NCBI RefSeq assembly: GCF_002379085.1
Contig: NZ_NBZW01000004.1
Coordinates: forward strand, 62,001-126,000
DNA length: 64,000 bases
Direction: 5' to 3'
Source of the DNA: Polaromonas sp. AET17H-212
GTDB lineage: Bacteria; Pseudomonadota; Gammaproteobacteria; Burkholderiales; Burkholderiaceae_C
This document shows, one piece after another, positions 1 through 64,000 of this stretch. Made by a program: the position numbers and the translations under genes. The first letter of the stretch is position 1, and each line of letters starts with the position of its first letter. The notes under the pieces are model-generated. The model saw nothing but the letters and a program-made list of their open reading frames with translations. It made no database searches and was not told the DNA's origin.

Positions 1-677
1 CAGGTGTCGCCGGAGTTGGTGCGCAGGCGTGGCTGGGTGAGCACGTCCTCTTTGCCATTCGGCCCTTCCAGCGACCAGGTGTCGCCGCCCGACCAGTAGG
101 TGTAGGCAATCACCGTGTGCGCGGCTATGTCTGCCAGCGTGCGGATCGCGGTGTGCCGCTTCAGGTAGCCGGGTGCGGCACACAGCACCAGGCGCGTGGT
201 TGCCAGGCGCCGCGCCACCAGGCTCGAATCTGGCAGGCGTGTGATGCGGATGGCGAGGTCATACCCTTCATCGACCAGGTCCACCACGCGGTCGGACAGG
301 GTCACGTCCAGGTTGACCTGCGGGTACTGCTGCAGGAAGCGGCCCCACAGCGGCGCCAGGTGCAGGTTGCCGAAGGTCACCGGGGCATTGATGCGCAGGC
401 GGCCGACCGGCTGCACGGTGTTGGCGCTGGCGGCAGCGTTGGCCTCGGCCAGATCGTCGAGGATCTTGAGGCTGCGCTCGGCGTACGCCACACCGGCTTC
501 GGTCAGCGACTGGCGGCGTGTGGTGCGGTTGAGCAGGCGCACGCCCAGGCGCGCCTCCAGTTCCAGTACCAGGCGCGACACCATGGCTTTGGAGCTGCCC
601 AGCCGCTCGCCCGCCTTGACAAAGCTGCCGCTCTGCACGACGGCCACAAAGGCTTCCATCTGGCGAAACTGGTCCAT
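1..677 (-). CDS. LysR-family transcriptional regulator (3' end cut by window edge)
   Basis: The first 225 residues of a LysR-type regulator are visible. They begin MDQFRQMEAFVAVVQSGSF, a winged helix-turn-helix whose recognition part reads AGERLGSSKAMVSRLVLELE, followed by RLLNRTTRRQSLTEAG, then the start of the LysR substrate-binding domain (VGRLRINAPVTFG). The C-terminal third lies outside the window. It is divergent from the dioxygenase gene at 827 with a 149-bp gap holding a palindrome, the usual layout for a LysR regulator of its neighbour. The effector is unknown. The family call is secure; the target gene is inference. Confidence 0.9.
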   Translation of the reverse strand, partial: MDQFRQMEAFVAVVQSGSFVKAGERLGSSKAMVSRLVLELEARLGVRLLNRTTRRQSLTEAGVAYAERSLKILDDLAEANAAASANTVQPVGRLRINAPVTFGNLHLAPLWGRFLQQYPQVNLDVTLSDRVVDLVDEGYDLAIRITRLPDSSLVARRLATTRLVLCAAPGYLKRHTAIRTLADIAAHTVIAYTYWSGGDTWSLEGPNGKEDVLTQPRLRTNSGDT

Positions 678-720
678 GGCGGGGCTTGGGTGAAGGGGAA
701 ACAAGAGGGGTGGAAAACTG

Positions 721-745
721 GATTGTCTTTCATATAAGGACAATC
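721..745. promoter_or_regulatory. Near-perfect palindrome, candidate LysR operator
   Basis: GATTGTCTTT (721-730), a 5-bp spacer, and AAGGACAATC (736-745) form a 10-bp inverted repeat with one mismatch. It sits between the divergent LysR and dioxygenase start codons. LysR proteins bind imperfect dyads near divergent promoters. A second AT-rich dyad, ATAAAT/ATTTAT, follows at 751-767 and may overlap the promoter of the dioxygenase gene. Confidence 0.5.
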
Positions 746-826
746 AATCAATAAATCTGATATTTATCTTTCATGGGTAGACAACTACATTGGACGGATC
801 CATCCCTGTCGTCAAGGAGTCCTGCC

Positions 827-1672
827 ATGTCTGCCCATTCCCTTTCTGCCGTGTCTAGCGCTGCCCTTCCTGCCCTGTTCATCTCGCACGGGGCGCCGCT
901 GTTTGCCACCGAGCCGGGGACGAGCGGGCCGGCGTTGACGCGCTGGGGCCAGGCCCTGAAAGAGACGACCGGGCCGGGCCTGCGCGGCATCGTGATCATG
1001 TCGCCGCACTGGATGGCGCGAACGCCCTCGGTGATGACCAACCCCGCGCCGGCCACCTGGCACGACTTTGGTGGTTTTCCGCAGGCCCTGTATGCCTTGC
1101 ACTATCCGGCGCCCGGCCATCCGGAACTGGCGCGTGAGGTGCTGGGCTTGTTGCAGGGCGCGGGGATTGCCGCGCAGGGCGATGACCAGCGGCCGCTGGA
1201 CCACGGCGCCTGGGTGCCGCTGATGCATTTGTTTCCGGACGCCAGCGTACCGGTGGTGCAGGTGGCGCTGCCGGTGTCTTATGGCCCGGCCGAAACCTAT
1301 GCCCTGGGCCAGGCCCTGGCCGGCCTGCGCGAGCGCGGCGTGCTGGTGGTCGGCTCGGGCAGCATGACGCACAACCTGGGCGAATTTTTTGGCGGTGCGC
1401 GCGCGCCGGCGCCTTATGTCGTCGCTTTCAGCCGCTGGGTCGAGTCCACGCTGGAAAGCGGTGATTTTTCTGCCATGCTGGACTACCGGCGCCAGGCCCC
1501 CGGCGCGCAGCGCGCGCACCCGAGCGAAGACCACTTCCTGCCGATCTTCTTCGCGCTGGGGGCGGCAGGTTGGGGCGGCCCACAGGGTGCGCGGCCCGAC
1601 TACCTGAGCCGGGAGGTGATGTACAGCATGCTGGCGATGGACGCTTTTGCCCTTTCCGCGCCCGCGCAATAA
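827..1672 (+). CDS. DODA-type extradiol aromatic ring-opening dioxygenase (YgiD-like)
   Basis: A 281-residue protein of the class III extradiol / 4,5-DOPA dioxygenase family, a small cytoplasmic non-haem metal enzyme. Visible family features are the N-terminal LFISHGAPLF, a conserved His in SPHWM, and PLDHGAWVPLMHLFPDA, which carry metal-ligand and active-site histidines. The start at 827 is chosen because AAGGAG lies 8 bp upstream; an in-frame ATG at 773 lacks a ribosome site and adds an unlikely leader. It is divergent from the LysR gene and probably controlled by it. The physiological substrate cannot be read from sequence. Confidence 0.87.
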   Translation: MSAHSLSAVSSAALPALFISHGAPLFATEPGTSGPALTRWGQALKETTGPGLRGIVIMSPHWMARTPSVMTNPAPATWHDFGGFPQALYALHYPAPGHPELAREVLGLLQGAGIAAQGDDQRPLDHGAWVPLMHLFPDASVPVVQVALPVSYGPAETYALGQALAGLRERGVLVVGSGSMTHNLGEFFGGARAPAPYVVAFSRWVESTLESGDFSAMLDYRRQAPGAQRAHPSEDHFLPIFFALGAAGWGGPQGARPDYLSREVMYSMLAMDAFALSAPAQ

Positions 1673-1720
1673 AGACCAATGAAGACAGCTGTTCCTGTTT
1701 GCCCAACCCGGAGTTCCCTG

Positions 1721-2386
1721 ATGACAATGGATTTGCCCCTTTCTTTCCTGCACCGTCCCGCGGCGGCGGGTACGGCCCAGCCCTGGCTGCTGGTGCTGAT
1801 GCATGGCGTCGGCAGCAATGAGGATGACCTGTTCAGCCTGGCGCCGCACGTGCCGACCAATTTCCACGTGCTGAGCCTGCGCGCCCCGAACGTGATGGGT
1901 GCCCGCGCCTATGCCTGGTTCGAGTTTGGCGTGACGCCGCAGGGTGAACGAGTCATCAACGAAGCACAGGAAGTCGCCAGCCGGCAGACGGTCGCGCAGA
2001 CCGTGGCCGCGGCGGCAACGCAACTGGGCATCGCTCCCGGGCGTGTGGTGGTCGGCGGTTTCAGCCAGGGCGGCATCATGGCGCTCTCGCTGCTGCTGAC
2101 GCAACCCGCGCTGCTGCAGGGGGCGATGGTGATGCACAGCCGCCTGCTGCCGCAGGTGCTGCCTTTGCTGGCGCCGGCCGAGGCGCTGCAGGGCCGGCAG
2201 CTCTGGCTCAGCCACGGCACGCGCGACCAGGTGATCCCGCTGGCCAATGCGCATGCAATTCGCTCGCTGGCGCAAACACTGCCGATCACGCTGCGTTATG
2301 CCGACTACCCGAGTGCGCACGAGATCATCCAGCAGGAGCTGGGCGAGGCGATGGCCTGGTTGCAGCAGCTCGCTGCCGCGGGCTGA
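1721..2386 (+). CDS. Alpha/beta-hydrolase, phospholipase/carboxylesterase family (YpfH-like)
   Basis: A 221-residue serine esterase of the phospholipase/carboxylesterase family. The nucleophile is in GFSQGG, the acid in GTRDQVIP and the histidine in SAHE, the expected triad order. LMHGVGSNEDD near the N-terminus is the oxyanion loop. There is no signal peptide, so it is cytoplasmic. It starts 48 bp after the dioxygenase stop on the same strand and is probably co-transcribed. ATG at 1721 is preferred over 1679 because the family begins just before the first strand; no strong ribosome site is seen. Substrate unknown. Confidence 0.85.
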   Translation: MTMDLPLSFLHRPAAAGTAQPWLLVLMHGVGSNEDDLFSLAPHVPTNFHVLSLRAPNVMGARAYAWFEFGVTPQGERVINEAQEVASRQTVAQTVAAAATQLGIAPGRVVVGGFSQGGIMALSLLLTQPALLQGAMVMHSRLLPQVLPLLAPAEALQGRQLWLSHGTRDQVIPLANAHAIRSLAQTLPITLRYADYPSAHEIIQQELGEAMAWLQQLAAAG

Positions 2387-2417
2387 GGACCCTGCGCCCC
2401 GGTGCCGGGCTGGGTGT

Positions 2418-2481
2418 GCTATTTAAAAGATAGCTGCTGGCGCCCGTCCTGTCTGGGCTGATGGCCGATTTGGTGTGATGT
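2418..2481. repeat. Dispersed Comamonadaceae-type palindromic repeat (full copy)
   Basis: A core palindrome, GCTATTTAAAAGATAGC (2418-2434), is followed by a conserved tail, TGCTGGCGC then CCCGT and GGGC, then GGCCGATTT. Copies with the same core recur at 6731-6790, 13697, 26733, 29139, 31359, 39692-39745, 48761, 53276 and 56491. It lies between convergent genes. No coding content is seen. Confidence 0.7.
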
Positions 2482-2507
2482 CTGGGCCGAACCGGTGTCT
2501 GCCGGAC

Positions 2508-2915
2508 TCAGAGCCACACGCCGCTGCCGGGCATCTGCATCTGGATGGCATCCGGCCCGCTGCCCACCAGCACGAAGGCACCGATCACCCAGCTCAACAC
2601 GGCGATGAAGATGCTGGCAAAAAAGGCCGTCCAGAAGCCCGAGACCTTGAAGCCCCGCACCAGCGCGGAGACCAGCAAAATCATCAGGGCATTGATGACC
2701 AGCAGGAACAGGCCGAAGGTCAACAAGGTCAGCGGCAAGGTCAGGACAATCAGCAGCGGCTTGACAATGGCATTCGCAAAACCGAGCAGCAGGGCCGAGA
2801 TGACCAGCGACGAGGTGTCGTCAAAGCTGATTCCCCGGAAGACGCGACTGGCCAGCCAGAGCGACAGCGCGGTGATGGCCCAGTGCAGAAGGAAAAGGAT
2901 CAGGTGGTCGAACAT
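2508..2915 (-). CDS. Phage holin family IV-like small membrane protein
   Basis: A 135-residue, very hydrophobic protein with four predicted transmembrane helices: LILFLLHWAITALSLWLA, SLVISALLLGFANAIV, LLTFGLFLLVINALMILLVS and FWTAFFASIFIAVLSWVIGA. The motif ALLLGFANAIVKPLLIVLTLP matches the family annotated as mycobacterial-type phage holin superfamily IV, which is common in bacterial chromosomes and not evidence of a prophage here. The start at 2915 (MFDHLI) matches the family N-terminus; an upstream ATG at 2951 adds a charged leader. Function in the inner membrane is unknown. Confidence 0.8.
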   Translation of the reverse strand: MFDHLILFLLHWAITALSLWLASRVFRGISFDDTSSLVISALLLGFANAIVKPLLIVLTLPLTLLTFGLFLLVINALMILLVSALVRGFKVSGFWTAFFASIFIAVLSWVIGAFVLVGSGPDAIQMQMPGSGVWL

Positions 2916-3018
2916 GGCAGATGAGCGGGTGGGTGCATGGCCGGGAATCATACCGGGCTGTCCCTGACCAGCGGCTGTACCTGTTTTTCGTGATCATTTG
3001 TGAGAAGGAGCGCCAGCG

Positions 3019-3522
3019 ATGATTCACCAGCTGCATTCAGACGATTGGGTGGCCAACGGCGCCGAGACGGCGATCTGCCGGCTGCCCTTCACCGTGGCCC
3101 AGGCGGAAGGACAATTTGGTCTTGCATTTGCGCAAGGGGAGCCCGGCACGCCCGGCCAACCCGGGCAGTGGCACGCAGTCATTGAACACGATGGCCAGGT
3201 CTACCTTTTGCATGCGGCGCGTGAAGCCCCGCCACCCGACCATCTGCTGGAGGTGTTGGCCCGGGGCGACGTTCGTTATCCGGCGCCGCTGGTGGCCAAG
3301 ATCTGCGCCGCGTTTCGCCTGGCACCGCAAGACCTGCCGTGGGTGTCCCAAGATCTGGGTGAACGCCGCTGGCTGCTCTGGCGACGCGATGACAACAACA
3401 ACCGTGCGGTCATGGGCTACTTCAAGGACAGGCAGGTGGCCGAACGTGTGGCGCAGAGGTACACCGACCGGGGGCACAAGCAGCTGTATGGTGTGGACGA
3501 GGCGCCGGCTGACGCGCCGTGA
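3019..3522 (+). CDS. Hypothetical cytoplasmic protein, 167 aa
   Basis: Starts at ATG 3019 after a good ribosome site (AGAAGGAG at 3002-3009). No signal peptide or membrane segment. It is a soluble protein rich in Ala, Gln and Arg with a basic stretch (GERRWLLWRRDDNNN) and an Asp/Ala/Pro-rich C-terminus. I do not recognise a domain. It runs tail-to-tail with the MBL-fold gene, with only 3 bp between stop codons. Codon use resembles neighbours, so it is probably a resident gene. Confidence 0.7.
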   Translation: MIHQLHSDDWVANGAETAICRLPFTVAQAEGQFGLAFAQGEPGTPGQPGQWHAVIEHDGQVYLLHAAREAPPPDHLLEVLARGDVRYPAPLVAKICAAFRLAPQDLPWVSQDLGERRWLLWRRDDNNNRAVMGYFKDRQVAERVAQRYTDRGHKQLYGVDEAPADAP

Positions 3523-3525
3523 TCT

Positions 3526-4536
3526 TCAGACTTCTTGCCGCGCCGCCTCCATCTCCGCGCGCAGTTCGTCTTCGCGGCCGGCATAGCGGGGTGAGAAATG
3601 GAAGGGAATCACCAGCCTGGCGCCGGCCGCACGCGCGATGTGGCCGGCCTGCCGTGCGGTGAGATGCAGCTTGCGGGCGCCATGGCCGGCGTCCTGGTCG
3701 AGGAACACACATTCGATGAACAGCTGCGTGGCATCGGCCACCAGGGCCGTGATGCGTTGCACGTTGTCCGGGTGAAAGGCGACGTCGGTCACGTAGCCGA
3801 TCTTCTCGCCCGGCACCAGCCGCAGGACCCCGGCCTTGAGTTCTCCCAGAGGCAACACGCGTTCATGCGCGCCGTGGCGGTCGCGCCAGAAGGCACGCAC
3901 TGGCGTGGTGTCGGGTTCGCCCTGCATCACTGCCGCCTTGAGGTCCTTCAGCCAGGGCCCGACGGCCAGTCCGAGCCCGGCCAGCCGGTTCTTCCAGACG
4001 TTGACGTGGACTTTTTCCTCGACCGCAAAGCCGAGGCAGGGCGTCCCATGGTCGAGAAACGCCGCGCGAACGCGGAAACCCGGCTCATCGAGCAACACCC
4101 CGCCGTGCAACTGCCGCGGCGCGAGGGGCTCCGGCTGGAAATGCCGATGGCAGCGCAGGCGCGTGCCCCGGGCCTGCCAGGCGGCGTCGATCTCCCAGAC
4201 ATCGATCACGAAGTCGCCGGGATAGTTGTCAACCAGGTTCCAGGTGTAGGCGGCAAGCTTGTGCCCGACCTGCGCCGTAAAACCGGGCGGGCCGTACAGG
4301 CGGATGTGTTTGTGACGGCCCAGGCAGAGGCGAAGCAGCCGGTCGAAACCGTAGAAGTGGTCCATGTGGGTGTGCGTGACAAACACATCCGAGATCCGCA
4401 GTATCTTTTTGGCCGGCAGCACCGTGAGGTCGCCCAGATCGAACAGCAGCGCCCGCTTCTCGAACATGAAATCAACATACAGCCCGGCGTCGTCCAGCGG
4501 GTTGTTGACGAGTTCAGTGCTGAAGGTGGAGCGCAT
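3526..4536 (-). CDS. Metallo-beta-lactamase-fold hydrolase, ribonuclease Z-like
   Basis: A 336-residue MBL-fold enzyme. The metal-binding motif is HTHMDHFYGFD (H-x-H-x-D-H), and LLFDLGDLTVLPAKKILRIS preceding it resembles RNase Z / ElaC-like proteins. Later histidines occur in FLDHGTP and IPFHFSPRY, fitting the remaining zinc ligands. The start at 4536 (MRSTFSTELVNNP) is preferred; ATG at 4584 would add 16 unsupported residues. The divergence from true tRNase Z means the substrate is uncertain; it may be an orphan nuclease or phosphodiesterase. There is no operon partner. Confidence 0.8.
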   Translation of the reverse strand: MRSTFSTELVNNPLDDAGLYVDFMFEKRALLFDLGDLTVLPAKKILRISDVFVTHTHMDHFYGFDRLLRLCLGRHKHIRLYGPPGFTAQVGHKLAAYTWNLVDNYPGDFVIDVWEIDAAWQARGTRLRCHRHFQPEPLAPRQLHGGVLLDEPGFRVRAAFLDHGTPCLGFAVEEKVHVNVWKNRLAGLGLAVGPWLKDLKAAVMQGEPDTTPVRAFWRDRHGAHERVLPLGELKAGVLRLVPGEKIGYVTDVAFHPDNVQRITALVADATQLFIECVFLDQDAGHGARKLHLTARQAGHIARAAGARLVIPFHFSPRYAGREDELRAEMEAARQEV

Positions 4537-4844
4537 GGCGGAGGCCTTGGGCTGGGAGGTTGGCTCATTATCCCGCTTGTGCACGGCCAGGAGCGTCGAT
4601 GTCGCGTGGATGCTGCATTTGGCCCCTGGCGACCATGCCGGCTAACGGAAACCCCACCTGATGCAGAGCAACCTTCCCGGTGCTGAGGCTATAGTGCTCC
4701 TACCATGCGCGCTCGCGCATCTGATCCAGCAAGCGAGTGGACATCAGCGGAGGAGTGCCGGATTTCATGGGAAATTTATAAGTGTTTATTTGTACGGCAT
4801 ATCCATGGGTAGCCGAGGCTGCAAGCCACTTTCAGGAGAAAGTA
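4537..4844. other. Intergenic leader of the cassette island
   Basis: About 308 bp without a convincing gene. An ORF at 4661-4888 overlaps the next gene in another frame and has no supporting features. The last 80 bp are AT-rich (around TTTATAAGTGTTTATTTG at 4775) and could hold a promoter for the small gene at 4845. I looked for an integron attI site or a GTTRRRY core here and found none. Confidence 0.4.
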
Positions 4845-5078
4845 ATGGCCAGAATATCGAACACGGGCCAGCAAGAAAAACTGGATGAGAAAGAATACTG
4901 GGAATATCAAGCGAAGCACCGCGCTATTCGCGCCAAGTACGACCCTAGCAATGAATGGAACGAAGCCACATCAGTGCCGCGCGAATACCTGACGGAGATT
5001 CACGATCTCAACCTTCAGCACGGCAGCATGCTGCAGCGTCGCAATGGATGGACCGCCGAAGATTTCGAAGATCAATGA
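4845..5078 (+). CDS. Small hypothetical protein, first gene of the cassette island
   Basis: A 77-residue acidic, hydrophilic protein starting MARISNTGQQEKLDEKEYWE and ending WTAEDFEDQ. ATG 4845 has a strong ribosome site (AGGAGAAAG) just upstream. No signal peptide or membrane segment; the charged helical N-terminal half might mediate protein contacts. I do not recognise a family. Its stop lies 8 bp before an attC-like site, as expected of a gene-cassette ORF. Base composition is lower in GC than the neighbouring chromosome, consistent with transfer. Confidence 0.65.
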   Translation: MARISNTGQQEKLDEKEYWEYQAKHRAIRAKYDPSNEWNEATSVPREYLTEIHDLNLQHGSMLQRRNGWTAEDFEDQ

Positions 5079-5085
5079 TGGTGAT

Positions 5086-5145
5086 GCCTAACTACCCACT
5101 TCACCCCGACGCGCTGACGCGCGCGGGTGGGCGCGAACGTTAGGC
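5086..5145 (+). other. attC-like integron recombination site 1 (60 bp)
   Basis: GCCTAAC (5086-5092) fits the R'' consensus RYYYAAC and GTTAGGC (5139-5145) fits R' GTTRRRY. The two are perfectly complementary. Between them CCCAC and GTGGG form an inner arm, with a GC-rich tip (CGCGC-TGA-CGCGC), giving the imperfect hairpin expected of an attC. The orientation puts the R' crossover 6 bp before the next gene's start codon, the usual cassette layout. Confidence 0.75.
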
Positions 5146-5150
5146 TGTGT

Positions 5151-5726
5151 ATGGACGCGATTCGTTTGCGTGAAGCAGCAAGACGAGAGTACCGTGATCC
5201 TGTGCCGTTTTTGAGACGCTTGCGGCGCATTGAGGAACGGATCCTGACGGTGACGATCGATCCCGAGATAAGGACGCTCCGGACGAACAAACTCAAAGAG
5301 TGGCGTGAGGCCAGGCTTGGAGCGCTGTTTTGCCATGGCTTCAGTGAGCGAACCGGACTGAAAGTCTTCTTCTCAAAAGGTGAGTTCGAGGATGCTGATT
5401 TCGTCTCGACCTGGATCGAAGACGATGTTCGGCACTTCGCGCCGGTTCAGATAAAGGAGCTAGTACCCGAGGAGAGGAACGCGAGTGCAACCTTCGATGC
5501 AGTGGTCCATGGGCTGTCGAAGTACACCGGCGCCAATGACCTCACGGTTCTGATCCACGTGAATAGAAGAATCCACTTCGATCCCACTTCGGTCACACTG
5601 CCGCGGCAACTTCCTATTGCAGCGCTCTGGGTCCTAGCCTGCCTAGATCCTGCGCAGGCCGAATGGGCGATATGGGGGAATCTTCTCGAGGAAGCGGAGG
5701 GCACGAGGTTTGTGTACCCAGCCTAA
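5151..5726 (+). CDS. Cassette-borne hypothetical protein, possible PD-(D/E)XK-type fold
   Basis: A 191-residue soluble protein starting MDAIRLREAARREYRDPVPF. The start is ATG 5151, immediately after the attC core GTTAGGC; a GTG at 5127 lies inside the attC and is rejected. No known family is recognised. The segment EDADFVSTWIEDDVRHFAP followed by VQIKEL, a D...QxK pattern on predicted strands, is reminiscent of PD-(D/E)XK nucleases; this is weak inference. The stop codon TAA is embedded in the next attC core (GCCTAAC), a hallmark of compact cassettes. No ribosome site is evident, also common in cassettes. Confidence 0.75.
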   Translation: MDAIRLREAARREYRDPVPFLRRLRRIEERILTVTIDPEIRTLRTNKLKEWREARLGALFCHGFSERTGLKVFFSKGEFEDADFVSTWIEDDVRHFAPVQIKELVPEERNASATFDAVVHGLSKYTGANDLTVLIHVNRRIHFDPTSVTLPRQLPIAALWVLACLDPAQAEWAIWGNLLEEAEGTRFVYPA

Positions 5727-5806
5727 CAAGGCAACGCGGACGCCCAAAGTCGATCCGCAGCTGCGCCGCTCCTTTTCTTGTTTGCCGGTCACGTCCGACG
5801 TTAAGC
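5721..5806 (+). other. attC-like integron recombination site 2 (86 bp)
   Basis: GCCTAAC (5721-5727) and GTTAAGC (5800-5806) match RYYYAAC and GTTRRRY and are complementary except for one position. Inside, CGGACG near the left end pairs with CGTCCG near the right end, consistent with the inner L boxes of an attC hairpin. The site overlaps the stop codon of the upstream gene. Site 1 and site 2 bound one complete cassette of about 660 bp (5140-5800). Confidence 0.7.
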
Positions 5807-5816
5807 AGCTTCAAGA

Positions 5817-5975
5817 ATGGCGAAGCAACCACGCTCCGAGAAGTCGGCTGAGTTCGACGCGTTATTGGAAATCCTTTCGCATTTGTACCCCGAGGAAGGC
5901 GCCGCCGCCATTCGAAGCCAGATCCGGCAACGGGTGCGTTTAACGGGTCTATCCTACGGACCGGCAAGCCGCTGA
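5817..5975 (+). CDS. Short ORF after second attC, possible truncated cassette gene
   Basis: A 52-codon ORF begins at ATG 5817, 10 bp after the attC core, and encodes MAKQPRSEKSAEFDALLEIL then SHLYPEEGAAAIRSQIRQRV and ends GLSYGPASR. The amphipathic helical look and position argue for a real cassette ORF. An R''-like GTTTAAC lies inside it at 5938-5944, but no GTTRRRY partner follows before the resident gene at 6511, so the cassette may be truncated at its 3' end. No ribosome site is clear. Function unknown. Confidence 0.4.
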   Translation: MAKQPRSEKSAEFDALLEILSHLYPEEGAAAIRSQIRQRVRLTGLSYGPASR

Positions 5976-6058
5976 AGCCCCCATCGGCCAGATTCGGCCA
6001 TTCGGGTCCGCAGAACGTCCGGTTTGCGGAAGAGAGCAAGGCCGCGAGAACGACGCCA

Positions 6059-6511
6059 TCAGCAAGTGACCAGATCCGTATGCCCGAAGCCCTGGGTGTA
6101 ATCAAGGACGGAGATGACCGCGGGTGTGACGCGGAAGATGCGGACCTCGTCCGGCTCCGGCATCTTCATCGGCAGGGGTTTTGCCTCCGGGTATTTCAGC
6201 GGCAGCATGCGCAGGACTTTCTCCGCTTCGGCCCGGTCGGTCACCGCCTGCGCGTGGGCGGCCATCGACAGGCCGGTGATGGCCATCAGGTCCGCCGTGT
6301 CGTCATCGATGGTCAGCGAGAGCCGATTGTCCCGCGCCAGGTTGTTTGCCTTCTGGCTGTCCAGCCCGCAAAGAAAATAAAGCGTCAGGCCCTCGTTCAC
6401 ATAGCCGACCGTCGTGGCCTGGGGCCAGCCATCGGGCCGCAGCGTCGCCACCGTCATGATGCGATGCTGGTCCAGCAGCGCCAGGATTTTCCGCTTGATG
6501 TCGTCGTTCAT
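6059..6511 (-). CDS. Pyridoxamine 5'-phosphate oxidase-family protein
   Basis: A 150-residue split-barrel flavin-binding protein of the PNPOx-like family. The N-terminal ALLDQHRIMTVATLRPDGWP is the typical first strand pair, followed by QATTVGYVNEGLTLYFLCG. Such proteins bind FMN or F420 or haem and act as small oxidoreductases; specific chemistry is not deducible. GTGACC before the ATG gives only a weak ribosome site. It forms the right border of the cassette island and looks resident by codon use. It is probably transcribed alone. Confidence 0.82.
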   Translation of the reverse strand: MNDDIKRKILALLDQHRIMTVATLRPDGWPQATTVGYVNEGLTLYFLCGLDSQKANNLARDNRLSLTIDDDTADLMAITGLSMAAHAQAVTDRAEAEKVLRMLPLKYPEAKPLPMKMPEPDEVRIFRVTPAVISVLDYTQGFGHTDLVTC

Positions 6512-6730
6512 GGGTCACCTCCACAATCGTCAAAAGGGAAAGTTCGACGACATTCTGGGCTGGCATGGCCGCGCGGCCTTGATCGCCGTCAAGGGCTGAC
6601 GACATCGGGTCGGGTTCGCCCGCTGGCGCAGTGACCGTGACCGGCCGCTCCGTGTGGGGCAGGTGGCCTCCCACCCGCCTGGCCATCGGGCGTCAGGCGG
6701 CAGCGCGATTGGCTACCACCTCCGGCTTCA

Positions 6731-6790
6731 AGTGAAATCGGCCTCCAACCCTTTTAAGACGGGCGGAGACTGCTATTGAATCAGTAGCAA
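6731..6790. repeat. Dispersed palindromic repeat (full copy, inverted)
   Basis: The core GCTATTGAATCAGTAGC (6772-6788) is preceded by GAAATCGGCCTCCAACCC and GGGCGGAGACT, matching the tail of the copy at 2418 in opposite orientation. It occupies the 314-bp gap between the PNPOx-like gene and gcvP. The rest of this gap (6512-6730) shows nothing I can assign. Confidence 0.65.
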
Positions 6791-6818
6791 AAAGGCCCGG
6801 GGCTGCGGGCGCCCGGGA
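6789..6818 (-). terminator. Rho-independent terminator of the gcvTHP operon
   Basis: On the minus strand just after the gcvP stop, CCCGGG and CCCCGGG pair around a GC-rich loop and are followed by a run of five T. The T-run merges with the repeat core. Confidence 0.65.
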
Positions 6819-6825
6819 CGCTGGT

Positions 6826-9720
<2,895 letters not shown>

Positions 9721-9742
9721 GGCGGTTTCCAGGATTCGTTGG

Positions 9743-9807
9743 CCCCGAGCTTGTCGAAGGGGCAGTGAACAGTGAGGCAAGACTTCGACAGGCTCTGTCC
9801 GAACGGT
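9743..9807. repeat. REP-like repeat between gcvH and gcvP
   Basis: GAGCTTGTCGAAGGGGC and, downstream, CTTCGACAGGCTCTGTCCGA plus ACGG form two facing half-elements of the common proteobacterial TTCGACAGGCTCA-type repeat. A related half-element is embedded in alaS (37608-37637). It separates gcvH from gcvP within the operon and may act as an mRNA stabiliser or processing site. Confidence 0.65.
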
Positions 9808-9826
9808 GGGGCGGGAGGGCTGCTAT

Positions 9827-10195
9827 TTACGCTGTTGCGGAAAAGGTGGTGTAGCTGGTCTCATCCATCAGCGCGTCCAGTTGCGACTTGTCAGACAGCT
9901 TCACCTTGAAGAACCAGCCGGCGCCCAGCGGGTCGGTGTTGGCCAGCGAGGGGTCGTCGCGCAGGGCTTCGTTGACTTCGGTGACCTCGCCGCTGATGGG
10001 CATGTAGACGTCGGCCGCGGCCTTGACCGATTCGACGACACCGGCGACCTCTTTTTGCGCCAGCGTGCTGCCGACGGAAGGCAGGTCGACAAACACCACG
10101 TCGCCGAGTGCGTCCTGCGCGTGGGGGGTGATGCCGACGGTGGCGATGTCGCCGTCAACGTTGATCCATTCGTGGTCTTCGGTGTACTTGATCAT
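9827..10195 (-). CDS. gcvH: Glycine cleavage system H-protein
   Basis: A 122-residue lipoyl carrier starting [20 protein letters not shown]. The lipoylated lysine is in [15 protein letters not shown]. The length is typical (about 125-130). The start at 10195 follows GGAGAA; the longer ORF start is rejected. It lies 25 bp after gcvT and 106 bp before gcvP in one operon. It shuttles the aminomethyl group from GcvP to GcvT in the cytoplasm. Confidence 0.97.
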
Positions 10196-10220
10196 GGGGT
10201 TCTCCAGAATAATAAAAATT

Positions 10221-11384
10221 TCAACCGCGGAAATAGCGATTCGGAACAAAAGGCATGGGGCTGACTTCCATGGGCACAGGTTTGCCACGCACGATGGCGT
10301 TCACGCGTGTACCGATGGCCGAGAACTCAGGCTTCACGTAGCCCATGGCCACGGGTTTGTCGATGCTGGGGCCGAGCAGGCCGCTGGTGACTTCGCCCAT
10401 CGGCGTGCCGTCCAGGCTTTGCAGGGCCGTGTGGTCGCGCACGGGAATGCGCTCCAGCGCCACCAGGCCCACGCGTTTGCGCGTCAGCGCGGCGGGGTCG
10501 GCCAGTTGCGCCAGCACCCTGTCGGCACCCGGAAAACCGCCGGCCCGTGCACCGCCGGTGCGGCGCACTTTCTGGATCGCCCAGTTGAGGCTGGCTTCGA
10601 CCGGTGTGGTGGTGGTGTCGATGTCGTTGCCGTAGAGGCACAGGCCGGCTTCGAGCCGCAGCGAATTGCGCGCGCCCAGGCCGACCGGTTTGACTTCGGG
10701 CTGGGCCAGCAGGGCGCGGGCCAGCGTGTCGGCCTGCGCGGCAGGCACGGAAATCTCGAAACCGTCTTCGCCGGTGTAGCCGCTGCGGGTGAGAAAGCAG
10801 TCGCAACCGGCGACGCTAAAACGCCCGCCGGTCATGAACACCAGCTTCTCGACGCCGGGGGCTAGGCGCGACAGCGCGGTGACGGCCTGCGGGCCCTGCA
10901 GTGCCAGCAGCGCCATCTCGGGCATGGGAATGACCTCGCAGCGCGTGCCGATATTTGCCTGAATATGCGCGATGTCGCCGACCTTGCAGGCGCCGTTGAC
11001 GATGACGAAGATGTCGCCGCCGTTCAGGTAGTCGCGGTTGAAGAACATCAGGTCGTCGATGATGCCGCCGTCCTCATTGAGCAGCAGGCCGTAGCGCTGC
11101 TTGCCGGCGGGCAGGTCGATCACATCGACCGGGATCAGGGTTTCCAGCGCGGCCGCGGCGCCGGCACCGACCAGGCGCAGCTGGCCCATGTGCGAGACAT
11201 CAAACAGGCCGGCGGCCTGGCGCGTGTGGTGGTGCTCGGCCATCAGGCCGGCCGGGTATTGCACCGGCATGGCATAACCGGCAAACGGCACCATGCGCGC
11301 GCCCAGTTCCAGGTGCAGGTCGTAAAGCGGTGTTTTCAGCAGTTCAGGGGCGATGGCGGACAAGGCGTTCTCCGGGGCAAACAT
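10221..11384 (-). CDS. gcvT: Glycine cleavage system aminomethyltransferase, T-protein
   Basis: A 387-residue T-protein that transfers the methylene group to tetrahydrofolate and releases ammonia. Visible signatures are [20 protein letters not shown] near the N-terminus, [10 protein letters not shown], and [10 protein letters not shown] in the folate-binding region. It is the first gene of the operon. The leader between its start and about 11630 contains a tandem glycine riboswitch, so expression should respond to glycine. The start MFAPENAL is the first in-frame ATG. Confidence 0.96.
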
Positions 11385-11416
11385 ACAACATGGCCATAAG
11401 CCATGGGCTGCCCCTG

Positions 11417-11628
11417 CTGTCCTCTTTACCTGAGAGATTCGCCTGGCGATGCAGGTTTGCTCCTTCGGTGGACCACCTCGAGGATGGCCTCTCTCCAGTA
11501 GGGAACGCCGCCCGGAAAATGATCGCCCGGGTGGCGGTTGCCAGTCCTTTTGCCTGAGCGTTCAGCGCACCATTGGGGTGCCGCATGCGCCTTCGGCGGT
11601 TTTCGCGAGGAAAACTCTCTCCTGACCG
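11417..11628 (-). promoter_or_regulatory. Tandem glycine riboswitch controlling gcvTHP
   Basis: Read on the minus strand, the first aptamer (about 11628-11541) opens with GGAGAGAG, contains GCCGAAGGCGCA and closes with CAGGCAAAAGGACTGG. The second (about 11497-11417) opens with GGAGAGAG, contains CCGAAGGAGCAAACC and closes with CTCAGGTAAAGAGGACAG. These are the conserved blocks of glycine aptamers. A short linker of about 43 nt joins them. The leader ends about 30 bp before the gcvT ATG. The expected action is glycine-dependent activation of the cleavage operon. Confidence 0.92.
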
Positions 11629-11713
11629 CGTAAGTGTAGCCCAAGGCCGGGACAGCCGGCCCGCAGGCGCAGCGCGCTGTCGAGGCAACGCCCCATGTTT
11701 CGGGCGCGTGGAT

Positions 11714-11813
11714 CTTTTCAAGCAGGGGCCGCGGAGCCGGCTTTGCCGGTCCGCAGGCGCAGCGCCCCCTCGGGGGGCAGCGACCCACACGCAGTGGGGG
11801 AGCGTGGGGGCCC
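11714..11813. repeat. About 100-bp GC-rich intergenic repeat, copy 1
   Basis: This block (CAAGCAGGGGCCGCGGAGCC ... GCAGGCGCAGCG ... CTCGGGGGGCAG ... GTGGGGGCC) recurs nearly intact at 52732-52827, and a partial copy is at 11655-11675. It has internal complementary arms (CCGGCTTTGCCGG). It lies at the 3' side of dctM. No coding role is seen. Confidence 0.7.
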
Positions 11814-11816
11814 TAT

Positions 11817-13094
11817 TTACTTGGCATAGACCAGATCGCGCAGGGTCAGCGCGACGGCCGGGAAATAAGTGATCACCATCAGGCAGGCCAGGATCACCAG
11901 CACGAACGGGATCAGGTGGGTGATGATCCGGTCCAGCGATATTTTGGCGACAGTGCAGGCCGCAAACAGGTTGACGCCGAACGGCGGCGTGATCATGCCG
12001 AGCGCCAGGTTCACGACCATCACCAGGCCGAAATGCACCGGGTCGATGCCGAAGTGCATGGCCACGGGGGCCAGGATGGGCGCCAGCACGATGATGGCGG
12101 CGCTGGTTTCGATGAACATGCCGATGATGAACAGCGCAGCGTTGACACCCAGCAGGAAGAGGGCGGGGGACTGCAGCACGGCTTCCAGCCAGCGGCCAAT
12201 CGCATCGGGCACGCCGGCACGCGTGATCAGGAAGGCGAACAGCCCGGCATTGGCGATGATGAACATGATGACGGCGCTGGAGATCACCGACTTGCGCAGC
12301 ACCAGCGCCAGCGTCGGCAGCTTGATTTCGCGGTAGATCACCCCACCGACGATCAGCGCGTAGAACACCGCCACGGCCGCCGCCTCGGTCGGCGTGAAGA
12401 TGCCGCCATAGATGCCGCCAAGAATGATGACCGGCATCAGCAGGGCCCAGCCGGCCTGCAAGGTGGCCTTGAAGAAACCCAGGCGCCCGTCGCCGTCGTT
12501 CTTGCCCCAACCCTTGATCTTGCAATACACATAGACAAACGCCATCAGCGACAGGCTGATCAGGATGCCCGGCCCGACGCCGGCGATGAACAGCTCACCG
12601 ATCGAGACCTCGGCGCTGACGCCGTACAGGATCAGCGGAATCGAGGGTGGAATGATCACGCCGAGTTCGGCGCTGGTGGCCTGCAGGGCCGCGGCGTAGC
12701 TGGTGGGGTAGCCGTGTTTGATCAGGGCGGGAATCAGGATCGCGCCGACCGCAAACGTGGTGGCCACCGACGAGCCGGAGACCGCGGCAAAAATCATGCA
12801 GGTCAGCACGCAGGTCATGGGCAGGCCGCCCTGCACGCCGCCGACAATGCTTTTCGCAAACTCGACCAGGCGGCGCGAAATGCCGCCGGTCTCCATCAGG
12901 TTGCCGGCCAGGATGAAAAACGGAATGGCCGCCAGCGGAAACTTGTTGATGGCGTTGAACATCTCCTTGACGGAGATCAGCATGTGGGCGTTGGACGCCT
13001 GGATGCCGAAGATGGAAGCCAGTCCGATGGACACGGCAACGGAGATCGTCAGTGCAAAACACACGATCATGGTGGTCAACATGACGGCGGTCAT
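11817..13094 (-). CDS. dctM: TRAP transporter large permease (DctM)
   Basis: A 425-residue membrane protein with about 12 hydrophobic segments, the normal size for the ion-coupled large permease of a tripartite ATP-independent periplasmic transporter. It starts MTAVMLTTMIVCFALTISVA; FPLAAIPFFILAGNLMETGG and FGVNLFAACTVA are typical DctM stretches. With DctQ it forms the inner-membrane complex that imports a carboxylate delivered by DctP. It is the third gene of the dctP-dctQ-dctM order, starting 49 bp after dctQ. The cargo is probably a sugar acid or related carboxylate, judged from the adjacent dehydrogenase. Confidence 0.94.
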   Translation of the reverse strand: MTAVMLTTMIVCFALTISVAVSIGLASIFGIQASNAHMLISVKEMFNAINKFPLAAIPFFILAGNLMETGGISRRLVEFAKSIVGGVQGGLPMTCVLTCMIFAAVSGSSVATTFAVGAILIPALIKHGYPTSYAAALQATSAELGVIIPPSIPLILYGVSAEVSIGELFIAGVGPGILISLSLMAFVYVYCKIKGWGKNDGDGRLGFFKATLQAGWALLMPVIILGGIYGGIFTPTEAAAVAVFYALIVGGVIYREIKLPTLALVLRKSVISSAVIMFIIANAGLFAFLITRAGVPDAIGRWLEAVLQSPALFLLGVNAALFIIGMFIETSAAIIVLAPILAPVAMHFGIDPVHFGLVMVVNLALGMITPPFGVNLFAACTVAKISLDRIITHLIPFVLVILACLMVITYFPAVALTLRDLVYAK

Positions 13095-13143
13095 TGTGCA
13101 ATCCCCGGAAAAAAGTTGTTGTCAGTGGTGTTGATGATGCAGC

Positions 13144-13638
13144 TCATGTCGCCGTCTCCAGTTCTTCGCGCTGCGGATCCAGCAGGTTGCCGATGATGCC
13201 GATCACGCAGAACATGCCGCCTATCGGCATGGCCACATAACCCCAGAACATGGAAATGGACTCCAGGCCCGCCATGGACTGCACCTGCCCGCGGATGGCG
13301 TAGTCCCAGCCCCACCAGATGATGACGCCGATCAGGGCCAGGGCGGCCAGGCAGACCACCCAGTCGAGGAGGCGCTTGACCTTGATCGGGCTCCAGCGGT
13401 ACAGCACATCGACGCTGACCATGGCGCCCTGGCGGAAGGCCGCCGGTATGCCCATGAAGACCATCCAGATCAGCGACAGGCGGATCAGGATCTCGGTCCA
13501 CTCGGCCGGCTGCTCGAGCACGAAGCGCGTCACGATCTGGAACATGCCCAGCGAAGATGCAATCACCATCATGAGGCAGGCCACCAGCGTGGCAAACCCC
13601 GTGGTCCAGCGTTCGATTTCGAGAAAGGTGTTTTTCAT
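13144..13638 (-). CDS. dctQ: TRAP transporter small permease (DctQ)
   Basis: A 164-residue protein with four hydrophobic helices (TGFATLVACLMMVIASSLG, LIRLSLIWMVFMGIPAAF, LLDWVVCLAALALIGVIIWW and MFWGYVAMPIGGMFCVIGII), the DctQ pattern. The W-T-E-x-x-x-R motif (EWTEILIRLSLIW) is characteristic. It follows dctP after 87 bp that contain a stable hairpin, which would lower dctQM expression relative to the binding protein. It works with DctM in the inner membrane. Confidence 0.93.
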   Translation of the reverse strand: MKNTFLEIERWTTGFATLVACLMMVIASSLGMFQIVTRFVLEQPAEWTEILIRLSLIWMVFMGIPAAFRQGAMVSVDVLYRWSPIKVKRLLDWVVCLAALALIGVIIWWGWDYAIRGQVQSMAGLESISMFWGYVAMPIGGMFCVIGIIGNLLDPQREELETAT

Positions 13639-13662
13639 GGGAATACCGGTTCTACAAGGAAA

Positions 13663-13691
13663 ACGCCCGCAAGCCTAATGGCTGCGGGCGT
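13663..13691 (-). terminator. Intercistronic hairpin between dctP and dctQ
   Basis: ACGCCCGCA (13663-13671) and TGCGGGCGT (13683-13691) form a perfect 9-bp stem with an 11-nt loop; on the minus strand it is followed by TTTCCTTG. In TRAP and ABC operons such hairpins after the binding-protein gene attenuate read-through and protect the upstream mRNA. Confidence 0.65.
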
Positions 13692-13696
13692 GTTCA

Positions 13697-13713
13697 GCTA
13701 CAAAAAAAGTAGC
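13697..13713. repeat. Dispersed palindromic repeat core
   Basis: GCTACAAAAAAAGTAGC, the palindromic core of the dispersed repeat, sits 12 bp past the dctP stop codon and next to the intercistronic hairpin. No extended tail is evident. Confidence 0.55.
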
Positions 13714-13725
13714 GAACGAGGCCGC

Positions 13726-14712
13726 TTACTTGACGCTGCGGATCTTGTCGATGTTGGCCTTGCCGAACTGCTTTTCAAATTCGGCGTTCACGGGTGCCAG
13801 GGCGGCGACGAACTTGGCCTTGTCGACGTTGTCGATCACGGTCATGCCCTTGGCGCGCAGGTCGGCCACGCCCTTGGCGTCGTCTTCGTCGACACGGGCG
13901 CGGTTGGCCTTGGTGCCTTCAGCGGCAGCTTCGAGGAAGGCCTTCTTGTCGGCAGCGCTGAGTTTGTCGAAGACGGCCTTGTTCATCACCCAGATGCAGG
14001 GCGAGTAGACGTGGCCGGTCAGCGACAGGTGTTTCTGGACCTGGTCAAACTTGGACGCAATGATGACCGACAGCGGGTTTTCCTGGCCGTCAACCGTGCC
14101 CTGCTGCAGAGCGGTGAACACCTCGGGGAAAGCCATGGGGGTGGTGATGATGCCGAAGCCCTTGTAGGCTGCAATGTGCACCGGATTTTCCATGGTGCGC
14201 ATTTTCAGGCCCTTCAGGTCCTCGGGCACCTTCACGTCACGCTTGCTGTTGGTCATGTGGCGGAAACCATTTTCGCCCCAAGCCAATGCCTTGAAGCCCT
14301 TGGCTTCGAACTTGACGAGCAGGTCCTGGCCGATCGGGCCGTCCAGCACCGCACGTGCGTGGGCCTTGTCGCGGAACAGGAAAGGCACGTCGAGAATCTT
14401 GGTTTCCGGCACGAAGTTGGGGACCGGGCCGGTCGACGAGAAAGCCAGTTCCTGGGTGCCCAGCTGCACGGCCTCGATGGACTCGCGCTCGCCGCCGAGG
14501 GAGCCGTTGTAGAAGGTCTGGACCTTGTAGCGGCCACCGGTGCGCTTTTCCACTTCCTTGGCGAAGGTGTCGATGGCCACGCCCTGGTGGGAGTTCTGCG
14601 ACGTCGAGATGCTGATCTTCATGGTCGTCTGCGCTGCTGCACCAGCTACCAGGCCGAGTGCCAGCGTCATGCCCAGGGCGAGCCGGGTCAGCGTGGGTTT
14701 GAAAAAAGTCAT
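13726..14712 (-). CDS. dctP: TRAP transporter periplasmic substrate-binding protein (DctP family)
   Basis: A 328-residue periplasmic binding protein with a clear signal peptide (hydrophobic LALGMTLALGLVAGAAAQ, cleavage after AAA or AQ). The mature part starts TTMKISISTSQNSHQGVAID. The arginine in LKGLKMRTMENPVH corresponds to the conserved carboxylate-binding Arg of DctP proteins, and FPEVFTALQQGTVDGQENPL is the family signature. The start at 14712 follows GAGGAGACA. The gene leads the transporter operon, 86 bp downstream of the dehydrogenase gene; an operator-like palindrome lies in that gap. The ligand is unknown but probably a sugar-acid type carboxylate. Confidence 0.94.
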   Translation of the reverse strand: MTFFKPTLTRLALGMTLALGLVAGAAAQTTMKISISTSQNSHQGVAIDTFAKEVEKRTGGRYKVQTFYNGSLGGERESIEAVQLGTQELAFSSTGPVPNFVPETKILDVPFLFRDKAHARAVLDGPIGQDLLVKFEAKGFKALAWGENGFRHMTNSKRDVKVPEDLKGLKMRTMENPVHIAAYKGFGIITTPMAFPEVFTALQQGTVDGQENPLSVIIASKFDQVQKHLSLTGHVYSPCIWVMNKAVFDKLSAADKKAFLEAAAEGTKANRARVDEDDAKGVADLRAKGMTVIDNVDKAKFVAALAPVNAEFEKQFGKANIDKIRSVK

Positions 14713-14750
14713 GGAGTGTCTCCTCGGGGTGAAAAAAGGGGTGGAGGGAA

Positions 14751-14767
14751 AAGTTGTCATACAACTT
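14751..14767. promoter_or_regulatory. Perfect palindrome upstream of dctP, candidate GntR-type operator
   Basis: AAGTTGT-CAT-ACAACTT is a perfect 7-bp inverted repeat with a 3-bp centre, 39 bp before the dctP start. TTGT...ACAA dyads of this size are typical of GntR/FadR-subfamily regulators that control sugar-acid TRAP operons. No regulator gene is in the window near it. Confidence 0.55.
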
Positions 14768-14798
14768 GCAATTTTCACCTCCTGGCGGACTGTGCCGC

Positions 14799-15797
14799 CT
14801 AGGGGTTTTCGCTTAAGTACTCTCCGATGATGGCATCGAAATTGGCGTCGGGCAGCAAGCCCAGCCGGCGAGCCCGCGCCGCGTCGATGTGGGCCGGCCA
14901 GCTGGTCACGATGTTGGCAATCGCGGCGTCCGGCGTCCAGTCGATCAGCCCGGCAACCTCCTTGCCTGCCAGGCGCTCCAGCGCCGCCGCCATCTCGCCG
15001 GGGGTTGTCTTGAGGGCTGGCAGGTTGATGGCGGTGCGCGCGCCCCAGTCGGCGTCGCTGGCCTCGGCGGCCCGGATCAGGCCGTGGATGGTGCGGCTGG
15101 GCGAGGACAGCGCCACCGGGGTGTCGGGCGCCACCGGGCACGCGGCTCGCACGCCGGCCAGCGGCTCACGGATCATGCCGCTCAGGAAGCTGGAGGCCGC
15201 GCCGTTGGGTTTGCCGGGGCGCACACTCACGGTCATCAGGCGCACATTGCGGCCGCGGACAAAACCCTTGCGGGCATAGTCGGCCACCAGCTGCTCGCCG
15301 ATGAATTTCTGGATGCCGTAGCTGTTCTGGGGCGTCGGCAAGGTGGTGTCTTCAATCACCGCGGGCAGGGGTTGTTCGGGGGAATTGCCGAACACGGCCA
15401 GTGAACTGGCAAACACCACTGTCGGCGAGGTCTTCAGGCGCCGGCAGGTCTCCAGCAGGGCACGCGTGGCGTCGAGGTTGCTGCGCATGCCGAGGTCGAA
15501 ATCGGCTTCGCATTCACCGCTGACCGCAGCGGCGAGGTGAAAAACCACGGCTGTGTCCCTGGCGATCACGGGGCTGGAGGCCGGGTCTGCTTCGAGCAGG
15601 GCGTTCAGGTCCCCCTCGACCGCGCGAACCCGGCTGTCGGCCATCAGGTCGGCCGGTGGTGCCGCCCTGTCCACCAGGGTCACGCGGGTGATGGGTTGCG
15701 CGGGGCTGCCAGCCAGGGACAGCGTGCCTTGTCGGAGCAGTTCACGGGCCAGGCGAACGCCCAGGAAACCGGCGCCGCCGGTAATGACAATGTTCAT
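14799..15797 (-). CDS. denD: NAD-dependent epimerase/dehydrogenase, D-erythronate dehydrogenase-like
   Basis: A 332-residue extended short-chain dehydrogenase. The Rossmann motif is MNIVITGGAGFLGVRLA; the catalytic Ser is in VFASSLAVFG and Tyr/Lys are in SYGIQK (YxxxK). The whole-protein pattern (MTVSVRPGKPNGAASSFLSG, SLAVFGN) resembles DenD-type enzymes that oxidise four-carbon acid sugars. It is upstream of and co-oriented with dctPQM, so substrate import and first oxidation are probably linked. The exact substrate is inference; other sugar-acid epimerases remain possible. Confidence 0.75.
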   Translation of the reverse strand: MNIVITGGAGFLGVRLARELLRQGTLSLAGSPAQPITRVTLVDRAAPPADLMADSRVRAVEGDLNALLEADPASSPVIARDTAVVFHLAAAVSGECEADFDLGMRSNLDATRALLETCRRLKTSPTVVFASSLAVFGNSPEQPLPAVIEDTTLPTPQNSYGIQKFIGEQLVADYARKGFVRGRNVRLMTVSVRPGKPNGAASSFLSGMIREPLAGVRAACPVAPDTPVALSSPSRTIHGLIRAAEASDADWGARTAINLPALKTTPGEMAAALERLAGKEVAGLIDWTPDAAIANIVTSWPAHIDAARARRLGLLPDANFDAIIGEYLSENP

Positions 15798-15914
15798 GGG
15801 AGATCGGGTCTTTTCTGAATGTTGATCGGAAAGGGCGTTGCGGCGGGTGAAGGTTCGGGCCGGGCAGGCCGGCGGTTTCCGCTTTTCCAGGGGCGCACGC
15901 GCCGGGCGGCGATT

Positions 15915-17600
15915 TTACATGCCGCTGTAGTTGGGGCCGCCGCCGCCCTCGGGCGTGACCCAGACGATGTTTTGGGTCGGGTCCTTGATGTCGCAGGTCT
16001 TGCAGTGCACGCAGTTCTGCGCGTTGATCTGCAGGCGGTCGCTGTTGTCGGGATTTTTCACAAACTCATAGACGCCGGCCGGGCAGTAACGCGACTCCGG
16101 CCCGGCATAGGTCGCCAGGTTGATGTTGACCGGCACGCTGGCGTCCTTGAGGGTCAGGTGTGCCGGTTGCTGCTCTTCATGGTTGGTGTTGGAGACAAAC
16201 ACCGAACTCAGGCGGTCAAAGGTGATCTTGTTGTCGGGTTTGGGGTAAACAATCTGCGGGCACTCGGCCGCCGGTTTGAGCGTGGCATGGTCGGCCACCT
16301 TGCGGCGCAGCGTCCACGGCGGGTTGCGAATGCCCAGTTTGGGCAGCAGCCACTGCTCGATGCCGGTCATGAAGGCGCCGACATACACGCCTTTCTTGAA
16401 CCATTGTTTGAAATTGCGTGACTGGTTCAGCTCAGCATGCAGCCAGCTTTTGGCAAAGGCTTGCGGATAGGCGCTCAGTTCGTCGTGCTGGCGGCCCGCG
16501 GTCACGGCGTCGAAGGCGGCTTCGGCCGCGAGCATGCCGGTTTTGATGGCGGCGTGGCTGCCCTTGATGCGTGCGGCATTGAGGTAACCGGCTTCGCAGC
16601 CGATCAGCGCGCCGCCGGGGAACACGGTTTTGGGCAGGCTGACCAGGCCACCGGCCGTGATGGCACGCGCGCCGTAGCTGATGCGTTTGCCGCCTTCGAG
16701 GTAGGCCTTGATGCTGGGGTGCGTTTTCCAACGCTGCATTTCCTCGAACGGGCTGAGCCAGGGGTTGCTGTAGTCGAGGCCGACCACCAGGCCCAGCGTG
16801 ACCTTGTTGTCTTCCAGGTGGTACATGAAGCCGCCGCCATAGGTCTGGCTGTCCATGGGCCAGCCAGCGGTGTGCACCACCAGGCCCGGCTTGTGTTTGG
16901 CCGGGTCGATCTCCCAGAGTTCCTTGATGCCCAGCGCATAGGCCTGCGGGTCCTTGCCGTCGTTGAGCTTGAACTGCGCCATGAGCTGGCGGCCGAGGTG
17001 GCCGCGCGCGCCTTCGGCAAAAATCGTGTACTTGCCGTGCAGTTCCATGCCGAGCTGGAAGTGGTCCGTCGGCTGGCCGTCCTTGCCGACACCCAGGTTG
17101 CCGGTGGCCACACCCTTGACCGAGCCGTTGTCGTTGTAAAGCACTTCGGCGGCTGCGAAGCCGGGGAAGATTTCCACCCCCAGGTTCTCAGCCTGCTGCG
17201 CCAGCCAGCGCACCACGTTGCCGAGGCTGACCACGTAATTGCCTTCGTTGTGAAAACACTCGGGCACAAAAAACGCCGGTGTTTTGGTCGCACCCGTTTC
17301 ACTGAGGAACAGCACCTCGTCGCTGGTCACGGGTTGGTTGAGCGGGGCTTGGAGTTCTTTCCAGTCCGGAATCAGCTCGGTGAGGGCCTTGGGGTCCATG
17401 ACCGCGCCTGAGAGAATGTGCGCGCCGGGCTCGGAGCCTTTTTCAAGCACCACCACGGAAAGCTCCGTGCCTTTTTCTGCGGCCAGCTGTTTCAGCCGAA
17501 TGGCCGTGGCCAGACCGCCGGGGCCGCCGCCGACCACGACCACGTCGTATTCCATGGCTTCACGGGGGCCGAACTGGGCCAGGATCTCTTGGTTATTCAT
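15915..17600 (-). CDS. Electron transfer flavoprotein-ubiquinone oxidoreductase
   Basis: A 561-residue membrane-associated flavoprotein that passes electrons from ETF to ubiquinone during fatty- and amino-acid oxidation. The N-terminal FAD motif is YDVVVVGGGPGGLATAIRL. The C-terminal 4Fe-4S domain has cysteines in RYCPAGVYEF, NAQNCVHCKTCDIKDPTQNI, and ends PEGGGGPNYSGM, all typical of ETF-QO. The length matches the family. It is probably a single-gene unit, 117 bp upstream of the dehydrogenase gene on the same strand. Confidence 0.95.
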   Translation of the reverse strand: MNNQEILAQFGPREAMEYDVVVVGGGPGGLATAIRLKQLAAEKGTELSVVVLEKGSEPGAHILSGAVMDPKALTELIPDWKELQAPLNQPVTSDEVLFLSETGATKTPAFFVPECFHNEGNYVVSLGNVVRWLAQQAENLGVEIFPGFAAAEVLYNDNGSVKGVATGNLGVGKDGQPTDHFQLGMELHGKYTIFAEGARGHLGRQLMAQFKLNDGKDPQAYALGIKELWEIDPAKHKPGLVVHTAGWPMDSQTYGGGFMYHLEDNKVTLGLVVGLDYSNPWLSPFEEMQRWKTHPSIKAYLEGGKRISYGARAITAGGLVSLPKTVFPGGALIGCEAGYLNAARIKGSHAAIKTGMLAAEAAFDAVTAGRQHDELSAYPQAFAKSWLHAELNQSRNFKQWFKKGVYVGAFMTGIEQWLLPKLGIRNPPWTLRRKVADHATLKPAAECPQIVYPKPDNKITFDRLSSVFVSNTNHEEQQPAHLTLKDASVPVNINLATYAGPESRYCPAGVYEFVKNPDNSDRLQINAQNCVHCKTCDIKDPTQNIVWVTPEGGGGPNYSGM

Positions 17601-17739
17601 GGTGGACTCGCTGATAATGAATTTCAGGGACGGTTGTCCGTCAGGTAACGGCCGCAGCTCTGCGCCTGATTTTATGTCTTGAATCCACCGGGTCGAACCC
17701 TTGTTCGCCTCGGCCCCCTTTTATCGAGAGGACCCTCTA

Positions 17740-18522
17740 ATGGCTTACAGCCTGGATCTTTCAGGGCGTGTCGCGCTCGTGACCGGCGCATCCGGCGGCC
17801 TGGGTGCCCAGTTTGCCAAAACCCTGAGCCGTGCCGGTGCAGCGGTGGTGCTGGCCAGCCGCAGGATGGACAAGCTCAAGGATCTGCGCGCGCAGATCGA
17901 GGCCGAAGGCGGCGATGCGCATGTGGTCACGCTGGATGTGACCGACCATGCGAGCATCAAGTCGGCGGTGGCGCACGCCGAAACCGAGGTCGGCCCGATT
18001 GACATCCTCGTCAACAACTCCGGCGTGAGTACGACGCAGCGCATCCAGGACGTCGGCGAGGATGACTACGACTTCATTTTCGGCACCAATGTCAGGGGCG
18101 CTTTTTTTGTGGCGCAGGAAGTCGGCAAACGCATGCTGGCGCGGTCGCGCGGCGCGGCGCCGGGTGCCTTTTCCGGCGCGCAGATCATCAACATTGCCTC
18201 CATGGCGGGTCTGCGCGTGTTGCCGCAGATCGGCGTGTACTGCATGAGCAAGGCGGCGGTGGTGCAGATGACCAAGGCCATGGCGCTGGAGTGGGGCAAG
18301 TTCGGCATCAACGTCAACGCCATCTGCCCGGGCTACATCGACACCGAGATCAACCACCATCACTGGGAAACCGAGCAGGGAAAAAAGCTGGTGCAGATGC
18401 TGCCGCGCAAGCGCATCGGCAAGCCGGAGGACCTGGACGCGCTGCTGGTGCTGCTGGCCAGCGGGCAGAGCCATTTCATCAACGGTGCTGTCATTGCGGC
18501 AGACGACGGCTTCGGGCTCTGA
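17740..18522 (+). CDS. Short-chain dehydrogenase/reductase
   Basis: A 260-residue classical SDR. The cofactor motif is TGASGGLG, NNSG replaces the usual NNAG, the catalytic Ser is in INIASMAG, and Tyr/Lys are in YCMSKAA. It starts at 17740 after GAGAGGA; the longer frame start at 17701 lacks support. It is divergent from ETF-QO. The neighbouring thioesterase and ETF-QO suggest acyl-CoA or beta-oxidation work, for example a 3-hydroxyacyl-CoA dehydrogenase-like role, but the substrate cannot be read from the sequence. Confidence 0.88.
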   Translation: MAYSLDLSGRVALVTGASGGLGAQFAKTLSRAGAAVVLASRRMDKLKDLRAQIEAEGGDAHVVTLDVTDHASIKSAVAHAETEVGPIDILVNNSGVSTTQRIQDVGEDDYDFIFGTNVRGAFFVAQEVGKRMLARSRGAAPGAFSGAQIINIASMAGLRVLPQIGVYCMSKAAVVQMTKAMALEWGKFGINVNAICPGYIDTEINHHHWETEQGKKLVQMLPRKRIGKPEDLDALLVLLASGQSHFINGAVIAADDGFGL

Positions 18523-18610
18523 GGCAAGCGTCGCCGAGCGCTGGGTCTTCAGTCATCCCCCTTCCGTCTTTTGTTCTTCCTTTTTGACTCTTCCTCTTCT
18601 CCACAGCGCC

Positions 18611-19030
18611 ATGAAAATTGACATTCCCGACATCAAGAAACTGGTTTTTGAAATGCGCGTCCCGATCCGGTGGGGTGATATGGACGCCATGGGCCACGTC
18701 AACAACACCAGCTATTTTCGTTACCTGGAAACGGTCCGCATCGACTGGATGCATTCGATCGGTTGTGTGCCCGACCCCCAGGGCGAAGGCCCGGTCATCG
18801 TCAACGCGTTCTGCAATTTCTACAAGCAGCTCGAATATCCGGGCGACGTGCTGGTCAAGATGTACGTCAGCGACCCGGCACGCACCACCTTCGAGAGCTG
18901 GGGCACGATGGAGCGCGCCGACCAGCCCGGGGTGATCTACGCCGCCGGTGGTGCCACGACGATCTGGGTCGACTTTCCGAGCCAGAAGGCCGCCGCCTTG
19001 CCGGACTGGATGCGCCAACTGGTCAGTTGA
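18611..19030 (+). CDS. Acyl-CoA thioesterase, 4-hydroxybenzoyl-CoA thioesterase-like hotdog fold
   Basis: A 139-residue single hotdog-domain protein. The signature RWGDMDAMGHVNNTSYFRYLE contains the catalytic Asp of the 4HBT family (DMDAMGHVNN). It hydrolyses acyl- or aroyl-CoA in the cytoplasm. ATG 18611 is chosen because the motif is at the family-typical distance. It follows the SDR gene after 88 bp and is probably co-transcribed. The stop codon overlaps the first base of a large palindrome that may end the transcript. Confidence 0.9.
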   Translation: MKIDIPDIKKLVFEMRVPIRWGDMDAMGHVNNTSYFRYLETVRIDWMHSIGCVPDPQGEGPVIVNAFCNFYKQLEYPGDVLVKMYVSDPARTTFESWGTMERADQPGVIYAAGGATTIWVDFPSQKAAALPDWMRQLVS

Positions 19031-19190
19031 GAGGCTGAGAGTCTTTTGTTCCTACCCGCTTATCACGCCAAAACGCCCCCACTCGTCGTTGCAAATGCGC
19101 GCCATAGCCCGAGCTATGGCTGTGCTTTGCGCCTCGATTGGGCCCGTTTTGGCGCGCTACTCGGGCACGACCAACAAACTCTCAGCCTCT
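19030..19190. repeat. 160-bp nested interrupted palindrome
   Basis: Three nested pairs are perfect: AGAGGCTGAGAG (19030-19041) with CTCTCAGCCTCT (19179-19190); CGCCAAAACG (19066-19075) with CGTTTTGGCG (19145-19154); and GCCATAGC (19101-19108) with GCTATGGC (19113-19120) around a CCGA loop. TTTGTT/AACAAA and GCAAA/TTTGC extend the stems. It fills the gap between the thioesterase stop and the protease start. It may be a terminator, a MITE-like element or a structured RNA. Confidence 0.75.
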
Positions 19191-19229
19191 GAGCGCAAAA
19201 TCCGGGAATCCAACCAACTTGCCAGACCC

Positions 19230-21656
19230 ATGCCTGTCGCCAAAGTCCTTCCCGCTGACCTCTGTCTGGCCATCGACCCCGGGCTTCTGGGGTTTGCGGA
19301 CACGTCCGAACTGCTGGACCAGCCGATGCACTGGATCGGCCAGCAGCGTGCCGAAACCGCGGCCCGCTTTGGCTTGGCGATGGCGCAGCCCGACTACAAC
19401 CTTTTTGTGCTGGGCGAGGTCGGCACGGGAAGATCGACCCTGCTGCTGCAGATGATGAATGCGGCGGCGGCCAGCCGGCCTGTGCCCCCGGACCTCTGTT
19501 ATCTCCACAACTTCGACGCCCCGGAGCGGCCCCGGGCCTTGCGCATGCCGGCCGGGCAGGGCCGGCTGCTGCGCCAGCTCATGCTGCAGTTGACCAAAAC
19601 GCTGCAGGCGGAAATTCCCAAACGACTGGTGGACCAGGATTTCCGCACGGAAAGCGAGCGCATCGAAAAAAGTTACAAGGCGGAAGAGGACCCGGCCTAT
19701 GCGGAGCTGGATGCGTTTGCCGAAGCCCGGAACTTTTCCTTGTTTCGCGAGGCGGGCCATCTGGTCTTCACCCTGAGGGATGACAAGGGCCGGGCCCTGA
19801 CCGAAAGCGAGGCGCTGGCCCTGCCGAAAGAGCGGCGTGTCGAGATTGACCGCGCCGAGCAGGAACTGCGTGCCGAAATCGCCCGCTTTCTCGACAAAAC
19901 CCGGTCCATGGAACGGGTCCTGCACGAAGGCCTGGCGGCCTTGCGCCGCCAGGTGGTCAAGCCGATGGTGGAGCACGAGCTGCAGGAGATCCGCAACGAG
20001 CTGCGCAAACAGATCAAGGACTCGGTCAAGCTGGGCAACTACCTCGACCTGGTCCTGCACGATGTGCTTGAAAACCTGGAGCTGTTCCAGGCGGGCGACA
20101 CGGACGAGGAGGTCCGGCTGGAGGCGCTGGCCTCCGTGCTGGGCCGTTACCGGGTCAACCTGGTGGTGGATAACCATGGCCTGACCGGCGCGCCGGTGAT
20201 GGTCGAGGACAACCCCCTGCTGCGCCGGCTGTTTGGCAGCATCGAGTACCAGTCCGACAACGACGTGCGGGTGACGGATTTCTCGCGCATACGCGCGGGC
20301 AGCCTGCTCAAGGCGAACGGCGGCTTCCTGATGCTGCACCTGAACGACCTGCTGGCCGATGATCTGGTGTGGGAAAAGCTGCGCCGCTTCCTGCGCAGCG
20401 GCCTTGTCCAGATCGAGGAGTCCGGCGTGACGTATTCGCCCATGGCCGCCGTGGCGCTGGAGCCCGAACCGGTCGATGCGGATGTCAAGATCATCCTGAT
20501 CGGCTCGGTCGAGGAGTACTACCTCCTGCAGGAGACCGATCCGGAATTCACCCGCCGTTTCCGCTGCAAGGTGGACGTTGCCGAAAGTTTTCCGGCCAGC
20601 GCGGATACCCGCCGGGCGTCGGCGATTTTTGTGGCGCACACCTGCCGCAAGATGGGCTTCCCCCACTTTTCTGCAGCGGCCGTCGCGCGCCTGCTGGAAG
20701 ACTCCCACCGCGAGGTGGACGACCAGGCCCGCCAGAGCGCCATCTTTGCCCGCACCGAGGCCCTGGTGATGGAGAGCGCCTCCATGTGCCGCGCGCGGGG
20801 CGCCCTCCTGGTGGACCTGCAGGACGTCGAGGCGGCGCTTCGTGCCCGCAACTACAGGCACGATTACCTCGAACAGCGCCAGCAGGAAACCATTGCGGAT
20901 GGGGAGCGGCTGCTGGTCTTGACCGGCGCGAAGGTCGGGCAGCTCAATGCCTTGACCGTGATTGACCTGGGCGACTACCGTTTTGGTTTCCCGGTGGGTG
21001 TCACGGCACGCACCTACGCCGGCGACGAGGGCCTGCTCAACGTGGAGCGCGAGGTGGAGCTTTCCGGCCCCATCCATGACAAGGGGGTGCTCATCCTGCA
21101 CAGCTACCTGTCGGCGCTGTTTGCCCATCTTGCGCCGCTGGCGCTGAATGCGGCCATTGTTTTCGAGCAGGAGTACCACGGCGTCGAAGGCGATTCCGCT
21201 TCCTGCGCCGAACTGTATGTGCTGCTGTCGTCCCTGTCGGGGTTGCCGCTGAAACAAGGTGTCGCCGTGACCGGTGCGATCAACCAGCATGGCGACATGC
21301 TGCCGGTGGGCGGGATCAACGAAAAAATCGAGGGCTACTTCCGCAGCTGTGAGATTGTCGGGCTGGACGGTAGCCAGGGGGTGCTGATTCCGCACCGCAA
21401 CCGGCGCCACCTGATGCTTGAGCGCAAGGTGGTGGAGGCGGTGGCCGCGGGACGGTTCCACATCTATACGGCCGAACATGCCAGCGATGGCCTGGAACTG
21501 CTCACCGGTGCGTCGTTTGGCGAGTTGAACGCGGCGGGCGTTTACCCGGCTGACAGCGTGCTTGGCGGTGCGCAGAAAACGCTGGAGGATTTCCGGCGTT
21601 CCTGCCAGCGCGCGGAGCAGCACAAGCCTGAACGCAAACCCGGCAAACTGCGCTGA
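19230..21656 (+). CDS. Lon-related ATP-dependent protease (AAA_32 / LonB-like)
   Basis: An 808-residue AAA+ protease. The Walker A motif is GEVGTGRS (residues 62-69), a charged coiled-coil segment occupies roughly 190-290, and the sensor/ATPase core follows (GGFLMLHLNDLLADDLVWEK). The C-terminal Lon protease domain has the catalytic Ser in GDSASCAE (about residue 658) and Lys in GGINEKIEG (about 699), the Lon dyad spacing. This is the AAA_32 group rather than housekeeping Lon. The start at 19230 (MPVAKVLPADL) is taken because the upstream frame runs through the palindrome. It degrades unknown cytoplasmic substrates. Confidence 0.92.
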   Translation: MPVAKVLPADLCLAIDPGLLGFADTSELLDQPMHWIGQQRAETAARFGLAMAQPDYNLFVLGEVGTGRSTLLLQMMNAAAASRPVPPDLCYLHNFDAPERPRALRMPAGQGRLLRQLMLQLTKTLQAEIPKRLVDQDFRTESERIEKSYKAEEDPAYAELDAFAEARNFSLFREAGHLVFTLRDDKGRALTESEALALPKERRVEIDRAEQELRAEIARFLDKTRSMERVLHEGLAALRRQVVKPMVEHELQEIRNELRKQIKDSVKLGNYLDLVLHDVLENLELFQAGDTDEEVRLEALASVLGRYRVNLVVDNHGLTGAPVMVEDNPLLRRLFGSIEYQSDNDVRVTDFSRIRAGSLLKANGGFLMLHLNDLLADDLVWEKLRRFLRSGLVQIEESGVTYSPMAAVALEPEPVDADVKIILIGSVEEYYLLQETDPEFTRRFRCKVDVAESFPASADTRRASAIFVAHTCRKMGFPHFSAAAVARLLEDSHREVDDQARQSAIFARTEALVMESASMCRARGALLVDLQDVEAALRARNYRHDYLEQRQQETIADGERLLVLTGAKVGQLNALTVIDLGDYRFGFPVGVTARTYAGDEGLLNVEREVELSGPIHDKGVLILHSYLSALFAHLAPLALNAAIVFEQEYHGVEGDSASCAELYVLLSSLSGLPLKQGVAVTGAINQHGDMLPVGGINEKIEGYFRSCEIVGLDGSQGVLIPHRNRRHLMLERKVVEAVAAGRFHIYTAEHASDGLELLTGASFGELNAAGVYPADSVLGGAQKTLEDFRRSCQRAEQHKPERKPGKLR

Positions 21657-21675
21657 CCGGGGTCCGTGCTGGCTG

Positions 21676-22251
21676 CTATTTCTGTTTCGGCAGCCGGCCC
21701 ATCAGGTAAAACTCGGGGTTGGGCATCATGCTGGAAAAACTGGCGATGCGGTTGGACAGGCCGAAGAAGGCGGTGATCGCGGCGATGTCCCAGATGTCCT
21801 CGTCGTCGAAACCGTGGGCATGCAGCGCGGCAAAGTCGGCGTCTTCCACCTCGTCCGACTTCTGGCAGACTTTCATCGCAAAGTCCAGCATGGCGCGCTG
21901 GCGCGGCGTGATGTCGGCCTTGCGGTAGTTCACCGCCACCTGGTCGGCCACCAGCGGCTTTTTCTCGTAAATCCGCAAGAGCGCGCCATGCGCCACCACG
22001 CAATACAGGCAGTGGTTGGCCGCACTTGTGGTGGTCACGATCATCTCGCGGTCGCCTTTGCTCAGGCCCGACTCTTCGCGCAACATCAATGCGTCATGGT
22101 AGGCAAAAAAGGCACGCCACTCTGCCGGGCGGCGCGCCAGCGCCAGAAACACATTGGGGACAAAGCCGGCTTTTTCCTGCACCTCCAGCACTTTGGCTTT
22201 GATGTCGTCGGGCAAGGTGTTGAGGTCGGGCAGGGGGTATCTGGTGGTCAT
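21676..22251 (-). CDS. Peroxidase-related enzyme, AhpD/CMD-fold
   Basis: A 191-residue carboxymuconolactone-decarboxylase-fold protein. The redox motif is CLYCVVAH (CxxC...H) as in alkylhydroperoxidase AhpD-like proteins, and the C-terminal half (FFGLSNRIASFSSMMPNPEFY) matches the uncharacterised peroxidase-related family. The start at 22251 (MTTRYPLPDL) is preferred over 22284. It is convergent with the Lon-related gene and lies near the catalase, so a role in peroxide detoxification is plausible. Confidence 0.85.
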   Translation of the reverse strand: MTTRYPLPDLNTLPDDIKAKVLEVQEKAGFVPNVFLALARRPAEWRAFFAYHDALMLREESGLSKGDREMIVTTTSAANHCLYCVVAHGALLRIYEKKPLVADQVAVNYRKADITPRQRAMLDFAMKVCQKSDEVEDADFAALHAHGFDDEDIWDIAAITAFFGLSNRIASFSSMMPNPEFYLMGRLPKQK

Positions 22252-22390
22252 GGGGTGTCTCATTGCGGGTGACTGTTTTGGCAATGATACGTTCAGTGTG
22301 AGGTGGATCAGGGGAGGTCGGGTCTGCCGGCTGGCCGGGGCGCGAACCGGTCAGCATGACGCCAGGGCAAGCAGTTAGCGCCCATAAAAA

Positions 22391-22416
22391 AAGCGCGTGG
22401 TGAAGGCCACGCGCTT
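22391..22416. terminator. Bidirectional terminator downstream of catalase
   Basis: AAGCGCGTGG and CCACGCGCTT form a perfect 10-bp stem around a 6-nt loop, flanked by an A-run on the left and a T-run on the right. It can end catalase transcription (minus strand). Confidence 0.85.
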
Positions 22417-22457
22417 TTTGTCGGGCCGCGCAAGCAGCGCGGGGAGATCACACCAAA

Positions 22458-23891
22458 TCAGCCCAGCGCTTTCAATGCGCTGGCCACCCCCGCGCCATAA
22501 GCCGGGTCGGCTTTGGTGCAATTGGCAATATGCCGCTCCTGGATGGCCTTCGAGGCGCCACCAACCGAGCGGGCGGTATTCTCAAACAGCGCCTGCTGCT
22601 GCGCCGGTGTCATCAGCCGGAACAGGTTGCCCGGCTGCGAGTAGTAGTCCTCGTCGACGCGGTGGTTCCAGTGATCGGCTGCGCCTTCAATCGACAGCGG
22701 CGGTTCGGCAAAATCCGGCTGTTCCTGCCACGAGCCCTTGCTGTTGGGCTCATAGCCAATCTCCGCGCCCTTGTTGTCGTCGACACGCATGGCGCCGTCG
22801 CGGTGGTAGCTGTGGAAGGGGCACTTAGGCGCGTTTACCGGAATCTGGTGGTGGTTCACGCCCAGGCGGTAGCGCTGCGCATCGCCGTAGGAGAACAGGC
22901 GCGACTGCAGCATCTTGTCGGGCGAGAAGCTGATGCCCGGCACCACATTGGCCGGGTTGAAGGCGAGCTGCTCGATTTCGGCAAAGTAGTTTTCGGCGTT
23001 GCGGTTGAGTTCCAGCACGCCGACGTCGATCAGCGGGTAGTCCTTGTGCGGCCAGACCTTGGTCAGGTCGAACGGGTTCAGGTGGTAGGTCGCCGCGTCT
23101 TTTTCGGGCATGACCTGGATCTGCAGCTTCCAGCGCGGAAAGTCCTTGTTGTCGATGGCGTTGAGCAGATCGTTCTGCGCGCTTTCGCGGTCCTTGCCGA
23201 CCAGGGCTTCGGCTTCGGCATCGGTCAGGTTGTCAATGCCCTGCTGTGTGGGCAGGTGGAACTTGACCCAGAAGCGCTCGTTCTGCGCATTCAGGAAGCT
23301 GAAGGTGTGGCTGCCGAAGCCGTGCATGTGACGGTAGGACCTGGGCAGGCCGCGGTCGCTCATGACGATGGTGACCTGGTGCAGGGCTTCGGGCAGCAGG
23401 GTCCAGAAGTCCCAGTTGTTTTCGGCGCTGCGCATGTTGGTGCGCGGGTCGCGCTTGACGGCGCGGTTCAGGTCGGGAAACTTCAACGGGTCGCGCAGAA
23501 AGAACACCGGCGTGTTGTTGCCGACCAGGTCCCAGTTGCCCTCTTCGGTATAAAACTTCATCGCAAAGCCACGGATGTCGCGCTCGGCGTCGGCAGCGCC
23601 GCGCTCGCCCGCCACCGTGGAAAAACGGATCGCCAGGTCGGTTTTCTTGCCGATGGCGGAAAAGATTTTGGCTTTGGTGTATCTGGTGATGTCGTGCGTC
23701 ACGGTGAAGGTGCCGAAGGCACCCGAACCCTTGGCATGCATGCGGCGCTCGGGAATCACTTCGCGGGCAAAATGCGCCAGCTTTTCAAGGTGCCAGACGT
23801 CCTGCAGCAGCACCGGGCCGCGCGGGCCGGCGGTCATGGTGTTCTGGTTGTCGGGGACCGGTGCGCCGGCGGCGGTGGTTAATTTGGTCAT
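22458..23891 (-). CDS. katA: Monofunctional haem catalase, small-subunit clade
   Basis: A 477-residue catalase. The active-site His region is [34 protein letters not shown] contains the distal Asn, and the haem-ligand Tyr is in [14 protein letters not shown]. Length and sequence fit clade 3 KatA rather than the large-subunit type. It decomposes hydrogen peroxide in the cytoplasm. GGAAGGAACG precedes the ATG. An OxyR-like ATAG-N7-CTAT site lies 66-80 bp upstream, suggesting peroxide induction. It is divergent from a CMD-family gene. Confidence 0.95.
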
Positions 23892-23956
23892 GGTGCGTTC
23901 CTTCCGGTTTATGGGGCTGGCCTTGTCGGCGCAGGCGACAAGGTGGCGGTCAATTA

Positions 23957-23971
23957 ATAGTTTTATGCTAT
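23957..23971. promoter_or_regulatory. OxyR-like site upstream of catalase
   Basis: ATAG-TTTTATG-CTAT matches the ATAG-N7-CTAT half of the OxyR binding pattern and lies 66-80 bp before the catalase ATG in the divergent promoter region. The sequence also resembles the core of the dispersed repeat, so coincidence is possible. A separate perfect inverted repeat (GAGCAATG 24008-24015, CATTGCTC 24029-24036) lies closer to the other gene. Confidence 0.4.
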
Positions 23972-24108
23972 TGGTTGGTGGTTTATTTTCGCTCTTGACT
24001 ATTTAAAGAGCAATGGCAAGTCCATAGTCATTGCTCAAGGCCGCGATAGGCGCAGGCTTATGGGGAGTCAGCGGCTATGCTGGTGATTTGCCCAGGAGCG
24101 CACAACCC

Positions 24109-24477
24109 ATGGAATCTCAATTCGACAAAGGCCTCGCCACCCGCAAGCAGGTGATGGGCGAAGATTTTGTAACCAATGCTTTCGCCAACGCCACCGATTT
24201 CACCCGTCCGATTCAGGAACACATCACCGCCAAGGCTTGGGGCGATGTCTGGCAGCGGCCGGGCCTGGAGCTCAAGACGCGAAGCCTGATCACCGTGGCC
24301 ATGCTCACGGCGCTCGGCAAGCAGCATGAACTCAAGGCGCATGTGCGCGGTGCGCTCAACAACGGCGCAACCTCCGCGGAGATTCAGGAGGTGTTGCTGC
24401 ACGCCGCCGTTTACTGCGGTGTGCCCACGGCGGTGGATGCCTTCCGCAGCGCGGCCGAGGTGATTGACGGCAAGTAG
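24109..24477 (+). CDS. Carboxymuconolactone decarboxylase family protein (PcaC-like)
   Basis: A 122-residue CMD-domain protein starting MESQFDKGLATRKQVMGEDF. The pattern GDVWQRPGLELKTRSLITVAM followed by GKQHELKAHVRGALNNGAT and LLHAAVYCGVPTA is close to 4-carboxymuconolactone decarboxylase of the beta-ketoadipate pathway, but no other pca genes are nearby. AGGAG at 24094 supports ATG 24109. There is no CxxC, so it is not an AhpD-type peroxidase. It is divergent from catalase. Assignment to the CMD family is firm; the specific reaction is not. Confidence 0.85.
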   Translation: MESQFDKGLATRKQVMGEDFVTNAFANATDFTRPIQEHITAKAWGDVWQRPGLELKTRSLITVAMLTALGKQHELKAHVRGALNNGATSAEIQEVLLHAAVYCGVPTAVDAFRSAAEVIDGK

Positions 24478-24482
24478 GAAGG

Positions 24483-24525
24483 GGAAACTGCCGGCCAGCC
24501 GGCCAGCCGGCCGGACGGGGTTTCC
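24483..24525 (+). terminator. Stem-loop after the CMD-family gene
   Basis: GGAAAC (24483-24488) pairs with GTTTCC (24520-24525); between them is a run of CCGGCCAG repeats that can also self-pair. It starts 6 bp after the stop codon. No T-run follows, so it may be a processing or weak termination structure. Confidence 0.5.
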
Positions 24526-24594
24526 TGTGCATTGGTGTGACAGGTCTTGACCTGCCGCAAAGCGCATGGCGAAACGGCTGCCAATAATGGCAAC

Positions 24595-25512
24595 ATGATG
24601 TGGTTTATCCATGCCATCCGGCGGGTCGCCCGCTACTCGATTGTGTTGCCATTCTGGCTGGGGCTGGCCATGCCCGCCTGGAGTGCCGGTGGCTCACAGG
24701 CGCTTGGACCGGCCGCTTTGCGTGCCAAACTCGTTGCGCTGGGTCCTCAACTTGCCAGCAATCAATTCCAGGGTCCCCTGTACCTGGCATCGACTGAACG
24801 CGCCGATCAGCTGGAGGGTGACGTCTATGCCCTGGTCAAGCACCCGTTCGGGTCGGTCAGTGCTGCGCTGAGCGACCCCAGGCACTGGTGTGACATGCTG
24901 ATCCTGCATCTGAACATCAAGTTTTGCCGCGCCAGAACCGACGGGGGGGCGACTGAGCTGGATGTGCGGATCGGTCGCAAGCATGACCGGCCGCTGGTGG
25001 AGGCGTCCACGGTTCTCTTTTCCTACCGCGCGGCGGTCGTGGAGCCGGACTACCTCGATATCGAGCTTGAAGCTGCGGATGGTCCGCTGGACACCCACGA
25101 TTACCGGATCCTGCTGGAGGCCATCCCGCTGGCGGAAGGCCAAAGCTTCATTCATATGCGGTACTCGTTCTCCTACGGTCGCACGGGGCGTGTCGCCATG
25201 CAGCTGTACCTGGCAACCCTCGGCCGCGGAAAGGTTGGTTTCACGCCAGTCGCAGCGGGTGCTCCTGGCGAGCCGCAGGCGCTTATCGGCGGGGTGCGCG
25301 GTGTGGTGGAGCGAAACACGATGCGCTACTACCTCGCAATCGAGACCTACCTCGACGCACTGTCGGCGCCGCCATCGCAACGGCTGGAGAAAGGTCTGGA
25401 GGGCTGGTTCGCGGCGACTGAGAAATATGCCCGCCAGTTGCATGAGGTCGACCGCGCCGCCTACCTCGACATGAAACGCAAGGAGTACCAGCGACAGCAG
25501 ACGGCACCTTAG
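24595..25512 (+). CDS. Hypothetical exported protein, 305 aa
   Basis: The N-terminus has a signal peptide (ARYSIVLPFWLGLAMPAWSAGG, cleavage near WSA). The mature protein is mixed alpha/beta with a motif DMLILHLNIKFCRA containing a single Cys, and a C-terminal charged helix (MKRKEYQRQQTAP). I do not recognise a family; a lipid- or polyketide-type ligand fold is possible but not shown. Two ATG codons (24595, 24598) could start it; no ribosome site is strong. It stands alone between the CMD gene and a small exported protein. Confidence 0.75.
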   Translation: MMWFIHAIRRVARYSIVLPFWLGLAMPAWSAGGSQALGPAALRAKLVALGPQLASNQFQGPLYLASTERADQLEGDVYALVKHPFGSVSAALSDPRHWCDMLILHLNIKFCRARTDGGATELDVRIGRKHDRPLVEASTVLFSYRAAVVEPDYLDIELEAADGPLDTHDYRILLEAIPLAEGQSFIHMRYSFSYGRTGRVAMQLYLATLGRGKVGFTPVAAGAPGEPQALIGGVRGVVERNTMRYYLAIETYLDALSAPPSQRLEKGLEGWFAATEKYARQLHEVDRAAYLDMKRKEYQRQQTAP

Positions 25513-25640
25513 GCGGAAAGCCGCATGCCGCGCGTGGGCAGTTCTGGTTCATGCTGTCCAGTTGATAAAGCTCAAGTTCGCAATATCGCCAGCATGAAAT
25601 ACTTGATTGCCTTGTTCATCAACCTTCCTGGAGATTTCTC

Positions 25641-25979
25641 ATGAAAAAACTGTTGCTGCCCTTAAGCCTCGTTATCGCCCAGATGTTGGCCGTGAGTGCC
25701 TTCGCCCAAACCAAGGGGGGTGAAGCTGATCCGGAACAATCCAAGGGCCAGACCCCGCCCAAAGCGACGCCTGCCGAGAAGGCCACCGCCAAGGCTGCCC
25801 GCAAGGTCGAAGGCGCGGACACTACCGCCAAGACGACCTTGCGGCGCCCTGGTGAAGAGACGGGCGCCGGTACCGCCAAAGCAGCCACCAAGCAGGAGCG
25901 CGCTGCGGCCCGGGCCAAGCGCAAAGCCGCTGCCGCCGCCGCCCTCAAGAAAGGCGAAATCGCTTCTGGTGAAAAATAA
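25641..25979 (+). CDS. Small exported Ala/Lys-rich protein
   Basis: A 112-residue protein with a signal peptide (KKLLLPLSLVIAQMLAVSAFAQ) and a low-complexity basic mature part rich in Ala, Lys, Thr and Glu (KATPAEKATAKAARKVEGAD, ERAAARAKRKAAAAAALKKG). It is probably disordered and periplasmic. Similar short cell-envelope proteins occur widely in Comamonadaceae without known function. CTGGAG before the ATG is an acceptable ribosome site, and a strong terminator follows. Confidence 0.75.
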   Translation: MKKLLLPLSLVIAQMLAVSAFAQTKGGEADPEQSKGQTPPKATPAEKATAKAARKVEGADTTAKTTLRRPGEETGAGTAKAATKQERAAARAKRKAAAAAALKKGEIASGEK

Positions 25980-26001
25980 TCCAGCTTGGCGGGTGAGCGA
26001 A

Positions 26002-26026
26002 AAACGGACCCTTCGGGGTCCGTTTT
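26002..26026 (+). terminator. Rho-independent terminator
   Basis: AAACGGACCC and GGGTCCGTTT pair around a short TTCG-type loop and end in T-run, 22 bp after the small exported protein gene. The following 26027-26273 holds no gene; it ends with the ribosome site of the hibernation factor gene. Confidence 0.9.
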
Positions 26027-26273
26027 TCATGGCGATGCCTTTTCGCGTATGCGGGGGCTGGCGTGCCCGCAAGCCGCGAAACGACCCTGATGCCCGGGAA
26101 GTGACGCTGCAGAAAACAGCCCTGGTTTTCAGTCTCCCTACTTTGGTGGAGGAACGGGGACTACACGCCGCCAGGCGGGCAGGGCGCACAATGAATTTTC
26201 AGTCGCCACCGTGTGACTTCATGGCAGCCCGGCCTGCACGCCGCAGGTTGCCGAGCCTGAAAGGAAAAATGAC

Positions 26274-26633
26274 ATGCAAGTTCAAGTCAACTCCAACCAC
26301 ACCATCCATACCGGTGAGTCGTTTGAGCGCTGGGCGAGTACGGAACTCAACGAGTCGCTGAGCCGCTTCAAGGACGACATCACCCGCATCGAGGTGCACA
26401 TGAGCGACGAAAACAGCGACAAGGTCAGCATTGACCACAAGCGCTGCATGATCGAGGCGCGGCTGGCGCACCACGAGCCGCTGGCCGTCAACCACCACGC
26501 CTCCAGCCAGGACGAAGCCTTTCGGGGCGCGAGCGAGAAACTCAAGCGGGTGCTGGAACACACGCTGGACAAGCTGCGTGACCACCGTTCACGCGAGTCC
26601 ATCCGCCGCGAGCCCGATCCGGGCGCCCCCTGA
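26274..26633 (+). CDS. hpf: Ribosome hibernation-promoting factor / sigma-54 modulation family protein
   Basis: A 119-residue HPF/RaiA-fold protein. It starts MQVQVNSNHTIHTGESFERW and contains DDITRIEVHMSDENSDK and CMIEARLAHHEPLAVNHHAS, then AFRGASEKLKRVLEHTLDKL, the beta-alpha-beta-beta-beta-alpha pattern of the family. There is no long C-terminal extension, so it is the short type. It binds the 30S decoding region in stationary phase. GAAAGGAAA precedes the ATG. It is a single-gene unit. Confidence 0.85.
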   Translation: MQVQVNSNHTIHTGESFERWASTELNESLSRFKDDITRIEVHMSDENSDKVSIDHKRCMIEARLAHHEPLAVNHHASSQDEAFRGASEKLKRVLEHTLDKLRDHRSRESIRREPDPGAP

Positions 26634-26732
26634 GCGGGCAGTCCGTCAGCGCCGGCAGCTGGCGCTGGCCCCGGAACAAGCCCTCTGTTTGAAGTGTTTT
26701 TGGCCGCAAGCCCAATGATTGCATGCGAACTT

Positions 26733-26750
26733 AGCTATTAATATGATAGC
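26733..26750. repeat. Dispersed palindromic repeat core
   Basis: AGCTATTAATATGATAGC, core of the dispersed repeat, lies between the hibernation factor and the phosphatase gene, followed by AATCTGGCC, which resembles the repeat tail. Confidence 0.55.
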
Positions 26751-26861
26751 AATCTGGCCGGTGAGTGTAGCTGCCTTCAGGCATGGCGGCGGCCCCATGC
26801 CGTCCGCTTGCCGATGCAAGCCTGGCATCAGGTTTACGGGCGATGATGTGCGCAACGACCC

Positions 26862-27614
26862 ATGAAAATTGCCCTGCTGTCCGACATTCATGCCAACCTG
26901 CGCGCGCTGGACGCTTGCATGGAGCACGCTGCCGCCCAGGGCGCGCAGCGTTTCGCCATGCTCGGCGACCTGGTGGGTTACGGGGCGCAGCCTGTCCAGG
27001 TGGTGCGCAAGGTGCGCGAGCTGGCGCAGAAGGGCGCCATCGTCCTGCAGGGCAACCACGATGCGTTGGCGGTGGCGCCGCAGGGCCAAGCCGGCACGAT
27101 GGATGCGGGTGGCGCGGCATGGACGCGCGCGCAACTGGCGCCCGCCGACCTGGATTTCCTGGCCGGCCTGCCGCTGACCGCCACCGACGACGCCGTGTTT
27201 CTGGTGCATGCCAGCGCCGACGCGCCGCAGCGCTGGCGGTATGTCGACAGCGGGCAACGCGCCGAGGCCAGCCTCCATGCGGCCTGCGCGGATACGCGCG
27301 TGCGGTATGTCTTTGGCGGCCACGTGCACCAGCAGACCCTGTATTTCCGGGGCGCGAGCCAGCGCCTCCTGCGTTTTGAACCGACCTCGGGCGCCACCAT
27401 TCCGGTGCCGCCGCATCGCCGCTGGATTGCCACTGTGGGCTCGGTCGGACAGCCGCGTGATGGGGACACCGACGCGATGTATGCGATGTTTGATGCGGTC
27501 CGTGCCGAACTGACCTTTCACCGGGTCGCCTATGACCACCTCGCGGCGGCGGCCGATGTCCGGGCCGCAGGGCTGCCGGAGGATTTTGCGAAACGGCTGG
27601 AGCAAGGCCTGTGA
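26862..27614 (+). CDS. Calcineurin-like metallophosphoesterase
   Basis: A 250-residue phosphoesterase. Metal motifs are in order: DIHAN (residues 8-12), GDLVGYG, GNHDALA and later GGHVHQQTLYF. The family includes diadenosine-tetraphosphatase and PrpE-like enzymes, and protein phosphatases. It overlaps the kinase gene by 4 bp (GTGA), so the two are translationally coupled. This supports a role opposing the kinase, or otherwise acting in the same signalling step. The start ATG 26862 gives the canonical N-terminal strand MKIALLSDIHAN. Confidence 0.88.
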   Translation: MKIALLSDIHANLRALDACMEHAAAQGAQRFAMLGDLVGYGAQPVQVVRKVRELAQKGAIVLQGNHDALAVAPQGQAGTMDAGGAAWTRAQLAPADLDFLAGLPLTATDDAVFLVHASADAPQRWRYVDSGQRAEASLHAACADTRVRYVFGGHVHQQTLYFRGASQRLLRFEPTSGATIPVPPHRRWIATVGSVGQPRDGDTDAMYAMFDAVRAELTFHRVAYDHLAAAADVRAAGLPEDFAKRLEQGL

Positions 27615-29104
27615 AGCTGTTGAACCCGGGCACGGTGATTGACGGCTTCCAAGTCGGCGACTGCCTGCATGCTGGCGGCATGGCCCACATCTACCAGGTC
27701 AGTTATGCGGACGCTGCGCAGCGCGAGCCCTTTCCCATGGTCATGAAGGTGCCACGCATGACCGAGGGCGACGGCGCGGAGAACATCGTCGGGTTCGAAG
27801 TGGAGCGGCAGATCCTGTCGGTGCTTACCGGGTCGCATGTGCCGCGCCTGGTGGCCGCCGGCGACCTGGCGAAGCTGCCTTACCTGGTCATGGAGCACGT
27901 GCCCGGGCGCACCCTGCAGCAACGGCTGGACGACGACCCCGCGCCGCTGCCGGCTGAAGAGATCGCCCGGCTCGGCGCGGCCGTGGCGCAGGCCGCGCAC
28001 AGCCTGCACCTGCAGGACGTCTGCCACCTGGACCTCAAGCCGGCCAATGTGCTGATTCGGCCGGACGGACTGGCGGTGCTGCTTGACTTCGGCCTGTCTT
28101 GCCACGCCCACTACCCGGACCTGCTGGCCGAGGAGTTGCGCCCCGCCGTCGGATCGCCCACCTGGATGGCGCCCGAGCAGGTGGTGGGCATGCGCGGTGA
28201 CCCGCGCAGCGACATTTTTGCCATCGGTGTCATGCTGTACGAGCTGGCCACGCGCGAGCTTCCTTTTGGCAATCCGCAGACCACCGGCGGACTGCGCCAG
28301 CGCCTGTGGATGGACCCGGTGCCGCCGCGCAAGCGGTGCCCGGCGCTTCCCGAATGGCTGCAGGAAGTGATCCTGCGCTGCCTGGAGCCGGAGGCCGCGC
28401 GGCGTTATGCGTCGGCCGCGCACCTGGCCTTCGACCTGTCCCATCCGCAGCAGGTGCAGGTGACCGATCGTGGGCGCCGCGTCCGGGCCACCGGGTTCTG
28501 GGCGCACCTGAAACGCTGGGTGCGCACCGCCGGCATGCACTACCAGCCCAGCGCGTTGCCGTCGCGGCAGATTGACGAGGTGCCCATCATCATGGTGGCG
28601 GTTCCCAACCGTGACGTGAGTGATGCCACCCTGTACTCCCTGCGCGGGGCGGTGTCGCGTGCCCTCGGTACCGTGCCCGGTGCCCGGCTGGCCTGCGTGA
28701 GTGTGATTGACCCCGGTGAAACGCCGGGCCACGATAGCGCCTCCAGTGAGACCACGGTGCACCGGCGCTACCTCGGCATGTTGCGGCAGTGGGCCCAGCC
28801 GCTGGACCTGAGCGGCCAGACCGCCTCCTTCCACATCCTCGAAAACGGTGACGTCGCCCAGGCCCTGCTGCGTTACGCGCAAGGCAACCAGGTCAGCATG
28901 ATCGTGATGGGCGCGGCCACCCACGGGCTGCAAATGCAGCGGCTGCTGGCCACGGTGCCCATCCGGGTCGCCATGGCGGCGCCGTGCACCGTGGTGCTGG
29001 TCAAGCAGGCGCTGCCGTTCGACCAGCTGGCCGCGGCAGACGGCGGCCCCGAACAGGACAAGCTGGAAGAAAGCCCTGCGCGGGTGTCCAGGGTGATGAT
29101 CTAG
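27611..29104 (+). CDS. Ser/Thr protein kinase fused to universal stress protein domain
   Basis: A 497-residue soluble protein. Kinase domain, residues about 10-285: glycine loop LHAGGMAHIYQV, Lys46 in VMKVPR, Glu64, catalytic loop HLDLKPAN (139-146), DFG at 159-161 and SPTWMAPEQ. The catalytic loop has Leu where the common HRD motif has Arg, so it is a non-RD kinase. A C-terminal UspA domain spans about 325-470 (VPIIMVAVPNRDVSD ... SMIVMGAATHGLQMQRLL, PCTVVLVK). It starts with GTG overlapping the phosphatase stop. Function: probably stress-linked phosphorylation. The target is unknown. Confidence 0.9.
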   Translation: MKLLNPGTVIDGFQVGDCLHAGGMAHIYQVSYADAAQREPFPMVMKVPRMTEGDGAENIVGFEVERQILSVLTGSHVPRLVAAGDLAKLPYLVMEHVPGRTLQQRLDDDPAPLPAEEIARLGAAVAQAAHSLHLQDVCHLDLKPANVLIRPDGLAVLLDFGLSCHAHYPDLLAEELRPAVGSPTWMAPEQVVGMRGDPRSDIFAIGVMLYELATRELPFGNPQTTGGLRQRLWMDPVPPRKRCPALPEWLQEVILRCLEPEAARRYASAAHLAFDLSHPQQVQVTDRGRRVRATGFWAHLKRWVRTAGMHYQPSALPSRQIDEVPIIMVAVPNRDVSDATLYSLRGAVSRALGTVPGARLACVSVIDPGETPGHDSASSETTVHRRYLGMLRQWAQPLDLSGQTASFHILENGDVAQALLRYAQGNQVSMIVMGAATHGLQMQRLLATVPIRVAMAAPCTVVLVKQALPFDQLAAADGGPEQDKLEESPARVSRVMI

Positions 29105-29131
29105 GCAGCCGCCAGCTCTTTACTGGAAAGC

Positions 29132-29155
29132 GATAGTTGCTATCAATAAAAGAGC
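29132..29155. repeat. Dispersed palindromic repeat core
   Basis: GATAGTTGCTATC (29132-29144) overlaps GCTATCAATAAAAGAGC (29139-29155), a degenerate repeat core between the convergent kinase and PAS-LuxR genes. It could also serve as a termination structure. Confidence 0.5.
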
Positions 29156-29163
29156 ACTTTGGC

Positions 29164-29718
29164 TCAACCCGCCATCAGCTTGTGCACCAGGTCGGCGGTC
29201 GTCGATGCCTTGTACTTGCGCATCAGGCGGGCGCGGTAAATCTCGACCGTGCGGTGGCTGATGACCAGGGCGCGGCCGATTTCCTTGGACGTCAGGCCGT
29301 CCATCAGGTGCGCGGCCACCTCACGTTCGCGCGCGGTGAGTTCAGCCTTGACGGGCCGGCGTGAACTGAGGTCCTCGAAGGTCCAGATGCCGGACTCGTG
29401 CGGCGCCGCCCGGTTCAGCGCGCGCCCTGTCACATGGCACCAGAAGGTCTCGCCCTTGAGGCGGCCGTCCACACGTTTCATGATGCGGTCGTCCGCGTAA
29501 TGTCCTTTCGCATTGAGGATGGGCAGCATGCGTGCACCCGTACGCTCATATTCGTCCGCGCTGGGGTAGAGAATCTGGAAAGACTGGCCGATCAGCTGCT
29601 CACGCGTGGCGCCGAACATCTCGCACAGATGCTGGTTGCAATCGACAATGGCCCGGTTGCGCGACAGCACCAGGCCCACGGGGGCCATGTCGAAGGCCAG
29701 GCGGTAATCGATGTCCAT
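29164..29718 (-). CDS. PAS-domain LuxR/FixJ-type transcriptional regulator
   Basis: A 184-residue regulator: an N-terminal PAS domain (AFDMAPVGLVLSRNRAIVDC, GATREQLIGQSFQILYPSAD) and a C-terminal LuxR helix-turn-helix (LTAREREVAAHLMDGLTSKE, IGRALVISHRTVEIYRARLM). There is no receiver domain, so it senses a ligand directly or through the PAS. It is divergent from the CoA-transferase genes with a 113-bp promoter region and probably regulates them. A TACGTA-centred dyad in that gap is a candidate target. Confidence 0.88.
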   Translation of the reverse strand: MDIDYRLAFDMAPVGLVLSRNRAIVDCNQHLCEMFGATREQLIGQSFQILYPSADEYERTGARMLPILNAKGHYADDRIMKRVDGRLKGETFWCHVTGRALNRAAPHESGIWTFEDLSSRRPVKAELTAREREVAAHLMDGLTSKEIGRALVISHRTVEIYRARLMRKYKASTTADLVHKLMAG

Positions 29719-29831
29719 GGAGGTGCAGGCGAGCCGGGAGTGCGGGTTTGACTTTAGGGATAACTACGTATGTAGATAGGTAGTATCGTAAGGCTTTTGA
29801 AGTTCGTGTTGAAGCTCTGCAGGAGATTTTT

Positions 29832-30536
29832 GTGAATAAACTTTTCCCCTCCGCTGACGAGGCCCTGAAGGGCATTGTCAAGGACGGTCAGCTGATGGCT
29901 GTCGGTGGTTTTGGCCTGTGCGGTATTCCCGAGGCCCTGATCGAAGCGCTGAAAGCCAGCCAGGTCAAAAACCTGACCGTGATCTCCAACAATGCCGGTG
30001 TGGATGGCTTCGGCCTGGGCAAGCTGCTCGAGACCCGGCAGATCAAAAAAATGATTTCCAGCTATGTGGGTGAGAACAAGGAGTTCGAGCGCCAGTACCT
30101 GGCCGGCGAGCTGGAGCTGGAGTTCACGCCACAGGGCACGCTGGCCGAGAAGCTGCGCGCCGGTGGCGCCGGCATCCCGGCTTTTTTCACGAAAACCGGT
30201 GTTGGCACCCTCGTCGCCGAAGGCAAGGAACTGCGCGAGTTCGATGGCGAAACCTATCTGATGGAACGCTCGCTGGTGCCCGATGTGGCGCTGGTCAAGG
30301 CCGATGTCGCCGACCGCTCGGGCAACCTGCGTTTCAACCTGACGGCGCGCAACTTCAACCCGGCTGCTGCCATGGCGGGCAGGGTCTGCATCGTGGAAGT
30401 GGAGCGCATCGTCGCCACCGGCGAGCTGGCGCCCGACGACATCCATCTGCCCGGTATCTATGTGCACCGCATCGTGCACAACCCCACGCCCGAGAAGCGC
30501 ATTGAAAAGCGCACCACCCGCGACCGTAAAGTTTGA
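29832..30536 (+). CDS. scoA: 3-oxoacid CoA-transferase, subunit A
   Basis: A 234-residue alpha subunit that transfers CoA from succinyl-CoA to acetoacetate or a related 3-oxo acid. It has [20 protein letters not shown] and [20 protein letters not shown], typical of ScoA/AtoD. The start is GTG 29832 behind AGGAGA. It is followed 11 bp later by the B subunit in one operon. Divergent from the PAS-LuxR regulator. Whether it is a succinyl-CoA:acetoacetate (ScoAB) or 3-oxoadipate (PcaIJ) enzyme cannot be settled here; ketone-body or butanoate use is likely. Confidence 0.93.
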
Positions 30537-30547
30537 GGAGCACGAAC

Positions 30548-31186
30548 ATGGCATGGACCCAGGATCAAATGGCCGCGCGCGCGGCGCAGGAACTCGAAGA
30601 CGGTTTTTATGTGAACCTCGGCATCGGCATCCCGACGCTGGTGGCGAACTTCGTGCCCGACCACATCGAGGTGTGGCTGCAAAGCGAGAACGGCATGCTG
30701 GGCATTGGGCCTTTCCCGTATGAAGACGAGGTGGATGCCGACCTGATCAACGCCGGCAAGCAGACCGTGACCACCATCAAGGGTTCGTCGATTTTCGGCA
30801 GCCACGACAGCTTTGCCATGATCCGCGGCGGCAAGATCAACCTCAGCATCCTGGGGGCCATGCAGGTCAGCGAGCATGGCGACCTGGCCAACTGGATGAT
30901 CCCGGGCAAGATGATCAAGGGCATGGGCGGCGCCATGGACCTGGTGGCCGGCGTCAAGCGGGTGATCATCCTGATGGAGCATGTCGCGAAGAAGAAAGAC
31001 GGCACGGAAGATCTGAAAATCCTTGAAAAATGCACCTTGCCCCTGACCGGGGTTGGTGTGGTGGACCGCATCATCACCGATCTGGCCGTGATGGATGTCA
31101 CGCCGGAAGGCCTGAAAGTGGTTGAACTGGCACCCGGGGTCACCCGCGAAGCTCTGCAGGCCAAAACCGGCTGCAAGCTGCTCTGA
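30548..31186 (+). CDS. scoB: 3-oxoacid CoA-transferase, subunit B
   Basis: A 212-residue beta subunit. The catalytic Glu lies in [10 protein letters not shown] (the conserved SENG), preceded by [20 protein letters not shown]. The start at 30548 (MAWTQDQM) is preceded by GAGGAGCACGA; a start at 30533 inside this is less likely. It is the last gene of the two-gene operon; a hairpin follows at 31198-31227. It works as a heterotetramer with subunit A in the cytoplasm. Confidence 0.94.
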
Positions 31187-31197
31187 GGCTTATCCCG

Positions 31198-31227
31198 CCT
31201 TCAGACGGCGTTCGCGCCATCTGAAGG
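31198..31227 (+). terminator. Stem-loop downstream of the CoA-transferase operon
   Basis: CCTTCAGA and TCTGAAGG are a perfect 8-bp stem, extended by GGCG/CGCC inside. It starts 11 bp after the stop. No T-run follows. The rest of 31228-31444 holds the repeat core at 31359 and no gene. Confidence 0.55.
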
Positions 31228-31358
31228 CCAGGACCGGTTCCCCCACCTCACCTCGCAGGCTGGGGGCGCCGCCGCCCGTCCTCCGGTCACCCGCCTGGAT
31301 GGCCAGATACCGGAATAGGGCATTCATGGCCATGACGCGCGCTCATCCTGCGGGGATA

Positions 31359-31375
31359 GCTATCAAAAAAAGAGC
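31359..31375. repeat. Dispersed palindromic repeat core (degenerate)
   Basis: GCTATCAAAAAAAGAGC, one arm mutated, in the gap between the CoA-transferase operon and the sensor kinase gene. Confidence 0.5.
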
Positions 31376-31444
31376 GTGACCTGAGGCGCCGGGCGCCGTA
31401 CTTCCCCCCGGAAAAAGTCATGCGCGTGCTAGACTGAAAACACG

Positions 31445-34165
31445 ATGTTCCGCACGCGCCGCCTGCCCAAGTCCTTGCTGAATCCGGTGGGGCGGTCGGT
31501 GGCTGGCACGGCCATTTTTGCGGTCTTTGTCCTTTGGTTCGCATGCGCAGGTTCGGCCCATGCCGCACCCGCCACCAAAGCACCCGAGCGCGTCACCCTG
31601 CAGCTCAAGTGGCTGCACCAGTTCCAGTTTGCCGGTTATTACGCTGCCCAGGCCAAGGGGTTTTACCGCGAGGAAGGCCTGGACGTCACCATTCGAGAGG
31701 GCGGTGCAGACCGACCGGTCATCGCCACGGTTCTCAAGGGCGACGCGCACTACGGTATTGGCGACTCGGACCTGCTGATCAACCGCATCAACGGGCAGCC
31801 TCTGGTGGCGCTGGCGGCGATATTTCAGCACTCGCCCTACGTCCTCATGAGCCGGGCGGACCGCGGGATTCGCGCTCCTAGCGACCTGGTCGGCGCCAGG
31901 GTCATGCTCTCCGAAGGTCAGGGCAGCATCCAGCTGCGTGCCATGCTCAAGCGCGAGGGTATTGACCCCCAGCGCGTCAACATCCTCCCGCAGTCCTGGA
32001 AGCTCGAGGACCTGATCGAGGGCAGGGTGGACGCGGTGTCGGCCTATTCGACGGTGGAACCCGCCTTGCTTCGCGCCCGCGGCGTGGCGCCTGCGACCAT
32101 GCGCAGCCTGGACTACGGCGTTGATTTTTATGGCGACATTCTCTTCACGACGGAAACCGAAGTCGCCAAATTTCCCGAGCGCGCCGCAGCCCTCCTGCGC
32201 GCCACGCGCAAGGGTTGGGAATACGCCTTCACCCACGAACAGGAAATCGCCGATCTGATCACCGGCATGAAGGGCGTCCGGCAGAGGGGGCTGACCCGGG
32301 AGGCCCTGCTCGAGGAGGCAGCGCAGATGCGGCCCTTGGTGCTGCCCGATCTGGTGGAGATCGGGCATCTGAACCCCGGCCGGCTGGAGGCCACCGCGCG
32401 GACACTGGCGAGCCTGGGCTTGGTCAAGGCGGACTATTCCCTGGCAGGGCTGACGTTCGAACCACGGACCGGCCTGCCGCCTACTCTGGTGCGGTGGCTG
32501 GCCGGTGCGGTTTTTGGCGTCGTCGCCCTGATGGCCCTGGTGCTTCTCTGGAATTTGCAGATGCGCCGCAGTGTTCGCGAGCGCACCTGGCAGCTGCATG
32601 CCGAGGTGTTGCGGCGCACCGAGGCGCAGCAGCAGCTCAAGGTCAGCCAGGACATGGTCCAGCTGATGTTTGGCACCGCGGCAACCGGCATCGTGATGAA
32701 CACGCCCGATGGACGCTTCCTGATGGCCAACCCGGCCTACTACGCCATCGTGGGCTACACCGAAGCCGAGTTGCAGGCCATGGACACGCGCGAGTTGACC
32801 CACCCCGATGACCGGGTGCGTTATGCCGCGCAGAGGGACCGCATGCTGTCCGGCGAGCTGGAGAGTTTTTCGGACGAAAAACGGTATGTGAAAAAGGATG
32901 GCTCCGCCGTGTGGGTTCATTCCACGGTGTCCATGGTGCGGTCTGCGTCGGGGGAGGCCACACACATCATCTCGGTGACCGAAGACATCACGGAACGCCG
33001 GGCTATCCAGGACAGGCTGCGCCAGAGCGAAGCCTTGCTCAGGATCGCAGGGCGCACCGCGCGCATAGGCGGCTGGATGCTGGAACTGCCGTCGAACCAT
33101 GTGGTCTGGTCCGACGAGGTCTGCAAGATCCACGAGGTGCCGCCCGGAACCAGCCCTTCGCTTCAGGAATCGCTGGGGGTTTATCCACCGCCCCAGCGCG
33201 CGAAGATAGAAGCGGCCGTCCAGGCCTGCATCGACAGTCAGACGCCCTTTGATGAAGAACTTGAGATGGTCGTTGCCAGTGGACGCCGTGGCTGGGTGAG
33301 GGTGATCGGCGAAGCGGTGCGCGATGAAGGCGCCCTGGTTGTCCGGCTCCATGGATCTGCCCAGGACATCACCGAGCGCAAACAGGCCCAGGAAAGCATC
33401 CTGCGCCTCAATGCCGAACTGGAGGAGCGGGTGCGGCAGCGCACCTCGCAACTCGAGGCCGTCAACCGCGAGCTCGAGGCGTTTTCGTATTCCGTCTCAC
33501 ACGACCTGCGTTCCCCGCTCAACACCATTGATGGCTTCAGCCAGCTGATGGAGCGCATGGCATCGGACAAAGTGGGCGAAAAGGGAAAGCACTACCTCAG
33601 CCGTATCCGCGCCGGCACCCGTCAGATGGGTGAGCTGATCGAAGGGCTGCTGTCGCTCGCCAAGCTGTCGCGGGACCCGTTGCGCGCCGGGACGGTGGAT
33701 CTGGCAAGGATCGCCACGCAGGTGGTTCAGGCGTGCCAGGAGCGGGAGCCGGAACGCGAGGTGGAGATCCACATCCAGGAGAACCTGTTGGCGCTGGGCG
33801 ATCCGCTCCTGCTGTCCGTGGTGATCCAGAACCTGCTGGGCAATGCGTGGAAGTTCACGTCCCTGCAGCCGTCGGCGCGCATCAATGTGGGGTGCAAAAC
33901 GGGGGAAGACGGCGAAGCCGTCTATTTCGTCCGGGACAATGGCGCCGGCTTCGACATGGCCTATGCCGACAAGTTGTTTGGAACCTTCCAGCGGCTGCAT
34001 TCCTCCACGGACTACGCCGGTACCGGCATCGGGCTGGCCACCGTCAAGCGTGTCATTGACCGGCATGGGGGCCGGGTCTGGGCCGAGGCTGCCGAAGGGC
34101 AGGGGGCGACGTTTTACTTCACCCTTGGCGCGGTGGCGGTGGACAGTCCGGCGGTCGCCGTGTGA
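31445..34165 (+). CDS. Sensor histidine kinase with THI5/NMT1-like periplasmic domain and two PAS domains
   Basis: A 906-residue hybrid. An N-terminal signal/anchor (residues about 18-41) is followed by a THI5-like solute-binding module (about 48-330; LKWLHQFQFAGYYAAQAKGF). Then come a transmembrane helix (about 346-371), PAS 1 (about 400-515), PAS 2 (about 530-640), HisKA with the phospho-His in SVSHDLRSPL (His686) and a HATPase domain (NLLGNAWKF, DNGAGFD, GTGIGLA). The periplasmic module resembles binding proteins for thiamine-pyrimidine or other nitrogen/sulfur compounds, so it probably senses a small ligand. No response regulator is adjacent. Ligand unknown. Confidence 0.92.
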   Translation: MFRTRRLPKSLLNPVGRSVAGTAIFAVFVLWFACAGSAHAAPATKAPERVTLQLKWLHQFQFAGYYAAQAKGFYREEGLDVTIREGGADRPVIATVLKGDAHYGIGDSDLLINRINGQPLVALAAIFQHSPYVLMSRADRGIRAPSDLVGARVMLSEGQGSIQLRAMLKREGIDPQRVNILPQSWKLEDLIEGRVDAVSAYSTVEPALLRARGVAPATMRSLDYGVDFYGDILFTTETEVAKFPERAAALLRATRKGWEYAFTHEQEIADLITGMKGVRQRGLTREALLEEAAQMRPLVLPDLVEIGHLNPGRLEATARTLASLGLVKADYSLAGLTFEPRTGLPPTLVRWLAGAVFGVVALMALVLLWNLQMRRSVRERTWQLHAEVLRRTEAQQQLKVSQDMVQLMFGTAATGIVMNTPDGRFLMANPAYYAIVGYTEAELQAMDTRELTHPDDRVRYAAQRDRMLSGELESFSDEKRYVKKDGSAVWVHSTVSMVRSASGEATHIISVTEDITERRAIQDRLRQSEALLRIAGRTARIGGWMLELPSNHVVWSDEVCKIHEVPPGTSPSLQESLGVYPPPQRAKIEAAVQACIDSQTPFDEELEMVVASGRRGWVRVIGEAVRDEGALVVRLHGSAQDITERKQAQESILRLNAELEERVRQRTSQLEAVNRELEAFSYSVSHDLRSPLNTIDGFSQLMERMASDKVGEKGKHYLSRIRAGTRQMGELIEGLLSLAKLSRDPLRAGTVDLARIATQVVQACQEREPEREVEIHIQENLLALGDPLLLSVVIQNLLGNAWKFTSLQPSARINVGCKTGEDGEAVYFVRDNGAGFDMAYADKLFGTFQRLHSSTDYAGTGIGLATVKRVIDRHGGRVWAEAAEGQGATFYFTLGAVAVDSPAVAV

Positions 34166-34199
34166 GAGTCGCGCCGGCAGGGGCCGGGGTGGGGAGATG

Positions 34200-34273
34200 T
34201 GGAGCGGGTGATGGGAATCGAACCCACGCTATTTGCTTGGGAAGCAAAAGTTCTGCCATTGAACTACACCCGC
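34200..34273 (-). tRNA. tRNA-Gly (anticodon CCC)
   Basis: On the minus strand the acceptor arm GCGGGTG (34273-34267) pairs with CACCCGC (34210-34204). The anticodon stem TTTGC/GCAAA encloses TTCCCAA, anticodon CCC, and the T arm contains GGGTTCGATTCCC. The 3' CCA is encoded. Total length 74 nt, as usual. It sits between the sensor kinase gene and a strong hairpin. TATAAT on the minus strand 7 bp upstream may be its -10 box. Confidence 0.95.
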
Positions 34274-34290
34274 ATGTTTGCCTGCATTAT

Positions 34291-34316
34291 AAAAGCCAAC
34301 CGGCCGGTTGGCTTTT
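34291..34316. terminator. Strong bidirectional terminator
   Basis: AAAAGCCAACCGG and CCGGTTGGCTTTT form a perfect 13-bp inverted repeat with T-runs on both sides. It can end transcription of the gabD-lipoprotein operon (minus) and read-through from the sensor kinase (plus). Confidence 0.88.
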
Positions 34317-34342
34317 CTTTCATCAGGGAGCGCGACGGCGCC

Positions 34343-34774
34343 TCAAGGACGCACGTAGGCCCAGCCTTCATCCTGCCTTTTCATGAGCTGAACCACGCCT
34401 GAACGGGCATAGCTGATGGACGCGTTCATGTCTGCCTTGGTGAGTTTTTGGGTCGTCATGGTGTTTTCGCAGGCCACGACCTGGATGCCGGATTTGGTGG
34501 CCTCGGTAATGCGGTTGTTTGTCGTGGCGTCGGACTTGAGCATGCCGATGCCGGGGCCGTAGGCCACAATTTCGATGCTTACCTTGTCGGCGCCGCCGTA
34601 TTCCTGCTGCACATTCTTGGCGTTGTTCAGGGCCAGGTTCCATTTGGCGGCATCGCCGTCGCTGACCTGGAGCACCACCCTGGGCTTGGCCGGCGCTGCG
34701 GTGACCGCGCAGCCGGTGAGGAAGGTGGCGCTGAAGGCCAGGACAACGGATTGAATGTATTTATTTATGATCAT
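34343..34774 (-). CDS. DsrE-like lipoprotein
   Basis: A 143-residue protein with an N-terminal lipoprotein signal (VVLAFSATFLTGC lipobox, LTGC). The mature part has the DsrE/DsrF-like alternation: RVVLQVSDGDAAKWNLALNN, VSIEIVAYGPGIGMLK, IQVVACENTMTTQKL, and a Cys in VVACENT. The start at 34774 is chosen: the ATG overlaps the gabD stop in ATGA, so it is translationally coupled to gabD. It probably sits on the periplasmic face of a membrane. A sulfur- or redox-related function is possible; the exact role is unknown. Confidence 0.75.
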   Translation of the reverse strand: MIINKYIQSVVLAFSATFLTGCAVTAAPAKPRVVLQVSDGDAAKWNLALNNAKNVQQEYGGADKVSIEIVAYGPGIGMLKSDATTNNRITEATKSGIQVVACENTMTTQKLTKADMNASISYARSGVVQLMKRQDEGWAYVRP

Positions 34775-36249
34775 TTTTGAATGTCTCCTATGCAAAGGTA
34801 CTTGATTTCCACGTAGTCATCCATGCCGTGATGGGAGCCTTCGCGGCCCAGTCCGGACTGTTTGACACCTCCGAATGGTACATGCTCGGTGGCCAGAACG
34901 CCCACATTGATGCCGACCATGCCGTATTCCAGGGCCTCGCTCACCCGGAAGATGCGGCCCACGTCGCGGCTGTAGAAGTAGCTGGCCAGGCCGAATTCGG
35001 TGTTGTTGGCCGCATCCACGGCCTCTTGTTCGGTCTTGAAGCGGAACACCGGGGCGAAGGGGCCGAAAGTTTCTTCCCGCGCGCACAGCATGTCGGATGT
35101 GGCATTGGCCAGCACCGTGGGCTCGAAGAACTGGCCTTTCAGCTTCTTGCCGCCCACCAGCACCTTGCCGCCCTTGGCGACCGCGTCGGCCACATGGCGG
35201 GCCACCTTCTCCACCGCCGCGTCCTCGATCAGCGGGCCTTGCGACACGCCGTTTTCGAAGCCGTTGCCCACCTTCACGGTACGAACCTTGGCGGCAAACT
35301 TCTCCACGAACTCGTCGTACACGCCGTCCTGCACATAGATGCGGTTGGCGCAGACGCAGGTCTGGCCGGCATTGCGGTACTTGCTGGCCATGGCCCCTTC
35401 CACGGCCGAATCCACGTTGGCATCGTCGAACACGATGAAGGGCGCGTTGCCACCGAGTTCGAGCGACATTTTCTTGACGGTGGGCGCGCTCTGGGCCATC
35501 AGGATGCGGCCCACTTCGGTCGAGCCGGTGAAGCTGATGTGGCGCACCACGTCGCTGGCGCAGAGCACCTTGCCCACCGCGATGGAGTTGGCGCCGTCGG
35601 CCGTGATCATGTTGAGCACACCGGCGGGGATGCCGGCGCGGATGGCCAGCTCGGCCGCGGCCAGCGCCGTCAGCGGGGTCAGTTCCGCCGGTTTGATGAT
35701 GACCGGGCAGCCCGCGGCCAGGGCCGGCGCGACCTTGCGCGTGATCATGGCCAGCGGGAAGTTCCACGGCGTGATGGCGGCGCAGACACCGATGGGCTGC
35801 TTGATGACCATCAGGCGGCGGTTGTTGTCGAACTGGGGCAGGGTCTCGCCGTTGACGCGCTTGGCCTCTTCGGCAAACCACTCCACGAAGCTGGCGCCGT
35901 AGGCGACTTCGCCCTTGGCCTCGGGGAAGGGCTTGCCCTGCTCGGCGGTCATGATGCGGCCCAGGTCCTCCTGGTTGGCCATCAGCAGGTTGAACCACTT
36001 CATCAGGATGGCGTGGCGCTCCTTGCCGGTCTTGCTGCGCCAGGCGGGCCAGGCCGCGTTGGCGGCGGCGATGGCGGTCTCTGTTTCAGCCGGGCCGAGG
36101 TTGGCCACGTCGGCGAGTTTGAGGCCGGTGGCGGGGTCATTCACGTCAAAACGCGAACTGCCTTTGACCCATTGGCCGTTGATCAGGGCGTCGGTCTTGA
36201 GCAGGCTGGGATCTTTGAGCAGCGAAATGGGGGAGGTTTTCATGTCCAT
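34771..36249 (-). CDS. gabD: NAD(P)-dependent succinate-semialdehyde dehydrogenase (GabD-like)
   Basis: A 492-residue aldehyde dehydrogenase. TPWNFPLAMITRKVAPALAA and SFTGSTEVG are the cofactor-binding segments, the catalytic Glu is in LELGGNAP and the nucleophile Cys is in NAGQTCVCANR. The double Cys (CVC) pattern and overall similarity point to GabD, which converts succinate semialdehyde to succinate. The start at 36249 (MDMKTSPISLL) is preferred over the longer frame. It is the first gene of an operon with the lipoprotein; the two overlap by 4 bp. Confidence 0.9.
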   Translation of the reverse strand: MDMKTSPISLLKDPSLLKTDALINGQWVKGSSRFDVNDPATGLKLADVANLGPAETETAIAAANAAWPAWRSKTGKERHAILMKWFNLLMANQEDLGRIMTAEQGKPFPEAKGEVAYGASFVEWFAEEAKRVNGETLPQFDNNRRLMVIKQPIGVCAAITPWNFPLAMITRKVAPALAAGCPVIIKPAELTPLTALAAAELAIRAGIPAGVLNMITADGANSIAVGKVLCASDVVRHISFTGSTEVGRILMAQSAPTVKKMSLELGGNAPFIVFDDANVDSAVEGAMASKYRNAGQTCVCANRIYVQDGVYDEFVEKFAAKVRTVKVGNGFENGVSQGPLIEDAAVEKVARHVADAVAKGGKVLVGGKKLKGQFFEPTVLANATSDMLCAREETFGPFAPVFRFKTEQEAVDAANNTEFGLASYFYSRDVGRIFRVSEALEYGMVGINVGVLATEHVPFGGVKQSGLGREGSHHGMDDYVEIKYLCIGDIQK

Positions 36250-36457
36250 GAGGGTCTCTTTAGGGGGTGCCGCTCTGGCGCGGCTCATTGGTACAGCCTG
36301 CAAGCATAGCGCGTCGGGCGGTATTGTGTCTAAACCGGGCTGGGTGCCGGCCCCAAACTTATAATCAAAGGTTCAGGCAAATCAAGCATCCAGGTGCGGT
36401 CGGCCGCTCCGGGTCCTTCGCCCGGCGGGCGCCGGCGTCACCAGCAACTACCAAAAC

Positions 36458-39100
36458 ATGAGCACACCCACTTTCACCGTCGCCGACATCCGCAAGAGCT
36501 TCCTGGACTTTTTCGCGTCCAAGGGCCACACCGTGGTGCCGTCGAGCTCGCTGGTGCCGGGCAACGACCCGACCCTGATGTTCACCAATTCGGGCATGGT
36601 GCAGTTCAAGGATGTGTTCCTCGGCACCGACAAGCGCTCCTATGTGCGCGCCGCGTCGGTGCAGGCCTGCCTGCGCGCCGGCGGCAAGCACAACGACCTG
36701 GAAAACGTCGGCTACACCGCGCGCCACCACACCTTTTTCGAGATGCTGGGCAACTGGAGTTTTGGCGACTACTTCAAGCGCGAATCGCTGAAGTGGGCCT
36801 GGGAACTGCTGACCGAGGTCTACAAGCTGCCGGCCGACAAGCTGTGGGCCACGGTGTACATCGACGACGACGAGGCCTACGACATCTGGACGAAAGAAAT
36901 CGGCCTGCCACCCGAACGCGTGGTGCGCATCGGCGACAACAAGGGCGCCAAATACGCAAGCGACAACTTCTGGATGATGGCCGACACCGGCCCCTGCGGC
37001 CCCTGCAGCGAGATTTTCTTCGACCACGGTCCCGAGATTGCCGGCGGCCCGCCCGGCTCGCCCGAGCAGGACGGCGACCGCTACATCGAGATCTGGAACA
37101 ACGTGTTCATGCAGTTCGACATGCAGCCCGACGGCTCGGTCAAGCCGCTGCCGGCGCCCTGCGTGGACACCGGCATGGGCCTGGAGCGCCTGGCCGCCAT
37201 CCTGCAGCATGTGCACAGCAACTACGAAATCGACATCTTTGACGCGCTGATCAAGGCGGCCTCGCGCGAGACCGGCGAGAAGGACCTCGGCAACAAATCC
37301 CTGTTTGTCATCGCCGACCACATCCGCGCCACCGCCTTCCTGGTCAGCGACGGTGTCAACCCGTCCAACGAAGGCCGCGGTTATGTGCAGCGCCGCATCA
37401 TCCGCCGTGCGATCCGCCACGGCTACAAGCTGGGCAAGAAAACGCCGTTTTTCCATAAGCTGGTGGCGGACCTGGTCAAGCTGATGGGTGAGGCCTATCC
37501 CAAGCTCAGGACCGACGAGGCGCGCATCACCGCCGTGCTCAAGGCCGAGGAAGAACGTTTCTTTGAGACGCTGGAAATCGGCATGACCATCCTGGACACG
37601 GCCCTGGCCCCTTCGACGGGCTCAGGACATGCTCCGAAAATGCTGCCCGGTGACGTGGCCTTCAAGTTGCACGACACCTACGGCTTTCCGCTGGACCTGT
37701 CGGCCGATGTCTGCCGCGAGCGCGGCGTCGAGGTCGACGAGGCCGGTTTCACCGCCGCCATGGACAAACAGAAAAACCAGGCGCGCGCCGCCGGCAAGTT
37801 CAAGATGGACCGCGCGCTGGAATACACCGGCGAAGGCAATACCTTCACGGGTTACGAAGGCCTGGAAGCCAGCGGAAAAATTGTTGCCCTGTATGCCGAC
37901 GGCGTGCCGGTGGTGGCGCTCAAGACCGGCCAGCAGGGCGTGGTGGTGCTGGACCGCACCCCGTTTTACGCCGAAAGCGGCGGCCAGGTGGGCGACCAGG
38001 GCGAACTGGTCAGCGGTTCGGCCCACTTCGAGGTCGGCGACACGCTCAAGATCAAGGCCGATGTGTACGGCCACCACGGCAGCGTGGCGCAGGGCACGCT
38101 CAACGTGGGCGACCATGTGTCGGCACGTGTCAACCCGGCCGTGCGCGCCGCCACCGTGCGCAACCACAGCGCCACCCACCTGATGCACAAGGCCTTGCGC
38201 GAAGTGCTGGGCGACCATGTGCAGCAAAAAGGCTCGCTGGTCGATGCCGATAAAACCCGCTTTGACTTTGCCCACAACGCACCGGTGACCGACGAACAGG
38301 TCCGCGAGATCGAGGCGCGCGTCAACGCCGAGATCCTCGCCAACGCCGCCACCGACGCCAGTGTGATGGACATGGAAGCCGCCCAGAAAACCGGCGCCAT
38401 GATGCTGTTCGGCGAGAAGTACGGTGACAAGGTGCGTGTGCTCAGCATAGGTTCGAGCAAGGAGCTGTGCGGCGGCACCCACGTGGCGCGCACCGGCGAC
38501 ATCGGCCTGTTCAAGATCGTGGCCGAGGCCGGCGTGGCCTCGGGTGTGCGCCGCATCGAGGCGGTGACCGGCGAAAACGCGCTGGCCTACCTGCAGTCCC
38601 TCGAGGATGCGGTCCAGTCAGCGGCCGGCGCGCTCAAGGCCAGCCCTTCCGAGTTGCAGGGCCGCATCGGCCAGGTGCTCGACCAGGTGCGGGCGCTTGA
38701 GAAGGAAGTGGCTGCCCTCAAGGGCAAGCTGGCCTCATCGCAGGGTGACGAGCTGATGGCGCAGGCGGTCGATGTCAAGGGCCTGAAGGTGCTGGCCGCC
38801 AAGCTCGAAGGCGCGGACGCCAAGACCCTGCGCGACACCATGGACAAGCTCAAGGACAAGCTCAAGACCGCGGTCATCGTGCTGGCCGCCGTGGACGGCG
38901 ACAAGGTGCAGATCGCGGCCGGCGTGACCGCTGACAGCGTGGGCAAGGTCAAGGCCGGCGAACTGGTCAACTTCGTCGCCCAGCAGGTGGGCGGCAAGGG
39001 CGGCGGCAAGGCCGACATGGCCATGGCCGGCGGCACCGAGCCTGCCAAACTGCCTGAGGCGCTGGCCTCGGTCCAGGCTTGGGTGGCCGAGCGCGCCTGA
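36458..39100 (+). CDS. alaS: Alanyl-tRNA synthetase
   Basis: An 880-residue class II synthetase. Class motifs occur at the N-terminus ([15 protein letters not shown]), the editing domain zinc ligands are in [11 protein letters not shown] and [11 protein letters not shown], and a C-Ala domain ends the protein. The length is normal. A REP-like repeat (37608-37637) codes for about 10 residues just before the conserved [16 protein letters not shown] block, an in-frame insertion that evidently does not break the enzyme. No clear ribosome site is seen; the N-terminus [19 protein letters not shown] is typical. Confidence 0.97.
37608..37637. repeat. REP-like half-element inside alaS
   Basis: CCCTTCGACGGGCTCAGGAC and GCTCCGAA match the same TTCGACAGGCTC-type repeat found between gcvH and gcvP. 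It is read in frame, coding for [10 protein letters not shown] between TILDTAL and KMLPGDVAF. Confidence 0.7.
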
Positions 39101-39130
39101 GGCGGCGGGCCGGGCGGCTCTTGGCGCAAT

Positions 39131-39159
39131 AAAAAAGGACGGCCATGCCGTCCTTTTTT
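39131..39159. terminator. Bidirectional terminator between alaS and the RidA gene
   Basis: AAAAAAGGACGG and CCGTCCTTTTTT pair around a short loop (CCATG centre). It serves both convergent genes. Confidence 0.92.
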
Positions 39160-39175
39160 CATGGCAGCGAGGTTC

Positions 39176-39646
39176 TCAGGCGACTTCGGCGATCAGCTCG
39201 ATCTCGACGCAGGCGCCCATGGGGATTTGCGCGACGCCAAAGGCGCTGCGTGCATGGCTGCCGGCCGGACCGAACACTTCGCCCAGCAATTCGCTGGCGC
39301 CGTTGGTCACCAGGTGCTGCTCGGTGAAGTCGCCGGTCGAGTTGACCAGGCTCATGACCTTGACGATGCGCGTGATCTTGCCCAGATCACCGACAGCGGC
39401 CTGCAGCGTGCCCATCAGGTCGATCGCAATCGCGCGTGCCGCCGCCTGGCCTTCCTCGGTGCCCATGGTCTTGCCGAGCTGACCGACCCAGGCTTTGCCT
39501 TCTTTTTTGGCAATGTGGCCGGAGAGGAAAACCAGCTTGCCGGTCCGTACAAAAGGCACGTAGGCCGCTGCCGGCGTGGAGACCGGTGGCAGGGTGATGC
39601 CCAGGGCTTTCAGCTTGTCGTAGATGGGGCCGGTGGGTTGGGTCAT
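39176..39646 (-). CDS. RidA family protein (reactive intermediate deaminase-like)
   Basis: A 156-residue YjgF/YER057c/UK114-family protein. It has the longer YjgF_endoribonc-type pattern: YDKLKALGITLPPVSTPAAA, LVFLSGHIAKKEG, then RIVKVMSLVNST and GAVEIE-like GACVEIELIAEV at the C-terminus. The typical Arg of RidA that deaminates enamines is not obvious at the expected place, so deaminase activity is uncertain. It runs tail-to-tail with alaS. It may be a single-gene unit. Confidence 0.87.
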   Translation of the reverse strand: MTQPTGPIYDKLKALGITLPPVSTPAAAYVPFVRTGKLVFLSGHIAKKEGKAWVGQLGKTMGTEEGQAAARAIAIDLMGTLQAAVGDLGKITRIVKVMSLVNSTGDFTEQHLVTNGASELLGEVFGPAGSHARSAFGVAQIPMGACVEIELIAEVA

Positions 39647-39691
39647 GAAACGCTCCTGAAAGGGGTGGTTTGAAAAAATATGAACGAAACA

Positions 39692-39745
39692 GGTGTCTGG
39701 CCCTTATTCGGCGGGCGCAGGTAGCTATGAAAAATATAGCTGTTC
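39692..39745. repeat. Dispersed palindromic repeat (inverted full copy)
   Basis: GCTATGAAAAATATAGC (39724-39740) preceded by GTCTGGCCCTTATTCGGCGG, matching the tail of other copies in the inverted direction. It lies between the RidA gene and the transglutaminase gene. Confidence 0.6.
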
Positions 39746-39790
39746 TGGGGGCGATCAGCAATTCTAGTCCGGCACCGCTCTCCGGTGGCA

Positions 39791-40735
39791 TCACTCGGGC
39801 TCAGGTAGTTTGGTGATGGGTGTCATCGTCACGGCCACGTTCAGCACGTGGCGCGCCCCGCCGCGTATCACGCCGCGCATCGGCGAGACGTCCAGGAAGT
39901 CGCGGCCAATGGCCAGCGTGACATAGTCCTCGCCCGGGGCGCGGTTGTTGGTGGGGTCGAAGTCCAGCCATACACCGGGGCTTTGTCCTTCTGCCAGCGC
40001 CAGGCCGCCGGCCTCGCTTTCCACCGGGCAATAGACCGAGGCCCAGGCATGGGAGGCATCGCTGCCGATCAGGCGCGGCTGGCCGGGTGCGGGTGTGGTC
40101 AGCAGGTAGCCGCTGACGTAACGTGCCGGCACGCCCATGGCGCGACAGCAGGCGACCATGATGTGGGCAAAGTCCTGGCACACACCCTTGCCCAACTGCA
40201 GCGCCTCCAGCGCCGGCGTGCCCACCTCGGTGCTTTCGCTGTCGTAGGCCATGCCGGTGTGGATGCGCTCCATCAGGTCCTGCGCCGCTTCAGGCAAGGG
40301 CCGCCCGGGCGTGAAGCTAGGCCGGGCAAATTCCGCAAAGGCCTCGTCGCGCGGGATGTAGGGCGATGCGAACAGGAATTCGCAGGCGCTGTCATAGGCG
40401 GCGCCGGCGTGGTAGCGGAACTGCTCGCGCACCTGCTCCCAAGGCAGGCCGGCTGGCGCGTCTTCCGGCGTTGCGGCCAGCGCCAAGGTGGAGACGATGC
40501 TGTCGGCGACCACCGTCAGCTTGTCATGCGGTGTGTGCAGCGAGAAATAGGTGCGGGTGTTGCCGTACACGTCAGTCAGCTCCTGCAGCCGTGCCGGTTG
40601 CGGGCTGATCGTCAGCCGGTGGCGCAGCAGTTGCTGGCCGGCATGGCTGGCCGGCTTGAGGTGCAGCACATGGTGGGCACTTTCCACGGTGGGGCTGTAC
40701 GCATAACGCGTTTCATGAACAAGGTGAAGCAGCAT
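39791..40735 (-). CDS. Transglutaminase-like cysteine protease-fold protein (minus-strand set)
   Basis: A 314-residue protein with an N-terminal beta-rich domain (LLHLVHETRYAYSPTVESAH) and a transglutaminase-like core: Cys186 in GVCQDFAHIMVACC, His229 in ASHAWASVYCP and Asp260 in WLDFDPTNN. It lies 44 bp after the ATP-grasp/alpha-E fusion and 44 kb position places it at the end of a three-gene minus-strand unit with the 1199-aa protein. This family is found with ATP-grasp and alpha-E proteins in predicted peptide-ligation/processing systems. The start is at 40735; an earlier ATG is rejected. Substrate unknown. Confidence 0.85.
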   Translation of the reverse strand: MLLHLVHETRYAYSPTVESAHHVLHLKPASHAGQQLLRHRLTISPQPARLQELTDVYGNTRTYFSLHTPHDKLTVVADSIVSTLALAATPEDAPAGLPWEQVREQFRYHAGAAYDSACEFLFASPYIPRDEAFAEFARPSFTPGRPLPEAAQDLMERIHTGMAYDSESTEVGTPALEALQLGKGVCQDFAHIMVACCRAMGVPARYVSGYLLTTPAPGQPRLIGSDASHAWASVYCPVESEAGGLALAEGQSPGVWLDFDPTNNRAPGEDYVTLAIGRDFLDVSPMRGVIRGGARHVLNVAVTMTPITKLPEPE

Positions 40736-40779
40736 CGCCAAAAAAGGAAAAGAAAGGTTGTGCGGCCCGAACCCCGGGC

Positions 40780-43575
40780 TCAGGCGCCCAGGCTGTGTTC
40801 GTCCGGGGCCACATGGCTGAAATAGCGCCGGCTCAGCGTGTCCGAGAGCTCGAAGGCGGCGCTGCAGCACAGCTCAAGCTGCGCCAGCAGGCCGGCATAC
40901 GGTTCGCTGTCCGGTGCGCCGGGGGCGGGGTAGCACAGGTCGTCCAGGCGCCAGCTGCCCGGGTCGGGCAGGGCGGGTGCCAGGTCGGGCACCGGCTGCG
41001 GTGCGCCCGCGGTGTTTTCGGCCAGGCGCGCAAGCCGACCGCGCAGCGTCTGGGTGACCCATCCGAGCGAGCGCGGGTTGTCGCGGTCGAGCACCAGCAG
41101 GTCCAGCAGCGCCGGCACATCGCGCTGCTGCTGGTACTGGGCATGAAAGGTGATGGTGCTGTCGAACAGCGTGAGGATGGCGCCGAAGCCACCCTCGTCG
41201 AACACGGCGCCGGTTTCAAAGCCGAGGATCAGCGAGGAGGCCAGCGTGTTCAGCCGCTCGATGTGGCGCCCCGTGCTGAGCAGGCGCCAGCCATCGTCGC
41301 GGCTCATGCGGTCGGTTTGTGCGCCGGTCATGGCGGCCAGGAAGCCGCTGGCCGACTCCAGGGCCGCCAGCGCTTCCACCGAGGAGTATTCGAGCGCCTG
41401 GGAGGCGGGGTGGTCGGGGCCGCTGAAGGCTTCGCAGCGTGAGAAAAAATCAGCCTCGGCGCGCATGATCACATGCCACTGCTCCTGCGACAGCCGCTCG
41501 CGCACCGCCGAGGCCGCGCCCTTGAGTGCACCCAGGCTGTAACCCACGCTGGCAGCGTTGCGGGTGTCGGCCAGGCTGGCAATCAGCGAGCGTTCGAACA
41601 CGCGGCGCGACTGCGTCGCGGGCGGCACCGAGTCCATCACCAGGCCGTTTTTCACGGCCAGCTCTGACAGCCAGGCCAGCAGCGGTTGTGAGGACTGGTC
41701 TTCACCGTTGAGGGACTGCAGGGTCAGCTGGGCCATGCGGATGGCGTTTTCGGTGCGCTCGGTGTAGCGGCCCAGCCAGTACAGGTTTTCGGCGGCGCGG
41801 CTGGTGACCGGGGGTTTGTGCCGCGCAGGCGTCGCCGCCCGGGGCTGGGCGCCCGGTTCCGCCGCCAGGCTGACCGCCGACGGTGGGCCATTGGCGGGGG
41901 TGTCCATGGCGGCGCCGGTCCTCGCCCTGGGCGGCGAGGCAGATTCGGCCAATGCCCACACATCGGCGCTGCTGCCGCCTTGCTGCATGGAGGCAATCTT
42001 GTCATTGGGGCCGGCCAGCCGCGCGAGCCCACCAGGCAGGACTTGCCAGGAGCCGGCGCCGTCGGCCACCGCAAACACGCGCAGCATGGTCGAGCGCGGG
42101 GCGATCCGCTGACCCTGCCAGGTCGGCGTCTGCGACAGCGGCAGGTAGGCCTGCACGGTGTAGTCTTCGCCGCGCCGGACCAGGCGACCGGCCCACTCGT
42201 CGAGTTCGCGGCGCGACAGCGTCTGCGCAATCACCGATTCAATGCCGGACTCCGGATAGGTGCCCTTGATGACACATTCCTTCAGCCGCGGCAGCACCGC
42301 TTGCAGGGCGGCCTGCTCGCCACACCACCAGGTGGCCAGCGAGGGCAGGGCCAGCGGCTCGTCGAGCAGGTGGCGCGACAGAGCCGGCAGAAAGCCCAGC
42401 AGCGCGCTGGATTCGAGAAAGGCCGAGCCCGGGGCATTGGCCACCAGCACGTTGCCCGCGCGTATCGCCTGCAGCAGGCCGGGCACGCCGAGCGTGGAGT
42501 CCGAACGCAGCTCCAGCGGGTCCAGAAACTCGTCGTCCACGCGCTTGAGCAGGCCGTGCACGGGCTCCAGGCCCTGCAGGGTCTTGAGGTAGAGCCTGTC
42601 GTCGCGCACCAGCAGGTCGCTGCCCTCCACCAGGGTCAGGCCGAGGTAACGCGCGAGGTAGGCATGTTCGAAATAGGTCTCGTTGTAGGGGCCGGGGGTC
42701 AGCAGCACGATGCGGCTTTCTTCGCCGCGCGCGGGACTGGCCGCCTTCAGGCCATCGACCAGCGCCTTGTAGGAAGCGGCCAGGCGCTGCACCTTCAGTT
42801 CGCGGAACGCCTCGGGAAACAGCCGCGAGATCGCCAGGCGGTTTTCCAGCAGGTAACCCAGGCCCGAGGGCGCCTGGGTGCGTTGCGACACCACCCACCA
42901 GCGCCCGTCGGGGCCGCGCGCCAGATCAAAGGCGACGATGTGCAGAAAGGTCCCGCCGGCCGGCCGCACGCCGTGCATGGCGCGCAGGTAGCCGGGGTGG
43001 CCCTGCACCAGCGCGGGCGGCAGCAGGCCCAGCGCCAGCAGTTGCTGCGGGCCGTACACGTCGGCCATGACGCGCTCCAGCAGCCGGGCGCGCTGCTGCA
43101 CACCGGCGGCGATCTGCGCCCAGTCCTGCGCCGACAGGAGCAGCGGAAACAGGTCCAGCGACCAGGGCCGCTGCGGGCCATTGGCGTCGGCATACACGTT
43201 GTAGGTCACGCCGTTGTCGCGGATCTGGCGTTGCAGGTTGGTGGTGCGGTGGTTCAGGTCGTCAAAACCGTCGCCGCCCAGAAAGTTGAAGAACCGGCTC
43301 CAGTCGGGCGCCAGGCGGGCTGCGGGGGCAGCGGCCGGGCCGGGTGCCGGTGCTGGCGCCGCGGCGGCCCCCGCCCGCTGCCGCATTGGTTGGGTCAGGC
43401 TGGTCTGGCTTTGACTCTGGTCCTGCAGCTGGCCGGCCGCAGGCGGGGCCTTGTCCAGGGTTCGGCCGTGCAACTCGTCAAAATGGCCGGGGGAAGCCGG
43501 CAGCGCCAAGGCCAGCGCCAGATCGCCAGGCGCTTCCAGTGCGGCGGCTGCAAAAAGGGAGGGGTTGTTTTCCAC
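40780..43575 (-). CDS. Circularly permuted ATP-grasp protein fused to alpha-E domain
   Basis: A 931-residue protein. Residues about 90-560 are the circularly permuted ATP-grasp region (WSRFFNFLGGDGFDDLNHRT, RVMADVYGPQQLLALGLLPP, LLENRLAISRLFPEAFRELK). A linker rich in Ala/Pro follows (about 550-590), then an alpha-E helical domain (SRAAENLYWLGRYTERTENAI onward). The plus-strand set has these as separate genes, so this is a fusion. The N-terminal 90 residues are low-complexity with a QDQSQSQTSLTQPM stretch. Predicted role: ATP-dependent peptide or amide bond formation with the neighbouring transglutaminase-like proteins. Chemistry is not established. Confidence 0.85.
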   Translation of the reverse strand: MENNPSLFAAAALEAPGDLALALALPASPGHFDELHGRTLDKAPPAAGQLQDQSQSQTSLTQPMRQRAGAAAAPAPAPGPAAAPAARLAPDWSRFFNFLGGDGFDDLNHRTTNLQRQIRDNGVTYNVYADANGPQRPWSLDLFPLLLSAQDWAQIAAGVQQRARLLERVMADVYGPQQLLALGLLPPALVQGHPGYLRAMHGVRPAGGTFLHIVAFDLARGPDGRWWVVSQRTQAPSGLGYLLENRLAISRLFPEAFRELKVQRLAASYKALVDGLKAASPARGEESRIVLLTPGPYNETYFEHAYLARYLGLTLVEGSDLLVRDDRLYLKTLQGLEPVHGLLKRVDDEFLDPLELRSDSTLGVPGLLQAIRAGNVLVANAPGSAFLESSALLGFLPALSRHLLDEPLALPSLATWWCGEQAALQAVLPRLKECVIKGTYPESGIESVIAQTLSRRELDEWAGRLVRRGEDYTVQAYLPLSQTPTWQGQRIAPRSTMLRVFAVADGAGSWQVLPGGLARLAGPNDKIASMQQGGSSADVWALAESASPPRARTGAAMDTPANGPPSAVSLAAEPGAQPRAATPARHKPPVTSRAAENLYWLGRYTERTENAIRMAQLTLQSLNGEDQSSQPLLAWLSELAVKNGLVMDSVPPATQSRRVFERSLIASLADTRNAASVGYSLGALKGAASAVRERLSQEQWHVIMRAEADFFSRCEAFSGPDHPASQALEYSSVEALAALESASGFLAAMTGAQTDRMSRDDGWRLLSTGRHIERLNTLASSLILGFETGAVFDEGGFGAILTLFDSTITFHAQYQQQRDVPALLDLLVLDRDNPRSLGWVTQTLRGRLARLAENTAGAPQPVPDLAPALPDPGSWRLDDLCYPAPGAPDSEPYAGLLAQLELCCSAAFELSDTLSRRYFSHVAPDEHSLGA

Positions 43576-43706
43576 GGTGGCCCAAGTATGCCTTTATGCT
43601 TACCTTGCAGGCCATCTGGGGCGGCATTCGGGCGCGGTTCGGCGCACGATCAGACGGTCAGGGCGCGCCGTTGTTGCTGCCGCAAGACAGGCGTCGGTCG
43701 TACGCG

Positions 43707-46700
43707 TTAGCGCAGGTCCAGCGTGAACGGAAACTCCCGGCTTGGCTGTGCCGGCTGGACGCGCATTTTGCCGGGGCTGTGGCCCATCTGGAAAAAGCGG
43801 TTCAGGCGCCGGCTCTCGGCCTCGTAGGAGTTGACCGGCAGGGTGTCGTAGCTCAGGCCGCCCGGGTGCGCCACGTGGTACTGGCAGCCGCCCAGTGAAC
43901 GTTCCATCCAGGTGTCGACGATGTCGAAGGTCAGCGGCGCATGCACACCGATCGAGGGGTGCAGGGCCGAGGGCGGGTTCCAGGCCTTGTAACGCACGCC
44001 GGCCACGTACTCGCCGACCGTGCCGGTGCTTTGCAGCGGCAGGGCCCGGCCGTTGGCGGTGATCACGTAGCGGTTGTCGTTGAGGCCGGTCACATGCACC
44101 TCGACCCGTTCCAGCGAGGAGTCCACGTAACGCACGGTGCCGCCGGACGAGCCTTCCTCGCCCATCACATGCCAGGGCTCCAGCGCGCTGCGCAGCGTCA
44201 GCTCGATGCTGTTGGCTTTCACCTGGCCAATCATCGGGAAGCGGAACTCGAAATGCGGTTCGAACCAGGCCATGTCGAAGGCGTAGCCGGCTTCGTTAAG
44301 CTCGGTCAGCACGTCGGCAAAATCCATGCGCACAAAACCCGGCAGCAAAAAGCGGTCGTGCAATTCGGTGCCCCAGCGCGTCATGCGGCCGTGGTAAGGC
44401 TTGTTCCAGAAACGCGCGACCAGTGCACGCAGCAGCAATTGCTGCACGATGCTCATGCGGGCGTGCGGCGGCATTTCAAACGCACGCAGCTCCAGCAGGC
44501 CGAGGCGGCCGGTGGCCGAGTCGGGCGAGTACATCTTGTCGATGCAGAACTCGCTGCGGTGTGTGTTGCCGGTGACGTCGACCAGGATGTTGCGCAAGGT
44601 GCGGTCGACAATCCACGGCGGCATGTCCTGGCCGTATTTCTCGCGGTTGGCGGCGATTTCGCGCAAGGCGATTTCGAGTTCGTAGAGCTGGTCGTTGCGC
44701 GCCTCGTCCACGCGCGGGGCCTGGCTGGTCGGGCCGATGAACATGCCCGAAAAAAGATAACTCAGCGAGGGGTGGTTGTGCCAGTAGGCGATCAGGCTGC
44801 CCAGCATCTCCGGCTTGCGCAGGAAAGGGCTGTCCGGCGGTGTCGCGCCGCCGAGCACAAAGTGGTTGCCGCCGCCGGTGCCGGTGTGGCGGCCGTCGGT
44901 CATGAACTTTTCGGCCGACAGGCGCGTCTCGTGCGCGATCTTGTAGAGGAACTCGGTGTGTTCGACCAGTTCGTTCCAGTTGTAGGCTGGGTGGATGTTG
45001 ACCTCGATGACGCCGGGGTCGGGCGTGACCTGCAGCATCTTCAGGCGCGGGTCGCGCGGCGGCGGGTAACCTTCGAGCACGATCTGCAGGCTAAGGGCCT
45101 GCGCGCTGGCCTCGACGGCGGCCAGCAGGTCGAGGTAGTCTTCGAGGCGCTCCAGCGGCGGCATGAAGATATAGAGCGCGCCGGCCTCCGCCTTCGCGCC
45201 TTTTTCTTTCGGCGCGGCCTTGGGTTTGTCCTGGGGGCCGTTGGCGCGCGTCGGGTCGCGCACTTCCACACATAGCGCGGTGCGGGTCAGCCAGGCGGCG
45301 GACTCGCCGGGTTGGGGCAGGCGGGCGTTGTCATCAACGGCGACCGGTGCCGGCTTGGCGGTCACGACGGGTGCTTTGGCGCTTTGGTCGAAGCGCGTGC
45401 CGGTGCTGACCGTGGCCGGCCTGAATTGCAGCAGGCGGCTGGCTTCGTTGCGCGGGCCGCTGCCCGTCATGTAGCGCGCCATGTACTGGGCCAGCATGCT
45501 CGCACTGTTGTGGCCGGTGGCGGGCGCCGCTGCTGCAGGCGCGGAAACCACCGGTGCGGCCTGCCCAGTGGCCGCGTTGTAACGCGCCGCCAGGGCAGCA
45601 GTGGAGGGCAGCTCGTCCCGCGGCGCAAATGGGTCGGCCTCGGTCATGTAGGGGAAGTCGGTTTTCGACACCCAGGGCACCGAGTCCAGCGGCAGGCGGT
45701 AACCCATGGGCGAGTCGCCCGGCATCAGGTACATGCGTTCGTCGCGGAAAAACCAGGGGCCGGTGGACCACTGCGGTCCACTACCCGCAGCACTTTCTTC
45801 GCGAACCTTCAGCGGCAACACATACCCCACCACCGCATCCAGCCCCTGCGAGAACACACGGCGCAGTCGGGCACGTTCCATGGTGTCGTCGAGCTTGGTG
45901 TCGAACGGGTCCACATTGACCGGCAGGCGGCGCTCGCGCCACAGGTAGTACCAGGTGTCTTCGTAGCCGGGCGTGATGTGTTGGGCGGACAGGCCCAGCT
46001 TGCCGGCCAGCGTCTCGGTGAAACGGCGCGCATCGTCACTGGTGTAGTGGCAGGGCTGGCGTTCGTCGGTGAACAGCGCCGGGTTCTGCCAGACCGGCTG
46101 GCCGTCCTTGCGCCAGAAAATGCTCAGCGCCCAGCGCGGCAACTGCTCGCCCGGGTACCACTTGCCCTGGCCGAAATGCAGGAAGCCGCCGTTGCCGTAT
46201 TCGGCGCGCAGCTTTTGCACGAGTTCGGTCGCGTAGCCGCGTTTGGTCGGGCCCAGCGCGTCGATGTTCCATTCGGCGGCGTCGCGGTCCTGGGTGGCGA
46301 CAAAGGTCGGCTCGCCGCCCATGGTCAGGCGCACGTCGCCGGCGACCAGGTCCTGGTCCACCTGGTGGCCGAGCTTGAGCACATCGGCCCACAAGGCGTC
46401 GGTGTAGGGCTGGGTCACGCGCGGCGATTCGAAGATGCGCTGCACGCCCATGTGGTGGGCAAAGTCCACTTCGCTTTCGTCCACACCGCCTTCAATCGGC
46501 GCCGCGCTCGACGGCTCGGGTGTGCAGGCCAGCGGGATATGGCCTTCGCCGGCCATCAGGCCCGAGGTCGGGTCCAGGCCGACCCAGCCGGCGCCGGGCA
46601 GAAACACCTCGCACCAGGCGTGCAGGTCGGTGAAGTCGGTCTCGGCGCCGCTGGGGCCGTCGAGCGACTTGACGTCGGCCTTGAGCTGGATCAGGTAACC

Positions 46701-47306
46701 CGAGACAAAACGTGCGGCCAGCCCGAGGTGGCGAAACAGCTGCACCATGAGCCAGCCGGTGTCGCGGCAGGAGCCGACGGCCAGTTGCAGGGTTTCTTCC
46801 GGCGTCTGCACGCCGGGCTCCATGCGGATCGCGTACTTGATGTCGTGCTGCAGCTTCTGGTTCAGCCCGACCAGGAAGTCGATGGTGCGTTTGGGCGTGC
46901 GGTCGATGGTGGCCAGATAACTTTTGAGCAGCGGCGTGGCCGGCTCGGTGGCCAGGTAGGGCGCGAGCTCATGCGCCTGCGCCTTGCTGTACTTGAATGG
47001 GAATTCCTCGGCGTCGGGTTCGAGGAAAAAATCAAACGGGTTGAACACCGCCATCTCGACGACCAGGTCCACCGTGACCTTGAACTCGCGTGTTGGCTCG
47101 GGAAACACCAGCCGCGCCTGGTAGTTGGCAAACGGGTCCTGCTGCCAGTTGATGAAATGGCCCTTGGGCTCCACCGTCAGCGAATACGACAACACCTTGG
47201 TGCGGCTGTGCGGCGCTGGTCGCAGCCGGACCACCTGCGGGCCGAGGCGAACCAGCCGGTCGTATTGGTAGTGGGTGATGTGACTGAGGGCAACATGAAT
47301 GGACAA
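43707..47306 (-). CDS. Large transglutaminase-like protein with C-terminal DUF2126
   Basis: A 1199-residue protein. The N-terminal transglutaminase-like module has Cys180 (GSCRDTGWLM), His229 (DLHAWCEVF) and Asp245 (GLDPTSG). A linker follows around residues 560-690, low-complexity with Ala, Pro and Thr; it leads to a C-terminal region typical of DUF2126 (ETRLSAEKFMTDGRHTGTGG, NHFVLGGATPPDSPFLRKPE). The family is always large and accompanies ATP-grasp/alpha-E genes. It is first in the minus-strand set, with 131 bp to the fusion gene. The predicted role is hydrolytic or ligating peptide processing; experimental function is not known to me. Confidence 0.88.
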   Translation of the reverse strand: MSIHVALSHITHYQYDRLVRLGPQVVRLRPAPHSRTKVLSYSLTVEPKGHFINWQQDPFANYQARLVFPEPTREFKVTVDLVVEMAVFNPFDFFLEPDAEEFPFKYSKAQAHELAPYLATEPATPLLKSYLATIDRTPKRTIDFLVGLNQKLQHDIKYAIRMEPGVQTPEETLQLAVGSCRDTGWLMVQLFRHLGLAARFVSGYLIQLKADVKSLDGPSGAETDFTDLHAWCEVFLPGAGWVGLDPTSGLMAGEGHIPLACTPEPSSAAPIEGGVDESEVDFAHHMGVQRIFESPRVTQPYTDALWADVLKLGHQVDQDLVAGDVRLTMGGEPTFVATQDRDAAEWNIDALGPTKRGYATELVQKLRAEYGNGGFLHFGQGKWYPGEQLPRWALSIFWRKDGQPVWQNPALFTDERQPCHYTSDDARRFTETLAGKLGLSAQHITPGYEDTWYYLWRERRLPVNVDPFDTKLDDTMERARLRRVFSQGLDAVVGYVLPLKVREESAAGSGPQWSTGPWFFRDERMYLMPGDSPMGYRLPLDSVPWVSKTDFPYMTEADPFAPRDELPSTAALAARYNAATGQAAPVVSAPAAAAPATGHNSASMLAQYMARYMTGSGPRNEASRLLQFRPATVSTGTRFDQSAKAPVVTAKPAPVAVDDNARLPQPGESAAWLTRTALCVEVRDPTRANGPQDKPKAAPKEKGAKAEAGALYIFMPPLERLEDYLDLLAAVEASAQALSLQIVLEGYPPPRDPRLKMLQVTPDPGVIEVNIHPAYNWNELVEHTEFLYKIAHETRLSAEKFMTDGRHTGTGGGNHFVLGGATPPDSPFLRKPEMLGSLIAYWHNHPSLSYLFSGMFIGPTSQAPRVDEARNDQLYELEIALREIAANREKYGQDMPPWIVDRTLRNILVDVTGNTHRSEFCIDKMYSPDSATGRLGLLELRAFEMPPHARMSIVQQLLLRALVARFWNKPYHGRMTRWGTELHDRFLLPGFVRMDFADVLTELNEAGYAFDMAWFEPHFEFRFPMIGQVKANSIELTLRSALEPWHVMGEEGSSGGTVRYVDSSLERVEVHVTGLNDNRYVITANGRALPLQSTGTVGEYVAGVRYKAWNPPSALHPSIGVHAPLTFDIVDTWMERSLGGCQYHVAHPGGLSYDTLPVNSYEAESRRLNRFFQMGHSPGKMRVQPAQPSREFPFTLDLR

Positions 47307-47519
47307 GGCAATCTCGCTTTTCGAATATTTCGGGAGCTATGCTGGCACTATGCCGCAGAAACAGCTTGCTTCGGGGGCGGACCCCCTGAACAACGGTTTT
47401 AATCCGATCCACACAAGCAAGAGCTGCGCCAAAGGCGGACATGGCTGTCAGCGCAAGGCCTGAGTTCTCCGTTAAGTACAAAACCGGAAACCGCAAGCAG
47501 AAAAACAAAAGGGGGGCGT

Positions 47520-50069
47520 TTGGTGCAAGTGATGTCAGCCGCGACGCCTCCCGGGGCCAGGTTGCTGGGCCCCATCCTGGTCGGCTTTGTGGCGGGCGCC
47601 GCCCTGCAGTTGCAGCAGCGGGGGCTGTGGGAGGCCGGAGGGTATGCGGGCATCGCCGTCGGTGCCGCCGTGCTGGCCGGCCTGGCGGCGTTCACCACGT
47701 CCCCGGCGAAGGCGGCTTGGTCCGCGCGCAGCCTGGCGGCGCTGCTGCTGGCTCTGGTGGCCGGGTTTGCCTTGACCGGCCTGCGCGCGGCAGCCTTCCA
47801 GGCCAGCGCACTGGCCCCGGCGCTGGAAGGCAAGGACATCGAGGTCACGGGGCGGGTGCTGGCCATGCCCCAGCGCAGCGACGACGGCCTGCGTTTCCGG
47901 TTTGCCGTGCAGAGCGCCCGGCTGGACGGGCAGCCGGTGGTGTTGCCGGCGCAGGTCTACCTCGGCTGGTATGCGGGTTTTGGCAGCCGGGAGCCCGCCG
48001 ATGCCGAAAGCCTGGATGCCCCCGCGGCGCTTCTTGCGCTGCAGCGCCAGCCGCAGAACCTGCGCGCCGGTGAGTCCTGGCGCATGACGGTGCGCCTGAA
48101 GGCGCCGCACGGCAACAGCAACCCGCACGGCTTTGACTACGAACTCTGGCTGTGGGAGCAGGGCCTGCAGGCCACCGGTTATGTGCGTGCCGGGCCGCGC
48201 GATGCGCCGCCGCAACTGCTGGCCGGTGGTTGGCGCCACCCGGTCGAGCGGGCGCGGCAGTGGATGCGCGATGCCGTGTATGCCCGCGTGAGCGATCGCC
48301 AGCTGGCCGGCGTGGTGGCGGCCCTGCTGGTCGGCGACCAGAACGCCATCGAACGCGCCGACTGGGATGTGTTCCGGGCCACCGGCGTGGCGCACCTCAT
48401 GTCGATCTCAGGGTTGCACATCACCATGTTCGCCTGGCTGGCGGCGCAGGCCATCGGCTGGCTGTGGCGGCGTTCGGCGCGCTGGAGCCCGGCCCTGTGT
48501 CTGGCGGTTCCGGCGGCGAGTGCCGCAGCCTGGGGCGGCCTGCTGCTGGCCGCGGCTTACGCGCTGTTTTCCGGCTGGGGCGTGCCGGCGCAGCGCACGG
48601 TCTGGATGCTGGCGGCCGTGGTGCTGCTGCGCCAGAGCGGCAAACGCTGGCCCTGGCCGCAGGTGTGGCTGCTGGCCATGGCGGTCGTGGTGGCGCTGGA
48701 TCCCTGGGCCTTGCTGCAGGCCGGCTTCTGGTTGTCGTTTGTGGCGGTGGGGGTGTTGTTTGCTACAGATGCAGGAGCTGGATACGACCGTTCGACAATG
48801 GGTACAGGCCAAATCGACTCCCAAGCCTCAGGTGGGACGGCGATGCTGCCCGTCTGGCTGGGGGCGGCGGCTGCGTCTGTGGTTCGCGTTGCCCGCGAGC
48901 AATGGGTGGTGACCCTGGCGCTCACGCCGCTGTCGCTGCTGCTGTTCAACCAGGTCTCGCTGGTCGGCCTGCTCGCCAATGGCCTGGCGATTCCATGGGT
49001 GACCCTGCTGGTCACACCCCTGACCATGCTGGGCGTGCTCTGGGCGCCGTTCTGGGACCTGGCGGCCGCGGCGGTGGCGGCCCTGATGGTGTTTCTGCAA
49101 TGGTTGGCACGCTGGCCGCTGGCCAGCATCAGCGTCGCGGCCGCGCCGCTGTGGTGTGCGGTGGCCGGTGTGGCGGGCGGTCTGTTGCTGGCCATGCGTC
49201 TGCCCTGGCACTGGCGGGCATTGGGCCTGCCGCTGCTGCTGCCGGTGTTGCTCTGGCAGCCGCTGCGTCCGCCGGCCGGCGAGTTTGAACTGATTGCCGC
49301 CGATGTGGGGCAGGGCAATGCACTGGTCGTTCGTACCGCCGGGCACACGCTGGTCTACGACAGCGGGCCGCGCTTTTCGCGCGAGAGCGACGCCGGGCAC
49401 CGGGTGCTGGTGCCCTTGCTGCGCGCCCTGGGTGAACGCGTGGACACGCTGATGCTGAGCCACCGCGACAGCGACCATATTGGCGGCGCGCCGGCCGTGC
49501 TGGCGATGCAGCCCCAGGCGGTCTTGCTGAGTTCTATTGAAGACGGCCACGAACTGCAGGCGCTGCGCCCCGCCACGCGCTGTGTGGCGGGCCAGCGCTG
49601 GCAGTGGGACGGGGTCGATTTCGAGGTCCTGCATCCCGCCGCCGGCGACTATGCAACGCCGACCCGGTCCAACGCCATGAGTTGTGTGCTGCGCCTGTCC
49701 AACGGCCGGCGCAGCGCCCTGCTCGCCGGCGACATCGAGCTGGCGCAGGAGCAGCGCCTGGTGGCGGCGGGTGCGCTGCTGCGGGCCGACGTGTTGCTGG
49801 TGCCGCACCACGGCAGCAAGACCTCGTCCAGCGCAGCGTTTCTGGAGGCCGTGCAGCCCACGTTGGCGTTCGCGCAGGCTGGTTACCGCAACCGTTTTGG
49901 CCACCCGGCACCGCTGGTGCTGGCGCGTTACCGCGAGCGCGGGATTGCCGTGGTCACCTCGCCGGTCTGCGGCGCCGCGAGCTGGGCCAGCCAGCACCCG
50001 GCCGAGGTCCGCTGCCAGCGGCAGGCGGCACTGCGTTACTGGCAGCACCGGATGGACACGCCGCGCTAG
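47520..50069 (+). CDS. comEC: DNA internalization-related competence protein ComEC/Rec2
   Basis: An 849-residue membrane protein for DNA uptake across the inner membrane. An N-terminal hydrophobic region and OB-like domain (DUF4131 type) are followed by the Competence membrane core (LVGDQNAIERADWDVFRATG, HLMSISGLHITMFAWLAAQA) and a C-terminal MBL-fold nuclease-like domain (MLSHRDSDHIGGAP, VPHHGSKTS). Candidate starts are TTG 47520, GTG 47523 and ATG 47532; GTG 47523 has the best spacing to AAAGGGGGG. A dispersed repeat is read in frame inside the membrane region (48761-48825). The gene stands between the two transglutaminase/ATP-grasp sets. Confidence 0.93.
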   Translation: MVQVMSAATPPGARLLGPILVGFVAGAALQLQQRGLWEAGGYAGIAVGAAVLAGLAAFTTSPAKAAWSARSLAALLLALVAGFALTGLRAAAFQASALAPALEGKDIEVTGRVLAMPQRSDDGLRFRFAVQSARLDGQPVVLPAQVYLGWYAGFGSREPADAESLDAPAALLALQRQPQNLRAGESWRMTVRLKAPHGNSNPHGFDYELWLWEQGLQATGYVRAGPRDAPPQLLAGGWRHPVERARQWMRDAVYARVSDRQLAGVVAALLVGDQNAIERADWDVFRATGVAHLMSISGLHITMFAWLAAQAIGWLWRRSARWSPALCLAVPAASAAAWGGLLLAAAYALFSGWGVPAQRTVWMLAAVVLLRQSGKRWPWPQVWLLAMAVVVALDPWALLQAGFWLSFVAVGVLFATDAGAGYDRSTMGTGQIDSQASGGTAMLPVWLGAAAASVVRVAREQWVVTLALTPLSLLLFNQVSLVGLLANGLAIPWVTLLVTPLTMLGVLWAPFWDLAAAAVAALMVFLQWLARWPLASISVAAAPLWCAVAGVAGGLLLAMRLPWHWRALGLPLLLPVLLWQPLRPPAGEFELIAADVGQGNALVVRTAGHTLVYDSGPRFSRESDAGHRVLVPLLRALGERVDTLMLSHRDSDHIGGAPAVLAMQPQAVLLSSIEDGHELQALRPATRCVAGQRWQWDGVDFEVLHPAAGDYATPTRSNAMSCVLRLSNGRRSALLAGDIELAQEQRLVAAGALLRADVLLVPHHGSKTSSSAAFLEAVQPTLAFAQAGYRNRFGHPAPLVLARYRERGIAVVTSPVCGAASWASQHPAEVRCQRQAALRYWQHRMDTPR
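48761..48825. repeat. Dispersed repeat read in frame inside comEC
   Basis: TGCTACAGATGCAGGAGCTG, then GACCGTTCGACAATGGGTAC, then AGGCCAAATCGACTC follow the length and conserved blocks (core, GACCGT, AGGCCAAAT) of the dispersed repeat. Translated as ATDAGAGYDRSTMGTGQIDSQA, a hydrophilic loop between predicted membrane helices. Confidence 0.6.
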
Positions 50070-50169
50070 AAATCGGCACAAATAGTGATTCGCCTACGAA
50101 CGTCTGGCGCATTACTTGCTAAGCTAGCTGCATAACGATCCATTCGTAAACCTGCTGGAGACCAAGCCG

Positions 50170-51696
50170 ATGAGCCGCCCCATGTTTGATGAGATGAATG
50201 CAACGGCGTCCAGCGTCCGCGAGCACTACCAGGCGTACCAGCGCTGGCTGGCCAGGCAGCCGGATGCGGTCATGCAGGCCAGGCGTGCCGAAGCCGAAAT
50301 GATTTTCCGCCGTGTCGGCATCACCTTTGCGGTGTATGGCGACAAGGACGATGGCAACCCCGACAACGGCGGCACTGAGCGGCTGATTCCGTTTGACCTG
50401 ATCCCGCGCATCATCCCCGCGCACGAGTGGGCCAGCATGGAAAAAGGGCTGATCCAGCGTGTCACGGCGCTGAACCGCTTTATCCACGATGTTTATCACG
50501 ACCAGGAAATCATCAAGGCCGGCGTGATTCCATCCGAGCAGATTTTCCAGAACGCGCAGTTCCGCCCCGAGATGATGGGCGTCGAGGTGCCCGGCAACAT
50601 CTACTCGCACATCAGCGGCATCGACATCGTGCGCGCCCCGAACGCGCAGGGCGAGGGCGAGTACTACGTGCTGGAAGACAACCTGCGCGTGCCCAGCGGC
50701 GTGAGCTACATGCTCGAAGACCGCAAGATGATGATGCGACTGTTCCCCGACTTGTTCAGCGAAAACCGCGTGGCACCGGTCGCGCATTACCCCGACCTGT
50801 TGCTGGAAACCCTGCGCGACAACTCGCCGGCGCACCGCGCCGAACCCACGGTGGTGGTGCTGACGCCGGGCATGTACAACTCGGCCTACTTTGAGCACGC
50901 CTTCCTGGCCCAGCAGATGGGCGTCGAGCTGGTCGAGGGGCAGGACCTGTTCGTCAAGGACAACTTCGTCTACATGCGCACCACACGCGGCCCGAAACGC
51001 GTCGACGTGATTTACCGCCGCGTCGATGATGACTTCCTCGACCCGCTGGCTTTCCGGCCGACCTCGACGCTGGGCTGCGCCGGCCTGCTCAATGTCTACC
51101 GCAGCGGCAACGTGGCGCTGTGCAACGCCATCGGCACCGGCGTTGCGGACGACAAGTCGATTTACCCCTATGTGCCCAAGATGATCGAGTTCTACCTCGG
51201 CGAAAAACCCATCCTGAAAAACGTGCCGACCTACATGTGCCGCAACGCGGACGACCTCCAGTACACGCTGGCCAACATGAAAGACCTGGTCATCAAGGAA
51301 GTGCATGGCGCCGGCGGCTACGGCATGCTGGTCGGCCCGGCGGCGACGCAGGCCGAGATCGAGGATTTCCGCCAGGCCTTGCTGGCCAACCCGGCCGGCT
51401 ACATCGCCCAGCCGACGCTGAGCCTGTCGACCTGCCCGACCTATGTCGACAGTGGCATCGCGCCGCGCCACATCGATCTGCGGCCTTTTGTGCTGAGCGG
51501 CAAAACCGTGCAGATGGTGCCGGGTGGGCTGACCCGCGTGGCGCTGAAGGAAGGGTCGCTGGTGGTCAATTCCTCGCAGGGCGGCGGGACCAAGGACACC
51601 TGGGTGCTCGAAGACGGTGACAGCCCCTTGCAGTCCCAATCGCAGTCCCAGTCGCAGTCCGGACAGTCCCAGACACAGTCGCTGGCCTCCAACTGA
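50170..51696 (+). CDS. Circularly permuted ATP-grasp protein (plus-strand set)
   Basis: A 508-residue protein, family of circularly permuted ATP-grasp (DUF404/DUF407 type). It starts MSRPMFDEMNATASSVREHY and includes FHDVYHDQEIIKAG-like FIHDVYHDQEIIKAGVIPSE, VLEDNLRVPSGVSYMLEDRK, RRVDDDFLDPLAFRPTSTLG and the ATP-binding-type KEVHGAGGYGMLVGPAAT. The C-terminus is a Ser-Gln repeat tail (SQSQSQSQSGQSQTQS). GGAGACCAAGCCG precedes ATG 50170. It leads a three-gene unit with the alpha-E and transglutaminase genes. It probably forms a peptide or amide bond using ATP; substrate unknown. Confidence 0.87.
   Translation: MSRPMFDEMNATASSVREHYQAYQRWLARQPDAVMQARRAEAEMIFRRVGITFAVYGDKDDGNPDNGGTERLIPFDLIPRIIPAHEWASMEKGLIQRVTALNRFIHDVYHDQEIIKAGVIPSEQIFQNAQFRPEMMGVEVPGNIYSHISGIDIVRAPNAQGEGEYYVLEDNLRVPSGVSYMLEDRKMMMRLFPDLFSENRVAPVAHYPDLLLETLRDNSPAHRAEPTVVVLTPGMYNSAYFEHAFLAQQMGVELVEGQDLFVKDNFVYMRTTRGPKRVDVIYRRVDDDFLDPLAFRPTSTLGCAGLLNVYRSGNVALCNAIGTGVADDKSIYPYVPKMIEFYLGEKPILKNVPTYMCRNADDLQYTLANMKDLVIKEVHGAGGYGMLVGPAATQAEIEDFRQALLANPAGYIAQPTLSLSTCPTYVDSGIAPRHIDLRPFVLSGKTVQMVPGGLTRVALKEGSLVVNSSQGGGTKDTWVLEDGDSPLQSQSQSQSQSGQSQTQSLASN
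51631..51681. repeat. Ser-Gln codon repeat at the 3' end of the ATP-grasp gene
   Basis: Tandem hexamers of the form CAGTCC/CAGTCG/CAATCG code for alternating Gln and Ser at the C-terminus. Likely to vary in copy number between strains by slippage. The ATP-grasp/alpha-E fusion carries a related QSQSQ stretch near its N-terminus. Confidence 0.85.
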
Positions 51697-51713
51697 AGGA
51701 AAAGGGAATCACC

Positions 51714-52673
51714 ATGCTTTCAAGAACCGCTGATCACCTTTTCTGGATGTCTCGCTACACAGAGCGCGCCGAAAACACCGCGCGCATGCTGGATGTGAAC
51801 TACCAGACATCCCTGCTGCCGCAGTCAACCGCCGTGGCGCAAGTGGGCTGGCAGGGCCTGCTCAGCATCAGCGAGCTCTCGGTCGCCTACGAAAGCAAAT
51901 ACGGCGGCGTGAACGCGCGCGACGTGATGGACTTCATGGTGCGTGACGAGAAAAATTCGTCGAGCATCATCTCCTGCCTGAAAAACGCGCGCGAGAACGC
52001 GCGCGCCGTGCGCGGCACGCTGACCACCGAGGTCTGGGAAACGCAGAACCAGACCTACCTCGAAATTTTCCGCATGCTGCGCAACGGCGACTTCGAGCGC
52101 GACCCCAGCCAGTTTTTCGAGTGGGTCAAGTTCCGCTCGCACCTGTCGCGCGGCGTCACCGTCGGCACCATGCTGCAGGACGAGGCGCTGTACTTCATGC
52201 GGCTGGGCACCTTCCTCGAGCGCGCCGACAACACCGCGCGCCTGGTCGACGTGAAGTTTCATGCGGTGCAGAGCGATTTTTACGGTGCCGCCAGCGAGAA
52301 GGACCAGGAGTACGACTTCTACCACTGGAGCGCGATCCTGCGCAGCGTCAGCGCCTTCGAGATTTACCGCCGGGTCTACCGCAACGTGATCAAGCCCGAA
52401 CGCGTGGCCGAGTTGCTGATCCTGCGCGCCGACATGCCGCGTTCGCTGGCCGCCAGCCTGCAGGAGGTGGTGAGCAACCTGGCGAAGGTGACCGATGACC
52501 AGACCTGCGAGACCGTGCGCCGCGCGGGCAAGCTCAATGCCGAGCTGCAGTACGCGCGCATTGACGAGATCCTGGCCACCGGCCTGCACGCCTACCTGAC
52601 GCAGTTCCTCGACCGCGTGAACGAACTCGGCGCCCACATCAGCCGCGACTTCCTGGTTCCGGCGACGGCGTGA
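51714..52673 (+). CDS. Alpha-E domain protein (DUF403)
   Basis: A 319-residue all-helical protein starting MLSRTADHLFWMSRYTERAE, the signature of the alpha-E family. LGTFLERADNTARLVDVKFH repeats the Glu-rich helical motif. It follows the ATP-grasp gene by 17 bp and precedes the transglutaminase gene, with GAAGGAAAAGGG upstream. Alpha-E proteins are predicted to support the ATP-grasp/transglutaminase chemistry, possibly as a scaffold or cofactor. Function unproven. Confidence 0.88.
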   Translation: MLSRTADHLFWMSRYTERAENTARMLDVNYQTSLLPQSTAVAQVGWQGLLSISELSVAYESKYGGVNARDVMDFMVRDEKNSSSIISCLKNARENARAVRGTLTTEVWETQNQTYLEIFRMLRNGDFERDPSQFFEWVKFRSHLSRGVTVGTMLQDEALYFMRLGTFLERADNTARLVDVKFHAVQSDFYGAASEKDQEYDFYHWSAILRSVSAFEIYRRVYRNVIKPERVAELLILRADMPRSLAASLQEVVSNLAKVTDDQTCETVRRAGKLNAELQYARIDEILATGLHAYLTQFLDRVNELGAHISRDFLVPATA

Positions 52674-52731
52674 AGCACTACCTCGCGCCGGGCCGCTCCT
52701 GGCAAGGCAGGCACCGAGGGGGGGCTTCATC

Positions 52732-52827
52732 CAAGCAGGGGCCGCGGAACCGGCTTTGCCGGGCCGCAGGCGCAGCGGCCCCCCCGGGGGGCAGGGAGCG
52801 ACACGAAGTGCGCGACCGTGGGGGCCA
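52732..52827. repeat. About 100-bp GC-rich intergenic repeat, copy 2
   Basis: CCAAGCAGGGGCCGCGGAAC ... GGCTTTGCCGG ... GCAGGCGCAGCG ... GGGGGGCAGG ... GTGGGGGCC matches the block at 11714-11813. It occupies most of the gap between the alpha-E gene and the transglutaminase gene and abuts the ribosome-site region of the latter. Confidence 0.75.
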
Positions 52828-52830
52828 GTC

Positions 52831-53652
52831 ATGAAACTCCACGTCCGGCACACCACGCGGTACCGCTATACCGAGCCCCTGCGTTATGCGCTGCAGACGC
52901 TGTGGCTGACGCCGAAATCCGGCCCCTCGCAAACCGTCCTCTTCTGGACGCTGGGCGCGCCCGGCGTGTTGCACGAGCAGCATGACGGCTGCGGCAACAG
53001 CATCCACTCCTATACCTTTGTTGCAGATGCCGCGGCGCATGTGACGGGCAGCCTGGTCAACGCGGCGGGGCAGGTGGACACGCTGGGCGTGGCCGAATTC
53101 ACCGACGAGGCGGCGATGCCGCACCCGGCCTTTTTTCTGCGGCCGACGGCATTGGCCGCGCCGCATGCGTCGCTGGCCGGATTCGGCCGCCGCTTTGTGC
53201 AGCCGTCCAGCCTGCCTGGCGTCACGGATTTAAACATGCTTTTGGCCCTGAGCCAAGGTGTGGCGGGTGCCGTCAGCTATCAAAAAAATAGCACCAGCGT
53301 GACCACCACGGCACTGCAGGCCTTTGAGGCCGGCGCCGGTGTCTGCCAGGACCAGGCCCATGTGATGGTGGCCATCTGCCGCAGCCTGGGCATTCCGGCG
53401 CGTTATGTCAGCGGTTATTTCTACGCCGCCAATGAACCCGACCTCGCCAGCCACGCCTGGGCCGACGTCTGCCTCGACGTGGCGGCCCGGCGCTGGGTGA
53501 GCATCGACGTGACCCACAGCTGCATGATCGACCAGCGCCATGTGCGCCTGGCCGTCGGCACCGACTACAACGCCTGCCCGCCCATCAAGGGCATACGCCA
53601 TGGCGGCGGGGAGGAAGAGATGCTCGTGGATATCACGATTGAGCCGGTTTGA
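52831..53652 (+). CDS. Transglutaminase-like protein (plus-strand set)
   Basis: A 273-residue protein of the same family as the 39791-40735 gene product. The N-terminal domain is MKLHVRHTTRYRYTEPLRYA. Catalytic residues: Cys172 in GVCQDQAHVMVAICRSLG, His209 in LASHAWADVC and Asp226 in WVSIDVTHS. It starts at 52831, where the upstream in-frame region is repeat sequence. It is the last gene of the plus-strand set. The palindrome GCTATCAAAAAAATAGC (53276-53292) lies in the coding sequence as SYQKNST. Confidence 0.88.
   Translation: MKLHVRHTTRYRYTEPLRYALQTLWLTPKSGPSQTVLFWTLGAPGVLHEQHDGCGNSIHSYTFVADAAAHVTGSLVNAAGQVDTLGVAEFTDEAAMPHPAFFLRPTALAAPHASLAGFGRRFVQPSSLPGVTDLNMLLALSQGVAGAVSYQKNSTSVTTTALQAFEAGAGVCQDQAHVMVAICRSLGIPARYVSGYFYAANEPDLASHAWADVCLDVAARRWVSIDVTHSCMIDQRHVRLAVGTDYNACPPIKGIRHGGGEEEMLVDITIEPV
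53276..53292. repeat. Dispersed repeat core inside the transglutaminase gene
   Basis: A perfect palindrome core (GCTAT-CAAAAAA-ATAGC) in frame, with TTTTGGCCCTGAGCC upstream resembling the repeat tail. The paralogue has the same length at this place (AYDSEST), so there is no visible net insertion. Confidence 0.5.
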
Positions 53653-53714
53653 AGGGTGCGCTTGAAAGCCATCTTTTTTGAATTGGACGGGGTTGCATTT
53701 CCCGCGTAAAATCT

Positions 53715-53735
53715 GACTAGTTCATCAAACTAGTC
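53715..53735. promoter_or_regulatory. Perfect inverted repeat before the toxin-antitoxin pair
   Basis: GACTAGTT (53715-53722), a 5-bp spacer, AACTAGTC (53728-53735), ending 7 bp before the antitoxin ATG. It fits an autoregulatory operator of a Phd/YefM-type antitoxin and may overlap the promoter. Confidence 0.75.
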
Positions 53736-53742
53736 AATTAAT

Positions 53743-54048
53743 ATGCGAACCGATGCCCCTCAGTCACCCGTACCCGCCTGGCGACTTCAAGATGCCAAGG
53801 CGCAATTCAGCGCCGTGGTGGACAACGCCATGCGCGGGGTGCCGCAACACGTCACACGCAGCGGCAAGCGGGCCGTGGTGGTTCTGTCGGAGGAAGACTT
53901 TGAAGCCCTGCAGCGCAGCGCGGCCAGCAGGGCTCATGCGCCTGTGAGCCTGATCGAGCATTTGCTGGCCATGCCTAAAGCGCCTCGCGGTGCGCAGACT
54001 GATTCGCCCCGCCTCGACATACAGCCCCGCGACGTGGATTTTTCATGA
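53743..54048 (+). CDS. Type II antitoxin, Phd/YefM family
   Basis: A 101-residue antitoxin. The N-terminal Phd fold reads WRLQDAKAQFSAVVDNAMRG and QHVTRSGKRAVVVLSEEDFE, the typical Phd strand-helix pattern; the C-terminus (PRLDIQPRDVDFS) is acidic and binds toxin. It overlaps the toxin gene by 4 bp (ATGA). It neutralises the PIN-domain toxin and represses the pair. A perfect inverted repeat precedes it. The pairing of a Phd-type antitoxin with a VapC toxin is common. Confidence 0.9.
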   Translation: MRTDAPQSPVPAWRLQDAKAQFSAVVDNAMRGVPQHVTRSGKRAVVVLSEEDFEALQRSAASRAHAPVSLIEHLLAMPKAPRGAQTDSPRLDIQPRDVDFS

Positions 54049-54476
54049 TTCTGCTGGACACCATGGTGCTGTCCGAGTTGCGCAAGGCCAGGCCAAATGC
54101 GGGTGTGGTGGCGTATCTGAAAAGCCAGTCGCCTGATGCCGTCTTTGTGAGCGCCCTGACCATTGGCGAGATTGAAGCGGGCATTGAAAAGCAACGCAGC
54201 ACGGCACCCGAATTTGCCGCGGAACTCGCCCAGTGGCTGGCTCTGATGGAATTGCAGTTTGCCCACAACATCCTGCCGGTGACCCCGGCGATTGCCAAAC
54301 TGTGGGGACGGCTGTGCGTGCAGACGGGTAACAAGGGAATTGACAACCTGATTGCTGCCACCGCCTTGTGTCATAACCTGACGGTGGTCACACGCAATGT
54401 GAAGGATTTTGAGCCGACGGGGGTGCGGGTGTTTGATCCGTTTAGTGGGATAAAAGAGAGTGGGAGTTTTGCCTAA
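54045..54476 (+). CDS. VapC-like PIN-domain ribonuclease toxin
   Basis: A 143-residue PIN-domain protein starting MILLDTMVLSELRKARPNAG. The conserved acidic residues appear in LLDTMV (Asp5), IGEIEAG and DNLIAATA, with KDFEPTG near the end. It is an Mg2+-dependent endoribonuclease, usually cutting tRNA or rRNA. It overlaps the antitoxin gene by 4 bp. The stop lies in a GCCTAAC stretch; this resembles an attC half-site but has no partner. Confidence 0.9.
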   Translation: MILLDTMVLSELRKARPNAGVVAYLKSQSPDAVFVSALTIGEIEAGIEKQRSTAPEFAAELAQWLALMELQFAHNILPVTPAIAKLWGRLCVQTGNKGIDNLIAATALCHNLTVVTRNVKDFEPTGVRVFDPFSGIKESGSFA

Positions 54477-54604
54477 CGGCCGCACTTATCCTTAAAGATT
54501 TTGATGATGCTAAAGAGTTTCTTGTCAGCCTTCGTAGGTCAAATGATGCTTGGTGGAAAAGTGATTCGGTTGCCTCGCCGTGGGTCTTTCGAGGGGTTGG
54601 CGAT

Positions 54605-55399
54605 TTGGATAATTGGCGCTTGATCCCCTCTGCTTGGAGGCTTACCGCCAATCCATTGAATCCCTTGATCGAAAGAATCAAATCAGCGTGTCTGCAGTTC
54701 GATAGAGATGATGGCAATAACTTGATTTTTAGACGGCATCGTGAGTGGCAAGCCGCCGAGCAAGAAGCATTATTTCAATTCGCTGAGCTTGCTAACTCTG
54801 TAGGGTTCGAGACGAAGCCGGCGTTGTTCGGTAGAGACCGTAGCCCACTTGCCGTGGGTTGGTTACGGGGTTTTCGAGGAGATGGGCTATTTCCAGACGT
54901 GGAGCTGATGGCCCTGGCTCAGCATCATGGCATTCCGACTCGCCTGTTAGATTGGTCAACTAACCCGATGATCGCGGCCTTTTTCGCAGCAATTGCTGTC
55001 GGTAAGAGTAATCCCGATCAAAAAATTTGCGTGTGGGCACTTGACACTAGCGGCCCAGTGCAGTCAAGCGGCCTTATGAATTTCGGGAAATTTCGGATTG
55101 CAATCCATGCGCCTGCAAGAAGCAACAATCTCTATTTGCGATCTCAAGATGGGGTGTTAACGGAGCTTTTCGGTACAGACAATTTTTTTTGTGAACATGA
55201 CAGATGGCCGGCCCTTGAAGATGCTTTTGATGGAACCGAGTTGCAGGAATCTTTACTGATTGGGCACACTTTAAAAGCTCAACATGCTCCTCTTCTTTTG
55301 ACTTTACTGGAGAGGGAGGGTGTTAATCGTACGATGCTGATGCCATCACTTGATAACGTTGCGAAGTCGGTCATCACCAAATGGGGCATTGACCATTAG
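54605..55399 (+). CDS. FRG-domain protein, N-terminus uncertain
   Basis: A 264-codon frame from TTG 54605. It has MALAQHHGIPTRLLDWSTNP followed by MIAAFFAAIA, the core of the FRG family (named after an N-terminal F-R-G motif). In the same frame but upstream of 54605 the codons give WVFRGVGD, containing the family motif, and the frame is open back to 54446. No ATG, GTG or TTG is present there. So the true start is non-canonical, the gene has lost its start, or it is disrupted. Base composition is AT-richer than neighbours, suggesting transfer. FRG proteins are seen in defence regions; function unknown. Confidence 0.6.
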   Translation: MDNWRLIPSAWRLTANPLNPLIERIKSACLQFDRDDGNNLIFRRHREWQAAEQEALFQFAELANSVGFETKPALFGRDRSPLAVGWLRGFRGDGLFPDVELMALAQHHGIPTRLLDWSTNPMIAAFFAAIAVGKSNPDQKICVWALDTSGPVQSSGLMNFGKFRIAIHAPARSNNLYLRSQDGVLTELFGTDNFFCEHDRWPALEDAFDGTELQESLLIGHTLKAQHAPLLLTLLEREGVNRTMLMPSLDNVAKSVITKWGIDH

Positions 55400-55437
55400 A
55401 AAAAGTTTTTTGTAGTGTAGGACTTGGGTTTGCGCTA

Positions 55438-56556
55438 CTACCTCACCCGCGCCGCCACTTCCCGCCCCAGCTCGATCACCGCCATCGCGTAATAACTGCT
55501 CCAGTTGTAGCGCGTGATGGCATAAAAATTTTCCGTGCCCGCGACGTAACTCGGTGCGCTGCCGCCGTTGTTGGGGTCGCCATTGATCAGCTCGATCAGC
55601 GCCAGCGGCCCGGGGTGCTTCAGGGCTTCGCCTTCGAGCACCGCGCCCTTGGCGCTGAAGCTGGGCACGCTGAAGGTCGGCAGGATGTCGGGGGCCATCA
55701 GGGCGTCCATGTCCAGCGTGGCCGTGTCAAAACGCACGGGGTAATGCGTGGGCATGCCGGGTTGCCAGTTGAAGGCCTTGAAATAACTGGCGACCGAACC
55801 GATCACGTCGGCGGGGCTGTTCCACAAATCCACTTTGCCGTCGCCGTCGAAGTCCACCGCGTACTTGACCCAGCTCGAGGGCATGAACTGCGGCATGCCC
55901 ATGGCGCCGGCATAGCTGCCGCGCGGGGCCAGCGGGTCGCTGCCCAGGCGGCTCTGGTGGCTGAGGAACTGTTCGAGTTCGCTTTTGAAAAACTCGCTGC
56001 GCTCCCGGGCCCGCGGATGGGCGGACGGAAAGTCGAAGGCCAGCGTGGTCAGGGCGTCCAGCACGCGGAACTTGCCGGTGTCGCGGCCGTAAATGGTCTC
56101 CACCCCGATGATGCCGACGATGATGTCGGCGGGCACGCCGTATTCCGCCTCAGCACGCGCCAGGCTGGCCTGGTTGTCCCGCCAGAAGGCGGCGCCGGCG
56201 GCGATGCGGACCGGGTCGATGAAGCGGCTGCGGTAGGTGCGCCAGTTCTTGGTGAAGGTCTTGGCCGGCGGCTGCATCAACCGCACAACGGTCGGGCTGA
56301 AGCGTGCTTGGCCGATGGCGTCGCGCACCCATGCCACGTCGAGGTCGCGCCGGCTGGCCAGGTCTTCGGCAAAACGCATGGCTTCGGGGCGGCTGGCGTA
56401 GGCGGTTTCCTGCTCGGCCGCCTGCTGCACCTTGATCCTCCCGGGTTTGAGGTCTTTTGCGGTGCTGGCGCCTGCTGTGCCTGCGCAGACAGCTATCAAA
56501 AGAAGAGCGGCCAGGACGCGGGGCGGGGCCGGGGGAGAAAACGGGCGGGCAATCAT
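55438..56556 (-). CDS. Lytic murein transglycosylase B family (MltB-like)
   Basis: A 372-residue exported protein. The signal peptide is coded by a region containing the dispersed repeat (LAALLLIAVCAGTAGAST). The catalytic Glu lies in IIGVETIYGRDTGKFRVLDA; GAMGMPQFMPSSW is the substrate-groove signature; NFYAITRYNWSSYYAMAV is C-terminal. It cleaves the glycan strands of peptidoglycan. Start ATG 56556 is chosen because it precedes the signal peptide by a short n-region; the long upstream frame is rejected. It is convergent with the FRG gene. Confidence 0.88.
   Translation of the reverse strand: MIARPFSPPAPPRVLAALLLIAVCAGTAGASTAKDLKPGRIKVQQAAEQETAYASRPEAMRFAEDLASRRDLDVAWVRDAIGQARFSPTVVRLMQPPAKTFTKNWRTYRSRFIDPVRIAAGAAFWRDNQASLARAEAEYGVPADIIVGIIGVETIYGRDTGKFRVLDALTTLAFDFPSAHPRARERSEFFKSELEQFLSHQSRLGSDPLAPRGSYAGAMGMPQFMPSSWVKYAVDFDGDGKVDLWNSPADVIGSVASYFKAFNWQPGMPTHYPVRFDTATLDMDALMAPDILPTFSVPSFSAKGAVLEGEALKHPGPLALIELINGDPNNGGSAPSYVAGTENFYAITRYNWSSYYAMAVIELGREVAARVR
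56491..56508. repeat. Dispersed repeat core in the lytic transglycosylase signal-peptide coding region
   Basis: AGCTATCAAAAGAAGAGC on the plus strand, a degenerate repeat core, reads on the coding strand as the hydrophobic residues LLLIAV of the signal peptide. Confidence 0.5.
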
Positions 56557-56653
56557 GCGGAAGGGTCGGGTCCAGAAAAACGGAAAGAAGGCAGGGCAGG
56601 CTGACAGTATGGCGCCAAGCGCATCCCCTGCTGTGTCAGGCGGGGAAAAAAAG

Positions 56654-58663
56654 TCAGGCCGGCCAGCGCAGGCCGGCATATTGCTTTTTGAGCAAGGCCA
56701 CGCTGGTGGCCGTGCCGCCGGTAGGCGTGACGGCATAACGCTGCGCTTCGAGTTGCAGCAGCCAGTCGTGCAGCGCCTGGCCCTCGTCGCCATACCGCTG
56801 CCGGACCTGCAGCGCCAGCTGGCGCGGGGAGGTGGCGCCGTGGCTGTCCAGCCCGGCCTTGGCCAGCTGCTTGCGGACGCGGCCCAGCAGGCGCAGCCAG
56901 GGGTCGCGCTGGCTGCGGTCCCACAGGGTCCAGGCCGCACCGGCCAGGCTGACTGCCACGACGATGGCGATCAGCACATACGCCAGGTCTTCCCAGCTTG
57001 GGGATTCAAACCCGATGTCCTTGAGCAGTTGCAGCTGCTTGCCCTGCGTGTAGTTGAGGATCAACTGGTTCCAGCGGTTGTTGACCGCCTCCCAGGTGGC
57101 GCGCAGTTGCGCCGCCAGTGTCGGGCTGAAGGTGCCCAGGGCCTGCCCAACCAGCCCTTGCGGTGCCGCCAGCCGCTGGAAGGCGCCGGTGCGACCGGGC
57201 GCCACGGCCGAGGTCGGGTCCACACGCACCCAGCCCTGGCCGGCCTGCCAGACCTCGGCCCAGGCGTGGGCGTCGCTCTGGCGCAGCGCCCAGAAGCCAT
57301 CGACTGCGTTGAGCTCGCCGCCCTGGTAGCCGGTGACGATGCGGGCCGGCACGTCCAGGGCGCGCATCAGCACCACAAAGGCGGACGCGATGTGTTCGCA
57401 AAAACCTTGCTTGCGGTCGAACCAGAATTCGTCGGCGGTGTTGGCACCGTACACGCCGGGCTCCAGCGTGTAGGTGTAGCCGCCGGTGCGCAGGCGGTCC
57501 AGCACGGCCTGCACCAGCGCCTGGGCACCGGCCTGGGCGTAACGCGGGTCGCGCCGGATCTCGGCGGCCAGCGCCAGCGTACGTGGGTTGAAGCCCGGCG
57601 GCAGTTCGACAAACTCCTGCAGGCCCACTTCCTGCCGGTCGGGCCCGTGCCTGAACACCGGGTGGCTTTTCACCTGGTAACGGACCAGGTCGGTGATGGG
57701 CCGGTCGGTCAACCATTGCAGGTCGCTGCTCATGCGGGTCTGGTAGCCCGGCAGGCGGGGGCTTTCGGCCGCGGCCTCCATCACGAACAGCCAGGGCCGG
57801 CTGGTCGGCTCGAGCGTGACCTGATAGGAAATGGGCGCGCCCTGCACGCTCAGGTTGTCGGCCAGCTTGTAGCGGGACGGAAACCCCGAGCGGGACGAGG
57901 GCCGCCACTCGCGCCCATCGAAGGCGGAGAGCACCGGCCCGCGAAAGTACAGCTCGCGCTGGGGTGGCGGCCGGCCTTCAAACGCCACGCGCATGGCGAT
58001 GCTGCTGTCGAGCGCCAGGCTGGCGATGGTGCCGACCTGCATGGTGGCGCTCAGGCCGCTGCGGCCCGTCATGGCGTCCGAGGGAACGCCCCACAGCGGC
58101 GCCAGGCGCGGGAACAGCACAAACAGCAGCACCATCACCGGCGCGCCGAGCAGCGCCATCCAGCCGGCGGTTCTGGCGGCCTGCAGCAGCGGCGGTTTGC
58201 CGACCGGCATGTGGGCATTGACCAGGGCCGTCAGCAGGCCCAGCAGGCCCAGCAGCATGCTGAAGGCCGTCAGCAGCGACTGGGAGTAGAAAAAGTTGGT
58301 GAGCATCGTGAAGAAGCCCAGGAAAAACACCACAAAGGCGTCGCGCCGGGCACGCAGCTCCAGCGTCTTGAGCGCCAGCAGAATCACGATCAACGTGACG
58401 CCGGCGTCGCGGCCCAGCAAGGTCCTGTGGGTCAGCCATGTGGCGCCGACCGCCACAGCCAGCAGTACCAGCAGCCACCATTTGTTCGGCAGCGGTTTGC
58501 TCCCCAAGGCCAGCTGGCCGCGCCACAGCAGCATGCCGGCCGCCAGCGCGCTGCACCACCAGGGCAGCGCGTTGACTTGCGGCAGCAGCACCCAGGCGAT
58601 GACGGCCAGCAGGAAGAGGGTGTCGCGGCTGTCGCGGGGCAGGGTTTGGAGGCGGGCTAGCAT
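56654..58663 (-). CDS. TgpA-type transglutaminase with membrane domain (DUF3488/DUF4129-like)
   Basis: A 669-residue membrane protein. An N-terminal block of hydrophobic helices (LFLLAVIAWVLLPQVNALPW, LLGLLGLLTALVNAHMP and others) is followed by a periplasmic-facing region and the transglutaminase core: KQGFCEHIASAFVVLMRAL (Cys), SDAHAWAEVW (His) and VDPTSAVAPG (Asp). A further helix and a C-terminal part (LLRLLGRVRKQLAKAG) follow. It starts at 58663 (MLARLQTLP). It belongs to a minus-strand cluster with DUF58 and MoxR genes. This gene organisation is widespread; the substrate is unknown. Confidence 0.88.
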   Translation of the reverse strand: MLARLQTLPRDSRDTLFLLAVIAWVLLPQVNALPWWCSALAAGMLLWRGQLALGSKPLPNKWWLLVLLAVAVGATWLTHRTLLGRDAGVTLIVILLALKTLELRARRDAFVVFFLGFFTMLTNFFYSQSLLTAFSMLLGLLGLLTALVNAHMPVGKPPLLQAARTAGWMALLGAPVMVLLFVLFPRLAPLWGVPSDAMTGRSGLSATMQVGTIASLALDSSIAMRVAFEGRPPPQRELYFRGPVLSAFDGREWRPSSRSGFPSRYKLADNLSVQGAPISYQVTLEPTSRPWLFVMEAAAESPRLPGYQTRMSSDLQWLTDRPITDLVRYQVKSHPVFRHGPDRQEVGLQEFVELPPGFNPRTLALAAEIRRDPRYAQAGAQALVQAVLDRLRTGGYTYTLEPGVYGANTADEFWFDRKQGFCEHIASAFVVLMRALDVPARIVTGYQGGELNAVDGFWALRQSDAHAWAEVWQAGQGWVRVDPTSAVAPGRTGAFQRLAAPQGLVGQALGTFSPTLAAQLRATWEAVNNRWNQLILNYTQGKQLQLLKDIGFESPSWEDLAYVLIAIVVAVSLAGAAWTLWDRSQRDPWLRLLGRVRKQLAKAGLDSHGATSPRQLALQVRQRYGDEGQALHDWLLQLEAQRYAVTPTGGTATSVALLKKQYAGLRWPA

Positions 58664-58823
58664 GTGGCTTTCCCGCACGTCCGTGGGCGTGCCTGCGCCT
58701 GTTGGCCGGGCAACCCCCGGCTTGTTGGCCCACCTCCACCGCAGGAGGTGAAGACAGCTTGTACAAGTTCAGCCCCAACCACGCAAGGCTGACGCGCCCA
58801 GCTTGCAGGGGTATGCGCGCTAG

Positions 58824-59825
58824 TCAACATACAGCCAGCGCCTCCAGACATTGCCGTTTGTGCGCCTCACCACTGGAGGGCTTGATCTCCAGCCCCGGCA
58901 AGCGCAGGCCGTAATTCAGGCCGAGCCTGTCGGCCTGCAGCACCCAGGCGCACAGCCGCGACAGCCGCGCTTCGGTGCCAAGCGAGCCGGCCTGCAGGAA
59001 ATCCAGCCAGAGCTCGTGGCGCTGGGCCTGTTGGGTGTCGCGCACCACCAGGCCGTTGCCCTGGTCGTCGGCCTTGGCCGCCTTTTTCCACATGACGAGT
59101 TTGAGCGGGTCGCCTCGGCGGTAACCGCGTATGCCGTCGAACTCGCCGGCGCTTTGCCAGCGGGCCGAGGCGTCGGCGCCGCCGGAGCGCGGCTCGCCGG
59201 GGGGCAGGGGCGGTGGGCGTGACTCCGGCGCCGGGTAGACCAGCATCTGCGCGGCGGGACGCCAGACGGTCCAGACGCGGAAGGTGCCCAGCGGGAAGCG
59301 GGTTTCGGCGGTCAGCGTCGGCAGGCGGTGCAGGCCGCGGCGCTGCGCTGTGAAGGCGACCTGCACCGTGGCGCTGTTTTGCGCCGGCACATCGGTCCAG
59401 GCCCAGTGCGGCTGGCCGGTCCCGCCGGGTGCAGCCAGCACGCTGATGCCGATGCCGTGCCGCACGGAACGCCGGCTGTTCGTGAGTTTGACGTCGAAAA
59501 TGGCTGCAGTGCCCGCGAAATGGGCGGGAGGTGCTATCAAATTCATGGCAAGGCCGCGCAGCGTGCCGTGGCACACATGCATGCCGGTGAGGGCGCTGCC
59601 GGCCAGCAGAAAGGTCAGCAGGTAGCCCAGGTTGAGCTGGTAGTTGATGGAGGCGACCAGCAGCACCATCAGCGTGAGCGCCAGCATCAGCCCGGGCCGC
59701 GTCGGCAGGATGTAGACATTGCGCTGGGTCAGCAACACGCTGTCGGTCAGCGGCAGGCGGCTTTGCCACCACTGCTGGAAACGGCCACGCACAAACGTCA
59801 GGGGGTTGAGAATGGCGACGGTCAT
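58824..59825 (-). CDS. DUF58 domain protein
   Basis: A 333-residue protein with two N-terminal hydrophobic segments (LMLALTLMVLLVASINYQLN, LGYLLTFLLAGSALTGM) and a C-terminal DUF58 region with the family signature GEFDGIRGYRRGDPLKLVMW. The gap to the TgpA-type gene is 160 bp and has nothing I can assign. DUF58 proteins, with MoxR ATPases and TgpA, form a conserved membrane-linked set; the exact function is unknown. The start at 59825 is the first ATG. A repeat-like stretch encodes MNLIAPP in the protein. Confidence 0.88.
   Translation of the reverse strand: MTVAILNPLTFVRGRFQQWWQSRLPLTDSVLLTQRNVYILPTRPGLMLALTLMVLLVASINYQLNLGYLLTFLLAGSALTGMHVCHGTLRGLAMNLIAPPAHFAGTAAIFDVKLTNSRRSVRHGIGISVLAAPGGTGQPHWAWTDVPAQNSATVQVAFTAQRRGLHRLPTLTAETRFPLGTFRVWTVWRPAAQMLVYPAPESRPPPLPPGEPRSGGADASARWQSAGEFDGIRGYRRGDPLKLVMWKKAAKADDQGNGLVVRDTQQAQRHELWLDFLQAGSLGTEARLSRLCAWVLQADRLGLNYGLRLPGLEIKPSSGEAHKRQCLEALAVC
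59533..59549. repeat. Possible degenerate dispersed repeat core inside the DUF58 gene
   Basis: GCTATCAAATTCATGGC on the plus strand is a one-mismatch palindrome resembling the core of the dispersed repeat. It encodes AMNLIA on the minus strand. No tail is clearly present, so it could be chance. Confidence 0.3.
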
Positions 59826-59907
59826 GGACCGGTGGCCCCGCCGGGAGGCCTGCCGCAGCCACTGGCCGCCACGGATTGCGGATCAGGCCCGCCATGACCG
59901 GGCCGCC

Positions 59908-60828
<921 letters not shown>

Positions 60829-60857
60829 GCCATCAACCTTACCGCAAAATTTCTCCT

Positions 60858-61811
60858 ATGAACGGCACCGCGTATTTCACCCATAAAGACTGCTGGAAAC
60901 ACGAGATGGGTGCCGGTCACCCCGAGTGTCCGGAGCGGCTCGACGCGATTGAAGACCGCCTGCTGATCACCGGCGTCGGCGATGCACTGGACCGGCGTGA
61001 AGCGCCGCTGGCCTCCATCAGCGACCTGGAGCTGGCGCATGGCCGCATGCTGATCGCCTCGCTGCGCGGCCTGAGCGACCAGCTCGCCGACGAGATCCTG
61101 GCGGGCGGCCCGACCCACGCGCAGATCGACCCCGACACCTCGATGAACGTGCACACCTGGACGGCGGCCCTGCGGGCGGCCGGCGCCACATTGGCCGCCA
61201 CCGATGCGGTGATGGCGGGCGAGGTCGAAAACGCCTTCTGCGCGGTGCGGCCGCCCGGCCACCATGCCTGCCGTGACAAGGCCATGGGCTTCTGTTTTTT
61301 CAACAACATCGCGGTGGCAGCCAAATACGCGCTGGAGCGGCACGGCCTCAAACGCGTGGCGATTGTCGATTTCGACGTGCACCACGGCAACGGCACGGAA
61401 GACATCATCCGCGGCGACGACCGCATCCTGATGGTCAGTTTTTTCCAGCACCCCTATTACCCCTATACCGGCGCCGAGACGCAGGCCGCCAACATGGTGA
61501 ACCTGCCGGTGCCGGCCTACACCAAGGGCATGGACATCCGCGAGCTGATCGAGATGATGTGGATTCCGCGCCTGGAGGCGTTCAAGCCGGAAATGATCTT
61601 CATCAGCGCCGGTTTTGACGCCCACCGCGAAGACGACCTGGGCCAGATGGGCCTGACCGAGCAGGACTACGCCTGGATCACCATGCGCATCAAGGACGTG
61701 GCCAGGCGTTACGCCAGGGGCCGCATCGTCTCCTCGCTCGAAGGCGGCTACAACCTGGGCGCGCTCGCTCGCAGCGTGGAGGCGCACATCCGCGTGCTTG
61801 CCGATTTATAG
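60858..61811 (+). CDS. Histone deacetylase-family (acetylpolyamine/amidohydrolase-like) protein
   Basis: A 317-residue class II HDAC-like enzyme. The zinc and active-site motifs are RPPGHHACRDKAMGFCFFNN and VDFDVHHGNGTED, with SAGFDAHREDDLGQM later. Bacterial members deacetylate polyamines, acetoin-pathway or other small molecules, not histones. Start ATG 60858 is near the canonical N-terminus (MNGTAYFTHKDCWKHEMG). The 29-bp gap to the divergent MoxR gene means promoters overlap coding sequence. A gene for an enoyl-CoA hydratase follows after 42 bp. Confidence 0.92.
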   Translation: MNGTAYFTHKDCWKHEMGAGHPECPERLDAIEDRLLITGVGDALDRREAPLASISDLELAHGRMLIASLRGLSDQLADEILAGGPTHAQIDPDTSMNVHTWTAALRAAGATLAATDAVMAGEVENAFCAVRPPGHHACRDKAMGFCFFNNIAVAAKYALERHGLKRVAIVDFDVHHGNGTEDIIRGDDRILMVSFFQHPYYPYTGAETQAANMVNLPVPAYTKGMDIRELIEMMWIPRLEAFKPEMIFISAGFDAHREDDLGQMGLTEQDYAWITMRIKDVARRYARGRIVSSLEGGYNLGALARSVEAHIRVLADL

Positions 61812-61853
61812 AACCGAAGACCTGTCGCTTTTCACACCCTCCAGAGTCCTGCC

Positions 61854-62642
61854 ATGAATGATTCTCCGGCCCCCGTGCTGCACACCCGCGACGAACGCGG
61901 CGTGAACTGGCTGACGCTGAACCGTCCCGCCGCCTTCAATACCCTGAGCGAAGAGATGCTGGCCGCCCTGCAGGCCGCGCTGGATGCCGTGGGCGCCGAC
62001 CCTGCCGCACGCATCGTGGTGCTGGCCGCCGAGGGCAAGGCTTTTTGCGCCGGGCACAACCTCAAGGAAATGCGCGCGCAGCCCGACCTGGCCTACTACC
62101 AGAAGCTGTTTGCGCAATGCACCCGCATGATGTTGACCATCCAGGCCTTGCCGGTGCCGGTGCTGGCCCGGGTGCAGGGGGTGGCCACGGCCGCCGGCTG
62201 CCAGCTGGTGGCGCAATGCGACCTGGCGGTGGCCGCCAGCCATGCCAGTTTTGGTGTCAACGGCATTGACGTGGGCCTGTTCTGCGCCACGCCCAGCGTG
62301 CCGCTGGTGCGCAACATTCCCGCCAAGCAGGCCATGGAAATGCTGCTGACCGGCGGCTTCATCAGTGCCGATGAGGCACGCGTGCGCGGCCTGGTCAACC
62401 GCGTGGTGGCGCCCGAGGCGCTGGATGCCGAAATAGAGCAGATGCTGCAGGCGATCCTGGCGAAACCGCGCGAGGCGATTGCCATGGGCAAGGCCTTGTT
62501 CTACCAGCAGCGCGAAACCGGCATCGCGGCCGCCTACCAGCTTGCCGGCCAGACCATGGCCTGCAACATGGTTCACCCGGTGGCGCAGGAGGGCGTGCAG
62601 GCCTTCATCGACAAAAGGAAGCCCCAATGGCCGGCCCTGTGA
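61854..62642 (+). CDS. Enoyl-CoA hydratase/isomerase family protein
   Basis: A 262-residue crotonase-fold protein. Oxyanion-hole segments are FCAGHNLKEM and VQGVATAAGCQLVAQCDLAV; SHASFGVNGIDVGLFC is typical of the family. It hydrates or isomerises an acyl-CoA. AGAGTCCTGCC precedes the ATG. It overlaps the MscS gene by 16 bp. With the deacetylase and channel genes it may form one transcription unit, but they share no obvious pathway. Confidence 0.9.
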   Translation: MNDSPAPVLHTRDERGVNWLTLNRPAAFNTLSEEMLAALQAALDAVGADPAARIVVLAAEGKAFCAGHNLKEMRAQPDLAYYQKLFAQCTRMMLTIQALPVPVLARVQGVATAAGCQLVAQCDLAVAASHASFGVNGIDVGLFCATPSVPLVRNIPAKQAMEMLLTGGFISADEARVRGLVNRVVAPEALDAEIEQMLQAILAKPREAIAMGKALFYQQRETGIAAAYQLAGQTMACNMVHPVAQEGVQAFIDKRKPQWPAL

Positions 62643-63940
62643 GCTCCCGGGCGGCGTCAGCCCGGATCGATACGCTCGATGAATGGTTTGCGGCCCTGGC
62701 CCAGCCCACGGCGTTGACCGAGCTGGCGGCACTGGTCGCCTGTGTGCTGCTGGCCTGGCTGCTGGTGCGGGTTGCCAGCCGCGCGCACCTGGTGGCCGAC
62801 GGCAACTCCATCCTGTTTGGCCGGCGCGTGATTGACGGCGTGCTGTTTCCGCTGCTGCTGCTGACGTTTGCCTACGCCGCCCAGACCCTGCTGGCGCGGC
62901 TGTTCCCTTTGGCCGTGTTCAAGGTGGCGGTGCCAGTGCTGCTGGCGCTGGCGGTGATTCGGCTGGGCGTCAAGGTGCTGCAGGTCGCCTTCAAGGAAGC
63001 CCCGTTTGTGCGGGCCCTGGAGCGCACCATTTCGTGGCTGGCCTGGCTGGCGATGGTGCTCTGGGTCAGCGGTTTGCTCCCCTTGATTCTCGAAGAGCTG
63101 GACAACATCAAGTGGAAAGTCGGCAACTCGACCTTGTCGGTGCGCACCATGCTCGAGGGCGCAGTGACGGCCGGGGTGGTGCTGCTGATCGCGCTGTGGA
63201 TCTCCGCGGCGATTGAAACACGCCTGCTGCGTTCGGCCACCGGCAACGAGCTGTCGCTGCGCAAGGCCGTCAGCAACGCCACCCGCGCGGTGCTGATGTT
63301 TGTCGGCCTGCTGATGGCGCTGTCGGCGGTGGGCATCGACCTGACGGCCCTGTCGGTGCTGGGCGGGGCGATCGGCGTGGGCATAGGTTTCGGCCTGCAG
63401 AAGCTGGCCGCCAACTACGTCAGCGGCTTTGTGATGCTGGCCGAACGCAGCGTGCGCATCGGCGACAACGTGCGTGTCGACAACTTCGAGGGCCGCATCA
63501 CCGACATCAACGCGCGTTACACGGTGGTGCGCTCGCTGGGTGGCCGCGAGTCCATCGTGCCCAACGAGATGTTCATCAGCAACCGCATTGAAAACCTCTC
63601 CCTGGCCGATTCGCGCGTGTTGCAGGCCACCGTGGTGTCGGTGAGCTACGACAGCGACGTGGAGCTGGTGATGCGTTTGCTGACCGAGGCGGCGCTCGCG
63701 CAGGACCGCGTGCTGCGCGATCCCGGGCCGGGTGTCAATCTCACCAATTTCGGGGCCGACGGCCTGGAGTTCACGCTCAACTACTGGATGACGGACCCCG
63801 AGAACGGCCAGCAGAACCTGCGCTCGCGCATCAACCTCGCCATCCTGCAGTCCCTGCGCGAGCACCACATCCAGATTCCTTACCCGCAACGGGTGATTCA
63901 CACGCGGCCCCTGCCGGCGGAAGACGTCAAGCCCGCCTGA
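62627..63940 (+). CDS. MscS-type mechanosensitive ion channel
   Basis: A 437-residue membrane protein. An N-terminal part with about five hydrophobic helices leads to the pore helix and beta-domain signature LSVLGGAIGVGIGFGLQKLA, NYVSGFVMLAERSVRIGDNV and GRITDINARYTVVRSLGG. It belongs to the MscS superfamily with an extended N-terminus. It opens on osmotic downshock in the inner membrane. The gene starts within the end of the enoyl-CoA hydratase gene. No ribosome site is clear because of the overlap (AAGGAAGCCCC at 62616 fits). Confidence 0.92.
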   Translation: MAGPVSSRAASARIDTLDEWFAALAQPTALTELAALVACVLLAWLLVRVASRAHLVADGNSILFGRRVIDGVLFPLLLLTFAYAAQTLLARLFPLAVFKVAVPVLLALAVIRLGVKVLQVAFKEAPFVRALERTISWLAWLAMVLWVSGLLPLILEELDNIKWKVGNSTLSVRTMLEGAVTAGVVLLIALWISAAIETRLLRSATGNELSLRKAVSNATRAVLMFVGLLMALSAVGIDLTALSVLGGAIGVGIGFGLQKLAANYVSGFVMLAERSVRIGDNVRVDNFEGRITDINARYTVVRSLGGRESIVPNEMFISNRIENLSLADSRVLQATVVSVSYDSDVELVMRLLTEAALAQDRVLRDPGPGVNLTNFGADGLEFTLNYWMTDPENGQQNLRSRINLAILQSLREHHIQIPYPQRVIHTRPLPAEDVKPA

Positions 63941-63982
63941 GGTCGCCCGTGCCGCCGCGCCCGTTCCGGCGCGACGCTTCCC

Positions 63983-64000
63983 TTACTTCATGAAGGACGG
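63983..64000 (-). CDS. Possible C-terminus of a gene continuing beyond the window
   Basis: On the minus strand the last bases read PSFMK followed by TAA. Only five codons are visible, so no identity can be given; it could also be chance. Confidence 0.25.
   Translation of the reverse strand, partial: PSFMK

Follow-up and report, generated by a model that had tools for sequence, protein, structure and literature searches.

A probable headless chromosomal integron with an integrase relic and a truncated attI site in Polaromonas

A stretch of 64,000 nucleotides from the genome of Polaromonas sp. AET17H-212 (referred to as the window) carries, between positions 4598 and 5975, what is very probably a decayed ('headless') sedentary chromosomal integron. 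The 5' end of an integrase gene (intI) and the 5' part of an attI site are followed on the opposite strand by a fused first gene, one complete cassette with its attC-like sites and the beginning of a third cassette. Clusters of attC sites lacking an integron integrase are known as CALINs, and integron software would probably file the locus under this name. Its features are as follows.

4598–4768, minus strand: intI relic, codons 1–57, with the start ATG at 4768–4766 and a TAG at codon 23 (4702–4700); the rest of the gene is absent
4769–4871, plus strand: 5' part (~103 bp) of the integrase-promoter/attI region, delimited by alignment with the sister genome and relatives
4845–5078, plus strand: p1 (77 aa), its first 9 codons being the attI leader ORF (Shine-Dalgarno sequence AGGAG), the remainder a presumed cassette gene
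5086–5145, plus strand: attC1, with R'' GCCTAAC and R' GTTAGGC
5140–5800, plus strand: complete cassette unit, from crossover point to crossover point
5151–5726, plus strand: p2 (191 aa), a cassette gene of no known family with a weak PD-(D/E)xK nuclease-like fold signal
5721–5806, plus strand: attC2, with R'' GCCTAAC and R' GTTAAGC; weak in the attC model, matching the last attC site of the sister array
5807–5975, plus strand: truncated start of a third cassette, with the ORF p3 (5817–5975, 52 aa) beginning 10 bp past the core

Integrase relic, truncated attI site and first gene

The relic was identified by tblastn (small subject) with the intact IntI proteins of two relatives, of which the 333-aa protein matched positions 4768 to 4598 with 60% identity over residues 1–57 (E 8e-15) and the 335-aa protein matched the same relic with 57% identity over residues 1–60 (E 2e-15). 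A sequence-only reading of this DNA had stated that no integrase gene lies nearby and that the attC cluster is integrase-less. This holds as far as a functional, intact gene is concerned, the best TIGR02249 match in the whole genome reaching 84 bits against a cut-off of 265, in a draft assembly of 86 contigs in which an integrase may lie in a gap. The statement misses the integron stump, namely the 57 intI codons and the partial attI site, which are still in place directly upstream of the array. Sixteen PF00589 matches in the same genome exceed the cut-off; they are other tyrosine recombinases or pieces of them. An 84-aa IntI-like C-terminal piece on contig C6 (42–45% identity at best, one internal TAA) was considered and set aside, since it could come from any tyrosine recombinase and is unconnected.

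The LexA box consensus is CTGTN8ACAG. A LexA-like box in exactly this form was present in 9 of 30 relatives, and the box at the attI site of the window is degenerate (GTGTTTATTTGTACGG). Homology to attI stops abruptly at 4871, and the end of the site with the crossover point G^TT is missing, so that the window has neither the intact intI nor the attI crossover of a complete integron. The box GGCTATAGTG in the intI stub is exact in 17 of the 22 relatives with intI homology. As a candidate promoter it was rejected, because it is also intI coding sequence, no good -35 box was seen, and a consensus scan detected no promoter; no cassette promoter is claimed.

The attI start codon, its Shine-Dalgarno sequence and nine leader codons run in frame into p1. 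Judged from this arrangement, p1 looks like an in-frame leader-cassette fusion that would have been made by a deletion in which the cassette gene's own start codon and core were lost. Among 38 genomes of the genus, p1 matched its own genome (G000) only, and its cassette part, searched in 300 genomes of the order, likewise matched G000 alone; no match to p1 was found on plasmids. As the cassette part had no relatives in the searches made, the evidence for the fusion is the alignment of attI.

attC sites and cassette genes

Two sites with matching cores, spaced 60 and 86 bp and in one orientation, had been claimed in the sequence-only reading, and both cores (GCCTAAC..GTTAGGC at 5086–5145, GCCTAAC..GTTAAGC at 5721–5806), their spacing and their identical polarity were recovered. 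The unit between them, given there as 660 bp, measured 661 bp between crossover points, and its classic cassette layout was borne out, with the ATG of p2 at 5151 located 5 bp past the first core (6 bp in the earlier count) and the TAA at 5724–5726 inside the R'' box of the next site. To be excised in circular form, a cassette needs a 5' core complementary to its own R''. In the p2 cassette, the 5' core (GTTAGGC) and R'' (GCCTAAC) are exact reverse complements of each other. No attC site was found behind p3 in a scan with the attC model.

Taken by itself, the bare core motif is at chance level. When defined as cores at least 6/7 complementary and 35–150 bp apart on the plus strand, pairs occurred twice in the 64 kb. 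First-order Markov simulation of 200 sequences gave 1.10 pairs on average, and 31.5% of the simulated sequences contained at least two. For this reason, a covariance model was built from integrase-linked attC sites. Seventeen sites were chosen (model A1), leaving out pairs remote from IntI and at least L048:6227, L052:11675, L044:8119 and L049:7648; of the seventeen, L043:6712 (misaligned end) and L048:8782 (near-duplicate) were then dropped to give model A2. The resulting 15 attC sites come from six genomes, of which one belongs to the same genus and five to other families of the order, and each lies no more than ~10 kb from an integron integrase; the window's own genome and the sister genome are not among the six. 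One row of the model (L052) comes from G014, a genome later scanned with the same model.

In this model, attC1 scored 30.8 bits on the bottom strand, corresponding to an E value of 5.9e-5 in 153 kb and of 0.0018 genome-wide (4.65 Mb). IntI recombines attC sites as single-strand hairpins of the bottom strand, and the lower score of attC1 on the top strand (19.6 bits) would fit this. attC2 reached 17.5 bits (E 0.11 in 153 kb) and was absent from the genome-wide list at E ≤ 10. The attC character proposed for both sites was thus significant in the model for attC1 and not for attC2. Both sites are probably real cassette boundaries; attC1 is well supported, and attC2, weak by model, has an attC-like placement and is kept in the sister genome. 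The predicted DNA fold energies of the two sites were -18.6 and -17.4 kcal/mol. Rfam returned no attC or other family near them, the two matches in 4500–6100 being far under their gathering scores.

The other matches in the same genome at E ≤ 10 were one on contig C2 (18.8 bits, E 1.6) and two on contig C14, at 31697–31753 (28 bits) and 36740–36799 (40.4 bits), ~5 kb apart (6698–6754 and 11741–11800 of the fetched stretch L094). The 17 kb fetched around the C14 sites yielded no relic of intI or attI at the thresholds used; one IntI match of 36% identity occurred there at E 0.001.

The cassette genes had also been called AT-richer than the chromosome and orphan, and the measurements agree. GC content was 53–59% in 500-base windows over 4501–6000 and 61–70% in those of 1–4500 and 6001–10000, except for 60% at 9751–10250. 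None of p1, p2 and p3 matched a Pfam, NCBIfam or PADLOC family over the cut-off, the sole row being a sub-cut-off match of p1 to BBE (E 0.06).

Homologues of p2 were found in a Polaromonas MAG (74% identity), Methylophilus (53%), a Rugosibacter MAG (48%) and another Rugosibacter MAG (54% over residues 1–84), and more distantly in genome G147 (44%) and on a Spartinivicinus ruber plasmid (39%). Among 299 genomes of the phylum, four had matches, namely the window's own genome, G147 and two weak ones. Three hits of the attC model (E 1e-7, 6e-5 and, for the nearest, 0.013) lie just upstream of the Methylophilus copy (L058). In both Rugosibacter copies (L059 and L060), a GTTRRRY core precedes the start codon by 7 bp, and the stop codon of the L059 homologue lies within an RYYYAAC box, with no full attC site found behind it. 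The homologue in L057 showed no clear core.

The structure of p2 was predicted from four of the seven known sequences (window, L057, L058 and L059) with a pLDDT of 79.8. Foldseek gave no hit at E ≤ 0.001, and Foldseek and VIA-align together gave no clear fold family. The top structural row was PA4535 (Z 7.3, rmsd 4.2, 124 aligned), and several restriction enzymes were matched with Z scores of 3–6, among them PaqCI (Z 5.8, rmsd 3.8, 127 aligned). The PD-(D/E)xK catalytic motif has the form D..(E/Q)xK. Residues D81, D83, Q100 and K102 are invariant in four sequences. The predicted fold of p2 may weakly resemble restriction-type nucleases, which is a lead and not a family call.

Comparison with the sister genome and history of the array

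The product of the left neighbour gene is 94% identical to a protein of G004, a genome of the same genus, and the DNA of the two genomes is 91.8% identical over 3538–4871 and 95.2% identical over 6631–14000. Positions 3538–4871 are contiguous in G004, and the intI truncation junction is therefore common to both. Flanks conserved in relatives without cassette boundaries would have spoken against the earlier reading; the opposite was found, G004 having the same flanks with different cassettes between them. Its attI site is complete up to GTTAGGC and has a regular core-cassette junction. Its array genes, B (237 aa) and C (211 aa), differ from those of the window. No Pfam family was found for B at E ≤ 0.1 (first 236 codons searched), and C is HepT-like with an E value of 0.0027, below the family cut-off. 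The first attC site of G004, between B and C, scored 41 bits.

The last attC site is identical in 72 of 86 columns between the window (attC2) and G004, whose copy is equally weak in the model (17.6 bits), and the first ~56 bp of the third-cassette start are also common to both (48 of 57 columns). In each genome, the 5' core of the last cassette fits its own R'' (GTTAGGC/GCCTAAC in the window, GTTAGAT/ATCTAAC in G004). The rest of the last attC site is 84% identical between the genomes, the average over 90 other attC pairs being 59%; two of these 90 are also 82–84% alike, so that similarity of the attC sites alone is no proof of orthology.

Three further observations concern the surroundings. 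Right after the array end, G004 lacks the stretch 5862–6630 of the window (~770 bp), which contains a minus-strand pyridoxamine-5'-phosphate-oxidase-like (PPOX-family) gene. G004 has a second stub on its contig C43. Two glycine riboswitch aptamers (60 and 55.3 bits) lie at 11407–11634 on the minus strand of the window, upstream of a minus-strand gene cluster including gcvP, an ordinary arrangement.

The most likely history is that loss of the integrase preceded the separation of the two species and that the frozen array then eroded differently in each, the cassette differences arising from different deletions of one longer ancestral array and not from new captures. The truncation of intI to ~57 codons would have occurred in the common ancestor of both species. 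In the window lineage, a deletion would then have taken the attI end together with the 5' end of the first cassette. From an ancestral order of attI, B, p1, p2, C and the third cassette, both arrangements could be derived by three deletions, two of them on the side of the window and one on that of the sister. A deletion that joined two attC sites at the shared CTAACAAG would explain why the last attC sites are alike while the preceding genes differ and the R'' fits the 5' core of each genome's own gene. With no integrase found and no attI crossover point left, the array would be frozen in cis and could be mobilised only through its attC sites by IntI supplied in trans, and the cassette genes would be read as ordinary chromosomal genes from whatever upstream promoter remains.

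The main rival to differential deletion of an ancestral array is a decayed integron that went on gaining cassettes through IntI supplied in trans after its resident integrase had died, the arrays differing by gains. It is considered unlikely, though to be taken seriously. The array genes do differ although the intI truncation is shared, G004 retains a complete attI site with a regular core-cassette junction, and IntI was found over the cut-off in three of the 36 same-genus relatives searched, any of which would suit such gains. The loss of the attI end in the window argues the other way, as do the last attC site and third-cassette start common to both genomes and the consideration that three deletions from one ancestral array could explain both arrangements. 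Two genomes alone cannot separate differential loss from acquisition in trans.

Two explanations that dispense with a local integron fare considerably worse. It is very improbable that the locus is a true CALIN or an attG insertion, in which an integrase acting in trans would have placed the cassettes at an ordinary site of the chromosome that had never housed an integron. Such an origin would suit a genome that contains no intact intI and has the C14 attC sites, which lie without an intI or attI relic in 17 kb at the thresholds used, and attG insertion is described in the literature (PMC12444791); it is opposed by the intI 5' relic and attI region immediately in front of the array, whose strand and order are those of an integron. 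That the two sites are chance hairpins and not attC is barely credible. The motif count at chance and the non-significant score of attC2 can be cited for it, against which stand the model score of attC1 including its genome-wide hit, the cassette layout, the intI/attI relic, the array of the sister and the cassette-like flanks of some p2 homologues. A decayed integron eroded by deletions is the preferred reading.

The attI leader in relatives and comparison with known systems

Scanning of 12 genomes (11 of the genus, one of the order) with the attC model gave matches in all 12 at E ≤ 0.5. Ten of them had matches at E ≤ 0.01, and the best values in G013 and G033 were ~0.44. When positions 4540–4875 of the window (336 bases) were used as a DNA query against 200 genomes of the family, the own one included, they were found in 35 at 52 places, 51 of them outside the own genome. 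Thirty of these 51 places were fetched (L101–L110 and L112–L131), and IntI sequence adjoins the attI region in 22 of them. IntI was present as a one-piece match of at least 331 residues in four loci and in parts only in 18, and was absent from the fetched stretch in eight, among them L122, a short contig; since the stub of the window served as the query that retrieved these loci, the share of stubs is biased upwards. An attC hit was obtained in 22 of the 30 loci (7/10 at E ≤ 1 and 15/20 at E ≤ 0.1), and full-length IntI, attI and attC hits occurred together in L101, L102, L115 and L129.

The crossover G^TT lies at a fixed distance from the leader start in 20 of the 30 relatives, with a start codon (ATG in 9, GTG in 8, CTG in 2, TTG in 1) located 20 codons ahead of it. 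The leader frame contained no stop in any of these 20 loci, and the other two frames had stops in 13/20 and 3/20; 40% of random frames of leader composition are open, and the leader sequences are related to one another. The leader's stop codon is supplied by the core in 16 loci (TAG 11, TGA 4, TAA 1), and the frame runs on in four. In G004, the attI site is one base shorter and its leader continues across the core. The share of open random frames, the relatedness of the sequences and the G004 case all speak against selection on the leader. So does the equal variation among its three codon positions (6.11/6.05/6.16), on account of which selection for the peptide was rejected; what looks kept is the open frame with its spacing, not the residues.

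Two kinds of side observation were made at related loci. A stub on contig C7 of G032 (L098 9066–9490) has IntI residues 1–109 followed directly by 242–279, as if internally deleted, with attC sites alongside. In L103, L109 and L127, nearly identical sequence beginning with GTTGAACTAAACCGCTG is present at the attI crossover and looks like an attI-targeting element; at these loci, the IntI queries match a second tyrosine recombinase with only 32–34% identity.

It is conceivable, if rather doubtful, that the integrons of this family are recurrently beheaded and that the intI 5' end, attI and leader are kept because the stub serves as a permanent expression platform comprising a promoter and an ORF-11-like leader. 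If so, deletions fusing leader and cassette would turn a cassette into an ordinary chromosomal gene, and CALINs would partly be such domesticated ends. The locus forms a readable intermediate, with an intI stump common to two species, an attI site that one of them has in full and the other half-deleted, and arrays that differ between conserved flanks. Surveys relying on full-length IntI alone would, it seems, mislabel loci of this sort, and attI with its leader ORF should be usable for tracing them.

A decayed integron with loss of intI is a known kind of locus, and the one described here has an unusually readable anatomy. Modest novelty lies in the ORF-11-like leader in the attI sites of the family and in the number of headless integrons seen. 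None of the titles and abstract beginnings searched describes a leader of this kind for the family's chromosomal integrons. Cassette fusions have been described in class 1 integrons (PMC4670013) and truncated attI sites inside mobile integrons (PMC12901181), and CALINs are common, degraded integrons being one proposed origin (PMC9024848).

The locus resembles a CALIN, as defined by IntegronFinder, in having attC-like sites in a row, a cassette layout and no intact integrase gene; it differs in the adjacent intI stub and truncated attI site and in that, of its two sites, just attC1 scores strongly in the model used. Xanthomonas has been described as having sedentary chromosomal integrons in which intI is truncated or absent (PMC12444791), and intI pseudogenes are reported to be frequent (PMC2426708). 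As in the cases described there, the integrase is broken and the array left behind, whereas the window belongs to another family, only 57 intI codons are left and attI itself is partly deleted. The closest counterpart of the leader is ORF-11 of the class 1 site attI1, described as a short leader ORF across attI with its own Shine-Dalgarno sequence (PMC8876359). The family leader likewise runs across attI with its own Shine-Dalgarno sequence and takes its stop from the core of the incoming cassette, but comprises 20 codons instead of 11 and is located in chromosomal integrons. The sister attI site has one base less, so that its leader passes through the core, and in the window only the first nine leader codons survive, fused to a gene.
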